From contig NZ_JASBRG010000007.1 in assembly GCF_029961145.1 (NCBI RefSeq), positions 786,155-850,154 on the forward strand: 64,000 nt of DNA, read 5' to 3'. Origin of the DNA: Pinibacter soli (lineage in GTDB: Bacteria > Bacteroidota > Bacteroidia > Chitinophagales > Chitinophagaceae). The position numbers and the translations under genes are program-made. The notes under the pieces were generated by a model that saw only the letters and a list, made by a program, of their open reading frames with translations, did not search any database and had not been told where the DNA came from. Shown here in pieces: positions 1 through 64,000 of this stretch (position 1 is its first letter; every line of letters starts with the position of its first letter).

Positions 1-61
1 GCGCAAATACTTTCGGATTTCTTCTGAGCACATCCTCATACAGCAGGTGTAGAAGTTTCAT
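1..61 (-). CDS. partial unrecognised protein (N-terminus only)
   Basis: An ATG at 61 opens a reading frame that stays open to the left edge of the window (20 codons: MKLLHLLYEDVLRRNPKVFA). The start is preceded by AT-rich sequence, as is usual for Bacteroidota. The protein continues outside the window, so no family can be named. It runs in the same direction as the GH28 gene and could be the next gene of the pectin locus, but the hairpin at 191-219 lies between them. Confidence 0.35.
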   Translation of the reverse strand, partial: MKLLHLLYEDVLRRNPKVFA

Positions 62-190
62 AAAAATGGCAATCTTAAAAGTTTAAAAATCGTTTTGAGC
101 AGCAGTCGAACTACACCCAAACTTAGATAAGACGCCAGCGACGGAGGTTGAGGAATTGAGATAAATAGAGGAAAAATTGGTAAATAGTGA

Positions 191-219
191 GTAGAGGCAA
201 GGCAGTGCCTTGTCTCTAC
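191..219. repeat. near-perfect palindromic hairpin (GTAGAGRCAAGGCA type)
   Basis: Two 14-base arms (191-204 and 206-219) are inverted copies of each other with a single difference that becomes a G-U pair in RNA, separated by one base. It lies just after the GH28 stop codon. It has no clear T-tract on either side, so it looks more like a dispersed palindromic repeat than a classical terminator. Only this copy is evident in the window. Confidence 0.5.
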
Positions 220-256
220 GGACCAAAATATCTGTTCCTAAACAAATAGCTGGCTT

Positions 257-1906
257 TTATTTGATTTTTGAAAACATGGATGCATTTGCACCATTGTTGA
301 ACTGAATGCTCTCTGCGGTTTCCGGTAATTTTGTATTTGACAGTTTAATTGATCCGCTGCGTTTTCCATTTACATTTATAAAACGTGTTGTCTTTGAATT
401 GTATTTTATGCTATCCAAAACAATATCATTTGCATTTTCCAGGTAAACCGCCGGATCATTTTTATCTGATAACAAGTTTACATTGTTTAGTTGAATATTA
501 GAGGCTTCGATCAAATCGACGCCTTTTACAGCCTGCAGCGTAATATCATTAAGGAAAATATTTTTCACGCTCATTTCAGGAAGCCCCCTTATGAATATGC
601 CTTGCTCAGCGCCATTGCATACAATATTATTAATGTAAAAATTCCGGAAACTCGGCGTCTCCTCTGTCACAGCAGGTATCAGCACTTCTTGTCCCGCAGC
701 GGGCGGCTTCGTAAAATAATACATGTCAAAATAAATAGCAGCGCCACTTATGTCTTTCATGTGGACGTCTTTGATGTAAATATTTTCAACAACACCTCCT
801 CTTCCCCTTGCAGTTTTAAAACGCAAACCAACATCTGATCCAAGAAAAGAACAGTTGTATACAAAAATATTTTTTGCACCTCCACTCATTTCGGAACCTA
901 TCGTAAAACCGCCGTGCGCCTTGTAAACAAGGTTATTGCGAATCACAACATTTTCGGTTGGTTTGTTTCTTTTTCTTCCTTCTTCATCTTTTCCTGATTT
1001 AATGCAAATACCATCGTCACCTACATCAAGCGTGCAACCTTCTACCAAAACATTTTTGCAGCTCTCTATATCCATGCCGTCTCCATTTTGTGCATAGTCG
1101 GGATTTTTAACCAGCAAATTTCTCAACGTCAATTCTTCGCACAGCATAGGATGCAGGCACCATCCCGGTGAGTTTTGAAAAGTGACACCTTCCAATAGCA
1201 CCTTCCTGCAACCGTTTAAAAAAAGCAGATTCGGACGCAGGTAATTTTTTATATCCTCGAAATCTTTTAATGATTGTCCTTCCGACATAGCACTGCCGCG
1301 TTTCGTTTCTTCAGCCACTTTCGACATCTGCGAAGGATACCATGTTCGCCCATCCTGGCTGAGTTCGCCGCCGTATTCTACTCTTTTTTTCCACTCGTTT
1401 TCAGTAAGCTTGTCTTTTTTTACCGGCCTCCATACATCTCCATTTCCATCGATAACGCCTCGGCCGGTAATAGCAACGTTTTCAGTATTTGTAGCAAACA
1501 ACGGCGATTGACATCTTGCAGAGCGACGACCTTCGAAGTTTGCTTCTACGAGAGGATATTGGTTGATGTCCGGAGAGAACAATAACACCGCATCGCGAAC
1601 CAGGTGCAGGTTCACATTACTTTTCAGTTCAATTGGCCCGGTGAGCCACAAGCCGCCCGGGATAAGCACTACGCCCCCACCTTTTTTGCTGCATGCAGTT
1701 ATTGCCTCATTGATGCTCCGCGTATTAAGTGTGATGCCGTCCGCTACCGCTCCGAAATTTGTAATGCGAAGCGTATCGCTTTTAAACGACGGCAATTGTG
1801 CCGTTGGCAGATTTGACCAGGAATATTTGCCAGGGGAGTTCTGCGCAAAAACTGTGGCGCCACAGGCAATTCCTAAAAACAGGAAACTGAAGAATTTGCT
1901 ATTCAT
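257..1906 (-). CDS. glycoside hydrolase family 28 (polygalacturonase-like), secreted
   Basis: A 549-residue protein with a Sec signal peptide (about residues 1-21, ending TVFAQ) followed by a parallel beta-helix. The GH28 signature is visible in order: NGDGMDI (D276, D279), GDDGICIKS (D297-D298), AHGGFTIGSE (H331) and RFK (362-364). These correspond to the family's three catalytic aspartates, its histidine and its substrate-binding Arg/Lys; here the basic pair is R-F-K rather than R-I-K. GH28 enzymes hydrolyse alpha-1,4-galacturonosyl links in homogalacturonan, rhamnogalacturonan or xylogalacturonan. The exact substrate cannot be read from sequence. It follows the GH105-like remnant by 32 bases and lies downstream of a SusC/SusD pair, which fits pectin degradation in the periplasm or at the cell surface. 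Confidence 0.9.
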   Translation of the reverse strand: MNSKFFSFLFLGIACGATVFAQNSPGKYSWSNLPTAQLPSFKSDTLRITNFGAVADGITLNTRSINEAITACSKKGGGVVLIPGGLWLTGPIELKSNVNLHLVRDAVLLFSPDINQYPLVEANFEGRRSARCQSPLFATNTENVAITGRGVIDGNGDVWRPVKKDKLTENEWKKRVEYGGELSQDGRTWYPSQMSKVAEETKRGSAMSEGQSLKDFEDIKNYLRPNLLFLNGCRKVLLEGVTFQNSPGWCLHPMLCEELTLRNLLVKNPDYAQNGDGMDIESCKNVLVEGCTLDVGDDGICIKSGKDEEGRKRNKPTENVVIRNNLVYKAHGGFTIGSEMSGGAKNIFVYNCSFLGSDVGLRFKTARGRGGVVENIYIKDVHMKDISGAAIYFDMYYFTKPPAAGQEVLIPAVTEETPSFRNFYINNIVCNGAEQGIFIRGLPEMSVKNIFLNDITLQAVKGVDLIEASNIQLNNVNLLSDKNDPAVYLENANDIVLDSIKYNSKTTRFINVNGKRSGSIKLSNTKLPETAESIQFNNGANASMFSKIK

Positions 1907-1938
1907 GTTGTTGGTTTGAAATTTTATTAATGCGCTTT

Positions 1939-2163
1939 TTATACCCGCTTTTGAATACGATCTACCATTGCCTTGATTGTCGCAGGTTTTGACACTTCGT
2001 AAGCAACAGGATATTTTGGCAACTCTTTAATTGCTGTCGTGGATACATTACCCTGGCTTTGCGTCCTTGTAAACGGCAGTGAAATAAAAAGTAAGACTAC
2101 CGGTAAATAGAAAAAATTCTTTTGCAGAACAAATTTTGCGGAGGTTACTTGCAGGAACTTCAT
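1939..2163 (-). pseudogene. truncated secreted protein, possibly the N-terminus of a GH105/GH88-type unsaturated uronyl hydrolase
   Basis: A 74-codon frame encodes a signal peptide (hydrophobic FFYLPVVLLFISLPF, then TQSQ) and about 35 mature residues ending VSKPATIKAMVDRIQKRV. The last stretch resembles the start of the catalytic domain of GH105 rhamnogalacturonyl hydrolases, which should continue for about 330 more residues. Instead a stop follows, and GH28 begins 32 bases further on. The simplest reading is that the body of a GH105-type gene was deleted and its promoter, signal peptide and first helix remain, now leading GH28. The family assignment rests on a short stretch. A genuine small secreted protein is the alternative. 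Confidence 0.4.
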
Positions 2164-2203
2164 TAGGCAATTGAAAGTTTAATAATCGTTAGCGACAATG
2201 CTA

Positions 2204-2238
2204 CAAACTTATGTAAGCTGGTACTAGCGGAAGTTCAA
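2204..2238 (-). promoter_or_regulatory. candidate Bacteroidota promoter for the remnant-GH28 unit
   Basis: On the minus strand TAAGTTTG (2211-2204) matches the Bacteroidota -7 consensus TAnnTTTG, and a TTG (2238-2236) lies 24 bases upstream, slightly longer than the usual -33 to -7 spacing. It sits about 40 bases before the start at 2163 and after the terminator at 2286-2318, so this unit probably has its own promoter. Confidence 0.4.
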
Positions 2239-2285
2239 GAATTGGGCTAAATAGTTAAAAAATTGACCTACGCCTTAATTCAAAA

Positions 2286-2318
2286 GCAAGGGAGCTGATT
2301 TTTTTTCAACTCCCTTGC
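2286..2318 (-). terminator. intrinsic terminator after the DUF5123-like gene
   Basis: Inverted arms GCAAGGGAGCTGA (2286-2298) and TCAACTCCCTTGC (2306-2318) pair with one mismatch around an all-T loop (plus strand). On the minus strand the stem is followed by a short T-run. It lies 38 bases after the stop at 2357 and ends the SusC-SusD-lipoprotein transcript. Confidence 0.6.
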
Positions 2319-2356
2319 GGAAAATCACTTCATCAAACCATGCTTTTATTTTCTTT

Positions 2357-4033
2357 TTAATAGGCCCAACGAGGATCACCGATAACACCGCCAGAGACAC
2401 TGGCTTTTAAAACAGGATGTGAAGCCGGTAATGCGCCCAGGCTATAATCTATTGTAGCCGCGGTCCAACCCAGATCGGAACTGATACAACTTTGTTGATT
2501 CAATCCGGTCAGGCTCACGGGTGTTGTTGATCCATATGTTGCATTTAGTTTGAAATAATTGTTGTTGAGAAAATCCAGCACCCTTCCCGTTCCGGTACAA
2601 CGGAATGCTGTTCCGTTAATGGTGCCGGCTTCCGGTGTATTGGCAAGAATGGAATTCTTAAGCGTGTAGCTAACGGTGTTGGCATTGGCATCAATCAACA
2701 AATATTTGCCACTTCCGCCAAAGTTGTTGAATGTACAATAGTCTATTGTAATGGTAGGAATGTCAGATGTCCCCAACGTTGTCCCCATGTTAATTAATCC
2801 GGCGCCCATGCTATAAAACGTTGACTTGGTGATATTGAAATTACTGATCACATTCTTTTCCACGCTAAACGTGTAATAAGTGCTTGTGCCTGCTTTATCA
2901 ATATTATAGATCACGCAGTTATTAATAGATAGTGTTTTAATTTTTTGCGTAGCAGTAGTCGTTGCCAAATTTGCCAGCACCAGGCATCTTGTATAATCAT
3001 GGATGATACAGTTGTCCAGTTTTACATCTGCGAAATCGGCAGGATCGCCCTGGTTTGGTCCTCCTTTAATCACAAGAAACTGAACGCCGTATGATGTGCC
3101 TGAATAATTACCATTGATCTCAACACCTTTTAATTCAATACCAGCGTTGGTTCCAACGAGGTCCAACTCTCGTACATTTATTTTAGTATCCTTTGGGTTA
3201 TTAGAGGTAGAGGCGATGGTTATCTTTTTTCCAGTCATGGTAAACACATTGCTGCCAAGTGTATAAGTTCCGGGATTTAAACCAATCACAGCGCTGTCTG
3301 CAGCATTGTTTATAGCAGCAACAAGATCGCCACCTGCATCAAGCACAGTTGTATAAACGATTGGTTTGTTTGTAGTAAAACTTGTGATGCCCTTGCTTTT
3401 TGCTCCGGCAAATAATTGCAGCGTGTACTTTGTTGCCGGTGCAAGACCGGTGAGCAATTTTTGACCAGCCGCATTCTCCGCAGAACTAATATCAAAACTT
3501 GTAGCCGCATCTTTGTCTGCAGTAACGACAACTTTATTCAGACCTGCCACATTTGCATACCAGTGAACAAGCACCGTTGTTGGCGTAATTTCAAAATCAC
3601 GGATCATCCGCAGATAGTTTTCGCCCGGTAAAGCGAATGATCTGTCAAGGTATAAATATTCGGAAGGTGCAGATCCTTTGAATGCGTTCACTCTCATGCG
3701 GGCAAAGTATTTTTTGCCAACAGAAATTTCCGGTTCAATAATTCTGAACGCTAAAGTATCCACTGTCTTTGACAGGTTGATTGTGCCAAAAGCTGAATCC
3801 TCTGAAATATCTACGGTGTACATGTATCTTTTTCCCGCAGAAAGAACTGGTTGTGACCAGCTGAAAGTGGCAGTATCTCTTGAAGTTTTCACACCAAAGC
3901 TGTATGGCTGAAATGCCCTGTTGGTGGTAGTATCGTCGATCTGGCCATCAAAAGACTTGACGCAGGCATTATTAAACAGCATCAGGAAAATACAGCCAGC
4001 CAGCAGTTTTATATATAGAATTCTTTTTGTCAT
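2357..4033 (-). CDS. SPII lipoprotein with fibronectin-like and beta-helix regions (DUF4957/DUF5123-like)
   Basis: The preferred start is ATG 4033, giving 558 residues. It lies 13 bases after the SusD stop and gives a clean lipoprotein leader (MTKRILYIKLLAG to a Cys in FNNAC); the longer frame from 4090 would overlap SusD. After the leader there are fibronectin-type-III-like strands (about residues 30-215), then a repetitive right-handed beta-helix to the C-terminus, with repeated LDNCIIHDY/INNCVIYNI-style turns. This organisation is typical of the DUF4957/DUF5123 proteins of pectin loci, which are probably surface glycan-binding proteins or lyase-like helices without a proven activity. It is the third gene of the SusC-SusD operon. 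No catalytic residues could be assigned. Confidence 0.75.
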   Translation of the reverse strand: MTKRILYIKLLAGCIFLMLFNNACVKSFDGQIDDTTTNRAFQPYSFGVKTSRDTATFSWSQPVLSAGKRYMYTVDISEDSAFGTINLSKTVDTLAFRIIEPEISVGKKYFARMRVNAFKGSAPSEYLYLDRSFALPGENYLRMIRDFEITPTTVLVHWYANVAGLNKVVVTADKDAATSFDISSAENAAGQKLLTGLAPATKYTLQLFAGAKSKGITSFTTNKPIVYTTVLDAGGDLVAAINNAADSAVIGLNPGTYTLGSNVFTMTGKKITIASTSNNPKDTKINVRELDLVGTNAGIELKGVEINGNYSGTSYGVQFLVIKGGPNQGDPADFADVKLDNCIIHDYTRCLVLANLATTTATQKIKTLSINNCVIYNIDKAGTSTYYTFSVEKNVISNFNITKSTFYSMGAGLINMGTTLGTSDIPTITIDYCTFNNFGGSGKYLLIDANANTVSYTLKNSILANTPEAGTINGTAFRCTGTGRVLDFLNNNYFKLNATYGSTTPVSLTGLNQQSCISSDLGWTAATIDYSLGALPASHPVLKASVSGGVIGDPRWAY

Positions 4034-4046
4034 TGCAATTAGTTTG

Positions 4047-5891
4047 TTAGTTATAACCCTTGTTTTGTTTAATGGCGCCTCTGTTTTCAATCATCACTTT
4101 CTGCGGATAAGGCAGCAACTCAGCTCTGTTTGCTTCAAACTTGCATGCATATCCCTGGTTGGGATCATTAATGTATGGTGCTGTCAACACACCATTGGCC
4201 CACGAGCCGACTTGTCTTCTCCAGTAAACCCTTGCGTAGCCCGCAGGTGATGCTGTGCTGTAAGTATAAAATGCAACGTTGTTATTGCCTCCGTAATATT
4301 GAATGGATGATTCTTCTGTCGTGCAATCTTTATTCGTAAAAGGGGCAGCCAATTGCCATACGTGATCTGACGCATAAGGGTACGGATTGTTATCCATGGG
4401 CGCACCAAGACATAAGTATGGAAGTTTTGCTTTTGTTTCTGCGATCTTTGTTCCCAGCAGGTTCCAGCGAATGAGATCGTATTTGCGAAGTCCTTCGCCT
4501 CCAAACTCGAGCATTCTTTCCTGTACCAGCGCATTGAAAAATCCATCTTTATCTTTTGGTACAACAGGTAAAGGGTTTGAGCCATATGCACGCTTTTGCA
4601 CCATTGCCAATGCATCTGCCGGACTCAGTTCTGTGAATGTTTGCAGTTCGTTAGCGGCTTCTGCGTACATCATCAATATGTCAGCATATCTGATCACGGG
4701 CCAGTTAACACCGAAGGTTAGCAATGTTGAAGAAGCGGTAAATGTTGTCCATGACTTTCTGAATTTTCCACAATTCAATCCTACCAAGCCATTACACACT
4801 TTCTGGTCCAAGCCATTTACTGTGTAAGTGGAAACGGTTACGTCGCGTCTTGCATCTGTTCCATTTTGAAAAGCGTAAAAATAAGTTGGCAGCGCTGTCG
4901 GGCCACCACCGGATTTCCCCCATGTAGGACTTGTATTGAACCATGTGCCGAAAGATCTTGCAAGGTCACTGTCATTCATGCCGCCCCACATGGCGATTTC
5001 AAAAATGATCTCACGTGCATCATCGTATCTGGTTGGCGTATGAAGTGTTTTAAAGATGTTTTCATAAACAGGGTTCAAACCATGTTCTCCTGACTTGATG
5101 ATATCGCGGCATTCGTCCATTGCAATCTGATAATACTTTTGATAGTCTGCTTTACGCACCATCTTATCATCATGAAGTGCATAGCCGCCACATGCAAGTG
5201 CAATACGTGCCCTTATTCCTTTAACCGCTGCTTTCGTTATGCGATAACTTCCGTAATCACTCAATTCAGAGCGCCAGCCAACATAGTCTTCGGCTTGTTT
5301 TAAATCTGCCAGTATCTTATCATAAGTACTGTCCCGATCAGAGTTTGGTATAAACTGGTTGGTTAAATCCGCTGAAGGTACAAAGGTCGCAGGCACGTCT
5401 CCCCAGTTAATGATCAGTTCATAATAAAACAACGCACGTAGCGTCAAAGCCTCTCCGAGGTAGCGTTGCATGATTGTTTTATTGGAAGAAAAACCTGATG
5501 ATTTCGGAATGTATTTGATGGCAATATTTGCACGTTCAATGCCCGCATAAAGCGCAGTGTATGTGTCATACAAGCTACCCGCCATTGAACTGACACCAAA
5601 GTTTGGGATGGCATAGTTATTTGCCGGATCAAAACTGGATGCACCCTGCGAACTAAAATCATCGCCACCCGCAGGTATGATGAATGAAAGGTTTGCACCA
5701 AATGCAGACCTTCCTGCAGCTTTGTTATAAACACTCAACAGCTCGTTGTTGGTGTTGTCTGGATTTGCAAATGTTTGCTCAATATTTAAAGCAGAAGGTG
5801 AATTATAATCGAGAAATTTTTTACATGAACCTAATGTGATCATGCTGGCAAAAGCCGCCGTCCACAAACTATATTTTATATGCTTGTTCAT
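4047..5891 (-). CDS. SusD/RagB-family surface glycan-binding lipoprotein
   Basis: The start is ATG 5891, which gives a lipoprotein leader ending LGSC-KKFLDY, the hallmark N-terminus of SusD proteins; the frame open to 6011 would run into SusC. The product has 614 residues. SusD family features are the Cys-KKFLD start, helical TPR-like segments (for example ALTLRALFYYELIINWGDVP), a C-terminal NELQ/YADILMMYAEA segment and the final region rich in aromatics. SusD sits as a lid on its SusC partner at the cell surface and binds the substrate. It starts 13 bases after SusC, so the pair is certainly co-transcribed. The predicted substrate is pectin-derived, inferred from the neighbouring GH28 gene only. 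Confidence 0.93.
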   Translation of the reverse strand: MNKHIKYSLWTAAFASMITLGSCKKFLDYNSPSALNIEQTFANPDNTNNELLSVYNKAAGRSAFGANLSFIIPAGGDDFSSQGASSFDPANNYAIPNFGVSSMAGSLYDTYTALYAGIERANIAIKYIPKSSGFSSNKTIMQRYLGEALTLRALFYYELIINWGDVPATFVPSADLTNQFIPNSDRDSTYDKILADLKQAEDYVGWRSELSDYGSYRITKAAVKGIRARIALACGGYALHDDKMVRKADYQKYYQIAMDECRDIIKSGEHGLNPVYENIFKTLHTPTRYDDAREIIFEIAMWGGMNDSDLARSFGTWFNTSPTWGKSGGGPTALPTYFYAFQNGTDARRDVTVSTYTVNGLDQKVCNGLVGLNCGKFRKSWTTFTASSTLLTFGVNWPVIRYADILMMYAEAANELQTFTELSPADALAMVQKRAYGSNPLPVVPKDKDGFFNALVQERMLEFGGEGLRKYDLIRWNLLGTKIAETKAKLPYLCLGAPMDNNPYPYASDHVWQLAAPFTNKDCTTEESSIQYYGGNNNVAFYTYSTASPAGYARVYWRRQVGSWANGVLTAPYINDPNQGYACKFEANRAELLPYPQKVMIENRGAIKQNKGYN

Positions 5892-5904
5892 ATTGTTTCT
5901 TGTG

Positions 5905-8900
5905 TTAGAATGAAAGAATAAGACCACCGAGAATGTAGCGGCTGCGTGGATAAGCAGAATAATCCAATCCCGGAGTAAGTGCAGAAGATCTTGTGTTAGA
6001 TTCCGGATCATTACCGCTATAGTTGGTAAATGTGTACAGGTTGTTGACTGTAGTATAAACCCGGAATTTCGAAAACACTTTCATCTTTTTCAGCACTTTG
6101 TCAGGCAGACTGTAACCCAATGTAATATTAGTTAAACGTAGAAACGATGCATCTTCTACGCCGTAGCTGGTTGGTAGCAAAGAGCCTGTTTGCGGAGCAA
6201 ATATGTTGGCGTTTGCATTGGCATTGGCAATGTTATCCCATCCGGAAATGAAGTTGCCCTGCTCGTCAAAATATTTCCATGCATTTTTAAACGTTGCTGG
6301 AAAATTATTTCCGTTAACCTGGTATGTACTTCCAAGCACCATCTTGGTTGCGTTCCAGATCTGGCTCCCGTAAGAAAAGTTCATGAATACAGTCAGATCA
6401 AAAGCTTTGTAGCGAAACTGTTGGTTCCAGCCACCGAAAAATTTCGGTTGATAGTGGCCGATGATTTTTTTATCTGCGGATGTTATCACTCCGTCACCAT
6501 CAAGATCCTTTATTTTAAACTTACCAGGATATAAGTTGGAGCCGTATTTACTTTGCGCATTTGCAACGCCTTTTTTCAATACCCAAACAGGTTTGGCCGG
6601 ATTGGTGTTGGCATCGTAAGCAGCGCGATCAAAATCGTCCATTGTATAAAAGCCATCATATTCATAGCCATAGTAAAGTCCTACGGGCTGGCCCACCTGC
6701 ACATAGTAGTCTTCTTCCGTTACTCCCCAGCCAGATGATACCGCATAGCCATATGCAGGAGATTTACTCTGGTTGAGTGCCTTTACAATATTGCGGTTGA
6801 ATGAAATGTTGAATGATGAACTGTAAACAAAATTTTTATTTCTTACGATATCGCCCGACAACTGTATTTCAATACCGCTGTTGTTTGTAGAACCAATGTT
6901 TTGATACTGTGTGATGTAACCGGTTTGCTGCGGAACGTTTGTATTCAATAACAAATCGTTCGTTGTATTGGAGTAATAATCTATCGATCCCATTAAGCGG
7001 GAACTGAACAATTCAAAATCGAAACCGAAGTTTTGGGATACTGTCGTTTCCCATTTCAGATCAGGATTGGCAAGGTTTGCAGAGTAATATCCTGCTAGTT
7101 GTGAATTATCTGTTACTGCATAACCACCTGCTGTTGGGCTCGTGAGAAATGTTGTCGCATACAATCTATCTCCGTTTACACGATTGTTTCCTGCGGTTCC
7201 ATAACTGGCCCTGAATTTCAGGTTGTTTACCCAAACAGCATTCAGGTTTTTAAAGAACTTCTCTTCTGAAAGCCTCCATGCAAATTGCGCGGAAGGGAAA
7301 TTGGCCCAGCGGTTCTCTTCTGCAAATTTGGACGATCCATCTCTTCTGAATGACAGGTTCAGATTGTATTTACCCTTGTATGAGTACATGGCTCTTCCAA
7401 AGAACGACAACAATCTTTCGCCGCCAACACTGGTATAGGATGGAGCCTGAATACTGCCCGGCGGAGGATTTGCCTGTTGCACGTTGGCGAAGGCACTTTG
7501 CCAGGTTACTGAAGGCGGAAACCATTGAATGTTTTGCGTGAAGCCATCGTTATCGTAAATATTTATCTCCTGCCCCAATACAACGTTGAGGTTGTGTTGG
7601 GACTTAAAATTCTTCGTAAATGTAAATACGTTGCTGTTGTTTACAGAGCTTGTATTTCCTTTAGAGAGGTTTACATAAGGATAACCAGTATAAAGACCGG
7701 GATTTGAGAAGCTTGTTGTCTTGTATTGTGTTACGCCTCTAAAGCTTTTGTAATCGGTTTGTCCGGTGTTGTAACCAATGTTGGAACGAAAGGACAAGCC
7801 GGGAATAATGTTGATATTAATAAATGCATTGCTGATCAATTGCTTTGACTGGTTGCGGTTCATGTCCCTTGTAGCAAAGGTTGTCGGCGTACTCAGATCA
7901 ATGTAGGTATCGAAATTTGCGTCTTCATCATTTTGCGAAAAATTGGAAACAGCGTCATACGGTTGAAAACGTGCAGCGCCCATGATTGATCCGTTTGAAC
8001 CTTTAGAAGATGTTCCTGAACCAATTACCATTTGATTGCTGTACCGGGCATTCACTCCTACACGAAATCTTTTGCTTAACTGCGATTCAAATTTGAATGA
8101 ACCGAAAATGCGGTCAAGGCCGGATGCCAGCATGATGCCGTCTTCTGAATATCTGTTAAAAATGAAGCTGTAAGTATTTGTTTCGTTCCCTCCGTTAAGA
8201 CTGAGGTTTTGTGAATTGGAAAACGCATTTCTGCCAAACACGCGTTGCTGCCAGTTAACAGCAGGCACGCTTTTGTATATTTCCAGGTCGGCAAATTTAC
8301 CATACGTTCTTTGAAAACCGTTTACCGAAACAGTGTCCTGCAGAAAACCATTGTAGTGCATCAGGTTTTGGCTAAGCTGCGCCATTACATAATCATAAGG
8401 CCCGAGCATTTCCGTATAATTGGTGATTTGGCGAACGCCGGCGTAGGTTTCGAAAGACACACTGGTGCGCCCTTTGCGTCCGCTTTTTGTAGTGATCAGC
8501 ACTACCCCATTTGCGCCACGTGAACCATAAATGGAAGTGGAGGCCACATCTTTCAATACATCGATAGAGGCGATTTCCATTGGTGACAAGATGGTTAACG
8601 CATTGTCCATTGGAAAACCGTCAACTATATAAAGAGGGCTATTGTCCTGGGTAATGGAAGTACCGCCACGCACTTTAACGACAATGTCGGATCCAGGTGC
8701 TCCTTCCGTTGATGACACCGCTACGCCGGCCAGTTTACCCGCCAACGCTTCTGCAACCGAGGACACGGGAAAGTTGGCCACGTCTTTTGAAGTGATGGAA
8801 GAAACGGCTCCAGCCAGCCTGTCGCGGCTCACGGAACCATAACCTACATTCACAACGACAACTTCCGATAATTCAGAAGCGCCTTCCATCATCACAATAT

Positions 8901-9285
8901 TGATGACTTTGTCTTTACCTACTTTTTGTTCGGCTACTTTATAGCCGATAAAAGAAAAAACCAGTACGGCATCCTCGTTGGGCACTTTCACAGAAAAGGC
9001 GCCGTTGTTGTCGGAAGTGGTATAAGAATTCGTCCCTTTAATGTTTACACTCACACCGGACATCGGTCCGGCCCGAAGGTTTTTAACGGTTCCCTTGATA
9101 ATGAGACCGGACGGGGGCTGATTAGCTGCATTCGTTTTTTCGGGAGTTTGCGCATAAGCATGCAGAATAAAGAATTGAAAAATCAGCCAACACATTGCCG
9201 GCAGGAACAAAGTTGACTTTATGAGGGATGAGAAGTTGTAATAGCGTCGTTTTCCAGGCAAGCCGGAAAGAACCTTTTTACTCAT
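5905..9285 (-). CDS. SusC/RagA-family TonB-dependent outer-membrane transporter
   Basis: A 1126-residue protein starting at ATG 9285. The leader has a basic start and a hydrophobic segment ending AYAQ. A carboxypeptidase-regulatory-like domain follows (GTVKNLRAGPMSGVSVNIKG), then the plug with the SusC signature region (VVVVNVGYGSVSRDRLAGAV, and SIYGSRGANGVVLITTKSG) and a beta-barrel ending in ILGGLILSF. There is no N-terminal STN domain, so it is probably not a signalling transducer for a FecR-type anti-sigma. It heads the operon SusC-SusD-DUF5123-like lipoprotein and should import oligosaccharides using TonB energy. Confidence 0.95.
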   Translation of the reverse strand: MSKKVLSGLPGKRRYYNFSSLIKSTLFLPAMCWLIFQFFILHAYAQTPEKTNAANQPPSGLIIKGTVKNLRAGPMSGVSVNIKGTNSYTTSDNNGAFSVKVPNEDAVLVFSFIGYKVAEQKVGKDKVINIVMMEGASELSEVVVVNVGYGSVSRDRLAGAVSSITSKDVANFPVSSVAEALAGKLAGVAVSSTEGAPGSDIVVKVRGGTSITQDNSPLYIVDGFPMDNALTILSPMEIASIDVLKDVASTSIYGSRGANGVVLITTKSGRKGRTSVSFETYAGVRQITNYTEMLGPYDYVMAQLSQNLMHYNGFLQDTVSVNGFQRTYGKFADLEIYKSVPAVNWQQRVFGRNAFSNSQNLSLNGGNETNTYSFIFNRYSEDGIMLASGLDRIFGSFKFESQLSKRFRVGVNARYSNQMVIGSGTSSKGSNGSIMGAARFQPYDAVSNFSQNDEDANFDTYIDLSTPTTFATRDMNRNQSKQLISNAFININIIPGLSFRSNIGYNTGQTDYKSFRGVTQYKTTSFSNPGLYTGYPYVNLSKGNTSSVNNSNVFTFTKNFKSQHNLNVVLGQEINIYDNDGFTQNIQWFPPSVTWQSAFANVQQANPPPGSIQAPSYTSVGGERLLSFFGRAMYSYKGKYNLNLSFRRDGSSKFAEENRWANFPSAQFAWRLSEEKFFKNLNAVWVNNLKFRASYGTAGNNRVNGDRLYATTFLTSPTAGGYAVTDNSQLAGYYSANLANPDLKWETTVSQNFGFDFELFSSRLMGSIDYYSNTTNDLLLNTNVPQQTGYITQYQNIGSTNNSGIEIQLSGDIVRNKNFVYSSSFNISFNRNIVKALNQSKSPAYGYAVSSGWGVTEEDYYVQVGQPVGLYYGYEYDGFYTMDDFDRAAYDANTNPAKPVWVLKKGVANAQSKYGSNLYPGKFKIKDLDGDGVITSADKKIIGHYQPKFFGGWNQQFRYKAFDLTVFMNFSYGSQIWNATKMVLGSTYQVNGNNFPATFKNAWKYFDEQGNFISGWDNIANANANANIFAPQTGSLLPTSYGVEDASFLRLTNITLGYSLPDKVLKKMKVFSKFRVYTTVNNLYTFTNYSGNDPESNTRSSALTPGLDYSAYPRSRYILGGLILSF

Positions 9286-9872
9286 ATGGCATGTTTGATT
9301 TTAGTAATGGTTTTTTAGTACACCGATCATCAGGGAGTGAATCGGGATGGGACTGGTTTTGTCCCTGCAAGGCAATGTTTCTATTTCATATGACCCTCCT
9401 TTTTTAGACAGCGCTGCGGAAGAACATCAGTCGGCTTTCTAATACTGATCCGGCAAATGGAAGGAAAAAATCAGCGTTAGACTTTGTTTTTCGTAATCGT
9501 TGTGTGTAGTAAAAGTATAATGACATCGCCGGGAGAAGGGCGAAAAATTGCTTTAAAAAGTTGAAAATTCAGTATTCAAGCGCTCTTTGTCATTTAGTTA
9601 GCGTGCCGCCTGTGCAACACCCTTCGACAGGTGCTGGCACCAACGGGTGGATGTGAAAATTATAAAGAGATTGTTGTTAAGAAGGGTCGTAAGAAGATGT
9701 CCCCTCAGAGAACTGTGGGGACTTACTTTTGGTCCTGATGATCGCTTGCCAGTGATACAGGTATCTTCTTACTAAAAACTCAGCTTGCTGGTTTTGTAGG
9801 GATAATTTCGATAAGTAATAAGTGCGGCTACCAGAAATAGCGGCCCTTTGATCTAACTGGTATGAATTTGTC
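9286..9872. other. 587-bp intergenic region, no gene supported
   Basis: This holds the promoter region of the first SusC gene; no exact TAnnTTTG box was found on the minus strand. It also contains a short hairpin at 9699-9722 (GTCCCC, 12-base loop, GGGGAC). Around 9620-9650 there is a CCCTTCGACAGGTG-like stretch of a kind often seen in dispersed bacterial repeats. An 86-codon minus-strand frame across the right part shows no protein-like pattern. Confidence 0.5.
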
Positions 9873-10187
9873 ATGCTCAATCGCACATTTGCTATAATTA
9901 TATTATCTGGGGGATGCCATTCAAATAGTGTCAACAAACTTAAATATTGAAGTTCCGGTTGACGTTCAAGATTTGATCAAAAAAGTCGAAAATTTGGGAA
10001 ACCAAAGGCCTGGTACACCAGTTCGATCGATCACAAAAATGGTGTAATTATAATTTATAGTACCAATAAAGATGAAATAGTTGCAAGTAGCAAAAAAGGA
10101 AATATTAGCTTACCACCAGTTTCATTTTTGCGATCGAAATGCGAAAACCTTCTAAGGTTAGCAACCGACCTAAATCAGACTAAATAA
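9873..10187 (+). pseudogene. small lipoprotein gene broken by compensating frameshifts
   Basis: ATG 9873 opens a lipoprotein leader (MLNRTFAIIILSGGC, lipobox-like SGGC) that stops at 9948. Protein-like sequence continues in the next frame (LNIEVPVDVQDLIKKVENLG, about 9940-10005), then returns to the first frame (KAWYTSSIDHKNGVIIIY, about 10005-10187) and ends at TAA 10185. Leader and tail are in the same frame and only the middle is shifted, which suggests one insertion and one deletion. The joined product would be about 100 residues. No family was recognised. Sequencing error is possible, but two shifts within 60 bases make decay more likely. Confidence 0.5.
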
Positions 10188-10301
10188 AAATGAACCTCAA
10201 TACCAATTCCAATCGATCGGACCTTCAATTAAAAATCCTCTATAAACAAAAATGTATCAGGTGACTGGTGTTACTAATGACTTTATATTTACATCACCAT
10301 T

Positions 10302-11000
10302 ATGATAGATTTATCTCACGCTAACAACCAAATTCATTGTGTCGCAAATTTTGAAGACTTTTTGTCTACACCATTTAATGGAGAGATTAATGCGATTTGC
10401 TGGACACGTGAGCTAACAGGTGATTTTTCTGAAATCGTAAAAAAGGTAAAGCTACGTGGGAATATAACTGCAATAGAACAAGACGAACTTTATGAGCTTC
10501 AGTTGAGTGAGCAAGGGCAACTTGCCCGTGAAATCCTCTTGAATGATTTAAAGGTATTGGAAGCTCATGGCGCGTCGCCAATCCTTAACGTGATCAGCCA
10601 TTATGATCAGGATGATACTTATCCGTTTTTTCCAACGGATGTTTATTCATTTCATGTGGACCGCTCTCCTATTCCAACTGATACCATTCTATGCACTTAC
10701 CATGGCGATTCAAGTGAAATATTGCCAAATTCACAGGGGATACAGAAGATACTTATTCCGGAAATACGCGATGACCTAAAAAAGATATATCATGGCCCAG
10801 AAGAGGGTTTTGAATCATTCTTAAGTGAACATTTCTTTGATTTACACTATCAGGCCAAACCGGATGCACGTCCAATAAGCTTAGGTCTTGGCCACCTATG
10901 GAGGTTGGCGATTGATCATCCTGAAAGTAAAGTCCCTCCCTGTCTTCACCGTGCACCAAAGGAAAAATCCGGACAGCCTAGGTTGTTGCTGATCTGCTAA
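10302..11000 (+). CDS. DUF1826-like protein, possible 2-oxoglutarate/iron dioxygenase fold
   Basis: A 232-residue cytosolic protein without leader or membrane segment. The order of motifs resembles DUF1826 proteins: FHVDRSP, then CTYHGDSSEILPN, then a C-terminal CLHRAPKEKSGQPRLLL. A His-x-Asp followed much later by His and, some ten residues on, Arg is also the metal- and 2-oxoglutarate-binding layout of double-stranded beta-helix dioxygenases, so an oxygenase function can be inferred but not shown. The C-terminus stops at LLIC, perhaps a few residues short for the family. It stands alone between two broken genes, and its function is not known. Confidence 0.55.
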   Translation: MIDLSHANNQIHCVANFEDFLSTPFNGEINAICWTRELTGDFSEIVKKVKLRGNITAIEQDELYELQLSEQGQLAREILLNDLKVLEAHGASPILNVISHYDQDDTYPFFPTDVYSFHVDRSPIPTDTILCTYHGDSSEILPNSQGIQKILIPEIRDDLKKIYHGPEEGFESFLSEHFFDLHYQAKPDARPISLGLGHLWRLAIDHPESKVPPCLHRAPKEKSGQPRLLLIC

Positions 11001-11411
11001 AAAAATTTGCAATTATTGCAACTAACGCAAAGAACTTTTGCAAATCTCCTGTAAAACGGAAATAATTAGTTGAGGATTTTCAATTTTCACTTCCAGCTGC
11101 GTGCAACTTTCAAAGAATTTGCAATAACGGCACTTTTCAAAAAGTCGCAGGCACGAATCAATTAGCACAAGGCTTGCTGGAGTATTATTTTTGAATTGTA
11201 CAAGATCAATAATCAAATATCAAGTAAACAGCTATCTGGTTTATCAAACTTTTAAAATGGGAAATTATATGGGCAATGTACCTGATCAACATAGGATTCG
11301 CGCTGTGACAATTGTTTTTGCAATGCACTCCTATGGAAAATAGATACATGGAGAAAAATTGCAGGGTCACTCTCTTACACTGGTAACGAACTGTGAGCAT
11401 TGCTGAAACAT
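11001..11411. other. 411-bp region without a convincing gene
   Basis: Two short minus-strand frames (11022-11216 and 11206-11400) are open, but they overlap each other and show no leader, conserved motif or coding-like periodicity. No terminator or repeat stands out. The stretch is probably decayed DNA, since broken genes lie close on both sides. Confidence 0.4.
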
Positions 11412-11983
11412 TTAGTGCATAAGCGCACTTTTCCTGGCGGTGATCTTTTCCTTAATTATATTGAAGAACCGGCTCCGTTCTTTTTCTCCTACTTCGCTGA
11501 TGAGTGTAGACTTTTTAATAATGTTTTGAAAATGCTACCACGTGTACTCACAAAAAGAAACGTCTTTGGTAAGCAGGTATTTAAAAATGCTATGGTTGAG
11601 GTAGGCAATTTTAGTATCACCTAACAGTGCCAGTATGGTATTATCGCCAGAATAAACTCATTCACATACATTTTGTATGGAACATTCAAGGTTCTTGTGC
11701 TTTCCGGAATGTAATCCATTGTTTTTTCAAGGCTTTCAATGTTCCAAATTTCCTGCGACGGCAATTGGCTGTAAGCCTCTGCCAGCTTGTGGCCAGTTTG
11801 CCTTATTTCGTCAGTAATGTGTTCAGATATTTTAAATTGTTTGTTGGCATATTCCGGATAGTTTAAAATACTGCGCATCCAGAAATACGATTTAAATGCA
11901 GCCAGTTCAGGAAAAATAAAATGATAAAATATAGGAATGTCTTTATTCAGGTACAACATTTCCCTTTTATTGAATAAATTCAT
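11412..11983 (-). pseudogene. unrecognised gene with a frameshift and an internal stop
   Basis: From ATG 11983 a frame reads MNLFNKREMLYLNKDIPIFY and continues for about 110 codons, ending in an unnatural PYWHC tail at 11621. Near 11645 the protein-like reading moves to the adjacent frame (DNTILALLGDTKIAYLNHSI and onwards). It then meets a TAG at 11535-11537 after CEYTW and continues in the same frame (HFQNIIKKSTLISEVGEKER, then to LMH) to a stop at 11412. Restored, the protein would be about 190 residues, mostly helical, cytosolic and rich in Lys and aromatic residues. No family was recognised. The 74-codon plus-strand frame at 11400-11624 is its antisense. Confidence 0.5.
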
Positions 11984-12087
11984 GTACTGCACATTTTGTA
12001 AAACACTGCGCAGGTATAACTGGCAGCACTAATTTCACTCAATTTATCCCAATTATGTATTTGTCAACCCCTAAACCTTTAATAGAT

Positions 12088-12525
12088 ATGACACATAACC
12101 TTTTAATTATTGCGATTATCACCACACTTTTTTCTTGCTCTAAACCTGGCGGCGATGCTTTCAATAAGGAGTATCTCACCAACGGGAAATGGAAATTGAC
12201 AGCGTTGCAAACGGACTATAACAAAGATGGCTTTTATGAAGAAGATACCTACTCGATGTATGCACCCTGCCAGAAAGATAATATCTACACTTTTCAGGCA
12301 GACGGGACATTGATCGCGGACGAGGGGCCTGTGAAATGCTCCAGCGGCGATCCTCAGTCCTTAACCTCAACCTGGAGCTTTACAGACAATCAAACCCGGA
12401 TTCGCCTTAGTGGTATAAATTATCAGATTGAAGAACTGACACCTACTACTTTTAGAGTGAAGGGTAGAATGTCCTACAATTATATTTACACGATAGATGA
12501 GGAACTAACTTATACCAAACAATAA
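12088..12525 (+). CDS. lipocalin-like small lipoprotein
   Basis: The preferred start is ATG 12088, which places a compact lipoprotein leader (MTHNLLIIAIITTLFSC) at the N-terminus; the frame is open from 12055. The 145-residue precursor has the pattern of Bacteroidota lipocalin-like lipoproteins: LTNGKWKLTALQTDYNKDG near the N-terminus, then alternating strands with YTFQADGTLIAD and STWSFTDNQTRIRL, and a C-terminal TFRVKGR strand. Such proteins are small beta-barrels anchored in the outer membrane, generally of unknown ligand. It stands alone, with broken genes on the left and a convergent small frame on the right. Confidence 0.7.
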   Translation: MTHNLLIIAIITTLFSCSKPGGDAFNKEYLTNGKWKLTALQTDYNKDGFYEEDTYSMYAPCQKDNIYTFQADGTLIADEGPVKCSSGDPQSLTSTWSFTDNQTRIRLSGINYQIEELTPTTFRVKGRMSYNYIYTIDEELTYTKQ

Positions 12526-12659
12526 TCCAGGGAATAATTTCTGTACCACCGCTCTATTCCCAGATAACCAATGTTTAACTCATCATTTGCATATAAGGTA
12601 TTGCACAGTGATAAAATCACGCACAGCACAAAACAAACAATCTTTTTCAAGGCAATCAT
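12510..12659 (-). CDS. possible small secreted peptide or truncated gene (49 aa)
   Basis: ATG 12659 gives a strong signal-peptide-like start (ALKKIVCFVLCVILSLC, then NTLYA) followed by only about 25 residues (NDELNIGYLGIERWYRNYSL) to a stop at 12510. It overlaps the end of the lipocalin-like gene by 16 bases, tail to tail. The leader is good but the mature part is too short to assign. It may be the remaining 5' end of a deleted gene, like the remnant at 1939-2163, or a chance frame. Confidence 0.3.
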   Translation of the reverse strand: MIALKKIVCFVLCVILSLCNTLYANDELNIGYLGIERWYRNYSLDYCLV

Positions 12660-12952
12660 TGAAGCTAATATTAACAGTTAACTCGATTCAAAATAAACTC
12701 AGGAATTGTACGAAATTCAAGTTTTTGAATTGAAATCAGTGTATTCTCTCCCAACAAGTTAGATTTCGCTACTGCTGTACGATCGCAGTACTAATATCAA
12801 AAATACTTGTCCTGCAAATTACAATAAGGGGGTGAATTCGGATTTAAAGAGGGCAAATTCATAATTTTTCCCTGCCATTTATCCTCAAATGACGCCTGAC
12901 TAGAAGCAGTTCGGCTTACAATAACTGATTTACAACATTTTTTAAAACTTAC
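12660..12952. other. intergenic DNA, nothing recognised
   Basis: AT-rich sequence with no leader, no conserved reading frame and no strong hairpin on either strand. It ends at the terminator at 12953-12980. Confidence 0.5.
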
Positions 12953-12980
12953 AAAAAAGGGAGGCCGAAGCTCCCTTTTT
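12953..12980. terminator. bidirectional intrinsic terminator
   Basis: The sequence AAAAAAGGGAG, a 6-7 base loop and CTCCCTTTTT forms an A-stem-T hairpin that can act in both directions. It lies to the left of the nifJ terminator and would stop any read-through from either side. Confidence 0.65.
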
Positions 12981-13044
12981 ATTCAACTATTCAGATTGAA
13001 ATGAAATATTTATCTATTCTTTGATGGCAACCACTAATATAAAA

Positions 13045-13070
13045 GCCAGGCGAATTATGCTCCGCCTGGC
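13045..13070 (-). terminator. intrinsic terminator of nifJ
   Basis: Perfect 8-bp arms (GCCAGGCG at 13045-13052 and CGCCTGGC at 13063-13070) enclose a 10-base loop. Read on the minus strand the stem is followed by TTTTATATT. It begins 22 bases after the nifJ stop. Confidence 0.7.
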
Positions 13071-13091
13071 CTATATAATTATACTTGTATT

Positions 13092-16000
13092 TTACAAAGC
13101 TTTGAGTGCTTCAATCTTTTCCCAGCGACTTTGCAGGGCAGCTTTCGCCGCATCAAATACTTCTTCAGCTTTTTCCGGAGAACTGTTTCTAACCACGTTA
13201 AAACGGTTTTCGTTATACAGGAAGTTGTCCAGCGTAACGCTTGGCTCCTTGCTGTCCAGCACAAATCTTTGTCCTTTTTCTTTCAGAGGATTGTAACGGA
13301 ACAAAGGCCAGTAACCCGTTTTAACAGCCAAACTTTGTTGTTCAACACCGTGGCTCATATCATAGCCGTGTGCGATGCAATGGCTATAAGCAATGATGAT
13401 GGAAGGTCCCGGATATGCTTCAGCTTCCAATATGGTTTTTAATGCATGCACATCATTTGCACCCATGGCAATTTCAGCAACATAAGCTGTACCATGCGCT
13501 ATAGCTTGCATCGCCAAGTCCTTTTTACCTGTTGTTTTTCCTTTGATGGAAAACTTGGCACTCGCTCCTATAGGTGTTGATTTTGATTTTTGGCCTCCCG
13601 TGTTGGAATAAACTTCTGTGTCCATCACCAGAATATTTACATTTTCGCCGGTAGACAAAACATGGTCCAAACCGCTGAAGCCAATGTCGTATGCCCATCC
13701 GTCACCACCTATGATCCATAAAGATTTGCGCTGCAAAAAGTCGGCAATGTGCAGTAATTGAGTTGCCAAAGGATTTGAAAGCGTTCTTAAACGACCCTTC
13801 AGTTCATTTACATCTTTACGTTGTTGTATCAATTCTGTTTCCTGGCTTTCAGGGTTATTTAGAATAGCATTGGCCAGTTCTTCACCCACCTCGGAAGCTA
13901 GTTGACCCAACATATATCTGCCAAAATCTCTTTTTTGATCGGCGGCCAGTTTAATACCCAATCCGAACTCGGCATTGTCTTCAAACAATGAGTTGGCCCA
14001 GGCTGGTCCACAACCCTCACTGTTTTTAGCCCAGGGCGTGGTAGGCAAGTTACCTCCATAAATGGAAGAACAACCTGTGGCATTGGCAACCATCATGCGA
14101 TCACCAAATAATTGTGTCAGCAGTTTCAGGTAAGGCGTTTCACCGCATCCGCTACAGGCTCCGGAAAATTCAAATAATGGCTCCAATAGTTGTGAGCCTT
14201 TCACTGTATTGCGATTAACCCTTGTTCTGTCAATATCCGGTAGGGAAAGGAAGAACTCCCAGTTTTTCTTTTCTGTTTTTCTCAGCGGAATCACGTCTTG
14301 CATGTTTATCGCTTTGTGTCCTGGTTGTGTTTTGCTTTCTACAGGACATACTTCGTAACATAAGTTACAACCAGTACAGTCTTCAACAGAAACCTGCAAT
14401 GTATAAGCTTCCTGGTCCTTTAAGAACTCCTTACCTATTGGTGCCACGTGTTTAAAGAAATCAGGGGCATCTTTAAGCAACCCTTTATCGTATACTTTAG
14501 GACGAATGGCTGCATGAGGACATACAAAAAAACATTTGCCACACTGCGAGCAAAGCGATGCATCCCACACAGGCACCACGTCCGCAATATTTCTTTTTTC
14601 AATCTTGGTAGTAGCTGATGGATAAGTACCATCAGCCGGGAATGAACTTACCGGCAGTTCATCTCCCTCCCCTGCAATAACTTTTGTAAGAATCTTCTTT
14701 ACAAAATCAGAAGCATTTTCTACGGCAAGGCCCTCTAATGCTTTGTTACCCGGTGTATAACTGCTATAGTCAAGTTCAAAAAGATTCGCCAGCGTTTTAT
14801 CTATGGCTTCAAAATTTTTCTGCACTACAGCCTCACCCTTACGGCCATATGATTTTCTTATGCTCTTTTTAATATAATCAATGGCATCACTCTTAGGCAT
14901 TATATTGCTGATAGCAAAGAAGCAGGTTTGCAGGATAGAATTAATGCGTGATCCCATGCCTGTTTCCTTTGCCACTTTCGAGGCGTTGATGACATAGAAT
15001 TTCAAATTCTTTGCTATTATTTCTTCCTGTACTTTCTGTGGCAATTGGTTCCACGTTTCCTCACTTTTATCATAAGGCGAATTAAGCAGGAATGTAGCTC
15101 CATCTTCAGCGTCTTTTAGTATATCATATTTATCAAGGAAATGAAAATGATGGCAGGCAATAAAATTTGCAGAGTTAATAAGATAAGTTGATTGAATTGG
15201 TTTATCGCTGAAGCGAAGATGTGATGTTGTTAGAGAGCCAGACTTTTTAGAATCATATACAAAGTAGCCCTGCACATGATTGTCGGTTACATCGCCAATG
15301 ATTTTGATCGTATTCTTATTGGCACTAACGGTACCATCTGCGCCGAGCCCAAAGAATAATCCGCGGAAGATATGCTGACTTTCCAGTGAGAATTTTTGAT
15401 CATAATCAAGGCTGGTGAAAGTTACATCATCGTTAATGCCAACGGTAAACTGCTTTTTGGGTTTTTGCTTATCAAGCTCATCAAAAATACTTTTCACCAT
15501 GCCAGGGCTAAACTCTTTTGAACCTAACCCGTAGCGGCCACCGATAATCACAGGCGTACCATGCTCCCATTCCGCATGTACAGCATTTACCACGTCCATG
15601 AACAGCGGTTCTCCAATGGCTCCATTCTCTTTACAACGATCGAGCACGGCAATCTTTTTAACGGTTGCGGGCAATGCATGTAAAAAATGTTTTACCGAGA
15701 AAGGACGGTAAAGATGCACTTGCAGATAGCCTACTTTTTTACCCTTATTGTTCAGGTAATTCACTGTCTCTTCTACAGCACCGGATCCTGAACCCATAAT
15801 GATAATGACGCTTTCCGCTTGTGGGTCACCGTAATATTCAAACAACTTATAAGAGCGACCTGTAAGTGACGCAAACTTGTTCATCGTTTCTTCTACTATG
15901 CCGGGCACATTCCAGTAGTATTGGTTTGCAGCTTCCCTGCCCTGGAAGAACACATCGGGATTTTGTGCAGTGCCTCTTATAAAGGGATTAGAAGGATTCA

Positions 16001-16664
16001 GCGAACGGTTCCTGTGCCTTATTACATCTTCTTCGTTTATCATTTTCCGGATGATATCATCAGCAAGGATTTCCACTTCATTAATTTCGTGAGAAGTGCG
16101 GAAGCCATCGAATATATTTAAAAAAGGAACGGTCGAATGCAAAGATGCTGCTGTAGCAATCATGGCCATATCATGCGCCTGTTGCGGGTTTGCACCAAAT
16201 AACTGTGCGAAGCCTGTAGAACGGACAGCCATCACATCGCTATGATCTCCAAAGATGGACAAAGCATGTGTGGCCAATGCTCTTGCCGCAATATGAAAAA
16301 CTGTTGGAGTTAATTCTCCTGCAATTTTAAACATATTTGGGATCATTAATAATAAGCCTTGCGAGCAGGTAAATGTTGTGGCCAACGCTCCTCCCTGCAA
16401 AGCGCCATGCAGCGCACCGGCGGCGCCTGCCTCACTTTGCATTTCAATAACTTTCGGCACCTGTCCATAAATGTTGGTACGGCCATCACTGCTCCATTCG
16501 TCGCTCCATTCCCCCATAGCAGACGAGGGAGTAATAGGATAAATGGCACATACCTCGCTGCACTTGTAGGCAATATAAGCGGCAGCTTCGTTGCCATCTA
16601 TTGTAGATAATGTCTTCTTTGATGATAAAGTCTCAACTTCCTGAGATTCTAAATTTGGCTGCAT
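13092..16664 (-). CDS. nifJ: pyruvate:ferredoxin (flavodoxin) oxidoreductase
   Basis: A 1190-residue single-chain enzyme of normal family length that converts pyruvate and CoA to acetyl-CoA and CO2 while reducing ferredoxin. The order of domains is classical: N-terminal pyrimidine-binding region with YPITPSSAMGEWSDEW and the FTCSQGLLLM stretch; the PFOR II and gamma regions in the middle; two 4Fe-4S motifs CSQCGKCFFVCP (about residue 704) and CTGCNLCYEVCP (about 760); then the C-terminal TPP domain with ACSGCGETPY and GGDGWAYDIGFSGLDH (about 985). The start at 16664 leaves about 17 extra residues before the conserved TIDGNEAAAYIAY. It is divergent from ferredoxin and korAB. This may be the cell's route from pyruvate to acetyl-CoA in place of pyruvate dehydrogenase. 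Confidence 0.97.
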   Translation of the reverse strand: MQPNLESQEVETLSSKKTLSTIDGNEAAAYIAYKCSEVCAIYPITPSSAMGEWSDEWSSDGRTNIYGQVPKVIEMQSEAGAAGALHGALQGGALATTFTCSQGLLLMIPNMFKIAGELTPTVFHIAARALATHALSIFGDHSDVMAVRSTGFAQLFGANPQQAHDMAMIATAASLHSTVPFLNIFDGFRTSHEINEVEILADDIIRKMINEEDVIRHRNRSLNPSNPFIRGTAQNPDVFFQGREAANQYYWNVPGIVEETMNKFASLTGRSYKLFEYYGDPQAESVIIIMGSGSGAVEETVNYLNNKGKKVGYLQVHLYRPFSVKHFLHALPATVKKIAVLDRCKENGAIGEPLFMDVVNAVHAEWEHGTPVIIGGRYGLGSKEFSPGMVKSIFDELDKQKPKKQFTVGINDDVTFTSLDYDQKFSLESQHIFRGLFFGLGADGTVSANKNTIKIIGDVTDNHVQGYFVYDSKKSGSLTTSHLRFSDKPIQSTYLINSANFIACHHFHFLDKYDILKDAEDGATFLLNSPYDKSEETWNQLPQKVQEEIIAKNLKFYVINASKVAKETGMGSRINSILQTCFFAISNIMPKSDAIDYIKKSIRKSYGRKGEAVVQKNFEAIDKTLANLFELDYSSYTPGNKALEGLAVENASDFVKKILTKVIAGEGDELPVSSFPADGTYPSATTKIEKRNIADVVPVWDASLCSQCGKCFFVCPHAAIRPKVYDKGLLKDAPDFFKHVAPIGKEFLKDQEAYTLQVSVEDCTGCNLCYEVCPVESKTQPGHKAINMQDVIPLRKTEKKNWEFFLSLPDIDRTRVNRNTVKGSQLLEPLFEFSGACSGCGETPYLKLLTQLFGDRMMVANATGCSSIYGGNLPTTPWAKNSEGCGPAWANSLFEDNAEFGLGIKLAADQKRDFGRYMLGQLASEVGEELANAILNNPESQETELIQQRKDVNELKGRLRTLSNPLATQLLHIADFLQRKSLWIIGGDGWAYDIGFSGLDHVLSTGENVNILVMDTEVYSNTGGQKSKSTPIGASAKFSIKGKTTGKKDLAMQAIAHGTAYVAEIAMGANDVHALKTILEAEAYPGPSIIIAYSHCIAHGYDMSHGVEQQSLAVKTGYWPLFRYNPLKEKGQRFVLDSKEPSVTLDNFLYNENRFNVVRNSSPEKAEEVFDAAKAALQSRWEKIEALKAL

Positions 16665-16821
16665 ATCGATTGTAATTTGAATCAGCCAAGCTATTTAAGA
16701 TTAAAAGTTTAGACGTTGACAAATATCAGCGAAAAACAAAATTTTCGTCAATAATTGGGTCCGAAAATACTGGTTCCTTTATTGAGCAAAAAAATAACCA
16801 CTCTTAAAAACATCTTTTTTT
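16665..16821. promoter_or_regulatory. divergent promoter region between nifJ and the ferredoxin gene
   Basis: A 157-bp AT-rich gap separates two head-to-head genes of the same ferredoxin pathway and must hold both promoters. No exact TAnnTTTG box was found on either strand, so the -7 elements cannot be placed. The arrangement allows one regulator to control both sides. Confidence 0.45.
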
Positions 16822-17169
16822 ATGGCTATTAAAATAACTGACGATTGCATCAACTGCGGAGCCTGCGAACCTGAATGTCCTAACAATGCTATTTATGAAG
16901 CAGGTGTTGAATGGGCCATTGCTGATGGAACAACAATAAAAGGCAGCTACCTTCTTAAGAATGGAACAACAGTAAATGTGGATGATCAGCAGACTCCAAT
17001 TTCTTCTGACACTTATTATATAGTACCTGATAAATGTACAGAATGCCAGGGATTCCATGAAGAACCACAATGTGCTTCCGTTTGCCCTGTAGATTGTTGC
17101 GTATCCGACGAAAGCTATACAGAAACGGTAGAGCAATTGCTGGCAAAGAAAGAATTACTGCATGCTTAG
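16822..17169 (+). CDS. 2[4Fe-4S] ferredoxin (YfhL/Fdx type)
   Basis: A 115-residue ferredoxin with two cluster motifs: CINCGACEPECP (Cys 9, 12, 15, 19) and, after a longer insertion, CTECQGFHEEPQCASVCP. The uneven second motif (C-x2-C-x8-C-x3-C) and the 30-residue C-terminal tail are typical of the YfhL and Allochromatium-type ferredoxins, which have low reduction potentials. It lies between nifJ and korAB, two enzymes that reduce ferredoxin, and upstream of a complex I cluster without the NADH module. It is therefore the likely electron shuttle between them; this is inference from context. Confidence 0.92.
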   Translation: MAIKITDDCINCGACEPECPNNAIYEAGVEWAIADGTTIKGSYLLKNGTTVNVDDQQTPISSDTYYIVPDKCTECQGFHEEPQCASVCPVDCCVSDESYTETVEQLLAKKELLHA

Positions 17170-17191
17170 TGTTAAGTAAAAAATAAAAACG
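17167..17191 (+). repeat. 25-bp element starting at the ferredoxin stop codon (copy 1)
   Basis: The sequence begins TAGTGTTAAGTAAAAAAT and ends AACG. It recurs almost unchanged at 30768-30792, where it also begins exactly at a TAG stop, that of nuoN. See the finding on this pair. Confidence 0.5.
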
Positions 17192-17308
17192 CTACAAGTA
17201 TCAGTTGCTTTTTGCCCGACTCAAAAACAAGAGATTCAGTCTATACGTGACCGTTAGACAATTCTCGAGCCATGTGAATCCATAGTTTCCAGCTCTCTTC
17301 TTGAGAGG

Positions 17309-17342
17309 CCATCCCGTCCGAAAGGATATTCGGACGGGATGG
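17309..17342. repeat. perfect 14-bp inverted repeat before korA
   Basis: Arms CCATCCCGTCCGAA (17309-17322) and TTCGGACGGGATGG (17329-17342) enclose a 6-base loop. The stem is GC-rich within AT-rich surroundings and has no T-tract. It covers the upstream ATG at 17339 and so argues that korA starts at 17375. It may be a regulatory hairpin, a processing site between ferredoxin and korA, or a dispersed palindrome. Confidence 0.6.
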
Positions 17343-17374
17343 TAAAGCCTTCAAATAATTCAAACGATTGCCAT

Positions 17375-19255
17375 ATGGAAATTTCAGAAAATAGAATAAA
17401 GAAAAATATCTCTATAAAAGAGCTGGACAAGATTGTTGTCCGCTTTTCAGGTGACTCCGGCGATGGTATGCAGCTAACCGGTATGCAGTTTACAGACACC
17501 GCTGCATGGTTTGGAAACGACCTGAGCACATTTCCTGATTTCCCCTCCGAAATACGTGCCCCGATAGGCACCGTTGCAGGTGTTTCAGGCTTTCAGATAA
17601 ATTTTGGAAGCACTGAGATCTATACTCCGGGCGACAAATACGATGTGCTGGTGGCCATGAATGCAGCAGCATTAAAAGTTGACTTGCCCCGCTTGAAAAA
17701 AGGCGGCGTCATTCTTGCCAACACACAAGGATTTGATCATAAAAATTTATCGCTTGCCAAATATCCTGAAGGATCCAATCCGCTGGAAGGTAGTATAACG
17801 GATAATTATGTAGTACACAAAGTTGACATTACAAAGCTCACTAAAGAATGCCTGTCCGATCTTGGCTTAGGCGTTAAGGAAATAGAACGTTCCAAAAATA
17901 TGTTTGTGCTAGGCTTATTATTCTGGATGTTTGACAAGCCGCTGGACTACACGTTAAACTTCATCAAAGAAAAGTTTGGCAAAAAACCCGATATCGCCAA
18001 CGCCAATACCAAAGCGTTACAAGCCGGATGGAACTACGGTGAGAGTACAGAAATTTTTGTTACACAATATAAAGTCGCACCGGCAAAACTACCCCCCGGC
18101 ATATACCGCAATATCACAGGCAACCATGCTACAGCCATCGGCTTAATAGCCGCCTCTGAAAAATCAGGATTGCCTTTGTTTTTAGGTTCGTACCCTATTA
18201 CTCCTGCAACAGACATTTTACAAGAGCTTTCCAAATACAAAGCCAATGGCGTAAAAACATTCCAGGCAGAAGATGAAATTGCAGGTATCTGTTCGGCGAT
18301 TGGTGCATCCTACGCCGGCAACCTTGCAGTAACCACCACCTCGGGGCCGGGCATGGCTTTAAAGACAGAAGCGCTGGGACTTGCTACCATGCTGGAACAA
18401 CCCTTGGTGGTAATAGATGTACAGCGTGGCGGCCCTTCAACTGGGTTGCCTACAAAAACCGAACAGGCAGATCTGTTGATGGCTATGCATGGCCGTCATG
18501 GCGAAGCACCAGTGATAGTGCTGGCTGCATCCTCGCCTTCCGATTGCTTTGAAACAGTATTCGAAGCTTGTAAACTCTCACTCGAGCACATGACACCGGT
18601 TATATTTCTGAGTGATGGTTATATAGCCAATGGTTCAGAGCCATGGAAATTTCCTGCTGCATCTGATATAAAAGACATTCCGGTTACTTTCCTGGATAAG
18701 CCCAATGGAGAAGATGGAGCATTGCTGCCATACAAACGAAATGAAGACCTTGTACGACCCTGGATCAAACCCGGCACAAAAGGACTTATTCACCGGATTG
18801 GTGGTTTGGAGAAACAGGATGGAACAGGAGCTGTTTGCTACGAACCCGCCAACCATGAAAAGATGGTACGGCTTAGGGCAGAGAAAGTAAAAAAAATTGC
18901 AGACAGCCTTCCTCTTGCACAACCTGAAAGCGGCAGCACAAATGCCAAACTATTGGTACTGGGCTGGGGCTCCACTTACGGTGCCATTAAAACAGCCGTA
19001 AAAGAACTGCTTGCAGAAGGTTACGATGTTGCGCATGTCCATCTACGTCACATTAACCCCTTCCCTAAAAATTTAGGCGAATTGCTGCACGGATTCGATA
19101 AAGTTTTAATTCCCGAAATGAACTGCGGGCAACTGCTGCAACTGATAAGAGCGAAATACCTCGTGCCTGCAATCGGTTTTTCTAAGGTACAGGGAATGCC
19201 TTTTACCACAGTGGAGATAAAAGAAAAAATACTTGAAACACTAAAACCATTGTAA
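17375..19255 (+). CDS. korA: 2-oxoacid:ferredoxin oxidoreductase, fused gamma-alpha subunit
   Basis: 626 residues from ATG 17375, chosen because the alternative ATG at 17339 lies inside the hairpin stem. The N-terminal gamma domain (VVRFSGDSGDGMQLTGMQF, about residues 20-200) is fused to the alpha domain with GSYPITPATDILQEL, FQAEDEIAGICSAIGASYAG, TTTSGPGMALKTEALGLAT and RGGPSTGLPTKTEQADLL. This is the KorA layout of enzymes that oxidise 2-oxoglutarate or other 2-oxoacids to acyl-CoA with reduction of ferredoxin. 2-oxoglutarate is the likely substrate, from family knowledge, but not proven. It overlaps korB by one base (TAATG), so translation is coupled. Confidence 0.95.
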   Translation: MEISENRIKKNISIKELDKIVVRFSGDSGDGMQLTGMQFTDTAAWFGNDLSTFPDFPSEIRAPIGTVAGVSGFQINFGSTEIYTPGDKYDVLVAMNAAALKVDLPRLKKGGVILANTQGFDHKNLSLAKYPEGSNPLEGSITDNYVVHKVDITKLTKECLSDLGLGVKEIERSKNMFVLGLLFWMFDKPLDYTLNFIKEKFGKKPDIANANTKALQAGWNYGESTEIFVTQYKVAPAKLPPGIYRNITGNHATAIGLIAASEKSGLPLFLGSYPITPATDILQELSKYKANGVKTFQAEDEIAGICSAIGASYAGNLAVTTTSGPGMALKTEALGLATMLEQPLVVIDVQRGGPSTGLPTKTEQADLLMAMHGRHGEAPVIVLAASSPSDCFETVFEACKLSLEHMTPVIFLSDGYIANGSEPWKFPAASDIKDIPVTFLDKPNGEDGALLPYKRNEDLVRPWIKPGTKGLIHRIGGLEKQDGTGAVCYEPANHEKMVRLRAEKVKKIADSLPLAQPESGSTNAKLLVLGWGSTYGAIKTAVKELLAEGYDVAHVHLRHINPFPKNLGELLHGFDKVLIPEMNCGQLLQLIRAKYLVPAIGFSKVQGMPFTTVEIKEKILETLKPL

Positions 19256-20307
19256 TGGAAACGATTGCTACAGATGAAACAATGAGGCTCACGCCAAAAG
19301 ATTTTGCACCGGAAGCGGATGTAAAATGGTGCCCCGGTTGCGGTGATTATTCTATTCTGAAACAGGTGCAAACCATCTTCCCTGACCTGGGTGTACCGAA
19401 AGAAAACTTCGTTTTTATTTCCGGCATAGGTTGCTCATCACGTTTCACTTACTATATGGACACATATGGCATGCACTCTATTCATGGCCGTGCAGCCGCT
19501 ATTGCATCCGGTGTAAAGGCCGCCAATCCTGAACTAAGTGTATGGGTAATATCCGGTGACGGTGATTCATTGTCCATTGGCGGAAACCATTTCATTCATT
19601 TGATGAGGAAGAATTTTGACATAAACTATCTTATGTTCAACAACCAGATCTACAGCCTCACCAAAGGACAATATTCGCCCCTATCAGAAAAGGGGAAAAT
19701 AACAAAGACCTCTCCTTACGGCTCCATTGAAGAGCCATTCAATTCGATAGAGCTGGCATTAAGTGCAAAAGCATCTTTTGTGGCCCGCACGCTGGACCGC
19801 GATCCTAAGCACATGCAAGGCATCTTAAAAAGAGCACATGCACATAAGGGAACTTCTTTTGTAGAAGTCTACCAAAACTGTCCGGTGTTTAACGACGGCG
19901 CATTCTTTTCTTTCTCTGAAAAGGAAACCAAAAATGAAGACGCCATCCGTCTGGAACATGGCAAGCCGCTTGTGTTTGGCAACAACAATGAAAAAGGGAT
20001 CAGGCTGGATGGATTGACGCCTGTAATTGTAAACTTACAAGAGCAAAACATAAGCGCCGATGATTTGTGGATCCACGATGAGCATGACAAAACAAAAGCA
20101 ATCTTCATTGCAAGATTTTTTGATACAACGTTTAATAACGTTGCTTTCCCGAGGCCGTTTGGTGTAATCTATTCGCAGGAAAGGCCGGTGTATGAAGAAA
20201 TACTTTCGGCACAAATTGACCACCTCACTGCCTGTAAGGGAAAAATGTCTTTGGATCAAATATTGTCGGGCGAGAAAACATGGACGATTGGAGGTCCTGA
20301 GTTATGA
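19255..20307 (+). CDS. korB: 2-oxoacid:ferredoxin oxidoreductase, beta subunit
   Basis: 350 residues, partner of KorA. The start of the conserved part reads RLTPKDFAPEADVKWCPGCG, with Cys 26 and 29 forming the first half of the 4Fe-4S site; GIGCSSRF follows. The TPP-binding motif is SGDGDSLSIGGNHFIHLMRK, followed by NNQIYSLTKGQYSP. Together KorAB would produce succinyl-CoA and reduced ferredoxin, replacing the NAD-linked 2-oxoglutarate dehydrogenase. The next gene, nuoA, begins 101 bases later in the same direction. Confidence 0.95.
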   Translation: METIATDETMRLTPKDFAPEADVKWCPGCGDYSILKQVQTIFPDLGVPKENFVFISGIGCSSRFTYYMDTYGMHSIHGRAAAIASGVKAANPELSVWVISGDGDSLSIGGNHFIHLMRKNFDINYLMFNNQIYSLTKGQYSPLSEKGKITKTSPYGSIEEPFNSIELALSAKASFVARTLDRDPKHMQGILKRAHAHKGTSFVEVYQNCPVFNDGAFFSFSEKETKNEDAIRLEHGKPLVFGNNNEKGIRLDGLTPVIVNLQEQNISADDLWIHDEHDKTKAIFIARFFDTTFNNVAFPRPFGVIYSQERPVYEEILSAQIDHLTACKGKMSLDQILSGEKTWTIGGPEL

Positions 20308-20408
20308 GTTCCGGGTAGTGAGTTGCAGCTTTAAGTTGTAACATGCTTTTATACCTCATAACCTCCAACCGATAACTCAATACTCATAACTCAATATTCA
20401 ATACTCAT
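20308..20408. repeat. low-complexity imperfect inverted repeat between korB and nuoA
   Basis: The left end carries GAGTTATGAGTTCCGGG and GTGAGTT (starting over the korB stop); the right end carries AACTCAATACTCATAACTC and variants. The two sides are complementary over most of their length. It belongs to the same style of simple-word inverted repeat as those at 22947, 25630 and 29221. Confidence 0.5.
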
Positions 20409-20759
20409 ATGGGACCATTTTCACTCATAGTATTAACAATTGCAGCTGTCGCTTTTTCAGCGGGCGGTATTATGGCTGGTAAGTTATTTACCAAAGGCAG
20501 CAAAAACGCCCACAAGGGCCAGCCTTACGAATGCGGCATTCCTACACAAACGTCGCCGTGGCACCAGTTCAATGTCGGTTATTATTTGTTTGCACTGTTG
20601 TTCCTCATATTCGATGTGGAAATGGTTTTTATGTATCCCTGGGCGGTAGTAGTAAAGAAAATGGGCATGACTGCGTTGTTCGAAATAATCATTTTCATTT
20701 TCATTTTATTTATGGGCTTTTTATACGCCCACAAAAAAGGAGCGTTAAAATGGATGTAA
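20409..20759 (+). CDS. nuoA: NADH-quinone oxidoreductase subunit A
   Basis: 116 residues with three membrane helices (about 4-24, 58-80, 88-108). The hallmark YECGIP loop and [13 protein letters not shown] are present. NuoA is a small membrane subunit at the junction of the quinone module and the membrane arm. Its last ten bases overlap nuoB. The gene opens the nuoABCDHIJKLMN run. Confidence 0.97.
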
Positions 20760-21313
20760 CAGAAAATATAGAAGTGGCGCAAACTAAACAACAGGAAGCG
20801 TTTCCGGGTCGCATCATTCCAACACATGGCGGCGGCATCATAGCCTCAACTATCCAGGATGTTATCAACTGGGCACGTTCAAATTCATTGTGGCCCCTCA
20901 CGTTCGCCACCAGTTGCTGCGGCATTGAAATGATGAGTGTGGCATCTTCCAAATACGACTTCTCACGCTTTGGCTTTGAAGTAGCAAGAGCCTCGCCCCG
21001 CCAGGCAGATGTTATCATTGTAGCCGGTACGATCGTTCAAAAGATGGCGCCGGTTCTCAAGAGATTATACGACCAGATGGCCGACCCCAAATATGTTATA
21101 GCAATGGGCGCTTGTGCCATTAGCGGCGGACCATTTTTTTACAATACCTATTCAGTAATTAAAGGTGCAGATCATGTGATTCCTGTTGATGTTTATATAC
21201 CGGGCTGTCCTCCGCGACCAGAGGCCCTGCTCCACGCATTGATTACACTGCAGGGAAAAATAAAAAGTGGAATGACCAGAGAACAAATAAAAGCAAATCC
21301 CATTCAGTTATGA
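20750..21313 (+). CDS. nuoB: NADH-quinone oxidoreductase subunit B
   Basis: The start is ATG 20750, overlapping the end of nuoA by ten bases; the frame is open further left but only as antifunctional overlap with nuoA. The product has 187 residues. The N2 4Fe-4S ligands are visible: [10 protein letters not shown] (two adjacent Cys), MGACAISGG and [14 protein letters not shown]. The segment [19 protein letters not shown] is the family signature. NuoB carries the last cluster of the chain, which passes electrons to quinone. It overlaps nuoC by four bases. Confidence 0.97.
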
Positions 21314-21762
21314 CAAACGAAGCCATAAAAGAATTTGTGTCTAATGCGCTGCCCTCGGCAACATTTGATGAGAGCGGAGAATTTTTTACCATTCAGATTG
21401 AGGCAGTGCAATGGAGGCCACTGGCGAGGTTGCTACATAGTGCACCTTACAATTTTGACTACTTATTTTGCCTGACATGTGTAGACTGGAAAACACATTT
21501 CACTAACGTGTATCATCTTACATCTACCGATCACAGGCGTGCAATTGTTGTGAAGGCAAAGGTTGACAGAAACGATCCTTTGATAGAAACGGTTTCAGAT
21601 ATATGGAAGACAGCAGAGTTTCACGAGCGGGAAGTATTCGACCTGTTTGGTGTCCGGTTCAAAAACCATCCTGACTTAAGACGATTGATCTTAACAGACG
21701 ATTTCGAAGGTTATCCTCTGCGTAAAGACTTTGAGGACGCTGTTAATATGATAAAATTATAA
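21310..21762 (+). CDS. nuoC: NADH-quinone oxidoreductase subunit C (30 kDa type)
   Basis: 150 residues with the signature [20 protein letters not shown] and the typical C-terminal [16 protein letters not shown]. It is a separate gene and not fused to nuoD as in Bacteroides and enterobacteria. It overlaps nuoB by ATGA, and 36 bases separate it from nuoD, including a small palindrome (TCCCGC-AA-GCGGGA, near 21771-21784). Confidence 0.95.
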
Positions 21763-21798
21763 AGCTTCATTCCCGCAAGCGGGACACACAAGAGCCAT

Positions 21799-22920
21799 AT
21801 GTATACAGAAACACAGATTATCAGCAATAGTAACGACGAACTGGTGGTAAACGTGGGACCACAACACCCTGCTACGCATGGCGTGTTGCACCTCGTGATT
21901 ACTCTACAGGGAGAAACGATAAAAAAAGTAGAACCGCATCTGGGCTATATCCATCGCTCTATCGAAAAAATGTGTGAAAGCCTTACTTACAGGCAATTCA
22001 TTTATGCCAGCAGCCGCATGGATTATCTGTCTGCACACATTAACAATCACGCATGTGCATTGGCGGTAGAGAAAGGCATGCAAATAGAAGTGCCGCAAAG
22101 AGCCCAATATATACGTGTAATTATGGATGAACTTACACGTATAGCTTCTCACGAATTGTGGTGGGGCGCCATGGCTATGGATCTGGGGGCCTTCACTCCT
22201 TTCTTTTACGCATTCAGAGAGCGTGAAAAGATCACTGATATAATGGAGGAAACCTGCGGCGCACGACTCACCATGAATTACATGGTGCCCGGCGGCGTGA
22301 TGACAGACATCCATCCTGACTTCCAAAAAAAGGTAAAAGAGTTTATTGAACTCTTCAAATCGAAGATCGATGAATATGATGAGTTGGTAACAGGCAATAT
22401 TATTTTCCAGAATCGGACGAAAGGTGTTGGTTATTTATCTAAAGCTGATGCTATTTCATACGGCTGCACGGGAGCTGTAGCCAGGGGCAGTGGTGTATCA
22501 TGCGACATCAGAAAGTTATATCCTTACGATATATATGACAAGGTGGTCTTTGATGAAATTTTAGAAACAGAAGGTGATTCTTTTGCACGTTATATGGTAC
22601 GCATGCGGGAAATGAGAGAATCAGTAAAAATTATTGAGCAGTTGATTGACAATATTCCCGAAGGTGAACACCAGGCAAAAACAAAGGCGGTATTGAAGTT
22701 GCCAAAAGGCGATTTCTATACAAGAGTGGAAACGGCAAGAGGTGAACTGGGCGTGTACATTGTAAGTGAAGGCGCTACGACGCCTTACAGGATCAAGTTT
22801 CGCTCACCGGGATTCTCCAACCTTTCTGCCCTTGATCAAATGGCAAGAGGTGGCAAAATAGGCGACCTGATGGCAACAATGGGAACATTGGATTTGGTAA
22901 TACCGGATATTGATAGATGA
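21799..22920 (+). CDS. nuoD: NADH-quinone oxidoreductase subunit D (49 kDa type)
   Basis: 373 residues, slightly shorter than many NuoD proteins. It contains the quinone-site region VNVGPQHPATHGVLHL, then HLGYIHRSIEKMCESLTYRQ, SSRMDYLSAHINNHA and the C-terminal GDLMATMGTLDLVIPDIDR. With NuoB it forms the quinone-binding pocket. In 14-subunit operons nuoE, nuoF and nuoG normally follow here; in this window only 119 bases of repeat-bearing DNA separate nuoD from nuoH. Confidence 0.96.
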   Translation: MYTETQIISNSNDELVVNVGPQHPATHGVLHLVITLQGETIKKVEPHLGYIHRSIEKMCESLTYRQFIYASSRMDYLSAHINNHACALAVEKGMQIEVPQRAQYIRVIMDELTRIASHELWWGAMAMDLGAFTPFFYAFREREKITDIMEETCGARLTMNYMVPGGVMTDIHPDFQKKVKEFIELFKSKIDEYDELVTGNIIFQNRTKGVGYLSKADAISYGCTGAVARGSGVSCDIRKLYPYDIYDKVVFDEILETEGDSFARYMVRMREMRESVKIIEQLIDNIPEGEHQAKTKAVLKLPKGDFYTRVETARGELGVYIVSEGATTPYRIKFRSPGFSNLSALDQMARGGKIGDLMATMGTLDLVIPDIDR

Positions 22921-22946
22921 AGGAAACTGGAATTAGAAATTAGGAA

Positions 22947-23018
22947 TTAGTTGATAGTTGTTGGACTTAAGCGGCAAATATTCTCCCTAAAACCTAACAA
23001 CAAACAACTATCAACTAA
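22947..23018. repeat. 16-bp perfect inverted repeat between nuoD and nuoH
   Basis: Arms TTAGTTGATAGTTGTT (22947-22962) and AACAACTATCAACTAA (23003-23018) are exact inverse copies around a 40-base loop. Simple ATTAGG-like words lie on the left, and AAAACTC words on the right up to the nuoH start. The place is where nuoEFG would be expected. Confidence 0.6.
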
Positions 23019-23039
23019 CAATTCAAAACTCAAAACTCT

Positions 23040-24116
23040 ATGTATAGTTTGCATGCCATAACAGATTCTATTCAAAACTGGTTGAGTGTCAGGTTTAGCC
23101 CGCTATGGGTGTTGATAATAGAAAGTCTTATTGTAATTGTACTGGCTATTGCCTTGTTTGCAGTTTTAGGTTTAGTACTGGTGTGGCTGGAAAGAAAAGT
23201 GGCTGCACATATGCAAATCCGTCTCGGGCCAAATCGCCTTGGGCCTGCCGGCATTTTCCAGACATCTGCCGATACACTGAAACTGATTTTGAAGGAAGGA
23301 TTAACTCCCGATGGCGCAGATAAACTTTTATTCAACTTCGCACCATTTATTGTAATGATTGTGGCCATGCTGGCCCTGGCGCCCATTGCCTTTGCCAATG
23401 GCTTTCAAATATGGGACGTGAACATTGGAGTACTCTATGTATCTGCTGTTTCCTCACTTTCCGTAATAGGTATTCTGATAGCCGGATGGGCAAGTAACAA
23501 CAAGTATTCATTGCTTGGTGCAATGCGCAGTGGAGCGCAGATTGTAAGTTATGAGCTTTCGGCCGGACTCTCCATTCTCACCATTGTAGTACTTACCGGC
23601 AGCCTGCAGATTTCAGATATCGTTCATGCGCAACAAAACGGCTGGTGGTTATTTAAGGGGCATATTCCCGTTATTATAGCCTTCGTTATTTTTCTTATTG
23701 CAGCAACAGCCGAAACAAACAGGGCGCCCTTCGATCTGGCAGAGGCCGAGTCGGAGCTTACTGCAGGTTTTCACACGGAATATTCGGGGATGAAGTTCGC
23801 TTTGTTTTTCCTGGCGGAGTACATCAACATATTTATTGTGTGTGCCATTGGCGCAACACTTTTCCTTGGAGGCTGGATGCCTTTCCACATAGGTGATTGG
23901 ACACAGTTTAACCACGTTATGGATTATATACCATCATCTATATGGTTTTTTGGAAAAACCTTCTTTTTAATTTTTCTGATCATGTGGTTCAGGTGGACAT
24001 TCCCCCGACTGAGGGTAGACCAACTGTTAACCCTCGAATGGAAATATTTGTTACCTATCAGTCTTTTCAATTTGCTGCTGGTAACGGTTATCGCGATTAT
24101 GAACTGGCACTTTTAA
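23040..24116 (+). CDS. nuoH: NADH-quinone oxidoreductase subunit H
   Basis: 358 residues with about eight membrane helices. Signature segments are LVWLERKVAAHMQIRLGPNR near residue 50 and ETNRAPFDLAEAESELTAGF near 225, which belong to the quinone chamber entrance. NuoH connects the peripheral arm to the proton-pumping subunits. It is preceded by the 22947-23018 repeat and followed by an 80-base gap before nuoI. Confidence 0.97.
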   Translation: MYSLHAITDSIQNWLSVRFSPLWVLIIESLIVIVLAIALFAVLGLVLVWLERKVAAHMQIRLGPNRLGPAGIFQTSADTLKLILKEGLTPDGADKLLFNFAPFIVMIVAMLALAPIAFANGFQIWDVNIGVLYVSAVSSLSVIGILIAGWASNNKYSLLGAMRSGAQIVSYELSAGLSILTIVVLTGSLQISDIVHAQQNGWWLFKGHIPVIIAFVIFLIAATAETNRAPFDLAEAESELTAGFHTEYSGMKFALFFLAEYINIFIVCAIGATLFLGGWMPFHIGDWTQFNHVMDYIPSSIWFFGKTFFLIFLIMWFRWTFPRLRVDQLLTLEWKYLLPISLFNLLLVTVIAIMNWHF

Positions 24117-24196
24117 ATTAATAATTAGGAATTAACAGGGAGCTATTCATTCGTTTGCTGGACGTGAACTATTTCAAAATTATTTAAACACTAAAA

Positions 24197-24673
24197 ATGT
24201 TTATTAAAGAATACATAACGGAAATCGCAAAGGCTACAAAGTCGCTGTGGACGGGCATGAGGCTCACGGGACATTATTTCATACGGCTAAAAACAGTTAT
24301 TACAGAGCAATATCCGGATAACCGCGATACATTAAAAATGGCAGAAAGGTTTCGCGGTGAAGTTACTATGCCGCATGATGAAAACAACCAGCATGCCTGC
24401 ACCGGATGTACCGCTTGCGAACTTGCCTGCCCCAATGCTACCATTAAAGTGATTACAAAGTTTGAACTGACACCGGAAAACAAAAAGAAAAAAGCATTGG
24501 ACACTTTTGTTTACCACCTCGATATGTGTACACTCTGCGGCTTATGCGTGGACGCGTGCCCAACCGGAGCAATTCAGATGGGGCAAAACTTTGAACATAG
24601 TGTTTACGATCGGAGCACACTGACAAAAAAATTAAATAAACCCGGTTCCAAAATCAGAGAGGGAGTTGAATAA
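24197..24673 (+). CDS. nuoI: NADH-quinone oxidoreductase subunit I (2[4Fe-4S])
   Basis: 158 residues with two 4Fe-4S motifs, CTGCTACELACP and CTLCGLCVDACP, which hold clusters N6a and N6b. The N-terminal amphipathic segment (MFIKEYITEIAKATKSLWTG) fits attachment to the membrane arm. In complexes without NuoEFG this subunit is the exposed electron entry point, so it is the likely docking site for ferredoxin; this is inference from chloroplast NDH-1 and archaeal Fpo relatives. It overlaps nuoJ by one base. Confidence 0.96.
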   Translation: MFIKEYITEIAKATKSLWTGMRLTGHYFIRLKTVITEQYPDNRDTLKMAERFRGEVTMPHDENNQHACTGCTACELACPNATIKVITKFELTPENKKKKALDTFVYHLDMCTLCGLCVDACPTGAIQMGQNFEHSVYDRSTLTKKLNKPGSKIREGVE

Positions 24674-25296
24674 TGGATACTTCAGCAATTATATTTTATG
24701 CCATCTCGGCTTTTACGCTCGCAATGGGTTTGATGGCAGTAACGTCATCAAAAATTTTCAGATCTGCCATTTGGCTCTTACTGTCACTGGTGGGAATTGC
24801 CGCACTCTATTTTTGGATGCAGGTGGAATTTATCGCTGCCATTCAAATCATCGTATATGTTGGCGGCATTGTTGTCCTGATCATTTTTTCCATTTTCCTG
24901 ACGCAGCAGGCGGGCACAAAAATGCCAAAGCCGTCATTAAAGCGCATGATCGCATCTGCGCTGGCAGCGCTTTTCGGTCTCTTCTTTTCATTTAACCTTA
25001 TTAACCATTATGGCTTTAGCAATACAGGTTCCCCGCATTTCAGCGTATCTGTAAACGATGTGGGCACGCAAATGCTAAGCACAACAGAACATGGATATAT
25101 CCTGCCTTTTGAGGTTGTAAGCATGTTGCTGTTATCTGCCATGGTTGGCTGCATTGTTATTGCCATAAAGCCACCGGAAGAGCAACCGAAAAAAGACAAA
25201 GCAGAACTTGAAAACGAGCATATAGATATTCCCGAAACAGTTCAGGAATATGTGGATGCAACTATTTCCGAACCATTAATTACAACGGAGGTTTAA
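24673..25296 (+). CDS. nuoJ: NADH-quinone oxidoreductase subunit J
   Basis: 207 residues with five predicted helices; the signature is FIAAIQIIVYVGGIVVLIIF near residue 60. The C-terminus (about 35 residues after the last helix) is hydrophilic and rich in Glu and Lys. It starts on the last base of the nuoI stop codon and ends directly against the nuoK start. Confidence 0.94.
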   Translation: MDTSAIIFYAISAFTLAMGLMAVTSSKIFRSAIWLLLSLVGIAALYFWMQVEFIAAIQIIVYVGGIVVLIIFSIFLTQQAGTKMPKPSLKRMIASALAALFGLFFSFNLINHYGFSNTGSPHFSVSVNDVGTQMLSTTEHGYILPFEVVSMLLLSAMVGCIVIAIKPPEEQPKKDKAELENEHIDIPETVQEYVDATISEPLITTEV

Positions 25297-25611
25297 ATGA
25301 GCACAGTACCACTGACGCATATTTTATTTGTAAGTACGGCCCTGTTCTTTACAGGAATGTACGGCTTGTTTACACGTAGAAATATGATCACCATTCTAAT
25401 GTCGGTCGAATTGATATTAAATAGCGTAAACATCAATTTCGTTGCGTTCAACAAATATCTGTATCCGCAAAAAATGGAAGGGATATTTTTTACCATATTC
25501 ATCATCACAATTGCAGCCGCAGAGGCAGCCGTGGCGATTGCCATTGTTATTAATTTATACAGAACACACAAATCCATTGATGTGGATGATGCAACGGAGA
25601 TGAAGTGGTGA
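25297..25611 (+). CDS. nuoK: NADH-quinone oxidoreductase subunit K
   Basis: 104 residues and three helices, with the typical RRNMITILMSVELILNSVNI segment containing the conserved membrane glutamate, and a second Glu in AAAEAAVAIAIVINLYR. It begins on the base after the nuoJ stop. A purine-rich GGAGG sits nine bases before its ATG, an unusually good ribosome-binding site for this window. Confidence 0.96.
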   Translation: MSTVPLTHILFVSTALFFTGMYGLFTRRNMITILMSVELILNSVNINFVAFNKYLYPQKMEGIFFTIFIITIAAAEAAVAIAIVINLYRTHKSIDVDDATEMKW

Positions 25612-25629
25612 AGGAGAACGATTTCAATT

Positions 25630-25765
25630 AATTAATAATTAATAATTAACAATTAACAAGGCTGCCCCATTTTGAGTACGGCCTGTTGAATGTTCAACTA
25701 TAGAGACGCTTAACCTTTCGTCACGAATGCTACAACTATTAATTCTTAATTATTAATTATTAATT
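25630..25765. repeat. 20-bp perfect inverted repeat between nuoK and nuoL
   Basis: AATTAATAATTAATAATTAA at 25630-25649 is exactly inverted at 25746-25765 and encloses about 96 bases of ordinary sequence. The whole 191-base gap has no reading frame. The stem is all A/T and therefore weak, but its length makes chance unlikely. Confidence 0.6.
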
Positions 25766-25802
25766 CCCAACAAATCAATAACTGAACAGAAATATATTCT
25801 TT

Positions 25803-27734
25803 ATGAATTATCAACAATATCTTTTACCGGTTCTCCTGCTTCCGCTGGCATGTTTTTTATTGCTGGGGTTGTTTGGAAAAAAGTATTTAAAAAACGCGTC
25901 TGGAGTTATAGGCACAGCATCGATGCTTGTGGTTACTGTGATTTCTGTGCTGGTTGCAGGTAATTACTTTTTTGCCGACGGAAAAATAGACGGAGTTTAC
26001 CAGCATATCATTGCATACAAATACAGCTGGCTGGCGTTTTCGCCAACAATGTCCATTGATATGGGTGCAATTGTGGACCCTATATCAATGATGATGATAG
26101 TGGTAGTGAGTTTTATTTCGCTGATGGTTCACATATTCAGTCTTGGATACATGAAAGGAGAAGAACGTTTTGCAACATACTACGCTTATCTTTCTTTGTT
26201 CACCTTCTCCATGTTGGGGCTGGTGCTTTCATCCAACATTTTCCAGATATACATTTTCTGGGAATTGGTGGGCGCCTCTTCATTCCTGCTGATCGGTTTC
26301 TATTATAACAAACCTTCGGCGGTGGCTGCTTCAAAGAAAGCCTTTATCGTTACCCGCTTTGCTGACTTCGGGTTTTTAATAGGTATCCTGGTGCTTAGTT
26401 TTTACGGTGGCACACTGGATTTCAATACGCTCATTCAACGGCTCACTGCACCGCAATCGGGCGAGTATATCGCCATTACGACAGCCTCTTTTCTTGGCAT
26501 ATCCATGCTGACCTGGGGCTTAAGTCTTGTGTTTATCGGAGGCGCTGGAAAGTCGGCCATGTTTCCGCTGCACATCTGGCTGCCGGATGCCATGGAAGGA
26601 CCAACACCCGTATCAGCATTAATACACGCTGCAACGATGGTGGTAGCCGGTGTTTATCTCGTAGCGAGATTGTTTCCTGTTTTCGCCATTGATGTATCGG
26701 CGTTGCAAGTTGTTACATGGGTTGGTGCCATATCAGCTTTCATTGCTGCCATTATTGCGTGCACACAAACCGACATCAAAAGGGTACTCGCCTACTCTAC
26801 CATGTCGCAAATCGGTTACATGATGTTTGCGCTGGGTGTATCTCGTTATGGTGGAGAAAGCGGATTAGGTTATACCGCATCGTTGTTTCACCTCTTCACT
26901 CACGCATTCTTCAAATCATTGCTGTTCCTGGGTGCAGGTGTCATCATCCATTTTGTTCATAGCAACGATCTGAAAGACATGGGCGGCTTGCGCAAATTAA
27001 TGCCTGTTACACATATCGCCTTCCTGGTGGCCTGCCTGGCCATTGCAGGTGTGCCGCCATTTGCAGGATTCTTTAGCAAGGAAGAAATTCTCACGGCTTC
27101 ATTCCATTCCAACAAAGTGATTTATGGCATTGCATTGTTTACTGCAGGCCTTACCGCATTCTACATGTTCCGTTTATATTTTTCCATTTTCTGGAGAAAG
27201 GAACCTGGTGTGCATTCAACACATCATGCAGATGGTACCACTTCCATGAAAATTCCATTGATCATCCTGATGATCTGCTCTATCGGCGCAGGCTTTGTCC
27301 CCTTTACAAAAATGGTTACATCAGATGGGGTTGCGCTGGAAACACACATGGATATATTGTTTTCTCTTGTGCCTATTACCATCGTGATGCTCGCCATATT
27401 TTTTGCGGCACGCATGTACAAAAAAGAAAACGGGTCTGCCGATAAAATGGCCGCGACTTTTGGCAACTTTTACAAAGCAGCAACAAAGAAATTTTATGTT
27501 GATGAAATATATCTTTTCGTCACCCGCAAAGTTATTTTCAATCTGATTGGCCGGCCCGCAGCCTGGATAGACAGGAACATCATCGATGCCTTTGTGAACG
27601 GAGTGGCCACTGCTACCGGTTCCATTTCTGTTTTTATAAAAGGATGGCAGTCCGGTAAAGTGCAGACATATGCTTTGTGCTTTTTTTCTGGTATTGCAGG
27701 ATTGGCAATTTTATTTATTTATCTCTGGAAATAG
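25803..27734 (+). CDS. nuoL: NADH-quinone oxidoreductase subunit L (antiporter-like)
   Basis: 643 residues, of the length expected for NuoL, with about 16 helices. Signature regions include FWELVGASSFLLIGFYYNKP, LPDAMEGPTPVSALIHAATM and TDIKRVLAYSTMSQIGYMM. It is the distal proton-pumping subunit with the long lateral helix near the C-terminus. Eight bases separate its stop from the nuoM start. Confidence 0.97.
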   Translation: MNYQQYLLPVLLLPLACFLLLGLFGKKYLKNASGVIGTASMLVVTVISVLVAGNYFFADGKIDGVYQHIIAYKYSWLAFSPTMSIDMGAIVDPISMMMIVVVSFISLMVHIFSLGYMKGEERFATYYAYLSLFTFSMLGLVLSSNIFQIYIFWELVGASSFLLIGFYYNKPSAVAASKKAFIVTRFADFGFLIGILVLSFYGGTLDFNTLIQRLTAPQSGEYIAITTASFLGISMLTWGLSLVFIGGAGKSAMFPLHIWLPDAMEGPTPVSALIHAATMVVAGVYLVARLFPVFAIDVSALQVVTWVGAISAFIAAIIACTQTDIKRVLAYSTMSQIGYMMFALGVSRYGGESGLGYTASLFHLFTHAFFKSLLFLGAGVIIHFVHSNDLKDMGGLRKLMPVTHIAFLVACLAIAGVPPFAGFFSKEEILTASFHSNKVIYGIALFTAGLTAFYMFRLYFSIFWRKEPGVHSTHHADGTTSMKIPLIILMICSIGAGFVPFTKMVTSDGVALETHMDILFSLVPITIVMLAIFFAARMYKKENGSADKMAATFGNFYKAATKKFYVDEIYLFVTRKVIFNLIGRPAAWIDRNIIDAFVNGVATATGSISVFIKGWQSGKVQTYALCFFSGIAGLAILFIYLWK

Positions 27735-27742
27735 TTTGTCGT

Positions 27743-29227
27743 ATGAACTTAACTCTTCTTATTGTAGTACCATTTCTTACAGCAATTGCTATTCTTTTTT
27801 GTAAAGGATTAAAGCAGGTGAGATCAGTATCATTCGCCGGTGCTGTTGCACAACTTGTACTGGTTGGTTTTCTGCTGACGGCATACTGGCAACAGCATGC
27901 TTCAGGCAGTACGCAGTTTTTGTTCGAATCGATTGTTACGTGGTTCAAGCCACTCAATATTAATTATCATGTGGGTGTTGATGGCATATCTGTTGCCATG
28001 ATCATTCTCACTGCCTTGGTGGTTCTTGCGGGCACCCTTGTTTCGTGGACAACGGAACAGTTGAGCAAAGAATTTTTCTTCCTGTTAATGTTGTTAAGCA
28101 CAGGTGCATATGGTTTCTTTATTTCACTCGATCTTTTCACTATGTTCTTCTTCCTGGAAGTGGCAGTTGTTCCCAAGTTCTTACTGATCGGCATTTGGGG
28201 AAGCGGAAAGAAAGAGTACAGCGCCATGAAGCTGGCACTAATGCTTATGGCAGGTTCGGCATTAGTATTTGTGGGGCTTGCAGGCATTTATTTTCATACG
28301 CACACATTTGATGTGGTGCAGATTGCAGGAATGCAAATTCCATTATCCGTTCAGAAAATGTTTTTCCCTTTTGCATTTATCGGCTTCGGCATTTTTACTG
28401 CTTTGTTTCCCTTTCATACATGGGTACCAGATGGTCACTCCTCTGCACCAACAGCAGCATCAATGTTTTTAGCGGGCATATCAATGAAACTCGGTGGTTA
28501 TGGCTGCTTGCGTGTTGCTACGTATTTAATGCCGGATGCCGCACACGCCTATTCATGGATTATTATTTTGCTGGCAACCATCGCTATCATTTATGGGGCG
28601 TTCGCGACCATGATGCAAACGGACCTGAAATACATCAATGCCTATTCTTCAGTTAGCCATTGTGGATTTGTGTTACTTGGTATTGGCATGCTTACGAGAA
28701 CTTCCATTAATGGTGCGGTATTGCAAATGGTATCGCACGGCCTGATGACGGCCCTTTTCTTCGCTGCAATCGGTATGATCTACAGCCGCACACATACGAG
28801 GCAGGTAGCACAATTAGGTGGCCTGCTAAAAGTAACGCCGTTTATCTCTACCGTATTTATAATTGCAGGTTTTTGCTCACTGGGGCTTCCGGGCTTTAGT
28901 GGCTTTGTAGCTGAAATGACGGTGTTTATGGGCTCATGGCAAAACCCTGATGGGTGGTACCGTTTTGCTACTATCCTCGCCTGCGCTTCTATAGTGGTGA
29001 CGGCAGTGTATATATTACGGGCAACAGGCAGATCAATTATGGGACCATTAAACGCATCACACGCTAAATTAACCGACGCAACATGGAATGAAAAACTGGC
29101 TGCCGGTATTTTGATTGCAGGCATCGTAATAATGGGCCTTGCGCCTTTTTTACTTACAAAGTTGATAACGCCTTCAACAGATATTATTATGAATAAGGTA
29201 TTGACAATAATGACAATTCAAAAGTAA
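27743..29227 (+). CDS. nuoM: NADH-quinone oxidoreductase subunit M
   Basis: The start is ATG 27743, eight bases after nuoL; a frame open from 27677 would overlap nuoL. The product has 494 residues with about 14 helices. Signatures are FFFLEVAVVPKFLLIGIWG (membrane glutamate), WVPDGHSSAPTAASMFLAG with ISMKLGGYG (channel lysine), and MQTDLKYINAYSSVSHCGF. The position of Gly-His-Ser in place of the common Ala-His-Thr after WVPD is a small variation. It is a proton-pumping subunit of the membrane arm. Confidence 0.96.
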   Translation: MNLTLLIVVPFLTAIAILFCKGLKQVRSVSFAGAVAQLVLVGFLLTAYWQQHASGSTQFLFESIVTWFKPLNINYHVGVDGISVAMIILTALVVLAGTLVSWTTEQLSKEFFFLLMLLSTGAYGFFISLDLFTMFFFLEVAVVPKFLLIGIWGSGKKEYSAMKLALMLMAGSALVFVGLAGIYFHTHTFDVVQIAGMQIPLSVQKMFFPFAFIGFGIFTALFPFHTWVPDGHSSAPTAASMFLAGISMKLGGYGCLRVATYLMPDAAHAYSWIIILLATIAIIYGAFATMMQTDLKYINAYSSVSHCGFVLLGIGMLTRTSINGAVLQMVSHGLMTALFFAAIGMIYSRTHTRQVAQLGGLLKVTPFISTVFIIAGFCSLGLPGFSGFVAEMTVFMGSWQNPDGWYRFATILACASIVVTAVYILRATGRSIMGPLNASHAKLTDATWNEKLAAGILIAGIVIMGLAPFLLTKLITPSTDIIMNKVLTIMTIQK

Positions 29228-29345
29228 AAAGTAAGAAATCAAAGTACTATGAAGTTTGAGGCGCTAATATTTAAAAAAGAATAAGCCTACCAGCCTTAAA
29301 CATTTTTGACTTTTGATTTTTGATTTTACACTTTTAACTAAACAA
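29221..29345. repeat. imperfect inverted repeat between nuoM and nuoN
   Basis: The left side AAAAGTAAAAAGTAAGAAA with ATCAAAG faces GACTTTTGATTTTTGATTTT with ACACTTTT on the right. The two sides are complementary with mismatches and fill most of the 133-base gap. Confidence 0.45.
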
Positions 29346-29360
29346 TGTAAACGAGTAACA

Positions 29361-30770
29361 ATGTGGACTGATTTTTTAATACTCATGAAACAAGAAATGG
29401 CCGTGGTCGCCATGGTTTTCATACTACTGTTTATGAAACTGGGAAAAGACAGAAGCAACGAAAGTTATATGAACGTGATCAATGTATTGCTTTTGCTTAA
29501 TCTTATCCTGGGTTTCGTATGCAATCGTGAAGGCATATTGTTTAATGAAATGTTCCGTACCAATAAGTTGATAGTACTTGAAAAAAATATTCTCAACCTT
29601 GCGATGCTCATCATTTCGCTGCAATCGTGGTCATGGCTAAAGACGCATAAACATGTGCCGGAATTTTATATACTACTGTTGTCCTCACTGCTGGGCATGT
29701 TCTTTATGATCTCTTCGGGCAATCTTCTCATGTTTTACCTCGGCCTTGAGATGTCGACCATTCCTGTGGCAGCAGCAGTAAATTTCGACCTGGCAAAGAG
29801 ACGTTCATCCGAAGGCGCCATGAAGTTAATTTTTTCATCCGCATTTTCATCCGCCTGCTTGTTATTTGGTATTTCCATGTTGTATGGTACTACCGGTACA
29901 CTGGTATTTACTGAACTGCCACAGCATATAAGCAATAATCCATTGCAGCTGTTTGCCTTTATATTAATCATTGCAGGATTTGCTTTTAAAATTTCAGTAG
30001 CTCCTTTTCACCTGTGGACGGCGGATGTATATGAAGGCGCTCCGGTATCAGTAACTTCATTTTTATCTGTCATATCAAAAGGTGCAGTACTCTTTGTATT
30101 CGTATCAGTGCTATACACAGTATTCAGCCCATTGGCGAAAGTATGGTACAACATGATTTTCATCTTGTCGTTACTCACTATAGCTATAGGCAACTTGTTT
30201 GCCATCCGGCAGGAAAACTTCAAGCGCTTTCTTGCCTTTTCTTCCATTGCTCAGGTAGGCTTTATACTGGTGGGTGTATCAGGAGGAACGGATATTTCAA
30301 CCACCTCTGTTATCTACTTTGTATTGATCTATGTTTTCTCGAACCTTGCTGCATTTGGCGTAGTATCAGTGGTAACGTCTGCGACGGGAAAAGAAAATAT
30401 CAGCGACTACAAGGGACTCTACAAAACCAATCCTGCGTTATCATGGGTGTTGGCAATAGCCATGTTTTCACTGGCCGGTGTGCCGCCAACAGCAGGATTT
30501 TTCGGTAAGTTCTTTTTACTGATAGCAGGTGCAGGCAAAGGAAATTATATCTTGATAAGCATCGCTGCTTTAAACATTATTATCTCGCTTTATTATTATT
30601 TGCGGGTAGTAAAAGCAATTTTCATGGATGCAAATTCAACACCACTTCCTTCCGTGCGCATACCGCTTATGTCAAAGCTGGCATTTGCCGTATGTATTGC
30701 CGGAGTTATATCAATAGGTGTTGCAAGCCCTGTATATGATTATATCTATTCGCTGATAGTACTAAACTAG
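29361..30770 (+). CDS. nuoN: NADH-quinone oxidoreductase subunit N
   Basis: The start is ATG 29361 (MWTDFLILMKQEMAVVAM), since the frame open from 29313 runs through the simple-sequence repeat. The product has 469 residues with about 14 helices. Signatures are YLGLEMSTIPVAAAV (membrane glutamate), PFHLWTADVYEGAPVSVTSF, ISKGAVL and FAFKISV-type lysines. It is the third antiporter-like subunit and the last nuo gene here. Confidence 0.96.
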   Translation: MWTDFLILMKQEMAVVAMVFILLFMKLGKDRSNESYMNVINVLLLLNLILGFVCNREGILFNEMFRTNKLIVLEKNILNLAMLIISLQSWSWLKTHKHVPEFYILLLSSLLGMFFMISSGNLLMFYLGLEMSTIPVAAAVNFDLAKRRSSEGAMKLIFSSAFSSACLLFGISMLYGTTGTLVFTELPQHISNNPLQLFAFILIIAGFAFKISVAPFHLWTADVYEGAPVSVTSFLSVISKGAVLFVFVSVLYTVFSPLAKVWYNMIFILSLLTIAIGNLFAIRQENFKRFLAFSSIAQVGFILVGVSGGTDISTTSVIYFVLIYVFSNLAAFGVVSVVTSATGKENISDYKGLYKTNPALSWVLAIAMFSLAGVPPTAGFFGKFFLLIAGAGKGNYILISIAALNIIISLYYYLRVVKAIFMDANSTPLPSVRIPLMSKLAFAVCIAGVISIGVASPVYDYIYSLIVLN

Positions 30771-30792
30771 TGTTAAGCAAAAAAATAAAACG
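30768..30792 (+). repeat. 25-bp element starting at the nuoN stop codon (copy 2)
   Basis: It begins TAGTGTTAAGCAAAAAAA and ends AACG. It differs from the copy at 17167-17191 at only a few bases, and both begin with a stop codon. It is followed by GTTGTGAGGTGG and the CCTAATT repeats. Confidence 0.5.
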
Positions 30793-30808
30793 TTGTGAGG
30801 TGGCTTTC

Positions 30809-30842
30809 CTAATTTCTATTTCCTAATTCCTAATTCCTAATT
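30809..30842. repeat. CCTAATT tandem repeat upstream of the 121-aa gene
   Basis: The heptamer CCTAATT occurs at 30809-30815 and three times in tandem at 30822-30842, ending ten bases before the ATG at 30852. It resembles the simple-word repeats in the other gaps of this island and is far too short and uniform for a CRISPR array. Confidence 0.55.
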
Positions 30843-30851
30843 AATCTTTCC

Positions 30852-31217
30852 ATGGCTATTAATAAAAATCACGAGTTTGATGATCTGCAGGGAGTAAAAT
30901 GTGCGATTGTAGAAAAAAACGTTTTACAGGAACGTGCTGATTTCCTGAAAACACTTCTTGAAACCAATGGATATACAGTGATAGTAGCTCCTGCGCCACC
31001 GCCAAAAGCCGCGCCTACTGCCGCTGAAGAAGGATCGCCTGCAACGCCGGTCAGTTTTATTGTTGGCGTTACCGATGTTACTTTTAGCGCTGTATTGGCT
31101 GTTTTTGGACGACAGCTGCGTACAAAAGATGGCCACGTTGTATCACTGGCATACTGGCAGCAAAAAGAAGCCGTATCAAACGACGAAGTGCCTTATTACG
31201 AGAAGAGTAGCACCTGA
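30852..31217 (+). CDS. unrecognised small protein downstream of nuoN
   Basis: 121 residues, soluble, without leader or membrane helix. It has two parts: an N-terminal part (FDDLQGVKCAIVEKNVLQER, then FLKTLLETNGYTVIV) and a C-terminal part (SFIVGVTDVTFSAVLAVFGR, then HVVSLAYWQQK) joined by a Pro/Ala-rich linker (APAPPPKAAPTAAEEG). The fold could be alpha/beta with a flexible hinge. It lies 81 bases after nuoN in the same direction and precedes a hairpin, so it may be the last gene of the complex I transcript. No function can be assigned. Confidence 0.7.
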   Translation: MAINKNHEFDDLQGVKCAIVEKNVLQERADFLKTLLETNGYTVIVAPAPPPKAAPTAAEEGSPATPVSFIVGVTDVTFSAVLAVFGRQLRTKDGHVVSLAYWQQKEAVSNDEVPYYEKSST

Positions 31218-31257
31218 CAACCTAAGCATGTAGAACTTTTAACTACGAACAAAAAAA

Positions 31258-31278
31258 GAGGAGGCCGGAAGCCTCCAT
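31258..31278. terminator. hairpin after the complex I island (weak terminator)
   Basis: GGAGGC (31260-31265), a 5-base loop and GCCTCC (31271-31276), with an A-run on the left (31251-31257) and no matching T-run on the right. It lies 42 bases past the 121-aa gene. Its A-run would make it a better terminator for minus-strand transcription. Confidence 0.45.
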
Positions 31279-31415
31279 CTTCATGTTGCACATGCGACAA
31301 AAAAAACAATTTAGGTCAGCGAGTGTTCTATCGATCTACCCTCGTTACCGGTATTAAACTTTATCCTCAAAACAATCACGGGCAAAAATTGTTATAATAA
31401 AGACATTTTACTTCG

Positions 31416-31439
31416 AGATAGTCGCACCTAAGACTATCT
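31416..31439. promoter_or_regulatory. 8-bp inverted repeat, possible operator upstream of the VIT1-like gene
   Basis: AGATAGTC (31416-31423) and GACTATCT (31432-31439) are perfect inverse copies with an 8-base spacer, 45 bases before the start at 31484. The geometry fits a dimeric repressor site, but no family can be named. No other copy was noticed in the window. Confidence 0.35.
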
Positions 31440-31483
31440 GATTTTGCGGAATAAACGGAGTTTATAATAAAACAACCCCGCCC

Positions 31484-32197
31484 ATGGCCGATACAAACCT
31501 ATATAATTCTTCAAGAACCAGTCTCAAAGACGAGCACCCACCACGTGCATTGCAGAAAGGAAGAAGGTTGTTAAACCCTGTTGACAGAATTTCTGAAATT
31601 GTTTTTGGATTGATCATGGCGCTTAGTTTTACCTGCACCATTAGTGTTGTTGAATCAGGCAAAGCCGATGTAAAAGACGTTCTTATCGGTGCTATCGGAT
31701 GTAATCTTGCGTGGGGATTGGTAGATGCCATTATGTTTGTTTTAACCGGCCTTGCGGAGCAAGGTCGCGGCAGGATGATTCTTCGCTATATACGCTCAAC
31801 CAGTACGCCGGAAAAAGCAAGAGAAGCAATTTCAGATGCGTTACCACCTGTTGTTTCTGCTGCAATGAAAAATGAGGACTTTGAAACTGTCCGTAAACGG
31901 TTATTAGATCTTCCGGAATCAAGTTTGCGTGTGCGGATAAAAACAACAGATATAAAAATGGCGCTCGGCGTTTTCCTGCTGGTATTTCTCTCTACTTTTC
32001 CTGTGGCAATTCCATTTAAATTCATTGACGATATCAAGCTGGCAATGCGTGTTTCCAATGGAATAGCAATAGTGCTGATGTTCGTCGGAGGATGGATGCT
32101 TGCAGGTTATAGCGGTTACAACAAATGGCGCATGGGACTTTTCATGGTTCTGCTTGGAATATTACTTGTTGCTATTACCATTTTTCTCGGAGGCTGA
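31484..32197 (+). CDS. VIT1/CCC1-like membrane transporter
   Basis: 237 residues. Two helices near the N-terminus (RISEIVFGLIMALSFTCTIS and IGAIGCNLAWGLVDAIMFVL) are followed by a charged cytoplasmic segment (about 95-165) and three C-terminal helices. VIT1/CCC1 proteins move Fe2+ or Mn2+ and have this split layout; the order DRISEIVFGLIMAL with GCNLAWGLVDA is similar. The metal-binding Glu-rich loop is modest here (MKNEDFETVRKR), so the substrate is uncertain. It is followed two bases later by an outer-membrane protein, so they form one unit. Confidence 0.6.
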   Translation: MADTNLYNSSRTSLKDEHPPRALQKGRRLLNPVDRISEIVFGLIMALSFTCTISVVESGKADVKDVLIGAIGCNLAWGLVDAIMFVLTGLAEQGRGRMILRYIRSTSTPEKAREAISDALPPVVSAAMKNEDFETVRKRLLDLPESSLRVRIKTTDIKMALGVFLLVFLSTFPVAIPFKFIDDIKLAMRVSNGIAIVLMFVGGWMLAGYSGYNKWRMGLFMVLLGILLVAITIFLGG

Positions 32198-32199
32198 TT

Positions 32200-32826
32200 A
32201 TGCATAAAATATTCATACTTTTTATTTTCTATTTTCTGCGAAACATTGCGACTGCTCAAGATAAACCTGTCGATTCAACGCAGGCCAAATGGACCTTTTC
32301 GGCCTCAGGTTATTACTATTTTATTCCCGAAGAAAAAAACACGGGCACGCTTATCGGATATGCGGATCATAAATCTTTACATTTAGAAGCAAGATATAAT
32401 TATGAAGATTTGAAAACTGTTTCTGCATTTGCCGGATGGCGTTTTGAAACCGGGGAAAAATTTCAGTTTGCTGCCACCCCTATGGTGGGCTTAGCAGCCG
32501 GAAATTCGAACGGTCTTATACCGGCATTGGAACTGGAAGCTTCTTATAAAATTTTTGATCTGTACTCCGAAAGCGAATACCTGATAGACTTTGCAGACAA
32601 AGGCAATAATTTCTTTTACGTATGGTCAGAACTGGCAGTGACTCCAATCAACAGTCTTCGAACGGGCATTTCAATACAGCGAACACGTTTATACCAAACG
32701 AGTCTCGACACACAGCGCGGTATTTTTGCTGAATATTCATTCTGGAAACTTACCGCAGGTGTATATTATTTCAACCCCTTCTCCATCGACAATTTTGTTA
32801 TTGCATCATTAAGTATCTATTTTTGA
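32200..32826 (+). CDS. predicted small outer-membrane beta-barrel protein
   Basis: The start is ATG 32200, two bases after the transporter stop and giving a signal peptide (MHKIFILFIFYFLRNIATAQ). The 208-residue precursor is rich in alternating aromatic strands (WTFSASGYYYFIP, HLEARYNYEDL, FAEYSFWKLTAGVYYF) and ends in Phe, the usual C-terminal signature of outer-membrane barrels. No family was recognised. Its coupling to a VIT1-like transporter suggests a role connected with the same solute, but this is inference. Confidence 0.7.
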   Translation: MHKIFILFIFYFLRNIATAQDKPVDSTQAKWTFSASGYYYFIPEEKNTGTLIGYADHKSLHLEARYNYEDLKTVSAFAGWRFETGEKFQFAATPMVGLAAGNSNGLIPALELEASYKIFDLYSESEYLIDFADKGNNFFYVWSELAVTPINSLRTGISIQRTRLYQTSLDTQRGIFAEYSFWKLTAGVYYFNPFSIDNFVIASLSIYF

Positions 32827-33034
32827 ATGCTATAAACTGAGACAATTTGAGTTGTCAATTGTTATTGTTTATGATACTCACGTAAATCGCTATTCGAATT
32901 TAAAACGCTATATCTTTTTTAATTATGTTCTTTGTATAAAACGCGATCCGTTATTTTGATTATGTCCACAGCAATTTGCGTAATTTGTAGTCCATTGCCA
33001 CGATAGAATAAAAACATGCGCAAAAAGGTCTGCT

Positions 33035-33631
33035 ATGAACATCCTTATTTATTTTTTTGTCTTTCTCTCCTCTCTTGTCGTGGATCTTGTGCCTTTTATC
33101 GGCCCTCCGGCATGGATCGTGATGGTTTTTTTCCAGGTAAAATTTGACCTGAATATTTGGTTTGTGCTCATTACAGGCGTTGCGGGATCTGCAATGGGAA
33201 GATACTTGTATAGTGGCTATATATATTTGCTATCCAAACGTTTTCTCAAACCTGAAAAAAAGGATGATCTGCAATTTATTGGAGGGAAGCTAGCAGATAA
33301 TAACTGGAAGGTTCAACTCTTTGTGTTGCTTTATACACTCATGCCCCTCCCATCCACTCCTTTGTTTACAGTGGCGGGGAGTTCCGGGGTAAAAACTTCA
33401 TATTTGATCCCGGCTTTTATTGTTGGCAAATTTATTAGCGATGCCGTTATGGTCTTCACCGGTGATTATGTAGCAAACAATTTTAATGATATTATTCATG
33501 GTATTCTAACCTGGAAGGTTTTCCTGGGAACGTCTATTGGTATACTTTTGATATGCCTTTTTTTATTTACAGACTGGAAAAAATTATTACAGGAGAAAAA
33601 ATTCAGAATCAATTTTAACATCTGGAAATAA
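33035..33631 (+). CDS. VTT/DedA-like membrane protein
   Basis: 198 residues with about five helices. The central LYTLMPLPSTPLFTVAGSSG followed by VKTSYLIPAFIVGKFISD resembles the conserved P-x-P-x-T-P loop and GR/GK helix of VTT-domain (DedA, SNARE-associated) proteins, which are lipid scramblase or flippase-type factors. The match is by pattern only. It is a single gene with 208 bases before it and a hairpin after it. Confidence 0.5.
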   Translation: MNILIYFFVFLSSLVVDLVPFIGPPAWIVMVFFQVKFDLNIWFVLITGVAGSAMGRYLYSGYIYLLSKRFLKPEKKDDLQFIGGKLADNNWKVQLFVLLYTLMPLPSTPLFTVAGSSGVKTSYLIPAFIVGKFISDAVMVFTGDYVANNFNDIIHGILTWKVFLGTSIGILLICLFLFTDWKKLLQEKKFRINFNIWK

Positions 33632-33656
33632 CTGGTGAAACACACATCAACCTGAT

Positions 33657-33695
33657 GATTATCGGGCTATCTGGGATGGCCAGATGAGCATAATC
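33657..33695. other. extended hairpin after the VTT-like gene
   Basis: GATTAT (33657-33662) and ATCTGG (33669-33674) pair with CCAGAT (33680-33685) and ATAATC (33690-33695), giving a two-part stem with a small internal loop. There is no T-tract, so it may be a weak terminator or a 3' end stabiliser. Confidence 0.35.
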
Positions 33696-33865
33696 AAATA
33701 CAGCAATGATCGCCATCATTTTATAAAACAACATCGTTTAGTAGATTAGTAGACGAATTTCAACTTCTTTCTCTTCTCCTCCCAGTATCCTGCCGCAAAA
33801 AAGCAAAAGATATCAGTACCTTATTTAAAGCGCATTTTATTCTTACATCTTTAAATGCAAGGGTT

Positions 33866-34663
33866 ATGAAAAAGATATTATTAACGCTAGTCGCAACAAT
33901 TGCAACATTTTATTTTTTAGCCTGCAAGAAAATTATTGATCAAATAAATAAAAATCCAACACAAACATTTCAGTTCTGCGACATCAAAAAATTCAAGATA
34001 TGGTATAGGGACTCCTACTATGAATTTACAGTCTATTACAACAAAGCTGGCCAGCCGAAAGATGTAGTTGGTAAATATCCCGACATACCCGGAAACTTTG
34101 CTGAAAATGATCAGCATTTTAGATACGATAAACAGAGCCGCCTTACAGACTGGCTCGTTGAGCCTGCCGGGCAACAGCATGCCTGGCTATGGCACACTTA
34201 TCACTACTTATCTCCTACAAAAGTTGTAGACACGCTTTATAATTGCTGGTACTACGATTCGTACATTACCGATAGTCACCCTCCATATAACAGCGCCCTT
34301 ACAAATACAAGATACCTGAACTTCGATAACTCCGGAAGAATTTCAACAGTTACGGATCCTGTCAGTAATTATACTCAATTTTTTTTGTATGATGCAAATG
34401 GAAATTCAAATATGTATTCAGCTTACGACTCAGCAATAAATATCCGGCGAACCAATAAAATTTGGATGTTTGTTAGTTTAGATTACAGTTTGCATAACCC
34501 TACGGCTCTGCCATGGGGCACATACCATTTCGAATACAACCCCTACCTGTTGCCTGCAAGCTGGACTTTTTCAGATCCTTATGGCGGTCCTTTTATGTCC
34601 TCTTTTGCGGCAAATAAAATGGAAATAGAATATGATTGTAACGGAGTTCCCAAATATTATTGA
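33866..34663 (+). CDS. unrecognised SPII lipoprotein with YD-like strands
   Basis: 265 residues. The leader MKKILLTLVATIATFYFLAC ends in a lipobox Cys at residue 20. The mature part repeats short segments such as FRYDKQSRLTDWLVEP, YLNFDNSGRISTVTD and FLYDANGNSNMYSAYD, a Y/F-D-x-x-G/S-R pattern seen in RHS-type and DUF4595-type beta-strand repeats. It probably forms an extracellular beta structure attached to the outer membrane. It is monocistronic and converges on the terminator at 34749-34789. Confidence 0.65.
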   Translation: MKKILLTLVATIATFYFLACKKIIDQINKNPTQTFQFCDIKKFKIWYRDSYYEFTVYYNKAGQPKDVVGKYPDIPGNFAENDQHFRYDKQSRLTDWLVEPAGQQHAWLWHTYHYLSPTKVVDTLYNCWYYDSYITDSHPPYNSALTNTRYLNFDNSGRISTVTDPVSNYTQFFLYDANGNSNMYSAYDSAINIRRTNKIWMFVSLDYSLHNPTALPWGTYHFEYNPYLLPASWTFSDPYGGPFMSSFAANKMEIEYDCNGVPKYY

Positions 34664-34748
34664 GTACTCGCGGCGAAAAGCTAAGATCATTATTCCTCAA
34701 ACTATAAAGCTTAAACCTTACCCTTCTTTTGAGAACAATGTTTACCAA

Positions 34749-34789
34749 AAAAAAAGATAACCACCTTGTTCGGGTGGTTATCTTTTTTT
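34749..34789. terminator. strong bidirectional terminator
   Basis: A 17-bp perfect stem, AAAAAAAGATAACCACC (34749-34765) and GGTGGTTATCTTTTTTT (34773-34789), surrounds a 7-base loop. It lies between the convergent lipoprotein gene and the GH128 operon and should stop both transcripts. Confidence 0.9.
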
Positions 34790-34801
34790 AGAATGAATAT
34801 T

Positions 34802-35695
34802 TTACTGTCCTACTGTTTTATAATAGTTACCCAAATTTGTTGGGGCGCCGTTCTTATCCACCAGCATTGACGTCCAAAGGCCGGCCATTGTGGGCGATCC
34901 GCTGAACCATGAATAGCGGAACACCGCATCCATCGATTCATAAGAGTTTAGCACCTGGGGCATAAAGTTTGCAAGTATCCAGTCGGAAGAATAGTGGTTT
35001 GTTTCAGGATGTCCGCTGGTCGCATTGTCATCACGTGGCGCAAATTCGGTTATCCATACACGTTTTGAATATTTGTTGTAAATATTACTTACCTGGGTTG
35101 CGTAAGTGGAAGGACTTTGTCCCATATAAATATGCAGGGCAATATAATCCACTCTCAGGTTGCGCTGTTGTACACCTTGCATGAATTGATCGAACCATGC
35201 AGCACCAGGCCAGCTCACTGCGGGACTTACCAATTTAATACCCGGATCAAGTTTGTTGCACAATGTTTCCCAATCATCCAATGCCTGCGATACACTCATG
35301 TTTGATTCTGCAGTAAGATCTGGTTCATTAAAACCAAGTACAAAGAAAATCTTACCATCACGATACATCTGGTTCACTACGTCAATATTTGCCTGTGTTA
35401 CGTTCGTATGGCTCCAGAACATTGGAACAAACTCAATTCCTTTCGGCGCATCCGGATCAAGACCTGTAGTAGTGCCCCAGGTATAATACCAGTTTGCATT
35501 GAGGTTTTTTATATTGTCGGCCCAAAAACCAGTACTGGTTCCTGTGCTAAACGCAGCTCCACGTTTTTTGGTAGTAAATGTAGCACTGCCGTTACCGCTT
35601 TGTTTAGCCAGTGGCAAATCGCTTATAAGCTGACTTTTGGTGCAGGATGATGCCAGGATCATCAACAGCATACCAAGTGTTATATTCATTTTCAT
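34802..35695 (-). CDS. glycoside hydrolase family 128-like, probable endo-beta-1,3-glucanase lipoprotein
   Basis: 297 residues from ATG 35695, where the leader MKMNITLGMLLMILASSC has a lipobox Cys. The Glyco_hydro_cc/GH128 barrel is recognisable by FFVLGFNEPDL (acid/base Glu 124) and RVWITEFAPRDD (nucleophile Glu 217), together with WYYTWGTT near the N-terminus, FVPMFWSH and VDYIALHIYMG. GH128 enzymes cut beta-1,3-glucans such as laminarin, curdlan or fungal wall glucan. It is the last gene of the second SusC operon, 43 bases after the GLUG lipoprotein, and would act at the cell surface. Confidence 0.85.
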   Translation of the reverse strand: MKMNITLGMLLMILASSCTKSQLISDLPLAKQSGNGSATFTTKKRGAAFSTGTSTGFWADNIKNLNANWYYTWGTTTGLDPDAPKGIEFVPMFWSHTNVTQANIDVVNQMYRDGKIFFVLGFNEPDLTAESNMSVSQALDDWETLCNKLDPGIKLVSPAVSWPGAAWFDQFMQGVQQRNLRVDYIALHIYMGQSPSTYATQVSNIYNKYSKRVWITEFAPRDDNATSGHPETNHYSSDWILANFMPQVLNSYESMDAVFRYSWFSGSPTMAGLWTSMLVDKNGAPTNLGNYYKTVGQ

Positions 35696-35738
35696 TTGAC
35701 TGTCGTTATTTGTTGTCAAAAAATGTTTTATTCAAAAA

Positions 35739-38420
35739 TTAAGGAGTTGGCAAAGTGCCATTGTAGCCTGCATTTTTCAAAGCAGGATTACCGCCGCTCA
35801 TCTGCCAGATATTGGTAAAATCAAAACCTAAACCCTGATAGAAAGACTGCGTTAAATCTGTTGTTAATTTGGTTCCACCATCTAAACCGCCTGCATTGTC
35901 AACAGGCGTTGCAATACCCGTTACTGCTGCCGCATAGTTCGTAGCGTTTACTCCGGTTCCATTTGCTGCCGTACCCACAACACGTTGCAGATATGGTGTA
36001 GCAGAAGAAGAACCGATGGTTGCATTTACCACTACACAGTTTGAAGCATAGCCATTGTTTTGGAAAGTACTTGCAATCCCTGCATTCGCCAAACCGGTAG
36101 CGGTGATGCCACCGAGAGTAGCACCAATTACAACACAATTTGAGGTAGCTCCTTTACCGGTACCGTTAATTCCTCCGGCCGCCCCTGTATTTACTACCCC
36201 TCCCACATTTAATGTAGAACCGCTTACCAAACAGTTACGCACGTTGGCAGCCACACCGCCAATACCGCCCATAGAGAAACAGTTGGTAATATTACCGGTA
36301 AACAAGCATTCATCAATTCGCATGTTGTCGTTGTTGTTTGCACCAAAGATGCCGCCAACACCATTCGTACCACCTGCAGCTACGCCTGTAATTACAACTG
36401 AAGAAGCGCAGTTTTTAATCGTTACTGCAGATTCGCCTCTGCCCAGTATTCCACCAATTCTGCTTTTCGCTGCTGTAATACTGATATTTCCTTTTGCTGT
36501 ACAATAAGAAATTTCACTGGCATTGGTTGATGATTTGCCAACAATACCACCAACCATTCCACTGGAAGAAGTGATGGAAAGATTAGTAGCACACTGTGTA
36601 ACTTTACCAGCTGTTAATTCTCCTACCACACCACCTGTTATGTCACTCGTGTTTGTGCTAACCAGTGTACCTGCGACAGTTACGTTTTGAACAGTTCCGG
36701 AATTTGTACCAGCAACTAAACCAAAAGCAACCGCTGTTGTCATATTAACACCAGTGAATTGTATGTTTTTAATAGTGCCTGTATTGGTAACAACAAATGC
36801 ACCTTTTGTAGCAAAAGCTCCTGACAGACCACTCAAGCTGAAACCTGCTCCATCTACAGTACCACCGAAAGTTGTGATGGCTGTCCACGGATTGGTTACA
36901 GTAATATCATTCATGAATTTTACTGATGCATTCGGATAGTTCGCCATTGTAGAATTTAATTGATCCTGGTCCTTTACCATGTAAGGATCACCTGTAGTAC
37001 CGCTGCCACTTTCATACATGCTTTTTGAACTGATGGCAATCGTACGCGCAGTTGTCTTTACATTGGCTCCTGCACCTGTTTGTGCGAGGCTCATTGCCAC
37101 GGTAATATTACCGGGCGTAAACGTGCCGCCAGACTTATCCGCTGTTATATTTCCTGTAGTTGTATTGTATGTAATAGCAGCTCCTGTTGGGTTTGCCGTT
37201 GTGTTTACATATACATCTTTAGGTGTTACACCTAATGGCACCGATGCAGAATTAGTACCCATTGTAATGTTGATAACTGTTGGAAAACTACTGCCAACTG
37301 CCAGTATGCGGGTGTCTTTTGCACTACCAGCTGCTGTTGAAAGCGCTATTGTGTTGCTACCTGTAACCGCAACACCCGAAGCATCGCAATTGGTAAATGC
37401 GACTTCGCTGTTTGCTGCTATACCTGCTACTACATTGTTTGCAGTAACTGAACCGGTCAGCGTAAGATTTTTCACTACCGCTGCCGCACCTGCATAACCA
37501 AAGAATGACTGGTTGTCAAGTGTTGGCTGGTTGATAGCATATTTTATCGTTTGTCCATTGCCGTCAAATGAACCTGTGAACGGTGCGGCAGATGTTCCGA
37601 TCGGGCTCCAGTTTTGACTCGAAGCGTCTATAGTCGCTATTACTTTATAAGCCTTATTCAATCCGTATTGTACACGGTTTAGATCGTTCAATGATGCAAT
37701 TTCATAAGGATGAGCAATAGAGCCATCTCCAGCCGAAAACGCCGATACAGGGATTTTTACTGTTACAGCAGGTCTTGCACCAAAACTTGCAACTGCTATC
37801 ACCGTGTCACTTAAAAATTGAGCGGTTGGAGTAAGCGTAAGTGTGCCTTTACCAGTATAAGGATCAGCAACAACATTTGTTGTAAGGCCCTGGATAGTAT
37901 TGCTGTTACTTACTAAAATAGCAGCAGGGGTTGGATCCACTGTAAAGCTTATTTGCTTAATAGCTGACAACGATGTGATCGCTGTATTATCTATAGTAAA
38001 ATGAATGACACCATTAGGATCCGGATCCTGAGCCACGGCAACAGAAACAGTAGTGTTATAAATTTTACTGTTGTACATTATTTTTATAGGCAGGTAAGTC
38101 ACCTTCAATTCAACAGGAGTACCTGATACCGGTACTTTTACAGCACCGCTGTCTTTCTTTAATGTAACTGTGGTAGCAGGAATATACATACCATTTACTG
38201 TGTCAGCACTTATAGTAGCGGTACCGCCTCCGCAGTTTTCATAAAGGATAACGGCCTGGCTCGTTGATGCAAGTTTGGTCGCTTGTACGAAGCTGCCTTC
38301 CGCATAACATCCTTCCGTGTTTATATCAAATGTCCTTGCAAATTTGTTATCGTCATTTTTACGGCAGGCAAGCGCACACACCAGCACTGTAAAAAGAGAA
38401 AATATAATTAGTTTTTTCAT
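35739..38420 (-). CDS. large GLUG-repeat SPII lipoprotein, possible surface glycan-binding protein
   Basis: 893 residues from ATG 38420 (leader MKKLIIFSLFTVLVCALAC). After Ig-like strands (about 20-220) come two GLUG-type blocks. Each begins with a DPY/HPYEIASLNDLN-type element and then shows repeated GxVGx-like turns (NGVGGIFGANNN, SRIGGILGRGES, MGGIGGVAANVR). Such repeats build beta-helices found in adhesins and binding proteins of Bacteroidota. No catalytic residues were seen. The composition (Ala, Thr, Val, Asn) leaves long antisense frames that are not genes. Position four of the SusC operon suggests binding of the same glucan as GH128. Confidence 0.75.
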   Translation of the reverse strand: MKKLIIFSLFTVLVCALACRKNDDNKFARTFDINTEGCYAEGSFVQATKLASTSQAVILYENCGGGTATISADTVNGMYIPATTVTLKKDSGAVKVPVSGTPVELKVTYLPIKIMYNSKIYNTTVSVAVAQDPDPNGVIHFTIDNTAITSLSAIKQISFTVDPTPAAILVSNSNTIQGLTTNVVADPYTGKGTLTLTPTAQFLSDTVIAVASFGARPAVTVKIPVSAFSAGDGSIAHPYEIASLNDLNRVQYGLNKAYKVIATIDASSQNWSPIGTSAAPFTGSFDGNGQTIKYAINQPTLDNQSFFGYAGAAAVVKNLTLTGSVTANNVVAGIAANSEVAFTNCDASGVAVTGSNTIALSTAAGSAKDTRILAVGSSFPTVINITMGTNSASVPLGVTPKDVYVNTTANPTGAAITYNTTTGNITADKSGGTFTPGNITVAMSLAQTGAGANVKTTARTIAISSKSMYESGSGTTGDPYMVKDQDQLNSTMANYPNASVKFMNDITVTNPWTAITTFGGTVDGAGFSLSGLSGAFATKGAFVVTNTGTIKNIQFTGVNMTTAVAFGLVAGTNSGTVQNVTVAGTLVSTNTSDITGGVVGELTAGKVTQCATNLSITSSSGMVGGIVGKSSTNASEISYCTAKGNISITAAKSRIGGILGRGESAVTIKNCASSVVITGVAAGGTNGVGGIFGANNNDNMRIDECLFTGNITNCFSMGGIGGVAANVRNCLVSGSTLNVGGVVNTGAAGGINGTGKGATSNCVVIGATLGGITATGLANAGIASTFQNNGYASNCVVVNATIGSSSATPYLQRVVGTAANGTGVNATNYAAAVTGIATPVDNAGGLDGGTKLTTDLTQSFYQGLGFDFTNIWQMSGGNPALKNAGYNGTLPTP

Positions 38421-38476
38421 GGGCCCTAACATTTATACTTTAAAATGTGTTCCATTAATTAATTTATTCGTCAAGC

Positions 38477-39475
38477 TTAGTCATGATCTGCAAATCCCGC
38501 TCTGCACAATACAATTTGTCTTGTAGCACCATCTGAACAAGATTTCCAAACGACCATTTTATCTGCGTTTATTGATTTCACCTGGTAGTCTGAACTCCAA
38601 TCCGTGAAGTAGGATAGAAAACCGCCACCTGATGAGAATATCAGGCTATAGTTTCCGGCACCATCTTTTAACAATGACCAACCCATATTTTTAGGAGGTG
38701 TACAATAAACAATATAATCGCCGGTAGCTCCGGGTACTATTGATGAAACCGGCACCGCTCCGGTTGATTGCCATGCGCCGTTAGTACGCAGTAAAGTGTA
38801 AATGCCTTTGCCTGCATCAGCACCGGAAGAGATAGCGTTAGAAGCTGCGCAGCTTGTACCGTGATTGCGATATTCAAAAGCAAAACCATCTTTATCTGTA
38901 AGCTTGAAAATAAGACTGTCGTCATACATACCGGCACCGTACTTGTTATTAGCACGATTATTATAGCCATTGGCACCATCTGCCGGAAGTGCGGCCCAAT
39001 CTCCGTTTCCGCCTTTTTGAGGATTCTTGATCAGGTGTCCTGTAATCATAGAATCTACTACCCATACTTTGCCACCGGGATTATTAATACCACCTGTAAG
39101 CAACGTATAAATGCTGTCTTTCAGTAAATCATAATTGCTTTTCAAAACAGGAATTACGATGGATACGATATTGGTTTTCCCTCCGCTGCCATAAGCGTTT
39201 AATGTTACAGTGTAGTTGCCTGGCGATGGATATTGAACACGTGCCGAACTCGCACCATTTACTTTGGCACCATTTCCAAGGTCCCAGTATCCAATTACAT
39301 TGCCGGGGTTCGCGGTCAATATGTAGGTGTTGGGCAAACTATCGGGTGTTACAACAATGCGCAGATCATCTATTTTGGGATCCAATGAAATGGGCGCTTG
39401 TGGCCTGCACGCCGCCATTGCAGTAATAAGCAGAATGCAGAAAGTTGAATGTATATTGAAAATATTTTTTTTCAT
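38477..39475 (-). CDS. PKD-domain SPII lipoprotein (SusE/SGBP-like position)
   Basis: 332 residues with a lipoprotein leader ending AMAAC (Cys 23). A PKD-like domain follows (GNVIGYWDLGNGAKVNGASS, then VQYPSPGNYTVTLNAYGSGG, about residues 40-110). The C-terminal half is a beta-rich region with WVVDSMITGHLIKN and IYTLLRTNGAWQ, resembling the lipocalin-like carbohydrate-binding part of surface glycan-binding proteins. It is the third gene of its operon, 29 bases after SusD, the usual place for an SGBP. Confidence 0.75.
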   Translation of the reverse strand: MKKNIFNIHSTFCILLITAMAACRPQAPISLDPKIDDLRIVVTPDSLPNTYILTANPGNVIGYWDLGNGAKVNGASSARVQYPSPGNYTVTLNAYGSGGKTNIVSIVIPVLKSNYDLLKDSIYTLLTGGINNPGGKVWVVDSMITGHLIKNPQKGGNGDWAALPADGANGYNNRANNKYGAGMYDDSLIFKLTDKDGFAFEYRNHGTSCAASNAISSGADAGKGIYTLLRTNGAWQSTGAVPVSSIVPGATGDYIVYCTPPKNMGWSLLKDGAGNYSLIFSSGGGFLSYFTDWSSDYQVKSINADKMVVWKSCSDGATRQIVLCRAGFADHD

Positions 39476-39504
39476 GTATAAAATGATTAAAGATTATGAA
39501 ACCA

Positions 39505-41166
39505 TTAATAGCCTGGATTTTGTATAAAAACTCCATTCGATTGAGTAATCTCATACTGAGGTATTGGCAACAGTCCTGCACGCTGTTTATTATATTTAAC
39601 ACTAAAGTCGCCTGCTTCGCCGTTGTTTAAAACAGACGCGGCATAGTCCTGACCTTTTCTCAATACATCCCAATAACGGACACCCTCAAGTGACAATTCA
39701 AATACTCTTTCATCATCTATCATCGTTTGTGTAAGCTGGCTTGCAGTAGTTGTTACAGAACCAACGCCCATTGCACGTTCGCGAACACGTTTGTAATAAG
39801 TCAATGCTGCGTTTTTATCACCATAATTCAAATTCAGTTCTGCTGCCATCAACAACACGTCTGCAAAACGTATCACGGGGTTATCGTTAGGATAATTTAA
39901 CTCGCGGGAACCTCCAGCAGCGTTGTTATACGTAATTGGTGCAAACTTCCTGCAAAAATATCCTGTGTTCTGATATCCTTTTGTGTATTTAAGCGCTTCG
40001 CCGTCATCGCCGGTTACGGTGCTTGCATTGGCGTTGATAAGGGTAGCGAAACGGCGCGGGTCCTTTGGATCAAATTTGTCAAAAAGTTTTTTGCTTACTG
40101 GCGCGAATGACCAGCCGGCAGCGTATGTACCACTTATGTCACGCATGCCCCACAAAATAACCGCCTGGTTTCCCATGCAACCTTCCCTGTTGCCCCAGTC
40201 GCCCCATTTTGATAAAGCCGAATACTGAACTTCAAACACACTTTCAACATTGTTTTTATTAGCTACATCAAACAGAGGTGTTACACCGCGCTTAGTACCT
40301 GCAGTCACATTTGTTTTGTCGTATGCATTTGGCATCAGATCGTTGCCACTGTTATTGATCACATCATTGCCGATAGCAATAATATCTTGTGTAGTAACAC
40401 CCGGCAGTTGAGGTTTGCCATAATAGCCGGTGTAGTACAACCACACACGCATCAACAAGGCCTGCGCAGCAGCTTTAGACACTCTTCCTTTACTTTCTGC
40501 AGCAATGACAATCGCAGATTTTGGAAGCGCATCGGTTGTACCATCAGTTAGTTTCGCATTGATCGCGTCGCGCAGATCAATGCCAATTTGTTTGTAGATC
40601 TCTTCAGGAGCCACTTGTTTTTGAGCGCCATCTGCTGCTGTATATTGTCTGAGCAACAATGGCACATTGCCAAACAAACGAACAAGATCGAAATAATAAT
40701 ACGCTCTCAAAAATTTAGCTTCAGCTTCATACTGTGGTTTTAGGTCAGGGTGCTCAAATGGTATATTGGGCAACTTATCGAGGAGTATATTGCTGCGTTT
40801 TAACCCGGTGAAATATTTGCTCCACAATGCTTCCGGTCCGGGATCGGTAACAAATTCCTGAAACTGGTCAAGACGTACTGTTGCAGGAATATCAGTCGCA
40901 TTGGCTCCGCCTCCATAACAATAGTCGCCCATTACTTCACTAACAAGTGAGAAGGCCACATTCTGTGCACTGCCGCCTGCGGTACTTGGCGCATCATAAG
41001 TAAGTACGCTATAAGCAGATGTTAAAGCCTGAAAAGCATCAGTTTCATTGCGGTAAAAATTGTCTGCGGTTTGCTGCATCGTCGGATCGATGTTCAAAGA
41101 TTTTGCACATCCTGCCAACGCAGTTAAAGCAAATCCGGATGCAAAAAATATATTTCTAATTTTCAT
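39505..41166 (-). CDS. SusD/RagB-family lipoprotein (beta-glucan locus)
   Basis: 553 residues with leader MKIRNIFFASGFALTALAGC; the mature start AKSLNIDPTMQQTADNFYRN is typical of SusD. Internal family segments are EAKFLRAYYYFDLVRLFGNV, NDNPVIRFADVLLMAAELNL and the C-terminal GLLPIPQYEI. It starts 20 bases after SusC and should be the substrate-binding lid of that transporter. Confidence 0.94.
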   Translation of the reverse strand: MKIRNIFFASGFALTALAGCAKSLNIDPTMQQTADNFYRNETDAFQALTSAYSVLTYDAPSTAGGSAQNVAFSLVSEVMGDYCYGGGANATDIPATVRLDQFQEFVTDPGPEALWSKYFTGLKRSNILLDKLPNIPFEHPDLKPQYEAEAKFLRAYYYFDLVRLFGNVPLLLRQYTAADGAQKQVAPEEIYKQIGIDLRDAINAKLTDGTTDALPKSAIVIAAESKGRVSKAAAQALLMRVWLYYTGYYGKPQLPGVTTQDIIAIGNDVINNSGNDLMPNAYDKTNVTAGTKRGVTPLFDVANKNNVESVFEVQYSALSKWGDWGNREGCMGNQAVILWGMRDISGTYAAGWSFAPVSKKLFDKFDPKDPRRFATLINANASTVTGDDGEALKYTKGYQNTGYFCRKFAPITYNNAAGGSRELNYPNDNPVIRFADVLLMAAELNLNYGDKNAALTYYKRVRERAMGVGSVTTTASQLTQTMIDDERVFELSLEGVRYWDVLRKGQDYAASVLNNGEAGDFSVKYNKQRAGLLPIPQYEITQSNGVFIQNPGY

Positions 41167-41186
41167 TTTTGTATAGTTTGCGATCG

Positions 41187-44100
41187 TTACAGATTAATAT
41201 TACAACCTACGGTAATGGTGCGTGGATGTGGATATACACCATAGTCCACTCCTGTGCTCATAGGGCTGCCGCCAATTTCAGGATCCCATCCGTAGTATTT
41301 GGTAAATGTGAAAAGGTTCTGTGCTGCACCATATACTTTTATGCTTTGGAAGTATTTGAATGGGCGATTGAATGTGTAACCAAGTGACACATTGCGCACG
41401 CGCCAGTAAGAACCATCTTTTACATAGAAGTCAGAAACACTTGACCACGATTGGTTCTGGTCATTTTGTGTAACACGTGGAATGCTATTCGAAGTACCTT
41501 CTCCATGCCAGCGACCCAGCACCCAATTTGCATAATTGCTCATTGGAAGATCCACTCGGCGAAGTACACTGAAGACTTGGTTGCCTGTTGCGAAGCTGTT
41601 ATTAATGGTAAGATCGAAACCGTGATAACCCAGGTTCAGATTAAAACCTCCGGTCCAATCAGGATTAGGATTACCCAGATCAACTTTATCATTCTCATTA
41701 ATTACACCATCTCCGTTTGTATCCTGAAATTTAAAATCGCCGGGTTGTGCTTTAGGTTGAACAAGATTTTTTACACCTGTTTTAATATCACTGTACACAT
41801 AGTTATTGATCTCGTCCTGGTTCTGAAAAATGCCCATTGTTTTCAATCCCCAGAAATAAGCCATCGGGTGGCCAACTTCCATTCTTGTAATTGGCGAGGA
41901 ACCAAAACCCTGCATGGTAACGCCACCTACAAAGCCAGAGCCATTATCAACTTTTGTAACGGTATTTTTATTATACGCCGCATTGGCATTAACATCTAAA
42001 AGCACCTGCCCTATTTTCTTTTTGTACGACAATGACAGCTCTATTCCTTTGTTGTTAACATTGCCTACATTTTTTGTTGGGAAAGATCTTGGTCCATCTC
42101 CATACATCAAAAGATCCTTAGCGATCATCAGGAGATCCTTTGTTGTTTTGGAATAAATATCAATTGTCGCAGTGAAATCATTCAGGAACACAAGGTCAAC
42201 ACCAATATTGGATTGCTCAACCGTTTCCCATTTCAAAGCCGGATTAGGTGTTTTTAAAGGATCTGCTCCCGTTGCAATGGATTGCGATGCAGACTGGCTT
42301 CCATACGCATAACCCATTGCATAAGTAGAGATGGTTGATAAATACTGGAAGTCGCCAATATTATCGTTACCATTTCTTCCCCACCCTGCTCTTAGTTTCA
42401 GGTTGTTGATCCACGCAATATCCTTCATGAATTTTTCATTGCTTAAGTTCCATCCGGCAGATACTGAGGGGAATGTACCATACTTGTTGTTCGGTCCAAA
42501 ACGGGATGAACCATCGCGACGAAATATTGCAGTAAACATGAAGCGGTTATCGTATGAATAGTTTACTCTTCCAAAATAAGAGAACCATGATGCTTCGTAA
42601 TTGCCGTTCACTAACGGACCACCACTAACAGATGGAGCTGCCGAAGATGCCATGCTCAACCATGCATAGTTAGGATCATCAATGATGAGGTCGTTACGAC
42701 TGCCGCTCATTGCTAATGGAGTGTAGTGCTGAGAGCTTGTACCTACTAGCGCAGTGATATCATGGTTACCAAGTTTTTTGATGTATGTCAAAGTATTATC
42801 CCATGTCAGTGTGCGCACTTCGCTCATAGATTGTCCGGCTCCTGTATGCGTAGTTCCGGTTGTTGAGTTCAGTTTATAAATAGGAGTATAGCTTTTAGAA
42901 CCGTCCCATGTAAAGTTTGCAGTTCCGGCCGTTTTAATTCTGAAATCTCTAAGAAATTTCAGTTCTGCAAAACCGGTACCCATCATTTTGGTATACCAGG
43001 AAGGACTATTGTTAAAATAAATGCGGGCAACAGGGTTTACTACTTCCTGCGATACATAATTTGAAGCGGCAAATCCACCGTATTCCTTACCATGAGAGAG
43101 AGTAAGTGTGGTATCATAAACCGGTGTCAGCGGATCCATATTCAATGCACCAACCAGCGGGCCGGCAGTAAGGCTGTTTTGCGTTACTGACTGTTTCTGC
43201 ACGCGGGAAATGGTCACATTCGCACCAGTTGTCAATGCATCATTAAGAAATTTGCGATCAGCTGTAATGTTGAATGTGTAACGCTCAAACTGTGATTTGC
43301 CTTTCGCCAATATACCGTTTTGAGAAAAATAGGCGCCAGACATGCTGTAGGAAGATTGTTTGTCGCCACCCCGTAATGAAATCTGGTGTTGCATTACCGG
43401 CGCATTGCGATACAATACGGCTTCCTGCCAGTCTGTTCCTTTGTATTTGCTATAATAGTCCAGGTCTTCAGCACTAAAAGGCAGTTTGGATTGTCCACCG
43501 TTAGCGGCAGCTTCATTTTGAATAACAGTATATTCATGGGCGTCCAGCACTGGAATTTTGCGTGCTATATTCTGCCATCCGTAATAGCTGTTATACTGCA
43601 CGGTGCTTTTACCGGGCAAACCCTTTTTGGTAGTGATAATGATAACGCCATTTCCTCCTCTTGCTCCATAAATGGCGCTTGATGCGGCATCTTTCATTAC
43701 TTCCAATGATTCGATGTCGGTAGGACTTAAATATTCAATGTCTCCTACAATAACACCGTCTACAATGTAAAGTGGCTGTGCGGTGCCATTTGTTCCTACT
43801 CCACGGATGCGAATGGACATTCCGGTTCCGGGCTGGCCACTATTAGCAGTTACAGTAACTCCGGCCGCCTTGCCCTGCAATGCGTCATCAGCACGCATGG
43901 CGCCCGGTTGCACCAGATCCGCTCCTTTTATGGACGTAATGGCCCCGGTTACAAGACTTCTTTTTTGTGTGCCGTAACCAACGACTACCACTTCATTCAT
44001 CGCCTGCGCAGCTGGTGACAGCGTCACATCCACATTGTTGGTGCCTTTTACAGACACTTCTTTGTCCTTCATACCTACACTGGAAACTACAAGCGTTTCT

Positions 44101-44336
44101 GTTCCGGAAGGTACCTTAAGTGCAAAATGACCTAAGGCATCTGTGGTGGTGCCTACGGTAATTTTTCCTTTTACATATACTGAAACTCCGGTAATGGGGG
44201 CATTATCGTTCTGACCTTTTATTGTGCCCGTGATGGTCCTGCTTTCCTGCGCGAAGGACGTTCTGCTCACAGAAAATACGCAGGTAATAAACAGCAGTAG
44301 ATAGAGGAAGCGTTTGGTACGGCTTTTCATATACAA
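41187..44336 (-). CDS. SusC/RagA-family TonB-dependent transporter (beta-glucan locus)
   Basis: 1049 residues. The leader ends SRTSFAQ; then a carboxypeptidase-regulatory-like domain (ITGTIKGQNDNAPITGVSVY), the plug with MNEVVVVGYGTQKRSLVTGA and ASSAIYGARGGNGVIIITTK, and a barrel ending ITVGCNINL. No STN domain is present. A second in-frame ATG at 44330 is equally possible as start. It heads the operon SusC-SusD-PKD-GLUG-GH128, and the sequence upstream holds a candidate promoter and the shared 16-bp motif. Confidence 0.95.
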   Translation of the reverse strand: MYMKSRTKRFLYLLLFITCVFSVSRTSFAQESRTITGTIKGQNDNAPITGVSVYVKGKITVGTTTDALGHFALKVPSGTETLVVSSVGMKDKEVSVKGTNNVDVTLSPAAQAMNEVVVVGYGTQKRSLVTGAITSIKGADLVQPGAMRADDALQGKAAGVTVTANSGQPGTGMSIRIRGVGTNGTAQPLYIVDGVIVGDIEYLSPTDIESLEVMKDAASSAIYGARGGNGVIIITTKKGLPGKSTVQYNSYYGWQNIARKIPVLDAHEYTVIQNEAAANGGQSKLPFSAEDLDYYSKYKGTDWQEAVLYRNAPVMQHQISLRGGDKQSSYSMSGAYFSQNGILAKGKSQFERYTFNITADRKFLNDALTTGANVTISRVQKQSVTQNSLTAGPLVGALNMDPLTPVYDTTLTLSHGKEYGGFAASNYVSQEVVNPVARIYFNNSPSWYTKMMGTGFAELKFLRDFRIKTAGTANFTWDGSKSYTPIYKLNSTTGTTHTGAGQSMSEVRTLTWDNTLTYIKKLGNHDITALVGTSSQHYTPLAMSGSRNDLIIDDPNYAWLSMASSAAPSVSGGPLVNGNYEASWFSYFGRVNYSYDNRFMFTAIFRRDGSSRFGPNNKYGTFPSVSAGWNLSNEKFMKDIAWINNLKLRAGWGRNGNDNIGDFQYLSTISTYAMGYAYGSQSASQSIATGADPLKTPNPALKWETVEQSNIGVDLVFLNDFTATIDIYSKTTKDLLMIAKDLLMYGDGPRSFPTKNVGNVNNKGIELSLSYKKKIGQVLLDVNANAAYNKNTVTKVDNGSGFVGGVTMQGFGSSPITRMEVGHPMAYFWGLKTMGIFQNQDEINNYVYSDIKTGVKNLVQPKAQPGDFKFQDTNGDGVINENDKVDLGNPNPDWTGGFNLNLGYHGFDLTINNSFATGNQVFSVLRRVDLPMSNYANWVLGRWHGEGTSNSIPRVTQNDQNQSWSSVSDFYVKDGSYWRVRNVSLGYTFNRPFKYFQSIKVYGAAQNLFTFTKYYGWDPEIGGSPMSTGVDYGVYPHPRTITVGCNINL

Positions 44337-44361
44337 GCTTTTGTTAAAAAAAATGTTAAAG

Positions 44362-44457
44362 CAAAGATATCGGAAACAGTTTTCAAATAAAAAGGATTTA
44401 TATCATAAAATATTGATTATTATGCACTTGCAAATAGTTCAATACGCTTTAATCGCA
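44362..44457 (-). promoter_or_regulatory. candidate promoter and upstream 16-bp motif of the beta-glucan SusC operon
   Basis: On the minus strand TATCTTTG (44369-44362) fits the Bacteroidota -7 box TAnnTTTG, 25 bases before the SusC ATG. A TTTG lies 14 bases further upstream. At 44457-44442 stands TGCGATTAAAGCGTAT, which recurs with one change before the GH2 gene at the same distance (72 bases between motif and -7 box). Flanking TTGCAAATGC and TTGCAAGTGC form an additional direct repeat here. Confidence 0.5.
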
Positions 44458-44744
44458 TTTGCAATTCGGATTTATTTTTTGATTGTCAATGCTTTTGGTC
44501 CGACTTTTTCCGACGGGTGAAAAACTTTGATACGCCAGAAAAACTTTATTTTTTCTAAAAAAACCTGGTCTGGAATCGGAACTTTGGTGGGTAAGTTGAA
44601 CTGTGGAGTTATTTATAGCAGAAACTTGCTGCAATCTTACCTTTTTCGTTTAAAAAAAGGCATGATCCACCTCACTAAAAGACATTTAAAGCATTGTCTT
44701 ATTAAGCAGCAAGGCAGAAACTTTTGTACACTACCGTAGATTCT

Positions 44745-45010
44745 TATATCAATGTCGTTTAGTTAGGCGATATCGCTGTTTGCCATATTAATGTCCTACG
44801 CCCGCCCGCGCCGGATCGGACGGGGACAAAAAGCTCCTCTCCGCAATATTTCCTATTGATATTAATGCCCTATGGGCAATAGAACTTTTCCCGCAGGAAA
44901 AAATATCAATAGAAATCGCCGTAACCTGAACATTATTGCCCCCCATCCGATCCGGCGCGGGCGGGCGCAGGGCATTAACCTGCGCTTTCCTTAACTAAAC
45001 GACCTTGATT
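44745..45010. repeat. 266-bp nested inverted-repeat element with a GC-rich core
   Basis: The outer arms contain GTCGTTTAGTTAGG on the left and CCTTAACTAAACGAC on the right. An inner pair of 22-bp perfect arms (44799-44820 and 44946-44967) is very GC-rich (CGCCCGCCCGCGCCGGATCG). The centre carries ATTGATATTAATGCCCTATG and its inverse AATATCAATAGAAA. No reading frame is present. It resembles a MITE-like or hairpin repeat; a shorter relative lies at 48435-48547. Confidence 0.65.
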
Positions 45011-45021
45011 CCTATATACAT

Positions 45022-45053
45022 AAAAAAGCCGCCGGTAATGAACCGACGGCTTT
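45022..45053 (-). terminator. intrinsic terminator after GH5
   Basis: Stem AAAGCCGCCGGT (45025-45036) and ACCGACGGCTTT (45042-45053) with one mismatch and a 5-base loop. On the minus strand it is followed by a six-T run. It starts 26 bases after the GH5 stop. Confidence 0.75.
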
Positions 45054-45078
45054 ACATTGAAACCTTAAGATAAAAAAG

Positions 45079-46305
45079 CTATTTTTTTGGCACTTCAAAT
45101 CCCAATGCCTTTACATACCCTTCGTTTATTACACAATTTTCAAACTTGCAGTTTTCCAGGTAGTCGTTCAGCGCCTGTTTGATCGCTTTGCGGTTAGGCG
45201 CCGCATTGCGAATATCCTTGTAGCTGTTTCTTGGTGTTTCAGCATAAGTTATCAGTGAATCGTACAGGGCAGGCTTGTTTACTGAAGCTATATTTTTGGG
45301 GCTGTCCATCTTTTTATATGGCCAAAAGTGCCAGCCAATGTTGTTTTCTTCCAGTACTTTTCTAAATTTCATCACCCATTCATCGTTATTCTCTCCTGTC
45401 TCACCAGCATAAATAGGTACACTGAATTGATCCCTAAATTCTATAAACCGTTTTACAGAGCCAAAGTCAGGCTGATCACCGTATTTATGAAAAGTATAAA
45501 CAAGTTTTGAATCAAAAGGCTGTCCGAATATCTTGAAATTGGTATTCCACTGGGCACCGCCTAAGAACATAATGTGATTTTTATCAACCTTACGGATCTC
45601 TTTTACAAGGTCTTTATAAAATGGCTCGACGTATTGGCTCAAAGAATCTGCGTTAAAGTAATGTGCCACTGGTTCGTTTAGCAGATCATAACCCATTACT
45701 GTTGTTTCCTTACTGTATCTCGCAGCAATCTTTTTCCAGATATCAATCGTCTGCTTCTTGTATTTCTCACTTTGAAAAAGGAAAGGATAGCCAAAGCTGT
45801 CGTCAATATTGTCACCTGTTTGGCCGCCGGGTGCGCAATGCATGTCAAGAATAACATACAGATCTTCGGCTTTGCACCATTTAATAACCTTATCCAGCAA
45901 TTCAAATCCACGGGTATCATCATTTACACCCAGATAATCTTCTTTGGTAAATAAGCGGTAATTAAAGGGAACGCGAATGGAATTCACTCCAATAGATTTC
46001 AGAAAATGAATATCCTTCTGTGTTACATAGTTTTGAAGAAATTTTTTCCAAAACGCCACCGCTTCTTCCGGTCCAATCACCTGTGCGATAGCCGCATGGA
46101 TCATAGCTGGGGAATTGGTGTTTTTAAATTTAAACATATAGCCTTCCGGCACCAGCCAGTTACCTAAATTGGTTCCTTTTATCAAAAATGGCTTGCCATC
46201 TTTTCCTATAATTTCTTTTCCTTGTACAGTAACAAATTTAGACTGAGCCTGTGCCAGAGAAGTGAAAATGGCTATATAAAAGAATAGGGTACAAATCTTT
46301 TTCAT
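45079..46305 (-). CDS. glycoside hydrolase family 5, exo-beta-1,3-glucanase-like, secreted
   Basis: 408 residues with signal peptide (cleavage after SLAQA-Q). GH5 hallmarks are LIKGTNLGNWLVPEGYMF near residue 42, IGVNSIRVPFNYRL, VILDMHCAPGGQTGDN, YDLLNEPVA (acid/base Glu 211) and VPIYAGETGEN (nucleophile Glu 302). The GTNLGNWL and DMHCAPGGQ segments resemble the exo-beta-1,3-glucanase branch (yeast Exg1 relatives), which suits the GH128 neighbour, although the subfamily cannot be settled by eye. It starts 33 bases after GH2 and ends at a terminator, so GH2-GH5 form one transcript. Confidence 0.88.
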   Translation of the reverse strand: MKKICTLFFYIAIFTSLAQAQSKFVTVQGKEIIGKDGKPFLIKGTNLGNWLVPEGYMFKFKNTNSPAMIHAAIAQVIGPEEAVAFWKKFLQNYVTQKDIHFLKSIGVNSIRVPFNYRLFTKEDYLGVNDDTRGFELLDKVIKWCKAEDLYVILDMHCAPGGQTGDNIDDSFGYPFLFQSEKYKKQTIDIWKKIAARYSKETTVMGYDLLNEPVAHYFNADSLSQYVEPFYKDLVKEIRKVDKNHIMFLGGAQWNTNFKIFGQPFDSKLVYTFHKYGDQPDFGSVKRFIEFRDQFSVPIYAGETGENNDEWVMKFRKVLEENNIGWHFWPYKKMDSPKNIASVNKPALYDSLITYAETPRNSYKDIRNAAPNRKAIKQALNDYLENCKFENCVINEGYVKALGFEVPKK

Positions 46306-46338
46306 CTTGGGTACGGATTAATTCTAACGTTGGTTTTT

Positions 46339-48183
46339 CTAATTTTTTATGCTGTCATAATATGCTTTCATAACATAAAAGGCTTTTTTCTTTCTGCCAT
46401 GCTGGTCTATCAATCCTTTGTTGTTCCAGCCCTCCTGGTAAGTGGCATTGTTGCGACGGGGCGAACGGAAGTCAGCCAATATCCATGGAGAAATTCCTGT
46501 GAAATTGTCGGGCATTCTTTTTAGCATGGCCACTTGTTCCTGGTAATACCATTCCTGGAACTCTTCGCTCCATAATGTGCCTGCATCTGCGTGATAGCCT
46601 CCCAGCGCTTCAGCACCGGTTTCGCTTATGAACAGGGGCTTGTTATATTTCGTGGCCCAGTTTGCAGTGCGACAAGCTTCCGGAGTGCCGCCATACCAGC
46701 CGAGGTATTCGTTGAAAGCCACTACATCTACATATTCACCAAGTGGGTCATCTATAACCCGCAGATTTTTTTCAGATTGATAATCCACCTCAAGTGCGGC
46801 AGAGACAAGTCGTGAAGGATCCAAACCTCTTGCAGTTTTAAGTAAGGTGCTCATAAAACGTGTACGGGCCTCACTTACAGGTGTTTCATTTCCCACTGAC
46901 CAAATAATAACGCTTGCCCTGTTTTGATCGCGGGATATCATTTCATTCAACTGTACTTTCGCTTTTTCCAACACAGCATCGCTCGTAAAATCGATCGTCC
47001 AGTAAACAGGGATCTCAGACCATACAAGCAATCCTAAAGAATCTGCCATTCTCGTCATGGCTTCATCATGCGGATAATGTGCGAGCCGCACCATATTACA
47101 TCCAAGTTCTTTTGCCCATCCGAGTAACATGGCTGCATCTTTGCTGCTATAAGCGCGGCGTATTTCCTGCGGAACTTCTGCATGTATGCTTATCCCTTTC
47201 AGGAATACTGTTTTTCCATTGAGTAGCAGTTTTTTCCCATCTACAGTAATGGTTCTAAAACCAATTTTATCTGTTACTTTATCCGCAGCAGTTGTTACTA
47301 CAACATTATATAATTTTGGATTTTCGGGACTCCAGCGCTGAAATGTAGTTGGCAGTTTGAAATTGATTTTTGCAGATCCTGCGTCTGCGGTAAACTCTTT
47401 CTTTACTTTGAGTTCGGGTATTTCTACAGAAATTTTTTCTCCTGCTTTAGCATTATCCAATTTTACCCAACCTTCCACTTCTGTTGTATTCACTACCGGC
47501 TTTAGCTGAATGGCATAATTCCTTATCGCAGCAGCAGAAGGGAGTTCCACCAGCTTTACATCACGGGTTATGCCACCATAGTTCCACCAGTCGGTATTGA
47601 GCGTTGGTATTTCATCGGCGTAACGTTTGTCGTCAACTTTTACTACTAAATAGTTATTGGTTGATTTCAACGCATTATCAGGAATCTCAAAATTGAATGG
47701 TGTAAAACCGCCTTTGTGTGTGCCTAGTTTTATACCGTTTAAGTACACGTCGGCTTTATAATTTACCGCGCCGAAATAGAGGTATAATTTGTTACCGGCA
47801 TTTGATTTTGTATAGTCAAATGACTTCTTGTACCACACGGAGCCCTCGTAGTAAAGGAATTTTGGGTCCTGCGAATTCCAGTCACCGGGTACATTCAGTA
47901 AATATTTGTCATTATACTGATGTTCTTTTCTATCAAGTTTATTAGTGGGAATGTCTGTGCTCCAATAGGCTTCCCGGTCGTTTATATTTCTCTCTTTAAA
48001 GCGGTAATCATAAAAACCGGTTTCATAAGGATCGACAATGTATTGCCATTTGCCGTTTAGGCTAAAAGTTTTCCTGGCATTTACGTTGCCGATGATCTCG
48101 TTCTGAGAAAAAACATTAGAGCTGAAAAATAATAGTATGGCGAGAAGAAGCCGCCAGTTCTTTGTGGTTAAGAAATGCCTCAT
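46339..48183 (-). CDS. glycoside hydrolase family 2, secreted (beta-glucuronidase/galactosidase-type)
   Basis: 614 residues from ATG 48183; the longer frame to 48228 lacks a good leader, while this start gives a signal peptide ending SSNVFSQ. The GH2 layout is complete: sugar-binding jelly roll (YEGSVWYKKSFDYTKSNAGN, about 110-215), Ig-like domain, and TIM barrel with IIWSVGNETPVSE (acid/base Glu 433) and PLFISETGAEAL (nucleophile Glu 521). NTDWWNYGGITRDV is a typical GH2 turn. Its length is near that of beta-glucuronidases, but the substrate is unproven. It is the first gene of the GH2-GH5 unit. Confidence 0.88.
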   Translation of the reverse strand: MRHFLTTKNWRLLLAILLFFSSNVFSQNEIIGNVNARKTFSLNGKWQYIVDPYETGFYDYRFKERNINDREAYWSTDIPTNKLDRKEHQYNDKYLLNVPGDWNSQDPKFLYYEGSVWYKKSFDYTKSNAGNKLYLYFGAVNYKADVYLNGIKLGTHKGGFTPFNFEIPDNALKSTNNYLVVKVDDKRYADEIPTLNTDWWNYGGITRDVKLVELPSAAAIRNYAIQLKPVVNTTEVEGWVKLDNAKAGEKISVEIPELKVKKEFTADAGSAKINFKLPTTFQRWSPENPKLYNVVVTTAADKVTDKIGFRTITVDGKKLLLNGKTVFLKGISIHAEVPQEIRRAYSSKDAAMLLGWAKELGCNMVRLAHYPHDEAMTRMADSLGLLVWSEIPVYWTIDFTSDAVLEKAKVQLNEMISRDQNRASVIIWSVGNETPVSEARTRFMSTLLKTARGLDPSRLVSAALEVDYQSEKNLRVIDDPLGEYVDVVAFNEYLGWYGGTPEACRTANWATKYNKPLFISETGAEALGGYHADAGTLWSEEFQEWYYQEQVAMLKRMPDNFTGISPWILADFRSPRRNNATYQEGWNNKGLIDQHGRKKKAFYVMKAYYDSIKN

Positions 48184-48201
48184 ATGACTGCTTTGAGACT
48201 G

Positions 48202-48297
48202 TAAATGTATTAAAACAACACATTCCAAAACTCAAAACAAAATTTTATAAACAATTAAAAATCAACAGTCTGCCATTTTTGATACGCTTTAGTCGCA
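48202..48297 (-). promoter_or_regulatory. candidate promoter and upstream 16-bp motif of the GH2-GH5 operon
   Basis: TGCGACTAAAGCGTAT (48297-48282, minus strand) differs by one base from the motif upstream of the beta-glucan SusC. A near-consensus -7 box TACATTTA (48209-48202) lies 72 bases downstream of it, exactly as in the other operon, and 18 bases before the GH2 ATG. A TTTG is found 16 bases upstream of the -7 box. Confidence 0.45.
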
Positions 48298-48434
48298 GCA
48301 AACAGTTTTCGTTATAGAATTGATAATATGTTCTTTATTGTTTGGGGATTTTTATTGTTGCATGCCTCTCTGATACGCGTAAAAAATTTCTTTAAAGATC
48401 AAAAATGTATTTTAGAAACCCTCTTTAATTAACA

Positions 48435-48547
48435 CCCAATGTCCTACGGACAATGGTCTTGTTTCTGTTACATTTTCTATTGATATCAATTCCCTACGGG
48501 CAAACGTTCCACATAGCGGAACAACATTAATAGAAAATAAACGAGAA
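48435..48547. repeat. shorter palindrome-rich relative of the 44745-45010 repeat
   Basis: It contains TGTCCTACGGACA, then TTTTCTATTGATATCAAT, CCCTACGGG, GTTCC-7 bases-GGAAC, and ATTAATAGAAAAT, which inverts the TTTTCTATTGATAT arm. The centre of the longer element (TATTGATATTAATGCCCTA and AATATCAATAGAAA) has the same design. It lies between the 7TMR-sensor stop and the GH2 promoter. Confidence 0.55.
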
Positions 48548-48587
48548 ATAGTCTTAGTGCTAAGGAAACGATATTAAATTAATACTC

Positions 48588-50507
48588 TTAGCCGCCAACG
48601 GTATCTTCAAAAACCAATTTGCTCCAACCTCTTTCCCCTGCGTTCTTTAGTTCTTTTTTTCTCTCTTCCATTAGCTTTTTAATCTTACTGCTATATGACC
48701 AACAGGTACTTTGCCGTATTTCCAATATTTCAGATAACTGGTGCGAAGAAATTTTTCCTTTAGAGGTGTAAATGAGGAACAGCATATAAAATCCTTTATT
48801 AACAGGTATGCGGGTATTGTGAAATATGGTGTATGCCGTAGCAGATTCTTCATAACCACATTTTGAGCAACGACGGCTAAAAGATGTTTTACCCTCGCCA
48901 TAGTGTTCGTTGCCACATTTCTTGCATTGATAACTATCGTTCCATTTAAGATTGGCGAGAAACTTATAGCAGCTTTCGTTGTCAGGATACACTTTGCTGA
49001 ACTCTTCAAAATTCACTTCAGAGGATAACACGCGGGCCTGTGCAATTTTCTCAATATCAGTATGCAAAGTCTCATTATCTTCTTTCAGCAATGCATTCAT
49101 TCTTTTTATTTCTATGGCCTGATGGCTAAGCAGCTCGTTCACATTTTGCAATTCATCATTTTGTTGCTTGATGATGGACGCCTGTTCGGTCACTTCTTTT
49201 GTGCGTTGTACTACTTTAACTTCTAGTTCTTTGTTCAGCTCTTCTTTTAATGCGTCCAAGCGTTTCATTTCTTCAATCACCCGCTGTTGCGCTCTGTCTT
49301 TTTCCTTCTTCATGTAACTTACGCTTTCGCCAATGGCAAAGGAAACAAACATCATTTCCAGTATGAAGCAAAAGCTCAGACTATAGTAATTAAATGGCCC
49401 AAATGGCAGATTGACTAAAGCCAGCACTTTCAACACCCTTATCGAAAAGCCCAATAACAAAAATGAATATCCTGCAACAAAAAAACGGGCAGGATAATAT
49501 TTCTTTCTTAAGACAACTATGCCACAATAGAGACCAAATAAAATGGCAATACCATCAACAAATTTATATACGAACCAATGGTTATTGATAAACAGGCAGA
49601 TTGCGAAAAAAACCGTTCGCAAAACGATGGCATATGCAACCAGTTTATAAAGGCGCGGAGCTTTCGTTTTTAGTCGCAGGAAACTTGCTGTAAATAACAA
49701 CGCACCAATGGTGGCCGTATAAAGGGCGACACCAAATGCGATATCGTTCCACCGCGGAAATGAGGGCCATAAATATTGATACGCAATGCCATTGGAACTC
49801 ATTTCGAAAATGCCTATACTAAAATTGTACACGATATAGTATATGTATTGACGCTGCCTTGTAGCCGCAAACATCATGAAATTATACAAGCAAAAAATGA
49901 GCATCATTCCATAAAAGAAGCCCAGTAGAATGTACTCACGCAATCCATATTTTATAAATTCCTCAACAGGTTTTATTACCACCATTACCGTTGGCGGCTG
50001 CTGTGAACGGATGGCGAAGTAAAAAACCTTGTCTCCGGAAAAATCGTCAGAAAGTTGTATAGTAAAGTTCTTATGACTTATCTGGCGCTGGTTAAACGGA
50101 TACATTGCGCCACATTCATACTCATCAAACCTGCCGCTATCATTGGGCGAATAAAACCTGATGTTATCGATAGTTTGATCGTAAAATTCAAAAACCCAAT
50201 TTTTGTTTGATTTTGAGACATTTCGAACTCGAACCCTAAACCAGTAGGTACTTTTATAATGAAAGGTTTTAGGAATAAAGGACCGGCTTGTTGCAAACTT
50301 ATTATTGAAAGAGCTATCACCTACATCTGTTATGGTATATTGCCCTTTCGCGTCTTCAAATATTTGAATTTCATCGTAAGAAAAAATATGCTTTTCAATA
50401 TTATGGTCAAGTGGCACAGGTATCTGTGCGCTCATACGAGTAGCAAAAACAATGAAGAAGGCAAGCCATATACAGCTTTTCTTATGTGCAGAGATTCGAA
50501 CAATCAT
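48588..50507 (-). CDS. 7TMR-DISM membrane sensor fused to an IS1595-transposase-type zinc ribbon
   Basis: 639 residues from ATG 50507, which provides a signal peptide (SCIWLAFFIVFATRMSAQ). Order of parts: periplasmic 7TMR-DISMED2-like beta domain (about 40-180, with KSTYWFRVRVRNVS and WVFEFYDQTIDNIRFY); seven helices (about 190-395, starting REYILLGFFYGMMLIFCLYN); a coiled coil (about 400-495); then YPDNESCYKFLANLKWNDSY and a four-Cys zinc ribbon (Cys 528, 531, 547, 550), AYTIFHNTRIPVNKGFYMLF and a helix-turn-helix-like tail. The last 140 residues match the N-terminal part of IS1595-family transposases, but the DDE catalytic domain is absent. No kinase, cyclase or GGDEF domain is present. It probably senses a periplasmic ligand and acts as a membrane-tethered DNA-binding regulator. 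Confidence 0.8.
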   Translation of the reverse strand: MIVRISAHKKSCIWLAFFIVFATRMSAQIPVPLDHNIEKHIFSYDEIQIFEDAKGQYTITDVGDSSFNNKFATSRSFIPKTFHYKSTYWFRVRVRNVSKSNKNWVFEFYDQTIDNIRFYSPNDSGRFDEYECGAMYPFNQRQISHKNFTIQLSDDFSGDKVFYFAIRSQQPPTVMVVIKPVEEFIKYGLREYILLGFFYGMMLIFCLYNFMMFAATRQRQYIYYIVYNFSIGIFEMSSNGIAYQYLWPSFPRWNDIAFGVALYTATIGALLFTASFLRLKTKAPRLYKLVAYAIVLRTVFFAICLFINNHWFVYKFVDGIAILFGLYCGIVVLRKKYYPARFFVAGYSFLLLGFSIRVLKVLALVNLPFGPFNYYSLSFCFILEMMFVSFAIGESVSYMKKEKDRAQQRVIEEMKRLDALKEELNKELEVKVVQRTKEVTEQASIIKQQNDELQNVNELLSHQAIEIKRMNALLKEDNETLHTDIEKIAQARVLSSEVNFEEFSKVYPDNESCYKFLANLKWNDSYQCKKCGNEHYGEGKTSFSRRCSKCGYEESATAYTIFHNTRIPVNKGFYMLFLIYTSKGKISSHQLSEILEIRQSTCWSYSSKIKKLMEERKKELKNAGERGWSKLVFEDTVGG

Positions 50508-50715
50508 AATAGTAAGCCCAATTTTACAAAAGTGCCATAACTCTATGATGTTTACCTGATTAGTTGCCCTGGTAGCAGAACTGGTCGTTAACCAAAGGAT
50601 TATCGGGTCACATAGAAGCACGTTAAAACTGGGGTAAAACTATTGAAAACTCATGACTTGAGCGATGAATATTCCTTTGGCGTTTTTTTCTGGAACTTCT
50701 ATGGCGACATCTAAA

Positions 50716-50751
50716 AAAAGGTCAAACAGTTCTGTGACCGTTTGACCTTTT
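50716..50751 (-). terminator. intrinsic terminator after the TlpA-like gene
   Basis: Perfect 12-bp arms AAAAGGTCAAAC (50716-50727) and GTTTGACCTTTT (50740-50751) with a 12-base loop. Read on the minus strand the stem is followed by TTTTTTT. It closes the long operon that begins at 62609. Confidence 0.8.
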
Positions 50752-50773
50752 GATTGATGATTATATAAGTGAC

Positions 50774-51943
50774 TTACAATACTTCTTCCAGTTTCTTCTC
50801 TAATGCTTCTCCTCTTAAATTAGTCGCTATGATTTTACCTTTAGGATCAATTAAGAAATTCTGCGGAATGCCTGTGATGCCATATTTCAAAGCGGCTTCA
50901 CTACCCCAGTATTTCAGGTCAGACACGTTGGTCCATGCGCCCAGGTGATCCGTTTCAATAGCTTTTATCCATTTGTCTTTATCATTTCCTTTATCCAGGG
51001 AAACGCTATACACAGTAAAGTTTTTGTCTTTAAACTTACCGTAAGCTTGAACTACATTCGGGTTCTCTTTACGGCAAGGTCCGCACCAGCTTGCCCAAAA
51101 ATCGAGCAATACATATTTACCACGGAAAGATGAAAGCGCCACCGGTATTCCATCAGGAGTGTTGAGCGTGATATCTGGCGCAATGCTTCCTACCATAATA
51201 GTTAACTGACCTTCTGTTCTTTTTGCAAAGGCAAGACCTTCAGGCGAGTTGCGTAGGTTCTCCGGCAAGGTTTTGTACAGATCCAATGCTTTTCTAAGAT
51301 CTTCTTTTGAACCACCTGCGGCACGGGAAAAGGCGTAGAAGTAAATTGGAGACTGGGGATTCTCTTTTATGTATTTACCATACACTTCTTCACGAATCAT
51401 TGCCTGCTCTTTTATAATACCTTCTTTTGCTGCCTGCTTTTCCTCTGCAGTTGCATTTTTGTCGAACATCACTTTGTTAAGCACCGGCGTTTGCACTTGC
51501 AGTGCCATCGCTTTTTTATTTAGCTTTTCATATTCTGTATGACTTTTTGAACCGCTAACTGTGAAGTTTACATACCTGTCTTTGCTGGTGATCTTAAGAT
51601 TTCCCGGCTCTACATATACGTCTAGTTTGTTACTATTCGGTCCGTTCATCATAATGCCGACTGTAGTACGCCTTCCGGGAACACTTTCAGCACCAATCAT
51701 GGCAACCATTAGCGGAGCCGTGACTTGCAAATGAAACTGATAAGCACCGTTTACAACATCTGCACTGTCAACATGTTTAGTACCATCTTCTGTCCAAAAC
51801 ATAAGAATCTTATTGAACTTGTCTTCTACATTCACAAACTTGCCGGATATATTTACATCCTTCAGTGGTCTGGGTTCGGTTTGGGAGTGCGCTGCAAATG
51901 GCATAGCAAGCATCATTAAGCCCATTAATCTAAAACGATTCAT
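50774..51943 (-). CDS. TlpA-like thiol-disulfide oxidoreductase with N-terminal DUF4369-like domain
   Basis: 389 residues from ATG 51943; the leader MNRFRLMGLMMLAMPFAAHS fits secretion to the periplasm, and the frame to 51979 overlaps the previous gene. A DUF4369-like beta domain (about 25-140, NISGKFVNVEDKFNKILMFW) and a helical linker lead to a C-terminal thioredoxin fold with DFWASWCGPCRKENP (CGPC, about residue 287) and the cis-Pro stretch YGITGIPQNFLID. It should reduce disulfides in periplasmic substrates. As the last gene of the SusC-SusD-DUF4843-PKD operon it would help unfold imported disulfide-bonded peptides; the role is inferred from context. Confidence 0.88.
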   Translation of the reverse strand: MNRFRLMGLMMLAMPFAAHSQTEPRPLKDVNISGKFVNVEDKFNKILMFWTEDGTKHVDSADVVNGAYQFHLQVTAPLMVAMIGAESVPGRRTTVGIMMNGPNSNKLDVYVEPGNLKITSKDRYVNFTVSGSKSHTEYEKLNKKAMALQVQTPVLNKVMFDKNATAEEKQAAKEGIIKEQAMIREEVYGKYIKENPQSPIYFYAFSRAAGGSKEDLRKALDLYKTLPENLRNSPEGLAFAKRTEGQLTIMVGSIAPDITLNTPDGIPVALSSFRGKYVLLDFWASWCGPCRKENPNVVQAYGKFKDKNFTVYSVSLDKGNDKDKWIKAIETDHLGAWTNVSDLKYWGSEAALKYGITGIPQNFLIDPKGKIIATNLRGEALEKKLEEVL

Positions 51944-51966
51944 TGTCTGTTTTTTGTTTTTTATTA

Positions 51967-53508
51967 TTATAAATTCCATTTGTAACTCATGTTCTTGATC
52001 TTACCGTATCCTTCTGTTATTCTTTCACTGGTTTTATCAATGGTACCATTGGAAGGATCAATAAAATAGCAGTATACTTTACCTGTCTTAGTGGTTTCGT
52101 TCCATGTAGCGATATATACTATTTTGTTCGCATTGGGTAGTAGAGCAAGCTGAACGGCTGGGTAATAAAACTTCTGTAATCTAACGCAGGTTACCGTTTC
52201 GCCAGCAGGTGCAGACCATGCCAGATCTGCCGGAAGTCCCGAATTATATTTAAACAAATACACGCCCGAAGAGGCTCCATACAAAGCATACTGCCCTGCA
52301 AAAGCGGTCGCCATCGTGTTGGCACTCTTTACATTGGGACTAGTGGACATATCAATTTTACGCAGACCCACGTTGTTTGTAGTGCCCATAAAATTGGCCA
52401 CCATAAAATAGGAATTGGTACCGTCGCCCATAATGCTATACTCATAGTTGGTAAGACCCCAGTCGTTTGCTTTCATGTCCAGGCCCACGTTGTCCACATT
52501 AAACTGAGTAGTATTAACCTGTGTGGGGAATCTTGTAACCGTTACTCCGTTTGCTGCTACATAGGCAAAACGTTTATTAGTTTTATCATACACAACCGCG
52601 TCAAAAGCAGATCCGTAGTAGTAAGGTGTCCAACTATCAATTTGACCATAGTCGCCTCCTAAAGCTGCGCCGAAATAATTTATTCTGTAAGATCCTGATG
52701 AAATGAAATTGGTCACATGCACTTTATTATCGTTCACCACCAATTCTTTTCGTGTGTTGTTTCCCGTTAGAAACTGAATGGATTTAGTTGCAGGTGCAGT
52801 CCAGAACAATTTATTGAACGGATAGGTGATAGCAAAAGAAGATTTATCCACTCCTATCATATCATTTTCTGAAGCTATCAGTACATCTCCGGATGATAGC
52901 GGCGCAATTGAATGAAGAAGCGAAACTGGTTTCCCATCAAGCGCTGCACCGTTTGTATTCTTAATCACATCCAGGAACAAACGTGGCTTTGTAACACCTG
53001 TTTTCACTCTTTCATCTACTATGATGCCTACATCTGTTTTTCCTTCTTTTTCATATAGTACCATCCAGCCGTCTGAAAGTATTTCAGATACCTGCAAGTT
53101 AAAACGCTGGTATGTTTCCACCTGTGTGCTCAGGTCTTTTACCGCCAGATGAACGATCCATTTACCGGCAGGTTTAGTGATGGGAACTTTCAGCTTTATC
53201 TGGTGTGATAACGTATCGCGGGAATAAACAGGCGTGCCCACATAGCCTTGAAAAATAACCCAGGTAAAATCCAGCTTACCCTCTACCTCTTTCTCGGAAG
53301 TAACCAACTTACCGTTGAGATAGATCTTGGGTTCAATCGTCAACGTATCGTACCGGTAAACCGCATAGTCTGCCCGTATGTTGTTCACGCTTGTATCAAT
53401 AACAATATTGTCAAGGGTTTTATAATCATAATTCCCTTTATCCTTATAGCAACTGTGAATGCCCAATATCAGGATTACACAGCTTATGATGCTTATTATT
53501 TTTTTCAT
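51967..53508 (-). CDS. PKD-like family SPII lipoprotein
   Basis: 513 residues with leader MKKIISIISCVILILGIHSC. The mature start YKDKGNYDYKTLDNIVID and the later segment GKLDFTWVIFQGYVGTPVYS match the PKD-like family of lipoproteins that regularly follow SusC, SusD and DUF4843 genes. The C-terminal two thirds look like a beta-propeller, with recurring GSSGVYLFKYNSGLP-type blades. It starts 15 bases after the DUF4843 gene and ends 23 bases before the TlpA start. It is probably a surface accessory protein of the transporter. Confidence 0.8.
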   Translation of the reverse strand: MKKIISIISCVILILGIHSCYKDKGNYDYKTLDNIVIDTSVNNIRADYAVYRYDTLTIEPKIYLNGKLVTSEKEVEGKLDFTWVIFQGYVGTPVYSRDTLSHQIKLKVPITKPAGKWIVHLAVKDLSTQVETYQRFNLQVSEILSDGWMVLYEKEGKTDVGIIVDERVKTGVTKPRLFLDVIKNTNGAALDGKPVSLLHSIAPLSSGDVLIASENDMIGVDKSSFAITYPFNKLFWTAPATKSIQFLTGNNTRKELVVNDNKVHVTNFISSGSYRINYFGAALGGDYGQIDSWTPYYYGSAFDAVVYDKTNKRFAYVAANGVTVTRFPTQVNTTQFNVDNVGLDMKANDWGLTNYEYSIMGDGTNSYFMVANFMGTTNNVGLRKIDMSTSPNVKSANTMATAFAGQYALYGASSGVYLFKYNSGLPADLAWSAPAGETVTCVRLQKFYYPAVQLALLPNANKIVYIATWNETTKTGKVYCYFIDPSNGTIDKTSERITEGYGKIKNMSYKWNL

Positions 53509-53523
53509 ACTTGTTGTAAATAA

Positions 53524-54276
53524 TTAGGGGAAAACGACTTCGCTATTATTTTCATCCATTAAAGGGCCGTACTTGTCTTTATATGCCTGCAGAGCAGCTT
53601 TGCATAAATTCTGGAAGTAAGATGCCTGTGTTGCTGTAATTGTATTGTCAGCAAGCACTGGGTCCTTGGCAACTGTATAATAAATTTTAAAGTTGGCCAT
53701 GCCGGTGGTTTGAATGATAAAGGCATACTTCACATTGCTATACGTGCCAAAGTATTTGCTCATGGCGAAATAAGGAGATGTCGCCGCATCCCAGTTATCA
53801 GGCTTCGATACGGCATTTTTAAAAATAACAGTAAGATCACTTAACTCTTCTGCACCTTCCAAAAAGGTTGGGGACTCCTTTAACTTAAAGACAATTTTCC
53901 CTGTGCTATTTTTAAACTCAGTGTAGCCTGCGGGTTTGTCAATGTAGATGGGAAATCTTCCTTCGTACTGTCCAGCCTTAATGGTGTAGATACCAAAAGT
54001 ATAATACACACGGCTGGTATCGCCTGATACGGCTTGCAATTCAAATTTCGTATCGTGGTTCAACGGGTAACCGGAAAGTCTGAAATTAAACATAACAGAA
54101 TCTCTGCCGGTAACGGTGTATGCGAAATTGTGTGTAACGCTATCTTCAACAACACTGCCGGATCCGAGCCAGATATTGATCGCGTTTCTCTCCTCAGGAA
54201 AGGGAAATTTATGCTCTTTCGTGCAGGAAAAGAGAAAGCAGCTGATTATGAATATTAAAAATTTAGACTGATGCAT
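53524..54276 (-). CDS. DUF4843-family SPII lipoprotein
   Basis: 250 residues with leader MHQSKFLIFIISCFLFSC and an immunoglobulin-like beta structure. The segments FPEERNAINIWLG, YTVTGRDSVMFNFRLSGYPL, RVYYTFGIYTIKAGQYEGRF and GKIVFKLKESPTFLEG match the DUF4843 pattern. Members occur almost only after SusD in this operon type and are assumed to sit with the SusCD complex on the cell surface; their biochemical role is not known. It lies 11 bases after SusD. Confidence 0.8.
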   Translation of the reverse strand: MHQSKFLIFIISCFLFSCTKEHKFPFPEERNAINIWLGSGSVVEDSVTHNFAYTVTGRDSVMFNFRLSGYPLNHDTKFELQAVSGDTSRVYYTFGIYTIKAGQYEGRFPIYIDKPAGYTEFKNSTGKIVFKLKESPTFLEGAEELSDLTVIFKNAVSKPDNWDAATSPYFAMSKYFGTYSNVKYAFIIQTTGMANFKIYYTVAKDPVLADNTITATQASYFQNLCKAALQAYKDKYGPLMDENNSEVVFP

Positions 54277-54287
54277 GGTTTGTAGTA

Positions 54288-55700
54288 TTATCGGTTAGTT
54301 ACTCTGTTTGCTGCTTCATACTCTGAAGCAGGTAGCGGGAAAATATATGCCTTCAGGCCAACGAGGTCCTTATCCGATCCGCGGATAGCAGCCATGTTCC
54401 AACGCTTGTAGTAATAAAACAATTGACCCTCTCCAATGAATTCCTTTCTGTATTCATTTGTCATAACGGATCTGAAGTCGGCAGGCGCGGTGGTCATCTG
54501 AGCAACACCTCTCGCTTTTCTAACCGGGTTGAAATCTTTTAATACATCAGTACCGTCGTGATAATCGCACTCGGCAAGTATATAGTAGATCTCAGCGAGT
54601 TTCAGCACCGGCATTTTGTTTTGATAGTATGCGTCGGTAGAGGCCGATTCGGAATATTTGAGTACATATCTTTTATCCGTATTGATGCTTGTACCATTTT
54701 CGAACAAATACAAATAGCGGTAGTCGTCCGTATTATTTTCGTAGTAAGAAAGCAGCGTTGCAGAGTTTAGGGAAAAAACAGTAGTGCCTTCTTCGGAAAG
54801 ATAATTTATCGCATATTGGTTCAGGTTAGTTATCTGCAAAGCAAACAAATGCTCGGGAGCGCCGCTAAGGTCGGTTCCGTTGATATAGTTTGCCTGCGTG
54901 GAAAATGAAAATTTACCTGAATTAATAACGGCCTGGGCGCATTCACGTGCTTTTGCATAATCACCCATGTACAAGTATATTCTTGCCAGCAAGCCCTGTA
55001 CAGCATAATAGTTCAAATGCAACTGCCTGTTGATAAGGTATCCATTGTCATCAAATTCAGTTACTTTTTTTCCAGTAAAAACGGGATCAACTTTTAGTAG
55101 TTCTTTTGCAGCCAACAAGTCTTCCAGAATTCTATTGACCACTTCGTTTACTTTATATTGCGATGTTTGCTGGGCTGTGTACTGTGTTACATATGGAATG
55201 GCAGGTTGCGATGCATTGATGGTATAGCTGGTACCAAAACATCTCAGCAGATCAAAATGAATAAAGCCTCTTAGTGCCAATGCCTCGCCCTTTATAATAT
55301 TGTAGTTATCTCCTTTGAAAACTTTTTTCCCGTCAATGTTCCCCAAAATATTATTGGTATTGCTTAAAGCTTTGTACATATTGCTCCATACCCCTTCAAT
55401 TCTGTTCTGCGATAAAGTGCCTGTGTAATTGTAATTACCATCATCATCATAGGCCGTAGGATAAGTAACCCATTCATGAGACAGTACGCCCATCATTCCG
55501 TATGTGAGCTCTTTGCCATACAGAGGTTCACCTGTAAGGATGGTATATACACCGGCCAGCGCTTCTTTAAATCCAGATTCGTCTTTAAACAGTTCCGAAT
55601 CTTTGATTTGTGAATTGGGCTGTACATCAAGCCATTTGCTGCATGAGGTAAACAGCACTGCAGTGAGTATGATTGCGAACGTTTTGTTTATCTTTTTCAT
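54288..55700 (-). CDS. SusD/RagB-family lipoprotein (peptide-type locus)
   Basis: 470 residues with leader MKKINKTFAIILTAVLFTSC and the mature start SKWLDVQPNSQIKDSELFKD, typical of SusD/RagB. Internal segments are GEALALRGFIHFDLLRCFGT, YAVQGLLARIYLYMGDYAKA and KLAEIYYILAECDYHDGT. It starts eight bases after its SusC partner. At 470 residues it is on the short side, as is common in RagB-like members that accept peptides; the substrate itself cannot be read from sequence. Confidence 0.93.
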   Translation of the reverse strand: MKKINKTFAIILTAVLFTSCSKWLDVQPNSQIKDSELFKDESGFKEALAGVYTILTGEPLYGKELTYGMMGVLSHEWVTYPTAYDDDGNYNYTGTLSQNRIEGVWSNMYKALSNTNNILGNIDGKKVFKGDNYNIIKGEALALRGFIHFDLLRCFGTSYTINASQPAIPYVTQYTAQQTSQYKVNEVVNRILEDLLAAKELLKVDPVFTGKKVTEFDDNGYLINRQLHLNYYAVQGLLARIYLYMGDYAKARECAQAVINSGKFSFSTQANYINGTDLSGAPEHLFALQITNLNQYAINYLSEEGTTVFSLNSATLLSYYENNTDDYRYLYLFENGTSINTDKRYVLKYSESASTDAYYQNKMPVLKLAEIYYILAECDYHDGTDVLKDFNPVRKARGVAQMTTAPADFRSVMTNEYRKEFIGEGQLFYYYKRWNMAAIRGSDKDLVGLKAYIFPLPASEYEAANRVTNR

Positions 55701-55708
55701 GCCTGTAA

Positions 55709-58700
55709 TTAAAAAGTGGTTTGAATTGAAAATGAGAACGTACGGGAGAAAGGATAATCCGTACCGCGCTCCGTTTTTACATCTGAAGCAATAAACACCT
55801 CGGACATATAGAATCCAAGTTTCAGATTTTCCAGATGATACTTCTTAATGTTTCTCCATTTGAAATCGTAGTAAGCGTTCAATGTTGAAAACGCCAGGTC
55901 TGATTTTGTCTGATAAAATCTTGTTGTGGGCCTTGTAACTGTGGGAGTTGCCGTGATGCCTTTAAAGTAAGACTCGTCACCCGCCTTGTGCCAGGTATTG
56001 TTCAACACTCTTTCATCAACATTGTAGGCGATATTTACATTCTCTACCCTGTTAACCAAGGTAGCATTGTAGTAGCCCGCATTTAACGAATAACGCATAG
56101 AAGCAAACAAGCCCCATCCTTTGTATTCCATGCTGATGCCGAAGTTACCATTAAGCTTAGGATCGGTAACGCCTGCAACCACTTGGTCATCAGGGTTCCA
56201 GGTATATGTTGTTTTTCCTGTTTTGGTTAAAAACAATTCTTTTCCATTTACAGGATCAATGCCCAGAGATGGCACGGCCCAGATAGAATTGATTGACTGC
56301 CCTTCCTGGTAACGCGTTTTCGGAGCATTCAGATTTGTTTGGCTTGCGTCTTGTTCATCATTCTGGCGCTTAAGCGCATCGGATATTTGAGTGATCTTAT
56401 TCGTTGTGTGAGCAAAGGATGCATTCAACGTTACATAAGATTGTTTGCGTGGGTTGCCATAAAGCTGGTAACTGATAGTACCCTCGTACCCTTTCTTTTG
56501 CAGCGATCCTAAATTCTCTTTGTAAGTATAAAAACCTGTCGAAGGAGGCAATGTAAAGTCTATCAAAAGGCTATTTGTATTGCTCAAATAATAGTCAAAG
56601 CGAATGTTCAATTTATTGAACAGCTTAAGATCCATACCAACGTTATAATCCATTGTTTCCTGCCACTTCAGGTTGTTGTTTGCCAACGCATATAAGTAGC
56701 CTCCGGAAATGTTATCATAAGTGCTGCTCGTAAAGAAACTGTAGGTAGCCATCGACTGGTAAGGATTGAAATTCTGGCTTCCTGTAGAACCCACAGAGCC
56801 TCTTAATTTCATCAGGTTGATATATTTCTGGCCCTTCAAAAATGATTCGTTATGAATATTCCATCCTAAGCCCAGTGACCAGAACGTTCCCCAGCGATTG
56901 TCTGCACCAAATACTGACGAGGCATTTCTGCGAATGCTCACATCTGCCAGGTACCTGTTGTCGTATGAATAGTTACCAAATGCAATAAGACCAACTTCTC
57001 TTTTGGAAGATTCGCCACCAGACGGCACGCCGTTTTCTTCGTATTGTTTTGCAAAAGTGATGAAGTCAACCCTGTTGTTAAGGAAGCCCCACGCAGTCAT
57101 GCCATGACTTTGGTTTTTAGATGCAGTAAGGTTCCAGCCACCATTTAGAAACAAAACATGTTTTCCATAAGTCTTCGACCAGTTGGCAAAAATGTCGGAA
57201 CTCAAATTATTGTTCTCACCATCTGTGATGGAGTAAGAGCCGCGCTTGTAATACGAATCACCTGTCCACAAAGCAAACTTTGTGTGATCTCCCGGAAGAA
57301 ATACCTCTGCACTGTTGCCATTGTAAGTATAACCAACCCTTGCAGTCAATTTTAAATTTTGATGCGCCTGGTATTCCACATAAAAGTTTTCTGTAACCTC
57401 ATTGTACTTGGAGAAGTTTTTGGTTTCCAGTTGCGCATTGTACAACGGGTTAAAATAATACAACGGAGTTGATGACGCTGTTGACTGGTAAGTGCCTAAT
57501 AGTTTTTGCACATTTCCATTTTCATCAGTTGGCGCGTAATATGGGTTCAATGAAGTGTATTCGGAAAAGCTGCCATAAGGAGAATTGTTAGCCTTATTGA
57601 AAGTCAGATTCAGAATATTACGAAAGTTAACTTTACCGCTTCTGTAAGACAAGTTAATCGAACCTCCCATTGTCTGGCGGTCGGAGCCTTTCATTACACC
57701 CGCAACTTTATTGTAGTTAAGATCCACACCATAACGCATGGCAGAAGAACCTCCTTCAAGGTAAAGAGATTGCTTATGGCCAAAGCCTGTTTGCAACGGC
57801 TTGGACAACCAGTAAGTGTTTACACCCTTTTCAATATTTTGAAGAATCGCGTTGTACTCCTCATTTAAAAACTGTTGTGTAAATGGCTGCGTAGATGTAT
57901 AACGTCCTGCATTTTTTTCAACCTGCAATTTTTCACGGGCATCTGTAAGATTATAAGAATTCAGATCAGGCACTTCCACGTTGAAATTTCCGTTGTAGGA
58001 TATACGCATCTCTCCTTCTCTTGGCTTAAGTGTTTCTATAACCACCACACCATTTGCTGCTTTTGATCCGTAGATTGCTTTAGCAGCCGCGTCTTTCAGT
58101 AGCGTGATAGATGCCACTCTGTTCATATCCAGATCAAAAACTTTTTGAAGAGTTGCTTCAAAACCATCTAAAATAAATAAAGGCTCGTTAGGGTTTCCGG
58201 CGTATTCACCTTTTACATCATCCAATCCAGACTTGCCTCTCATTTGAATTTCTGGCAAAGCATTTGGATTGGAACCAAGCACCAGATTATCCGTTATCAC
58301 AAATGAAGGGTCCATATTTTGTAAACTCTGTAATACGTTTTTATTACCGGCTTTTTTCAGGTCCTCTGCTTTATACGTAACTGCACTTCCGGTAAAGCTG
58401 TTTTTTGCTTGTCGCGAATAACCTGTCACCACCACATCTTCATTCTCTTCTATGCGCTTTTGCATCACAACTACAATCGGAAATTTTGTTTTATCCGTTA
58501 TCACTAGTTCTTTCTCTTTATAACCAGTATGGCTGAAAACCAATGTAGCCTCCGGTTTATCTAAAGTAAGAATGAACTCTCCCTGGTTATTGGAGGTAGT
58601 GCCTATTTTGCTGTTTCCTTTTAATACGATAGAAACGTTTGGCAGCGGTTTCTTATCATCGTCGAAAACCTTACCTAAAACTTTGGGTGAAGCTTTAACT

Positions 58701-58807
58701 GACATCATTGGCACCTGACTAAGCAGGGAAAGAGGAAACAGCGTAATTGCCAGCAGAACCACGAGAGTGGATTTCCATCTTGCCCATAAGCGCAACTTTT
58801 CTTTCAT
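55709..58807 (-). CDS. SusC/RagA-family TonB-dependent transporter (peptide-type locus)
   Basis: 1032 residues. The leader ends LSLLSQ; then a carboxypeptidase-regulatory-like domain (LGKVFDDDKKPLPNVSIVLK), the plug with DVVVTGYSRQAKNSFTGSAV and AAKAIYGSKAANGVVVIETL, and a barrel ending FSFSIQTTF. The N-terminus has no STN domain, though an ECF/anti-sigma pair stands upstream. It lies 78 bases after the zincin-like gene and eight before SusD. Confidence 0.95.
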   Translation of the reverse strand: MKEKLRLWARWKSTLVVLLAITLFPLSLLSQVPMMSVKASPKVLGKVFDDDKKPLPNVSIVLKGNSKIGTTSNNQGEFILTLDKPEATLVFSHTGYKEKELVITDKTKFPIVVVMQKRIEENEDVVVTGYSRQAKNSFTGSAVTYKAEDLKKAGNKNVLQSLQNMDPSFVITDNLVLGSNPNALPEIQMRGKSGLDDVKGEYAGNPNEPLFILDGFEATLQKVFDLDMNRVASITLLKDAAAKAIYGSKAANGVVVIETLKPREGEMRISYNGNFNVEVPDLNSYNLTDAREKLQVEKNAGRYTSTQPFTQQFLNEEYNAILQNIEKGVNTYWLSKPLQTGFGHKQSLYLEGGSSAMRYGVDLNYNKVAGVMKGSDRQTMGGSINLSYRSGKVNFRNILNLTFNKANNSPYGSFSEYTSLNPYYAPTDENGNVQKLLGTYQSTASSTPLYYFNPLYNAQLETKNFSKYNEVTENFYVEYQAHQNLKLTARVGYTYNGNSAEVFLPGDHTKFALWTGDSYYKRGSYSITDGENNNLSSDIFANWSKTYGKHVLFLNGGWNLTASKNQSHGMTAWGFLNNRVDFITFAKQYEENGVPSGGESSKREVGLIAFGNYSYDNRYLADVSIRRNASSVFGADNRWGTFWSLGLGWNIHNESFLKGQKYINLMKLRGSVGSTGSQNFNPYQSMATYSFFTSSTYDNISGGYLYALANNNLKWQETMDYNVGMDLKLFNKLNIRFDYYLSNTNSLLIDFTLPPSTGFYTYKENLGSLQKKGYEGTISYQLYGNPRKQSYVTLNASFAHTTNKITQISDALKRQNDEQDASQTNLNAPKTRYQEGQSINSIWAVPSLGIDPVNGKELFLTKTGKTTYTWNPDDQVVAGVTDPKLNGNFGISMEYKGWGLFASMRYSLNAGYYNATLVNRVENVNIAYNVDERVLNNTWHKAGDESYFKGITATPTVTRPTTRFYQTKSDLAFSTLNAYYDFKWRNIKKYHLENLKLGFYMSEVFIASDVKTERGTDYPFSRTFSFSIQTTF

Positions 58808-58885
58808 AATACTTTGTAGTGGTTGTTTTGGTTTGAACGAATAGAGGGCCTTTTTTTTTACCGGGCCTTTATTTTCTCAAGAGTT

Positions 58886-61102
58886 TTAGATTTTGGGGGA
58901 GGTGTTCACAAATTTTGCTTTCCACGGATACTGTTCATCATTTGCGAGATTATTATCCCACGCGTGATGAAAATGTTGCGTGGGTGCTCCTGTTACAACC
59001 AGGTATATTCTGCTGGTATTCGCAGGAACGGTAAATGACGCCGTGCCCGAATTGCCGTTGTTCATAGCACCGTATACAACACTTCCCGTGCTTGTAACAG
59101 CCGCCAGTCCCCAGCGCCAACCCGCATATTGATCGTAAGTTGTGTTATACAAACTGTTGCCTTTAACTCCTTCAAACGACACCTGTACAACAGTGCCCGC
59201 CGCAGGAACCGTTAATTGCAAAGCATCGAACCCATAGTTTTGAACGCACCTCGAAGTGTCGATGATGTAATAACCGTCCCCCATTGCATTCACTTTCACA
59301 TTCTGTGTATAAGACGCCGATGTTGACAACACGTAATTGGTATAGTAAGATTTATGAAGAAAATCCCAGCTCAGCGTTCTTCTTGCGTAGTCATACATTT
59401 CATCGTTAAATTGTGACTGTGTAATATTAGTAATGCGCTGATATGCTTCTACTGCATCTTCTCCTGTAATTGCCTGTTGCCAAAGCTTTCCGGCGAAGTC
59501 GATACCATGCAGCAAATGCCAGTACTGCAGATGATAAAAGTTGCTGTACCTGTTATCCTCGTGCAATAAATTCAAATGCGTTTTTGGAAGAAAGGAAGGT
59601 ATGTAACTAAAGTATGCAGTTGGATAAAGCAGTGTGGCCTGGTATTGCGCAGTTTGCTCCCATATTTGCCCGATATAATTTTGACTGCCGGTAAAAGCAT
59701 AATATCCATCGCAACTGTTCAGGTATTGAAAAGTATGCCCGATCTCATGTGCCAATGTCGCGTTATCATTGGCAGCACTGTAGTTGATCCAGATGGCTCC
59801 TGTCTGGCTATCGTAACCGGAGCCGGTTGCCAGCCAATCGGCTTGCTCGTACAACATTATTATTGTTCTGTATTGATCAGCTTTTGTTTGCCCCGCCTTC
59901 ACAAAATGCATGGTGTCGTAGTAGTAAGCATAGTAATGCTCAATATTACTCAGCATCGCTTTGATGTCAACTTTTTTTGTTGCGGAAACAGAAGGGTCGC
60001 TACCAAATCCTTTTTCCCAAAACACAACAGCATTGTCTGACCAATCCATCCTGTCGTATGACCATTGACTATTGTTGTCATTAAAATTGTTTGACTTCAA
60101 TTGATTCGCCATGTATATGGCTTTGCCGCCCGGCCACCATAAAACCTTTTGCGCAGGATTATTATTTAGCTTGATTACTACATCATAAATCCCTTCGCCG
60201 GTTACATTCAATGTAGCATCAAAATTGATGGCTGTTTTGTTGAGCAGCGACGCTGCCTTTATGGTACCCTTCAGTACGCTGTCTTGTTCCAGCACCGGAA
60301 ATCTGTTGATAGGAGAACTAAGGATAATGGCGTCAGACGACTTAACAGCAGTAACCCATGGATTGATAGAGGTTAAAGAAAAATTGCTGATCCAATCGAT
60401 ATTATCTGGAATGCTTATTCCTTTATCTCTGTTATCGGTGATCTTTAATCTGAGATATGTTTTTGAAGCCTTATAATTTGGAATAGTAGCAGCTGCATCA
60501 TTCAGGTAAGAACCGCTAAGTTTTGTAACATTAACACTTGCCTGAACAGTATTTGCTTCAGTACTATATTTCCAGTTTGCTTTCACCGGGGCGAAAACAT
60601 TTTCTGTCAATTCAATGCTGGCAATATTTGAAAGTGTGTATGTTTTATCATTCACCTTCGCTTGCACCAAAATGTAATAAGTACCAGAAGCAATATTTTG
60701 TGTGGTTGCACCTTCTATGGTAATCACACCTGTTGCTGGATCAATGCTTACTCCACTCTTTTCTGTTTGCGTGTATTTGGCAACAACAGCTGCTTCGGTG
60801 AGGTCAGTATTTTTATTTACAGGCTGGCTCCAGGTGCCTATGGAATATTTATCTAAAAAAGCGGAAACGGTTTTACCGGATGTATTTCTTACATCCAAAA
60901 CACTGAACTGAACATTTGCGGGAAAATTATGTACAATTGCTGCGCTGGCGAATTTTGCACCTTTGGCAACTTTAAAAACATTACTTGCATAAGAAGCTGT
61001 AAAGGTAGTCTCCTCTCCGGATGCGGATTCCTTACTACCCTTGCTGCAAGACAATAGAATGACCAGCACGGTATACAATACCGTTAATGACAATATTCTC
61101 AT
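58886..61102 (-). CDS. zincin-like metallopeptidase lipoprotein (DUF6055/M60-like)
   Basis: 738 residues with leader MRILSLTVLYTVLVILLSC (Cys 19). The N-terminal 300 residues are cadherin-like or Ig-like strands (GVSIDPATGVITIEGATTQN, then DKTYTLSNIASIELTE). The central domain holds TLAHEIGHTFQYLNSC (His 452, Glu 453, His 456) and a later QIWEQTAQY (Glu 482), the two His and distal Glu of a gluzincin site. The surrounding GYDSQTGAIWINYSA and the WE-x-x-A-Q-Y helix resemble DUF6055, with M60-like enzymes as the alternative. The C-terminal 150 residues form a carbohydrate-binding-like beta domain. It probably digests protein or glycoprotein at the cell surface to feed the SusCD pair encoded next. 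Confidence 0.7.
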   Translation of the reverse strand: MRILSLTVLYTVLVILLSCSKGSKESASGEETTFTASYASNVFKVAKGAKFASAAIVHNFPANVQFSVLDVRNTSGKTVSAFLDKYSIGTWSQPVNKNTDLTEAAVVAKYTQTEKSGVSIDPATGVITIEGATTQNIASGTYYILVQAKVNDKTYTLSNIASIELTENVFAPVKANWKYSTEANTVQASVNVTKLSGSYLNDAAATIPNYKASKTYLRLKITDNRDKGISIPDNIDWISNFSLTSINPWVTAVKSSDAIILSSPINRFPVLEQDSVLKGTIKAASLLNKTAINFDATLNVTGEGIYDVVIKLNNNPAQKVLWWPGGKAIYMANQLKSNNFNDNNSQWSYDRMDWSDNAVVFWEKGFGSDPSVSATKKVDIKAMLSNIEHYYAYYYDTMHFVKAGQTKADQYRTIIMLYEQADWLATGSGYDSQTGAIWINYSAANDNATLAHEIGHTFQYLNSCDGYYAFTGSQNYIGQIWEQTAQYQATLLYPTAYFSYIPSFLPKTHLNLLHEDNRYSNFYHLQYWHLLHGIDFAGKLWQQAITGEDAVEAYQRITNITQSQFNDEMYDYARRTLSWDFLHKSYYTNYVLSTSASYTQNVKVNAMGDGYYIIDTSRCVQNYGFDALQLTVPAAGTVVQVSFEGVKGNSLYNTTYDQYAGWRWGLAAVTSTGSVVYGAMNNGNSGTASFTVPANTSRIYLVVTGAPTQHFHHAWDNNLANDEQYPWKAKFVNTSPKI

Positions 61103-61138
61103 AAGCAGAAAATTCCTTAAAGCGAGTTGGAAAGTTGG

Positions 61139-61975
61139 TTAATTAAAACAGATCTTGACTGTTTTCTTGTCTGTGATAGTATATGAAAACAACATTTGCT
61201 TTGACATATCGTCAATTAAATCCGGAAAGCTCACCTGTTGAAAATGTGCAGTATACATTTTCCCTGCAACATCCGGCTTGCCGGTTTCGCAAAGCTCAAG
61301 AACGATACCATATTTAGTCTGTAAAATTGCAGCGATCTCGTTGAATGAAGCATTATTAATACTCACTCTGAGTGCCATCTGATTTAAGACTTTCAGCTGT
61401 TCAGATGAATCCAGTTTATTCAATGCCACTTCATTAATCATCACCTTGCCCATTGGAGTCATCTTAACACTTTTCGGTTTCGGTTCCCGGGATACAGTAT
61501 CAGCAGTCACTACAGAGTCCTTTACCAAAGCGGGCTCTGACAATGCTTTCTTATCATGTTGTTTAGTTTTAGATTGATGTACATTAATTTTTTGTGGATA
61601 AGCGTGCAACGTATTAGAAACTACATGCTCATCAATGGGTTCCTGTTTCACAATGGTTTTGGCAATTGCCGGATTATTTTTTTGCGGCTCCGTTTTCTCC
61701 GATATAAAATAATAAGAACCCGCAATTATAAAACCCAACACAGCCGCTGCCGCAAGTCGTGGCAAATAACGACGTACAATTCCTTTCCTTACTTCTTTCG
61801 GCGCTGTTACTGTCGGAATTGACGACTGCTCGTCAAGATGCTCTTGCCAGTAAGACTCTAAAAAACGCTCAAACGCTTGCTGGTTTTGAGGTTCCATGAG
61901 CCATTCTTCTACTATGGCCGCTTCTCTTTCAGAACAGGTTCTTTCGAAATAATTTTTTAAAAGTTCGTTTGTCAC
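61139..61975 (-). CDS. FecR-like anti-sigma factor without a recognisable FecR core
   Basis: 278 residues. The N-terminal cytoplasmic helices (LLKNYFERTCSEREAAIVEE and onwards) are of the FecR/anti-sigma type; one membrane helix follows (about 73-91). The C-terminal part (about 193-278) resembles the DUF4974/STN-like domain (SFNEIAAILQTKYGIVLELC, then SFPDLIDDMSKQMLFSYTIT). The central beta domain of normal FecR proteins is missing: residues 92-190 are a Lys/Ser/Pro-rich linker. Usual members have 320-400 residues. It is 97 bases after the sigma factor gene and should hold that sigma factor at the membrane until an envelope signal arrives. Confidence 0.75.
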   Translation of the reverse strand: MTNELLKNYFERTCSEREAAIVEEWLMEPQNQQAFERFLESYWQEHLDEQSSIPTVTAPKEVRKGIVRRYLPRLAAAAVLGFIIAGSYYFISEKTEPQKNNPAIAKTIVKQEPIDEHVVSNTLHAYPQKINVHQSKTKQHDKKALSEPALVKDSVVTADTVSREPKPKSVKMTPMGKVMINEVALNKLDSSEQLKVLNQMALRVSINNASFNEIAAILQTKYGIVLELCETGKPDVAGKMYTAHFQQVSFPDLIDDMSKQMLFSYTITDKKTVKICFN

Positions 61976-62072
61976 TTTGCTTAAGACTTGTGAATCAAAA
62001 ATCTAAATACTATACAATCTAAAACGTAAACGCACCTAATCGTTTTCAATTTTTTTTCGAATTATTTCATTT
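61976..62072 (-). promoter_or_regulatory. spacer between sigma and anti-sigma genes, possible ECF-dependent promoter
   Basis: A 97-base AT-rich gap is long for this otherwise tight operon. On the minus strand it reads GAAAACGATTAGGTGCG, then TTTACGTTTTAGATTG and TATAG. Such gaps between FecI- and FecR-type genes often carry an internal promoter, but no -35/-10 pair could be fixed here. Confidence 0.25.
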
Positions 62073-62609
62073 TCATGAAAAACCCATCTTTTTCAGAATC
62101 TCCTTTATCTGTTTGTTGGACTGGTTAATGTGGTTCTCGACGGTGCTTTTGCTGATATTGAGGGTTTCAGCAATTTCCTGGTTGCTATATCCTTCTATGC
62201 GGGACATTGTGAAAACTTCTCTTCTTTTATCTGACAATTGCTGGAGAATTTGTTGAAGGACCTGGTTAATCTCGTTGGTCTTTGTTTCATCATCGGCAAT
62301 CTCCCGGCGGGCCACAGACGCCTCATACTTCCGCGAGACTATTTGTTTTTTGACTTCGTTGTAAATTGTATTCTTTGCAATGGTAATAAGATAGGCTTGA
62401 AGGGATAACTCTTCGTTTACTGCTTCCCGCTTCTCCCAAAGCTTAATGAAAGTTTGTTGGATGACATCTTTAATGTTTTCATGTGCGATATTCAATTTCA
62501 CCAAAAAAGAATAAAGTACCTCACTATATGCATTATATAATGCAACAAACGACTTTTCGTCTCCTTGTTTTAATTGAATAATAAGTTCCCTTTCGTTATT
62601 TAAACGCAT
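62073..62609 (-). CDS. ECF-type RNA polymerase sigma factor
   Basis: 178 residues from ATG 62609; the frame is open to a TTG at 62615, but the ATG gives the usual N-terminus. Region 2 is visible at about 8-75 (FVALYNAYSEVLYSFLVKL, then IKDVIQQTFIKLWEKRE) and region 4 at about 115-170 (LSDKRREVFTMSRIEGYSNQ, then EIAETLNISKSTVENHI). It belongs to the FecI-like sigma factors that Bacteroidota place before FecR and SusC genes. Upstream on the minus strand a GTAACC (62641-62636) could be a -35-like element, but no clear -10 partner was found. Confidence 0.93.
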   Translation of the reverse strand: MRLNNERELIIQLKQGDEKSFVALYNAYSEVLYSFLVKLNIAHENIKDVIQQTFIKLWEKREAVNEELSLQAYLITIAKNTIYNEVKKQIVSRKYEASVARREIADDETKTNEINQVLQQILQQLSDKRREVFTMSRIEGYSNQEIAETLNISKSTVENHINQSNKQIKEILKKMGFS

Positions 62610-62943
62610 AATCAAGCCTTAACAGTTAGTCAGAGGGTTACAAATTACAAAAAAAAATTAAAAAAATCAGTCTACCAAATTAATAGACTTCTAGTTAAAA
62701 AAATAAAATCCTGATCTTCAAATTAATATCATCACAACTACTGGTTTCCGTGAGACACACAAATAACTCCTAAATCGGGCAATCCCAAACATTTTCATTG
62801 AATAACTATCAAAGACTACTCACAAAGGTTCAAATGCTCACCCAATATGGATTTTTATAGGCGAAAACATATTACATATACAACTAATGCAAATTCCACA
62901 GCATCTTATGCAACCACTGTTTCATTGAAATTAAATCAAGATC
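62610..62943. other. 334-bp divergent intergenic region
   Basis: AT-rich DNA between the sigma factor gene and the divergent two-TM protein. It must hold both promoters. A poly-A tract (62649-62667) and the GTAACC on the minus strand (62641-62636) are the only noticeable features. No reading frame or strong hairpin was seen. Confidence 0.4.
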
Positions 62944-63747
62944 ATGAAGCCTATTCTCTCAAAAAAATCGAGGTCGTTTTTTGCAGCAGTTGCAATAACC
63001 ACTGTCTTTAGCATAGTTTTCACAGCAGGATTATTTTGTCTGTTCTTTGATAAAAAACTAAATGAGTTTTTTATTTATTTAGATGAGCATATAAAAGCCA
63101 TTTCGATCCTGGTTAAGATAATTGTTTTCGTTTCCGCAATAATATGGCTTGTGACTCCAATTATTATAGCTTGTTTGATCTACACGTTTACAAAAGATCA
63201 TTACGATAGCAGGAAGACATCAATAATTGATCGCATTAAATCTACAATGCGAAAGTCAAAATGGATTTCTCCGCAGATTGAAACTTTGGGTTTTAACTCA
63301 AATTTTGACGACAATGATTTTGATAATTTTGCGCAAAGCGAACTTAAAAAACTACAGTGTGATTTAACTACAAGACGGGATGAATATCTTTCTATCTACA
63401 AGGGTGGCCCGCTATTTCTCAGTGAGGCAAGGGAGCGATTCAAAAATAAAATGTCAGGTCTGTTAGACTATCAAGATGAAGTAATTCTATCAATGCATAT
63501 TGAGCTGCATTCACAAATAAAAACCCGCATTAGATATTATAAGAAACAGATGAAAAATGCAGAGCAAACCGACGTGTCTTCTCTTCATCTTTTAAGTGAC
63601 TATTCGAATCAAATGGATGACTTCTATTCAGAAATATATTCAAATCTTGAAAAAGAACTCGCTGATCTAAATATCCAATTGCAAGAACTATCAGATGATC
63701 ATCTCGATAAATTACAAAATCTTTCAACGAAGTTTTCCAGCTATTGA
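62944..63747 (+). CDS. unrecognised two-TM coiled-coil protein
   Basis: 267 residues. Two membrane helices (about 11-35, FFAAVAITTVFSIVFTAGLF, and about 53-77, VKIIVFVSAIIWLVTPIIIA) are followed by a long charged, mostly helical cytoplasmic region (about 80-267) with heptad-like segments (ELKKLQCDLTTRRDEYLSI and SNLEKELADLNIQLQELSDD). There is no leader, enzyme motif or Cys pattern. It stands alone, divergent from the sigma factor. It might be a structural or mechanosensing factor, but no family was recognised. Confidence 0.65.
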   Translation: MKPILSKKSRSFFAAVAITTVFSIVFTAGLFCLFFDKKLNEFFIYLDEHIKAISILVKIIVFVSAIIWLVTPIIIACLIYTFTKDHYDSRKTSIIDRIKSTMRKSKWISPQIETLGFNSNFDDNDFDNFAQSELKKLQCDLTTRRDEYLSIYKGGPLFLSEARERFKNKMSGLLDYQDEVILSMHIELHSQIKTRIRYYKKQMKNAEQTDVSSLHLLSDYSNQMDDFYSEIYSNLEKELADLNIQLQELSDDHLDKLQNLSTKFSSY

Positions 63748-63810
63748 TGCCATAACCGGAAAATGACCTGGACATTGTCATCAAGATGGCTTCCGCAAAA
63801 AAGAACGCTA

Positions 63811-64000
63811 TTACAAAATGATCTCCGGCCATAAATAACTCCCCGGCTTAATTGTAAGAAAAAGTTGTTTTTTACTTTCCACTTGCATTCTTACAACACC
63901 GCGTGCATATTCACCAACCGGCGTAAATGAGGAATAACCCAAAGCATTAAGTATTGACCAGGCGGTTGCTCCTCCTTCTATATAAAGTTCATCCACAGGA
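63811..64000 (-). CDS. partial: C-terminus of a probable four-carbon acid sugar kinase
   Basis: The frame enters from beyond the right edge and ends at 63811 (63 codons). It reads LYIEGGATAWSILNALGY, then PVGEYARGVVRMQV and LFLTIKPGSYLWPE. The E-G-G-A-T-A helix and the later T-x-K-P-G-S/N segment are typical of the nucleotide-binding C-terminal domain of four-carbon acid sugar kinases (OtnK/DtnK, formerly DUF1537), which phosphorylate tetronate-type acid sugars. The first codon in the window is inside the gene, not its start. Confidence 0.65.
   Translation of the reverse strand, partial: PVDELYIEGGATAWSILNALGYSSFTPVGEYARGVVRMQVESKKQLFLTIKPGSYLWPEIIL

Follow-up and report, generated by a model that had tools for sequence, protein, structure and literature searches.

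A seven-helix membrane receptor ending in a transposase-type zinc ribbon, a probable regulator of SusC/SusD loci in Bacteroidota

In a stretch of 64,000 nucleotides from Pinibacter soli, called here the window, we identified a gene whose predicted product joins a 7TMR-DISM receptor to the zinc ribbon and HTH-like helices of an IS1595-family transposase. We consider that this protein is, with a probability of roughly 0.8, a membrane-embedded one-component regulator of the adjacent polysaccharide-utilization locus, most likely an activator; binding, direction and ligand are inferred. The elements of this reading that were observed are the domains, the lack of a DDE domain, the conservation and selection, the single clade, the gene order, the promoter layout and its tie to genomes that carry the fusion.

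Results

A 7TMR-DISM receptor with a transposase-type C-terminal domain

The fusion gene and the parts of its product are as follows.

48588..50507, minus strand, stop codon included: fusion gene, 639 aa, receptor plus transposase-type ribbon-HTH (Pfam/NCBIfam and 28 homologues)
49983..50372, minus strand: 7TMR-DISMED2, residues 46-175 (Pfam, E 6.6e-28)
49329..49937, minus strand: 7TMR-DISM_7TM, residues 191-393 (Pfam, E 1.7e-42)
49026..49328, minus strand: coiled-coil/signalling-helix linker, residues 394-494 (predicted helix and conserved junction)
48852..48986, minus strand: IS1595-type zinc ribbon, residues 508-552, with Cys 528/531/547/550 (Pfam and alignments)
48648..48818, minus strand: helical (HTH-like) part, residues 564-620 (NCBIfam transpos_IS1595 and predicted helices)
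48612..48629, minus strand: conserved C-terminal tail GWSKLV, residues 627-632, with no DDE domain after it (alignments)

A plus-strand reading of 48588-50507 was ruled out, since it meets many stops in the same register.

An earlier note on this DNA had described a DISMED2-like domain and seven helices followed by a four-cysteine ribbon and a helical tail resembling the front of IS1595 transposases, without a DDE domain. This description held: the Pfam models 7TMR-DISMED2 and 7TMR-DISM_7TM both match, and the four cysteines, at residues 528, 531, 547 and 550, are invariant in 15 aligned orthologues. The ribbon model Zn_ribbon_IS1595 (PF12760) matched residues 508-552 with E 5.8e-6 and 26.6 bits, against a cut-off of 25.4, and all three Pfam matches of the 639-aa protein exceed their curated cut-offs. 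Residues 564-620 were matched by positions 1-58 of the 215 positions of the NCBIfam model transpos_IS1595 (NF033547; E 6.7e-6, 26.1 bits). This score is far below the whole-protein cut-off of 75, as expected because the catalytic part is absent: the match ends at position 58 and the DDE domain is missing. Since separate models match the ribbon and the helices, both parts are recognised, in their native IS1595 order. The note would have counted itself refuted had residues 505-620 not matched the IS1595 ribbon; two models match there.

No catalytic signalling output (kinase, cyclase, GGDEF or phosphatase) was detected at E ≤ 1 in Pfam or NCBIfam, and 80-103 residues separate the last Cys from the chain end in the 28 fusions. 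Judged by its sequence, one chain thus holds a membrane sensor and a predicted DNA-binding domain. AlphaFold modelled the C-terminal domain with a mean pLDDT of 85.7, as ribbon strands and separate helices; for the whole chain the mean was 76.4, with an unbroken helix at 376-460 and low confidence over much of 459-497. Foldseek comparison of the C-terminal model with the PDB returned no solved structure at E ≤ 1e-3, the weak matches being ribbons (NudC, TFIIB, ribosomal) and HTH proteins (TrpR). A profile search of the sequences of solved structures (alignment A3) gave none under E 0.3, and PADLOC gave no match.

Distribution, origin and selection

We found 28 full-length fusions in total. Within the family of the window, a profile of the C-terminal 145 residues (A2, 8 rows) was searched against 394 genomes; 13 genomes each contained a single match, scoring 255-285 bits, whose ORF was 641-683 aa long. 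Among the matches listed, those that are not fusions scored no more than 124 bits and came from ORFs no longer than 405 aa. Sampling 396 genomes at the order level brought in the fusions G667 and G669 and the distant G580. Class and phylum draws of 295 and 296 genomes, searched with profile A6, yielded ten new fusions in four other families. Mucilaginibacter straminoryzae and Pedobacter sp. ASV17 are included in the 28; the fusion of Pedobacter sp. ASV28, cut by a contig end, was left out. The draws are samples, and frequencies are valid for the genomes searched. The window genome has one match to the gene at E ≤ 0.01, which is also its only PF12760 match. Two other genomes of the same genus gave no fusion match, and the gene is therefore patchy.

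Pfam was run on 25 of the 28 fusions (G667, G669 and G684 were left out), and the receptor domains PF07695 and DISMED were both matched in 25/25. With a threshold of E ≤ 0.01, every one of the 15 orthologues was matched by the transposase model and by both receptor models, and 14 were matched by the ribbon model. The ten divergent fusions all matched both receptor domains and the ribbon (E ≤ 3.3e-4), just three of them exceeding the ribbon cut-off. The CxxC-CxxC arrangement is kept in 28/28. The distant fusion lies on the minus strand at 7874-9796 of L122 (G580), in another family, and shares about 28% identity with the window protein.

Thirteen non-fusion ORFs of the IS1595 type share 35-45% identity with the C-terminal part, and 11 of these ORFs are 300-339 aa long; IS1595-type elements are common in the family of the window. 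We built a maximum-likelihood tree of the ribbon-HTH region from the 28 fusions and 28 transposase rows, several of the latter being fragments. All fusions fell on one side of one branch (support 95/91), which was present in 94% of 200 bootstrap replicates. G580 is set apart by a long branch; its coiled coil and junction can be aligned with those of the other fusions (alignment A6). These comparisons suggest that the ribbon-HTH probably derives from a single capture of the front of an IS1595-family transposase.

Over the whole gene, four close pairs gave a dN/dS of 0.043-0.067, and of 0.022-0.035 when only the C-terminal part was considered; in two more distant pairs it was saturated or nearly so. 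A broken transposase or an assembly accident is ruled out by the 28 homologues together with these ratios, so that the fusion, which the earlier note had conceded might prove unique to this assembly and broken, is neither: its homologues are full-length, and the close pairs show strong purifying selection. The note's central inference, that a mobile-element domain was captured as the output of a receptor, finds support in the two domain models, the one-clade tree, the selection, the 28 homologues and the promoter layout described below.

Ribbon ORFs of other kinds were also seen. L047, L048 and L125 carry short ribbon-HTH ORFs of 145, 152 and 134 aa; the first is a broken transposase, since a DDE-like stretch follows its stop, and the other two could be stand-alone ribbon-HTH domains. 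Near a contig end in L148 (G930), a transposase-like ribbon ORF of the same type lies at about 15582-15833, a few kb downstream of the fusion.

The fusion gene mostly stands at the head of SusC/SusD loci

Downstream of the fusion gene, the window holds the following genes.

46339..48228, minus strand: GH2-family gene, first downstream of the fusion (Pfam)
45079..46305, minus strand: GH5-type (PF00150) gene (Pfam)
41187..44336, minus strand: SusC-type TonB-dependent receptor (Pfam)
39505..41166, minus strand: SusD-type lipoprotein (Pfam)
34802..35719, minus strand: PF11790 glycoside hydrolase, farther down, its membership of the same locus being inferred (Pfam)

The GH2 start is listed as a TTG at 48228. 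Because this codon is upstream of the predicted -7 box, an ATG near 48183 is probably the true start.

We observed that 24 of the 28 fusions head a same-strand gene run with SusC and SusD; no background rate was computed. SusC is the next gene in 15 of them (G016, G061, G114, G263, G348, G224, G408, G432, G667, G669, M. straminoryzae, G841, G880, G684 and G930), a short overlapping ORF being ignored in G880. Other genes precede SusC/SusD in nine: GH2 and GH5 in the window, G030, G097 and ASV17; a gene of the 806-aa type, GH3, GH2 and GH5 in G217 and G310; GH3 first in G854 and G727; and two genes first in G1184. GH30-type genes are found behind SusC/D in eleven of the SusC-next loci, G016 through M. 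straminoryzae in the above order. These assignments come from Pfam for representative neighbour genes and from BLAST for the remainder. The stretches read around the G580 fusion and three f33 fusions contain no SusC, and G580 has no SusC/SusD nearby. The f33 fusions (L141, L142, L143) are followed by a secreted-type protein of 291-301 aa and preceded by a very large ORF. In the window, a second SusC/SusD operon, whose last gene is thioredoxin-like, lies upstream of the fusion gene (50774-58807, minus strand).

The GH2, GH5, GH3, GH30 and PF11790 enzymes would fit beta-glucans. That the receptor senses oligosaccharides of these glucans is an inference, for there are no ligand data.

A putative operator pair linked to the fusion

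In the loci closest to the window, the gap between the fusion gene and its operon contains two same-strand copies of AASCGTATYA, which we propose as an operator in the absence of binding data. In the first eight loci a fuller word, GGTAnnnAASCGTATYA, occurs in two copies 90-92 bp apart, copy 1 being degenerate in ASV17. Plain enumeration of 6-8-mers in these eight gaps gave no excess over shuffles; the same-strand spacing alone singled the word out. In seven held-out loci, an exact pair at 88-93 bp was present in six, and the seventh (G348) has one exact and one degenerate copy 90 bp apart. Overall, 13/15 gaps have an exact pair at 87-94 bp. Of 2000 dinucleotide shuffles, 1995 gave such a pair in 0/15 gaps and five in 1/15; it should be noted that the pattern was chosen on 8 of the 15 gaps scored. 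Unpaired extra copies were also seen, as a third copy in G016 and G263 and a minus-strand copy in M. straminoryzae.

Across the genomes of the family, the strict pair pattern is found in 11 of the 13 genomes with a fusion, against 31 of the 381 others (Fisher p 3.7e-10). In all 11 it lies at the operon headed by the fusion; a further strict match occurs in G310 and another in G263, the one in G310 being at the SusC of the same locus. A backwards control pattern matched 28 of the 394 genomes, 25 of them among the 381 without fusion, and the 31 strict matches there are therefore about at background. The two fusion genomes missed are G348 and that of the window, where copy 1 is one letter off. 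With the looser pair SCGTATY, the window genome has nine pairs against one for the backwards control. Seven of the nine are inside stop-to-stop ORFs of more than 90 aa; the only two outside are at the GH2 and SusC promoters of the fusion locus, which are also the only pairs at 60-100 bp in the 64-kb window. The second SusC/SusD operon of the window has no operator pair.

Beyond the closest relatives, the f36, f70 and f18 fusions show no recognisable AASCGTATYA pair. In the three f33 fusions AAACGYAA or AAGYGCAA is repeated at 67, 67 and 77 bp, without a chance test. The operator is thus valid for the clade around the window (18 loci), perhaps with another form in f33.

The idea that the operator is the terminal inverted repeat of IS1595 elements was not accepted. 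Of 22 such elements, 11 yielded inverted repeats, and the operator matrix was applied to six of these; five were at shuffle level, and the score of the sixth (L040), a padded A/T-rich string, was reached by 0.3% of 300 shuffles. A likeness of the operator to transposon ends was not found among the six.

A common promoter layout

At the two promoters of the window we predict the following sites.

48371..48380, minus strand: operator copy 1 of the GH2 promoter, ACGCGTATCA, one letter off consensus (predicted)
48280..48289, minus strand: operator copy 2 of the GH2 promoter, AAGCGTATCA, 91 bp from copy 1 (predicted)
48202..48209, minus strand: predicted -7 box of the GH2 promoter, TACATTTA, at +77 (range-limited scan)
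44528..44537, minus strand: operator copy 1 of the SusC promoter, TGGCGTATCA (predicted)
44440..44449, minus strand: operator copy 2 of the SusC promoter, AAGCGTATTG, 88 bp from copy 1 (predicted)
44406..44418, minus strand: IHF-like site of the SusC promoter, AATCAATATTTTA, exact match to WATCAANNNNTTR, +28 from copy 2
44362..44369, minus strand: predicted -7 box of the SusC promoter, TATCTTTG, at +77 (promoter scan)

The GH2 promoter of the window is a weak example: copy 1 is one letter off, the IHF-like site has 7/9 letters at +26, and a free scan favoured another place for the -7 box. SusC has its own pair where the GH5-SusC gap is sizeable, with a spacing of 88 bp in the window, 79 in G030 and 89 in G310. 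The SusC promoter of G217, fetched last as a test, has a spacing of 88, copy 1 one letter off and an exact IHF-like site at +28. The GH5-SusC gaps are short in G097 (about 65 bp) and ASV17 (about 28 bp), and the strict word is absent from both.

Twenty-one promoters were compared, namely those of 18 fusion operons and the SusC promoters of the window, G030 and G310; G408, G432, G667 and G669, being closely related, do not count as independent. The two copies are 88-93 bp apart in 19/21, and 79 and 76 bp in the other two. An exact WATCAANNNNTTR is present in 11 of the 21, always at +28 from copy 2, compared with a mean of 0.19 and a maximum of 2 in 300 shuffles; partial matches are best at +28 in 17 promoters and somewhere between +24 and +29 in the other four. 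This site was spotted by eye before counting and is IHF-like by its letters only, no specificity data being at hand for IHF/HU of Bacteroidota. We also scanned for -33/-7 promoters, whose consensus forms were taken from the accessible text of PMC10380432 and PMC7366714. When +25 to +104 was scanned, the -7 box of the best promoter was at +77 or +78 in 16/19, the exceptions being the window GH2 promoter, G097 and G310; the mean score was 8.9 out of 10, and none of 200 shuffles exceeded 7.9. With the scan limited to +68 to +89 and ties resolved towards +78, the box is at 77 or 78 in 21/21. This layout is common to the promoters of the 18 fusion loci closest to the window.

Discussion

We propose that a cue, presumably a fragment of the glycan that the locus handles, is perceived by the DISMED2 domain together with the seven helices, and that the coiled coil would relay the signal to the zinc ribbon and HTH. 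The latter may bind the paired AASCGTATYA upstream of GH2-GH5 and again upstream of SusC/SusD, with copy 2 about 85-90 bp ahead of the expected transcript start. The bound regulator would most likely activate transcription, perhaps aided by a DNA bend at the IHF-like site. The ligand, the dimer, the bend and the choice of activation over repression are all inferred in this scheme, as is DNA binding, for which the co-occurrence of operator and fusion is the only support. As the receptor itself ends in a predicted DNA-binding domain, no partner would be needed. CadC and ToxR are membrane-bound one-component regulators with sensor and DNA-binding domain in one protein; since the sites precede the promoter by a fixed distance, activation from the membrane is plausible, as with these two. 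The fusion differs from them by its seven-helix receptor and its transposase-derived zinc-ribbon domain. As a tentative extension, which we would sooner doubt than defend, a membrane-held dimer could bridge both operators in the manner of a transposome, and an IHF-type bend would turn the complex onto RNA polymerase, controlling glycan uptake.

The main alternative is that the same protein is a repressor, which occupies both operators, perhaps by forming a small loop, and is released by a glycan fragment. Spaced operator pairs are typical of looping repressors and no measurement fixes the direction, but neither copy overlaps the predicted promoter, and the 77-78 bp from copy 2 to the -7 box (16/19 promoters, free scan) is a placing of the activator type; we therefore hold repression to be unlikely, without dismissing it. 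The site pair could instead belong to another regulator encoded beside the fusion, the ribbon acting on a different target. Binding data are lacking, and fusions outside the closest clade do without the pair. Against this stand the presence of the pair in 11 of the 13 fusion genomes, its background level in the 381 others, and the neighbourhoods, in whose partly annotated gene lists no shared regulator gene was seen; we give this possibility little credence.

Equally improbable in our opinion is a receptor that signals by way of a partner, its ribbon-HTH having protein or RNA as its target. Zinc ribbons are often protein or RNA binders, and ribosomal and NudC ribbons are among the weak Foldseek matches; the ribbon and the HTH-like helices have nevertheless been retained together as in transposases, and the operator pair accompanies the fusion gene. 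Finally, functionless transposase debris might have landed on a receptor gene by accident, in a family where IS1595-type elements abound, but this is effectively refuted by conservation, that is by 28 full-length homologues with a conserved junction, in one clade, and the low dN/dS of the C-terminal part. We thus retain the activator as the preferred reading.

Like the 7TMR-DISM receptors (PF07695 and PF07696), the fusion has an extracellular DISMED2 domain, seven helices and a coiled coil on one chain. Nine other 7TMR-DISM proteins, inspected by eye, end in histidine kinase, cyclase or SpoIIE-like phosphatase domains, whereas the fusion ends in the ribbon-HTH. With the IS1595-family transposases (PF12760, NF033547) it shares the homologous ribbon and HTH-like helices, but it lacks DDE, is present in one copy per genome and is joined to a receptor. 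Among the known regulators of polysaccharide utilization in Bacteroidota are SusR, hybrid two-component systems and ECF sigma/anti-sigma pairs; the fusion likewise stands at the head of a SusC/SusD locus, and none of the domains of these regulators was found in it with Pfam and NCBIfam. Its linker resembles the signalling helix which, as far as the accessible text of PMC1592074 goes, usually connects sensors with catalytic outputs and infrequently with HTH domains. A 7TMR-DISM protein with a C-terminal DNA-binding domain of the ChiS family is on record in Proteobacteria (PMC8092284, accessible text). As described there, that type too combines a receptor with a C-terminal DNA-binding domain; the fusion differs in its transposase ribbon and HTH, its phylum, its place upstream of SusC/SusD and its paired operator.

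In searches that left out most subscription journals, we found no paper on a 7TMR-DISM receptor with a transposase zinc ribbon, none joining 7TM diverse intracellular signaling with polysaccharide utilization, and none on a domesticated IS1595 zinc ribbon. What is new here is the transposase origin of the output domain, its spread in the class, the position of the gene in front of SusC/D loci and the layout of the operators.

The candidate operator and promoter layout are given beforehand, so that binding and induction are directly testable, and the ribbon after a coiled coil and the site pair together form a signature with which regulated loci can be searched for in other genomes. If the bridging complex exists, the habit of transposases of pairing two DNA ends would have been retained, as a transposome-like enhancer complex at the inner membrane. 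A transposase DNA-binding domain has here become the output domain of a membrane receptor, by what looks like a single event, and has since been retained across several families; if the proposed regulation is true, the fusion would be a new type of regulator for the polysaccharide-utilization loci of Bacteroidota.
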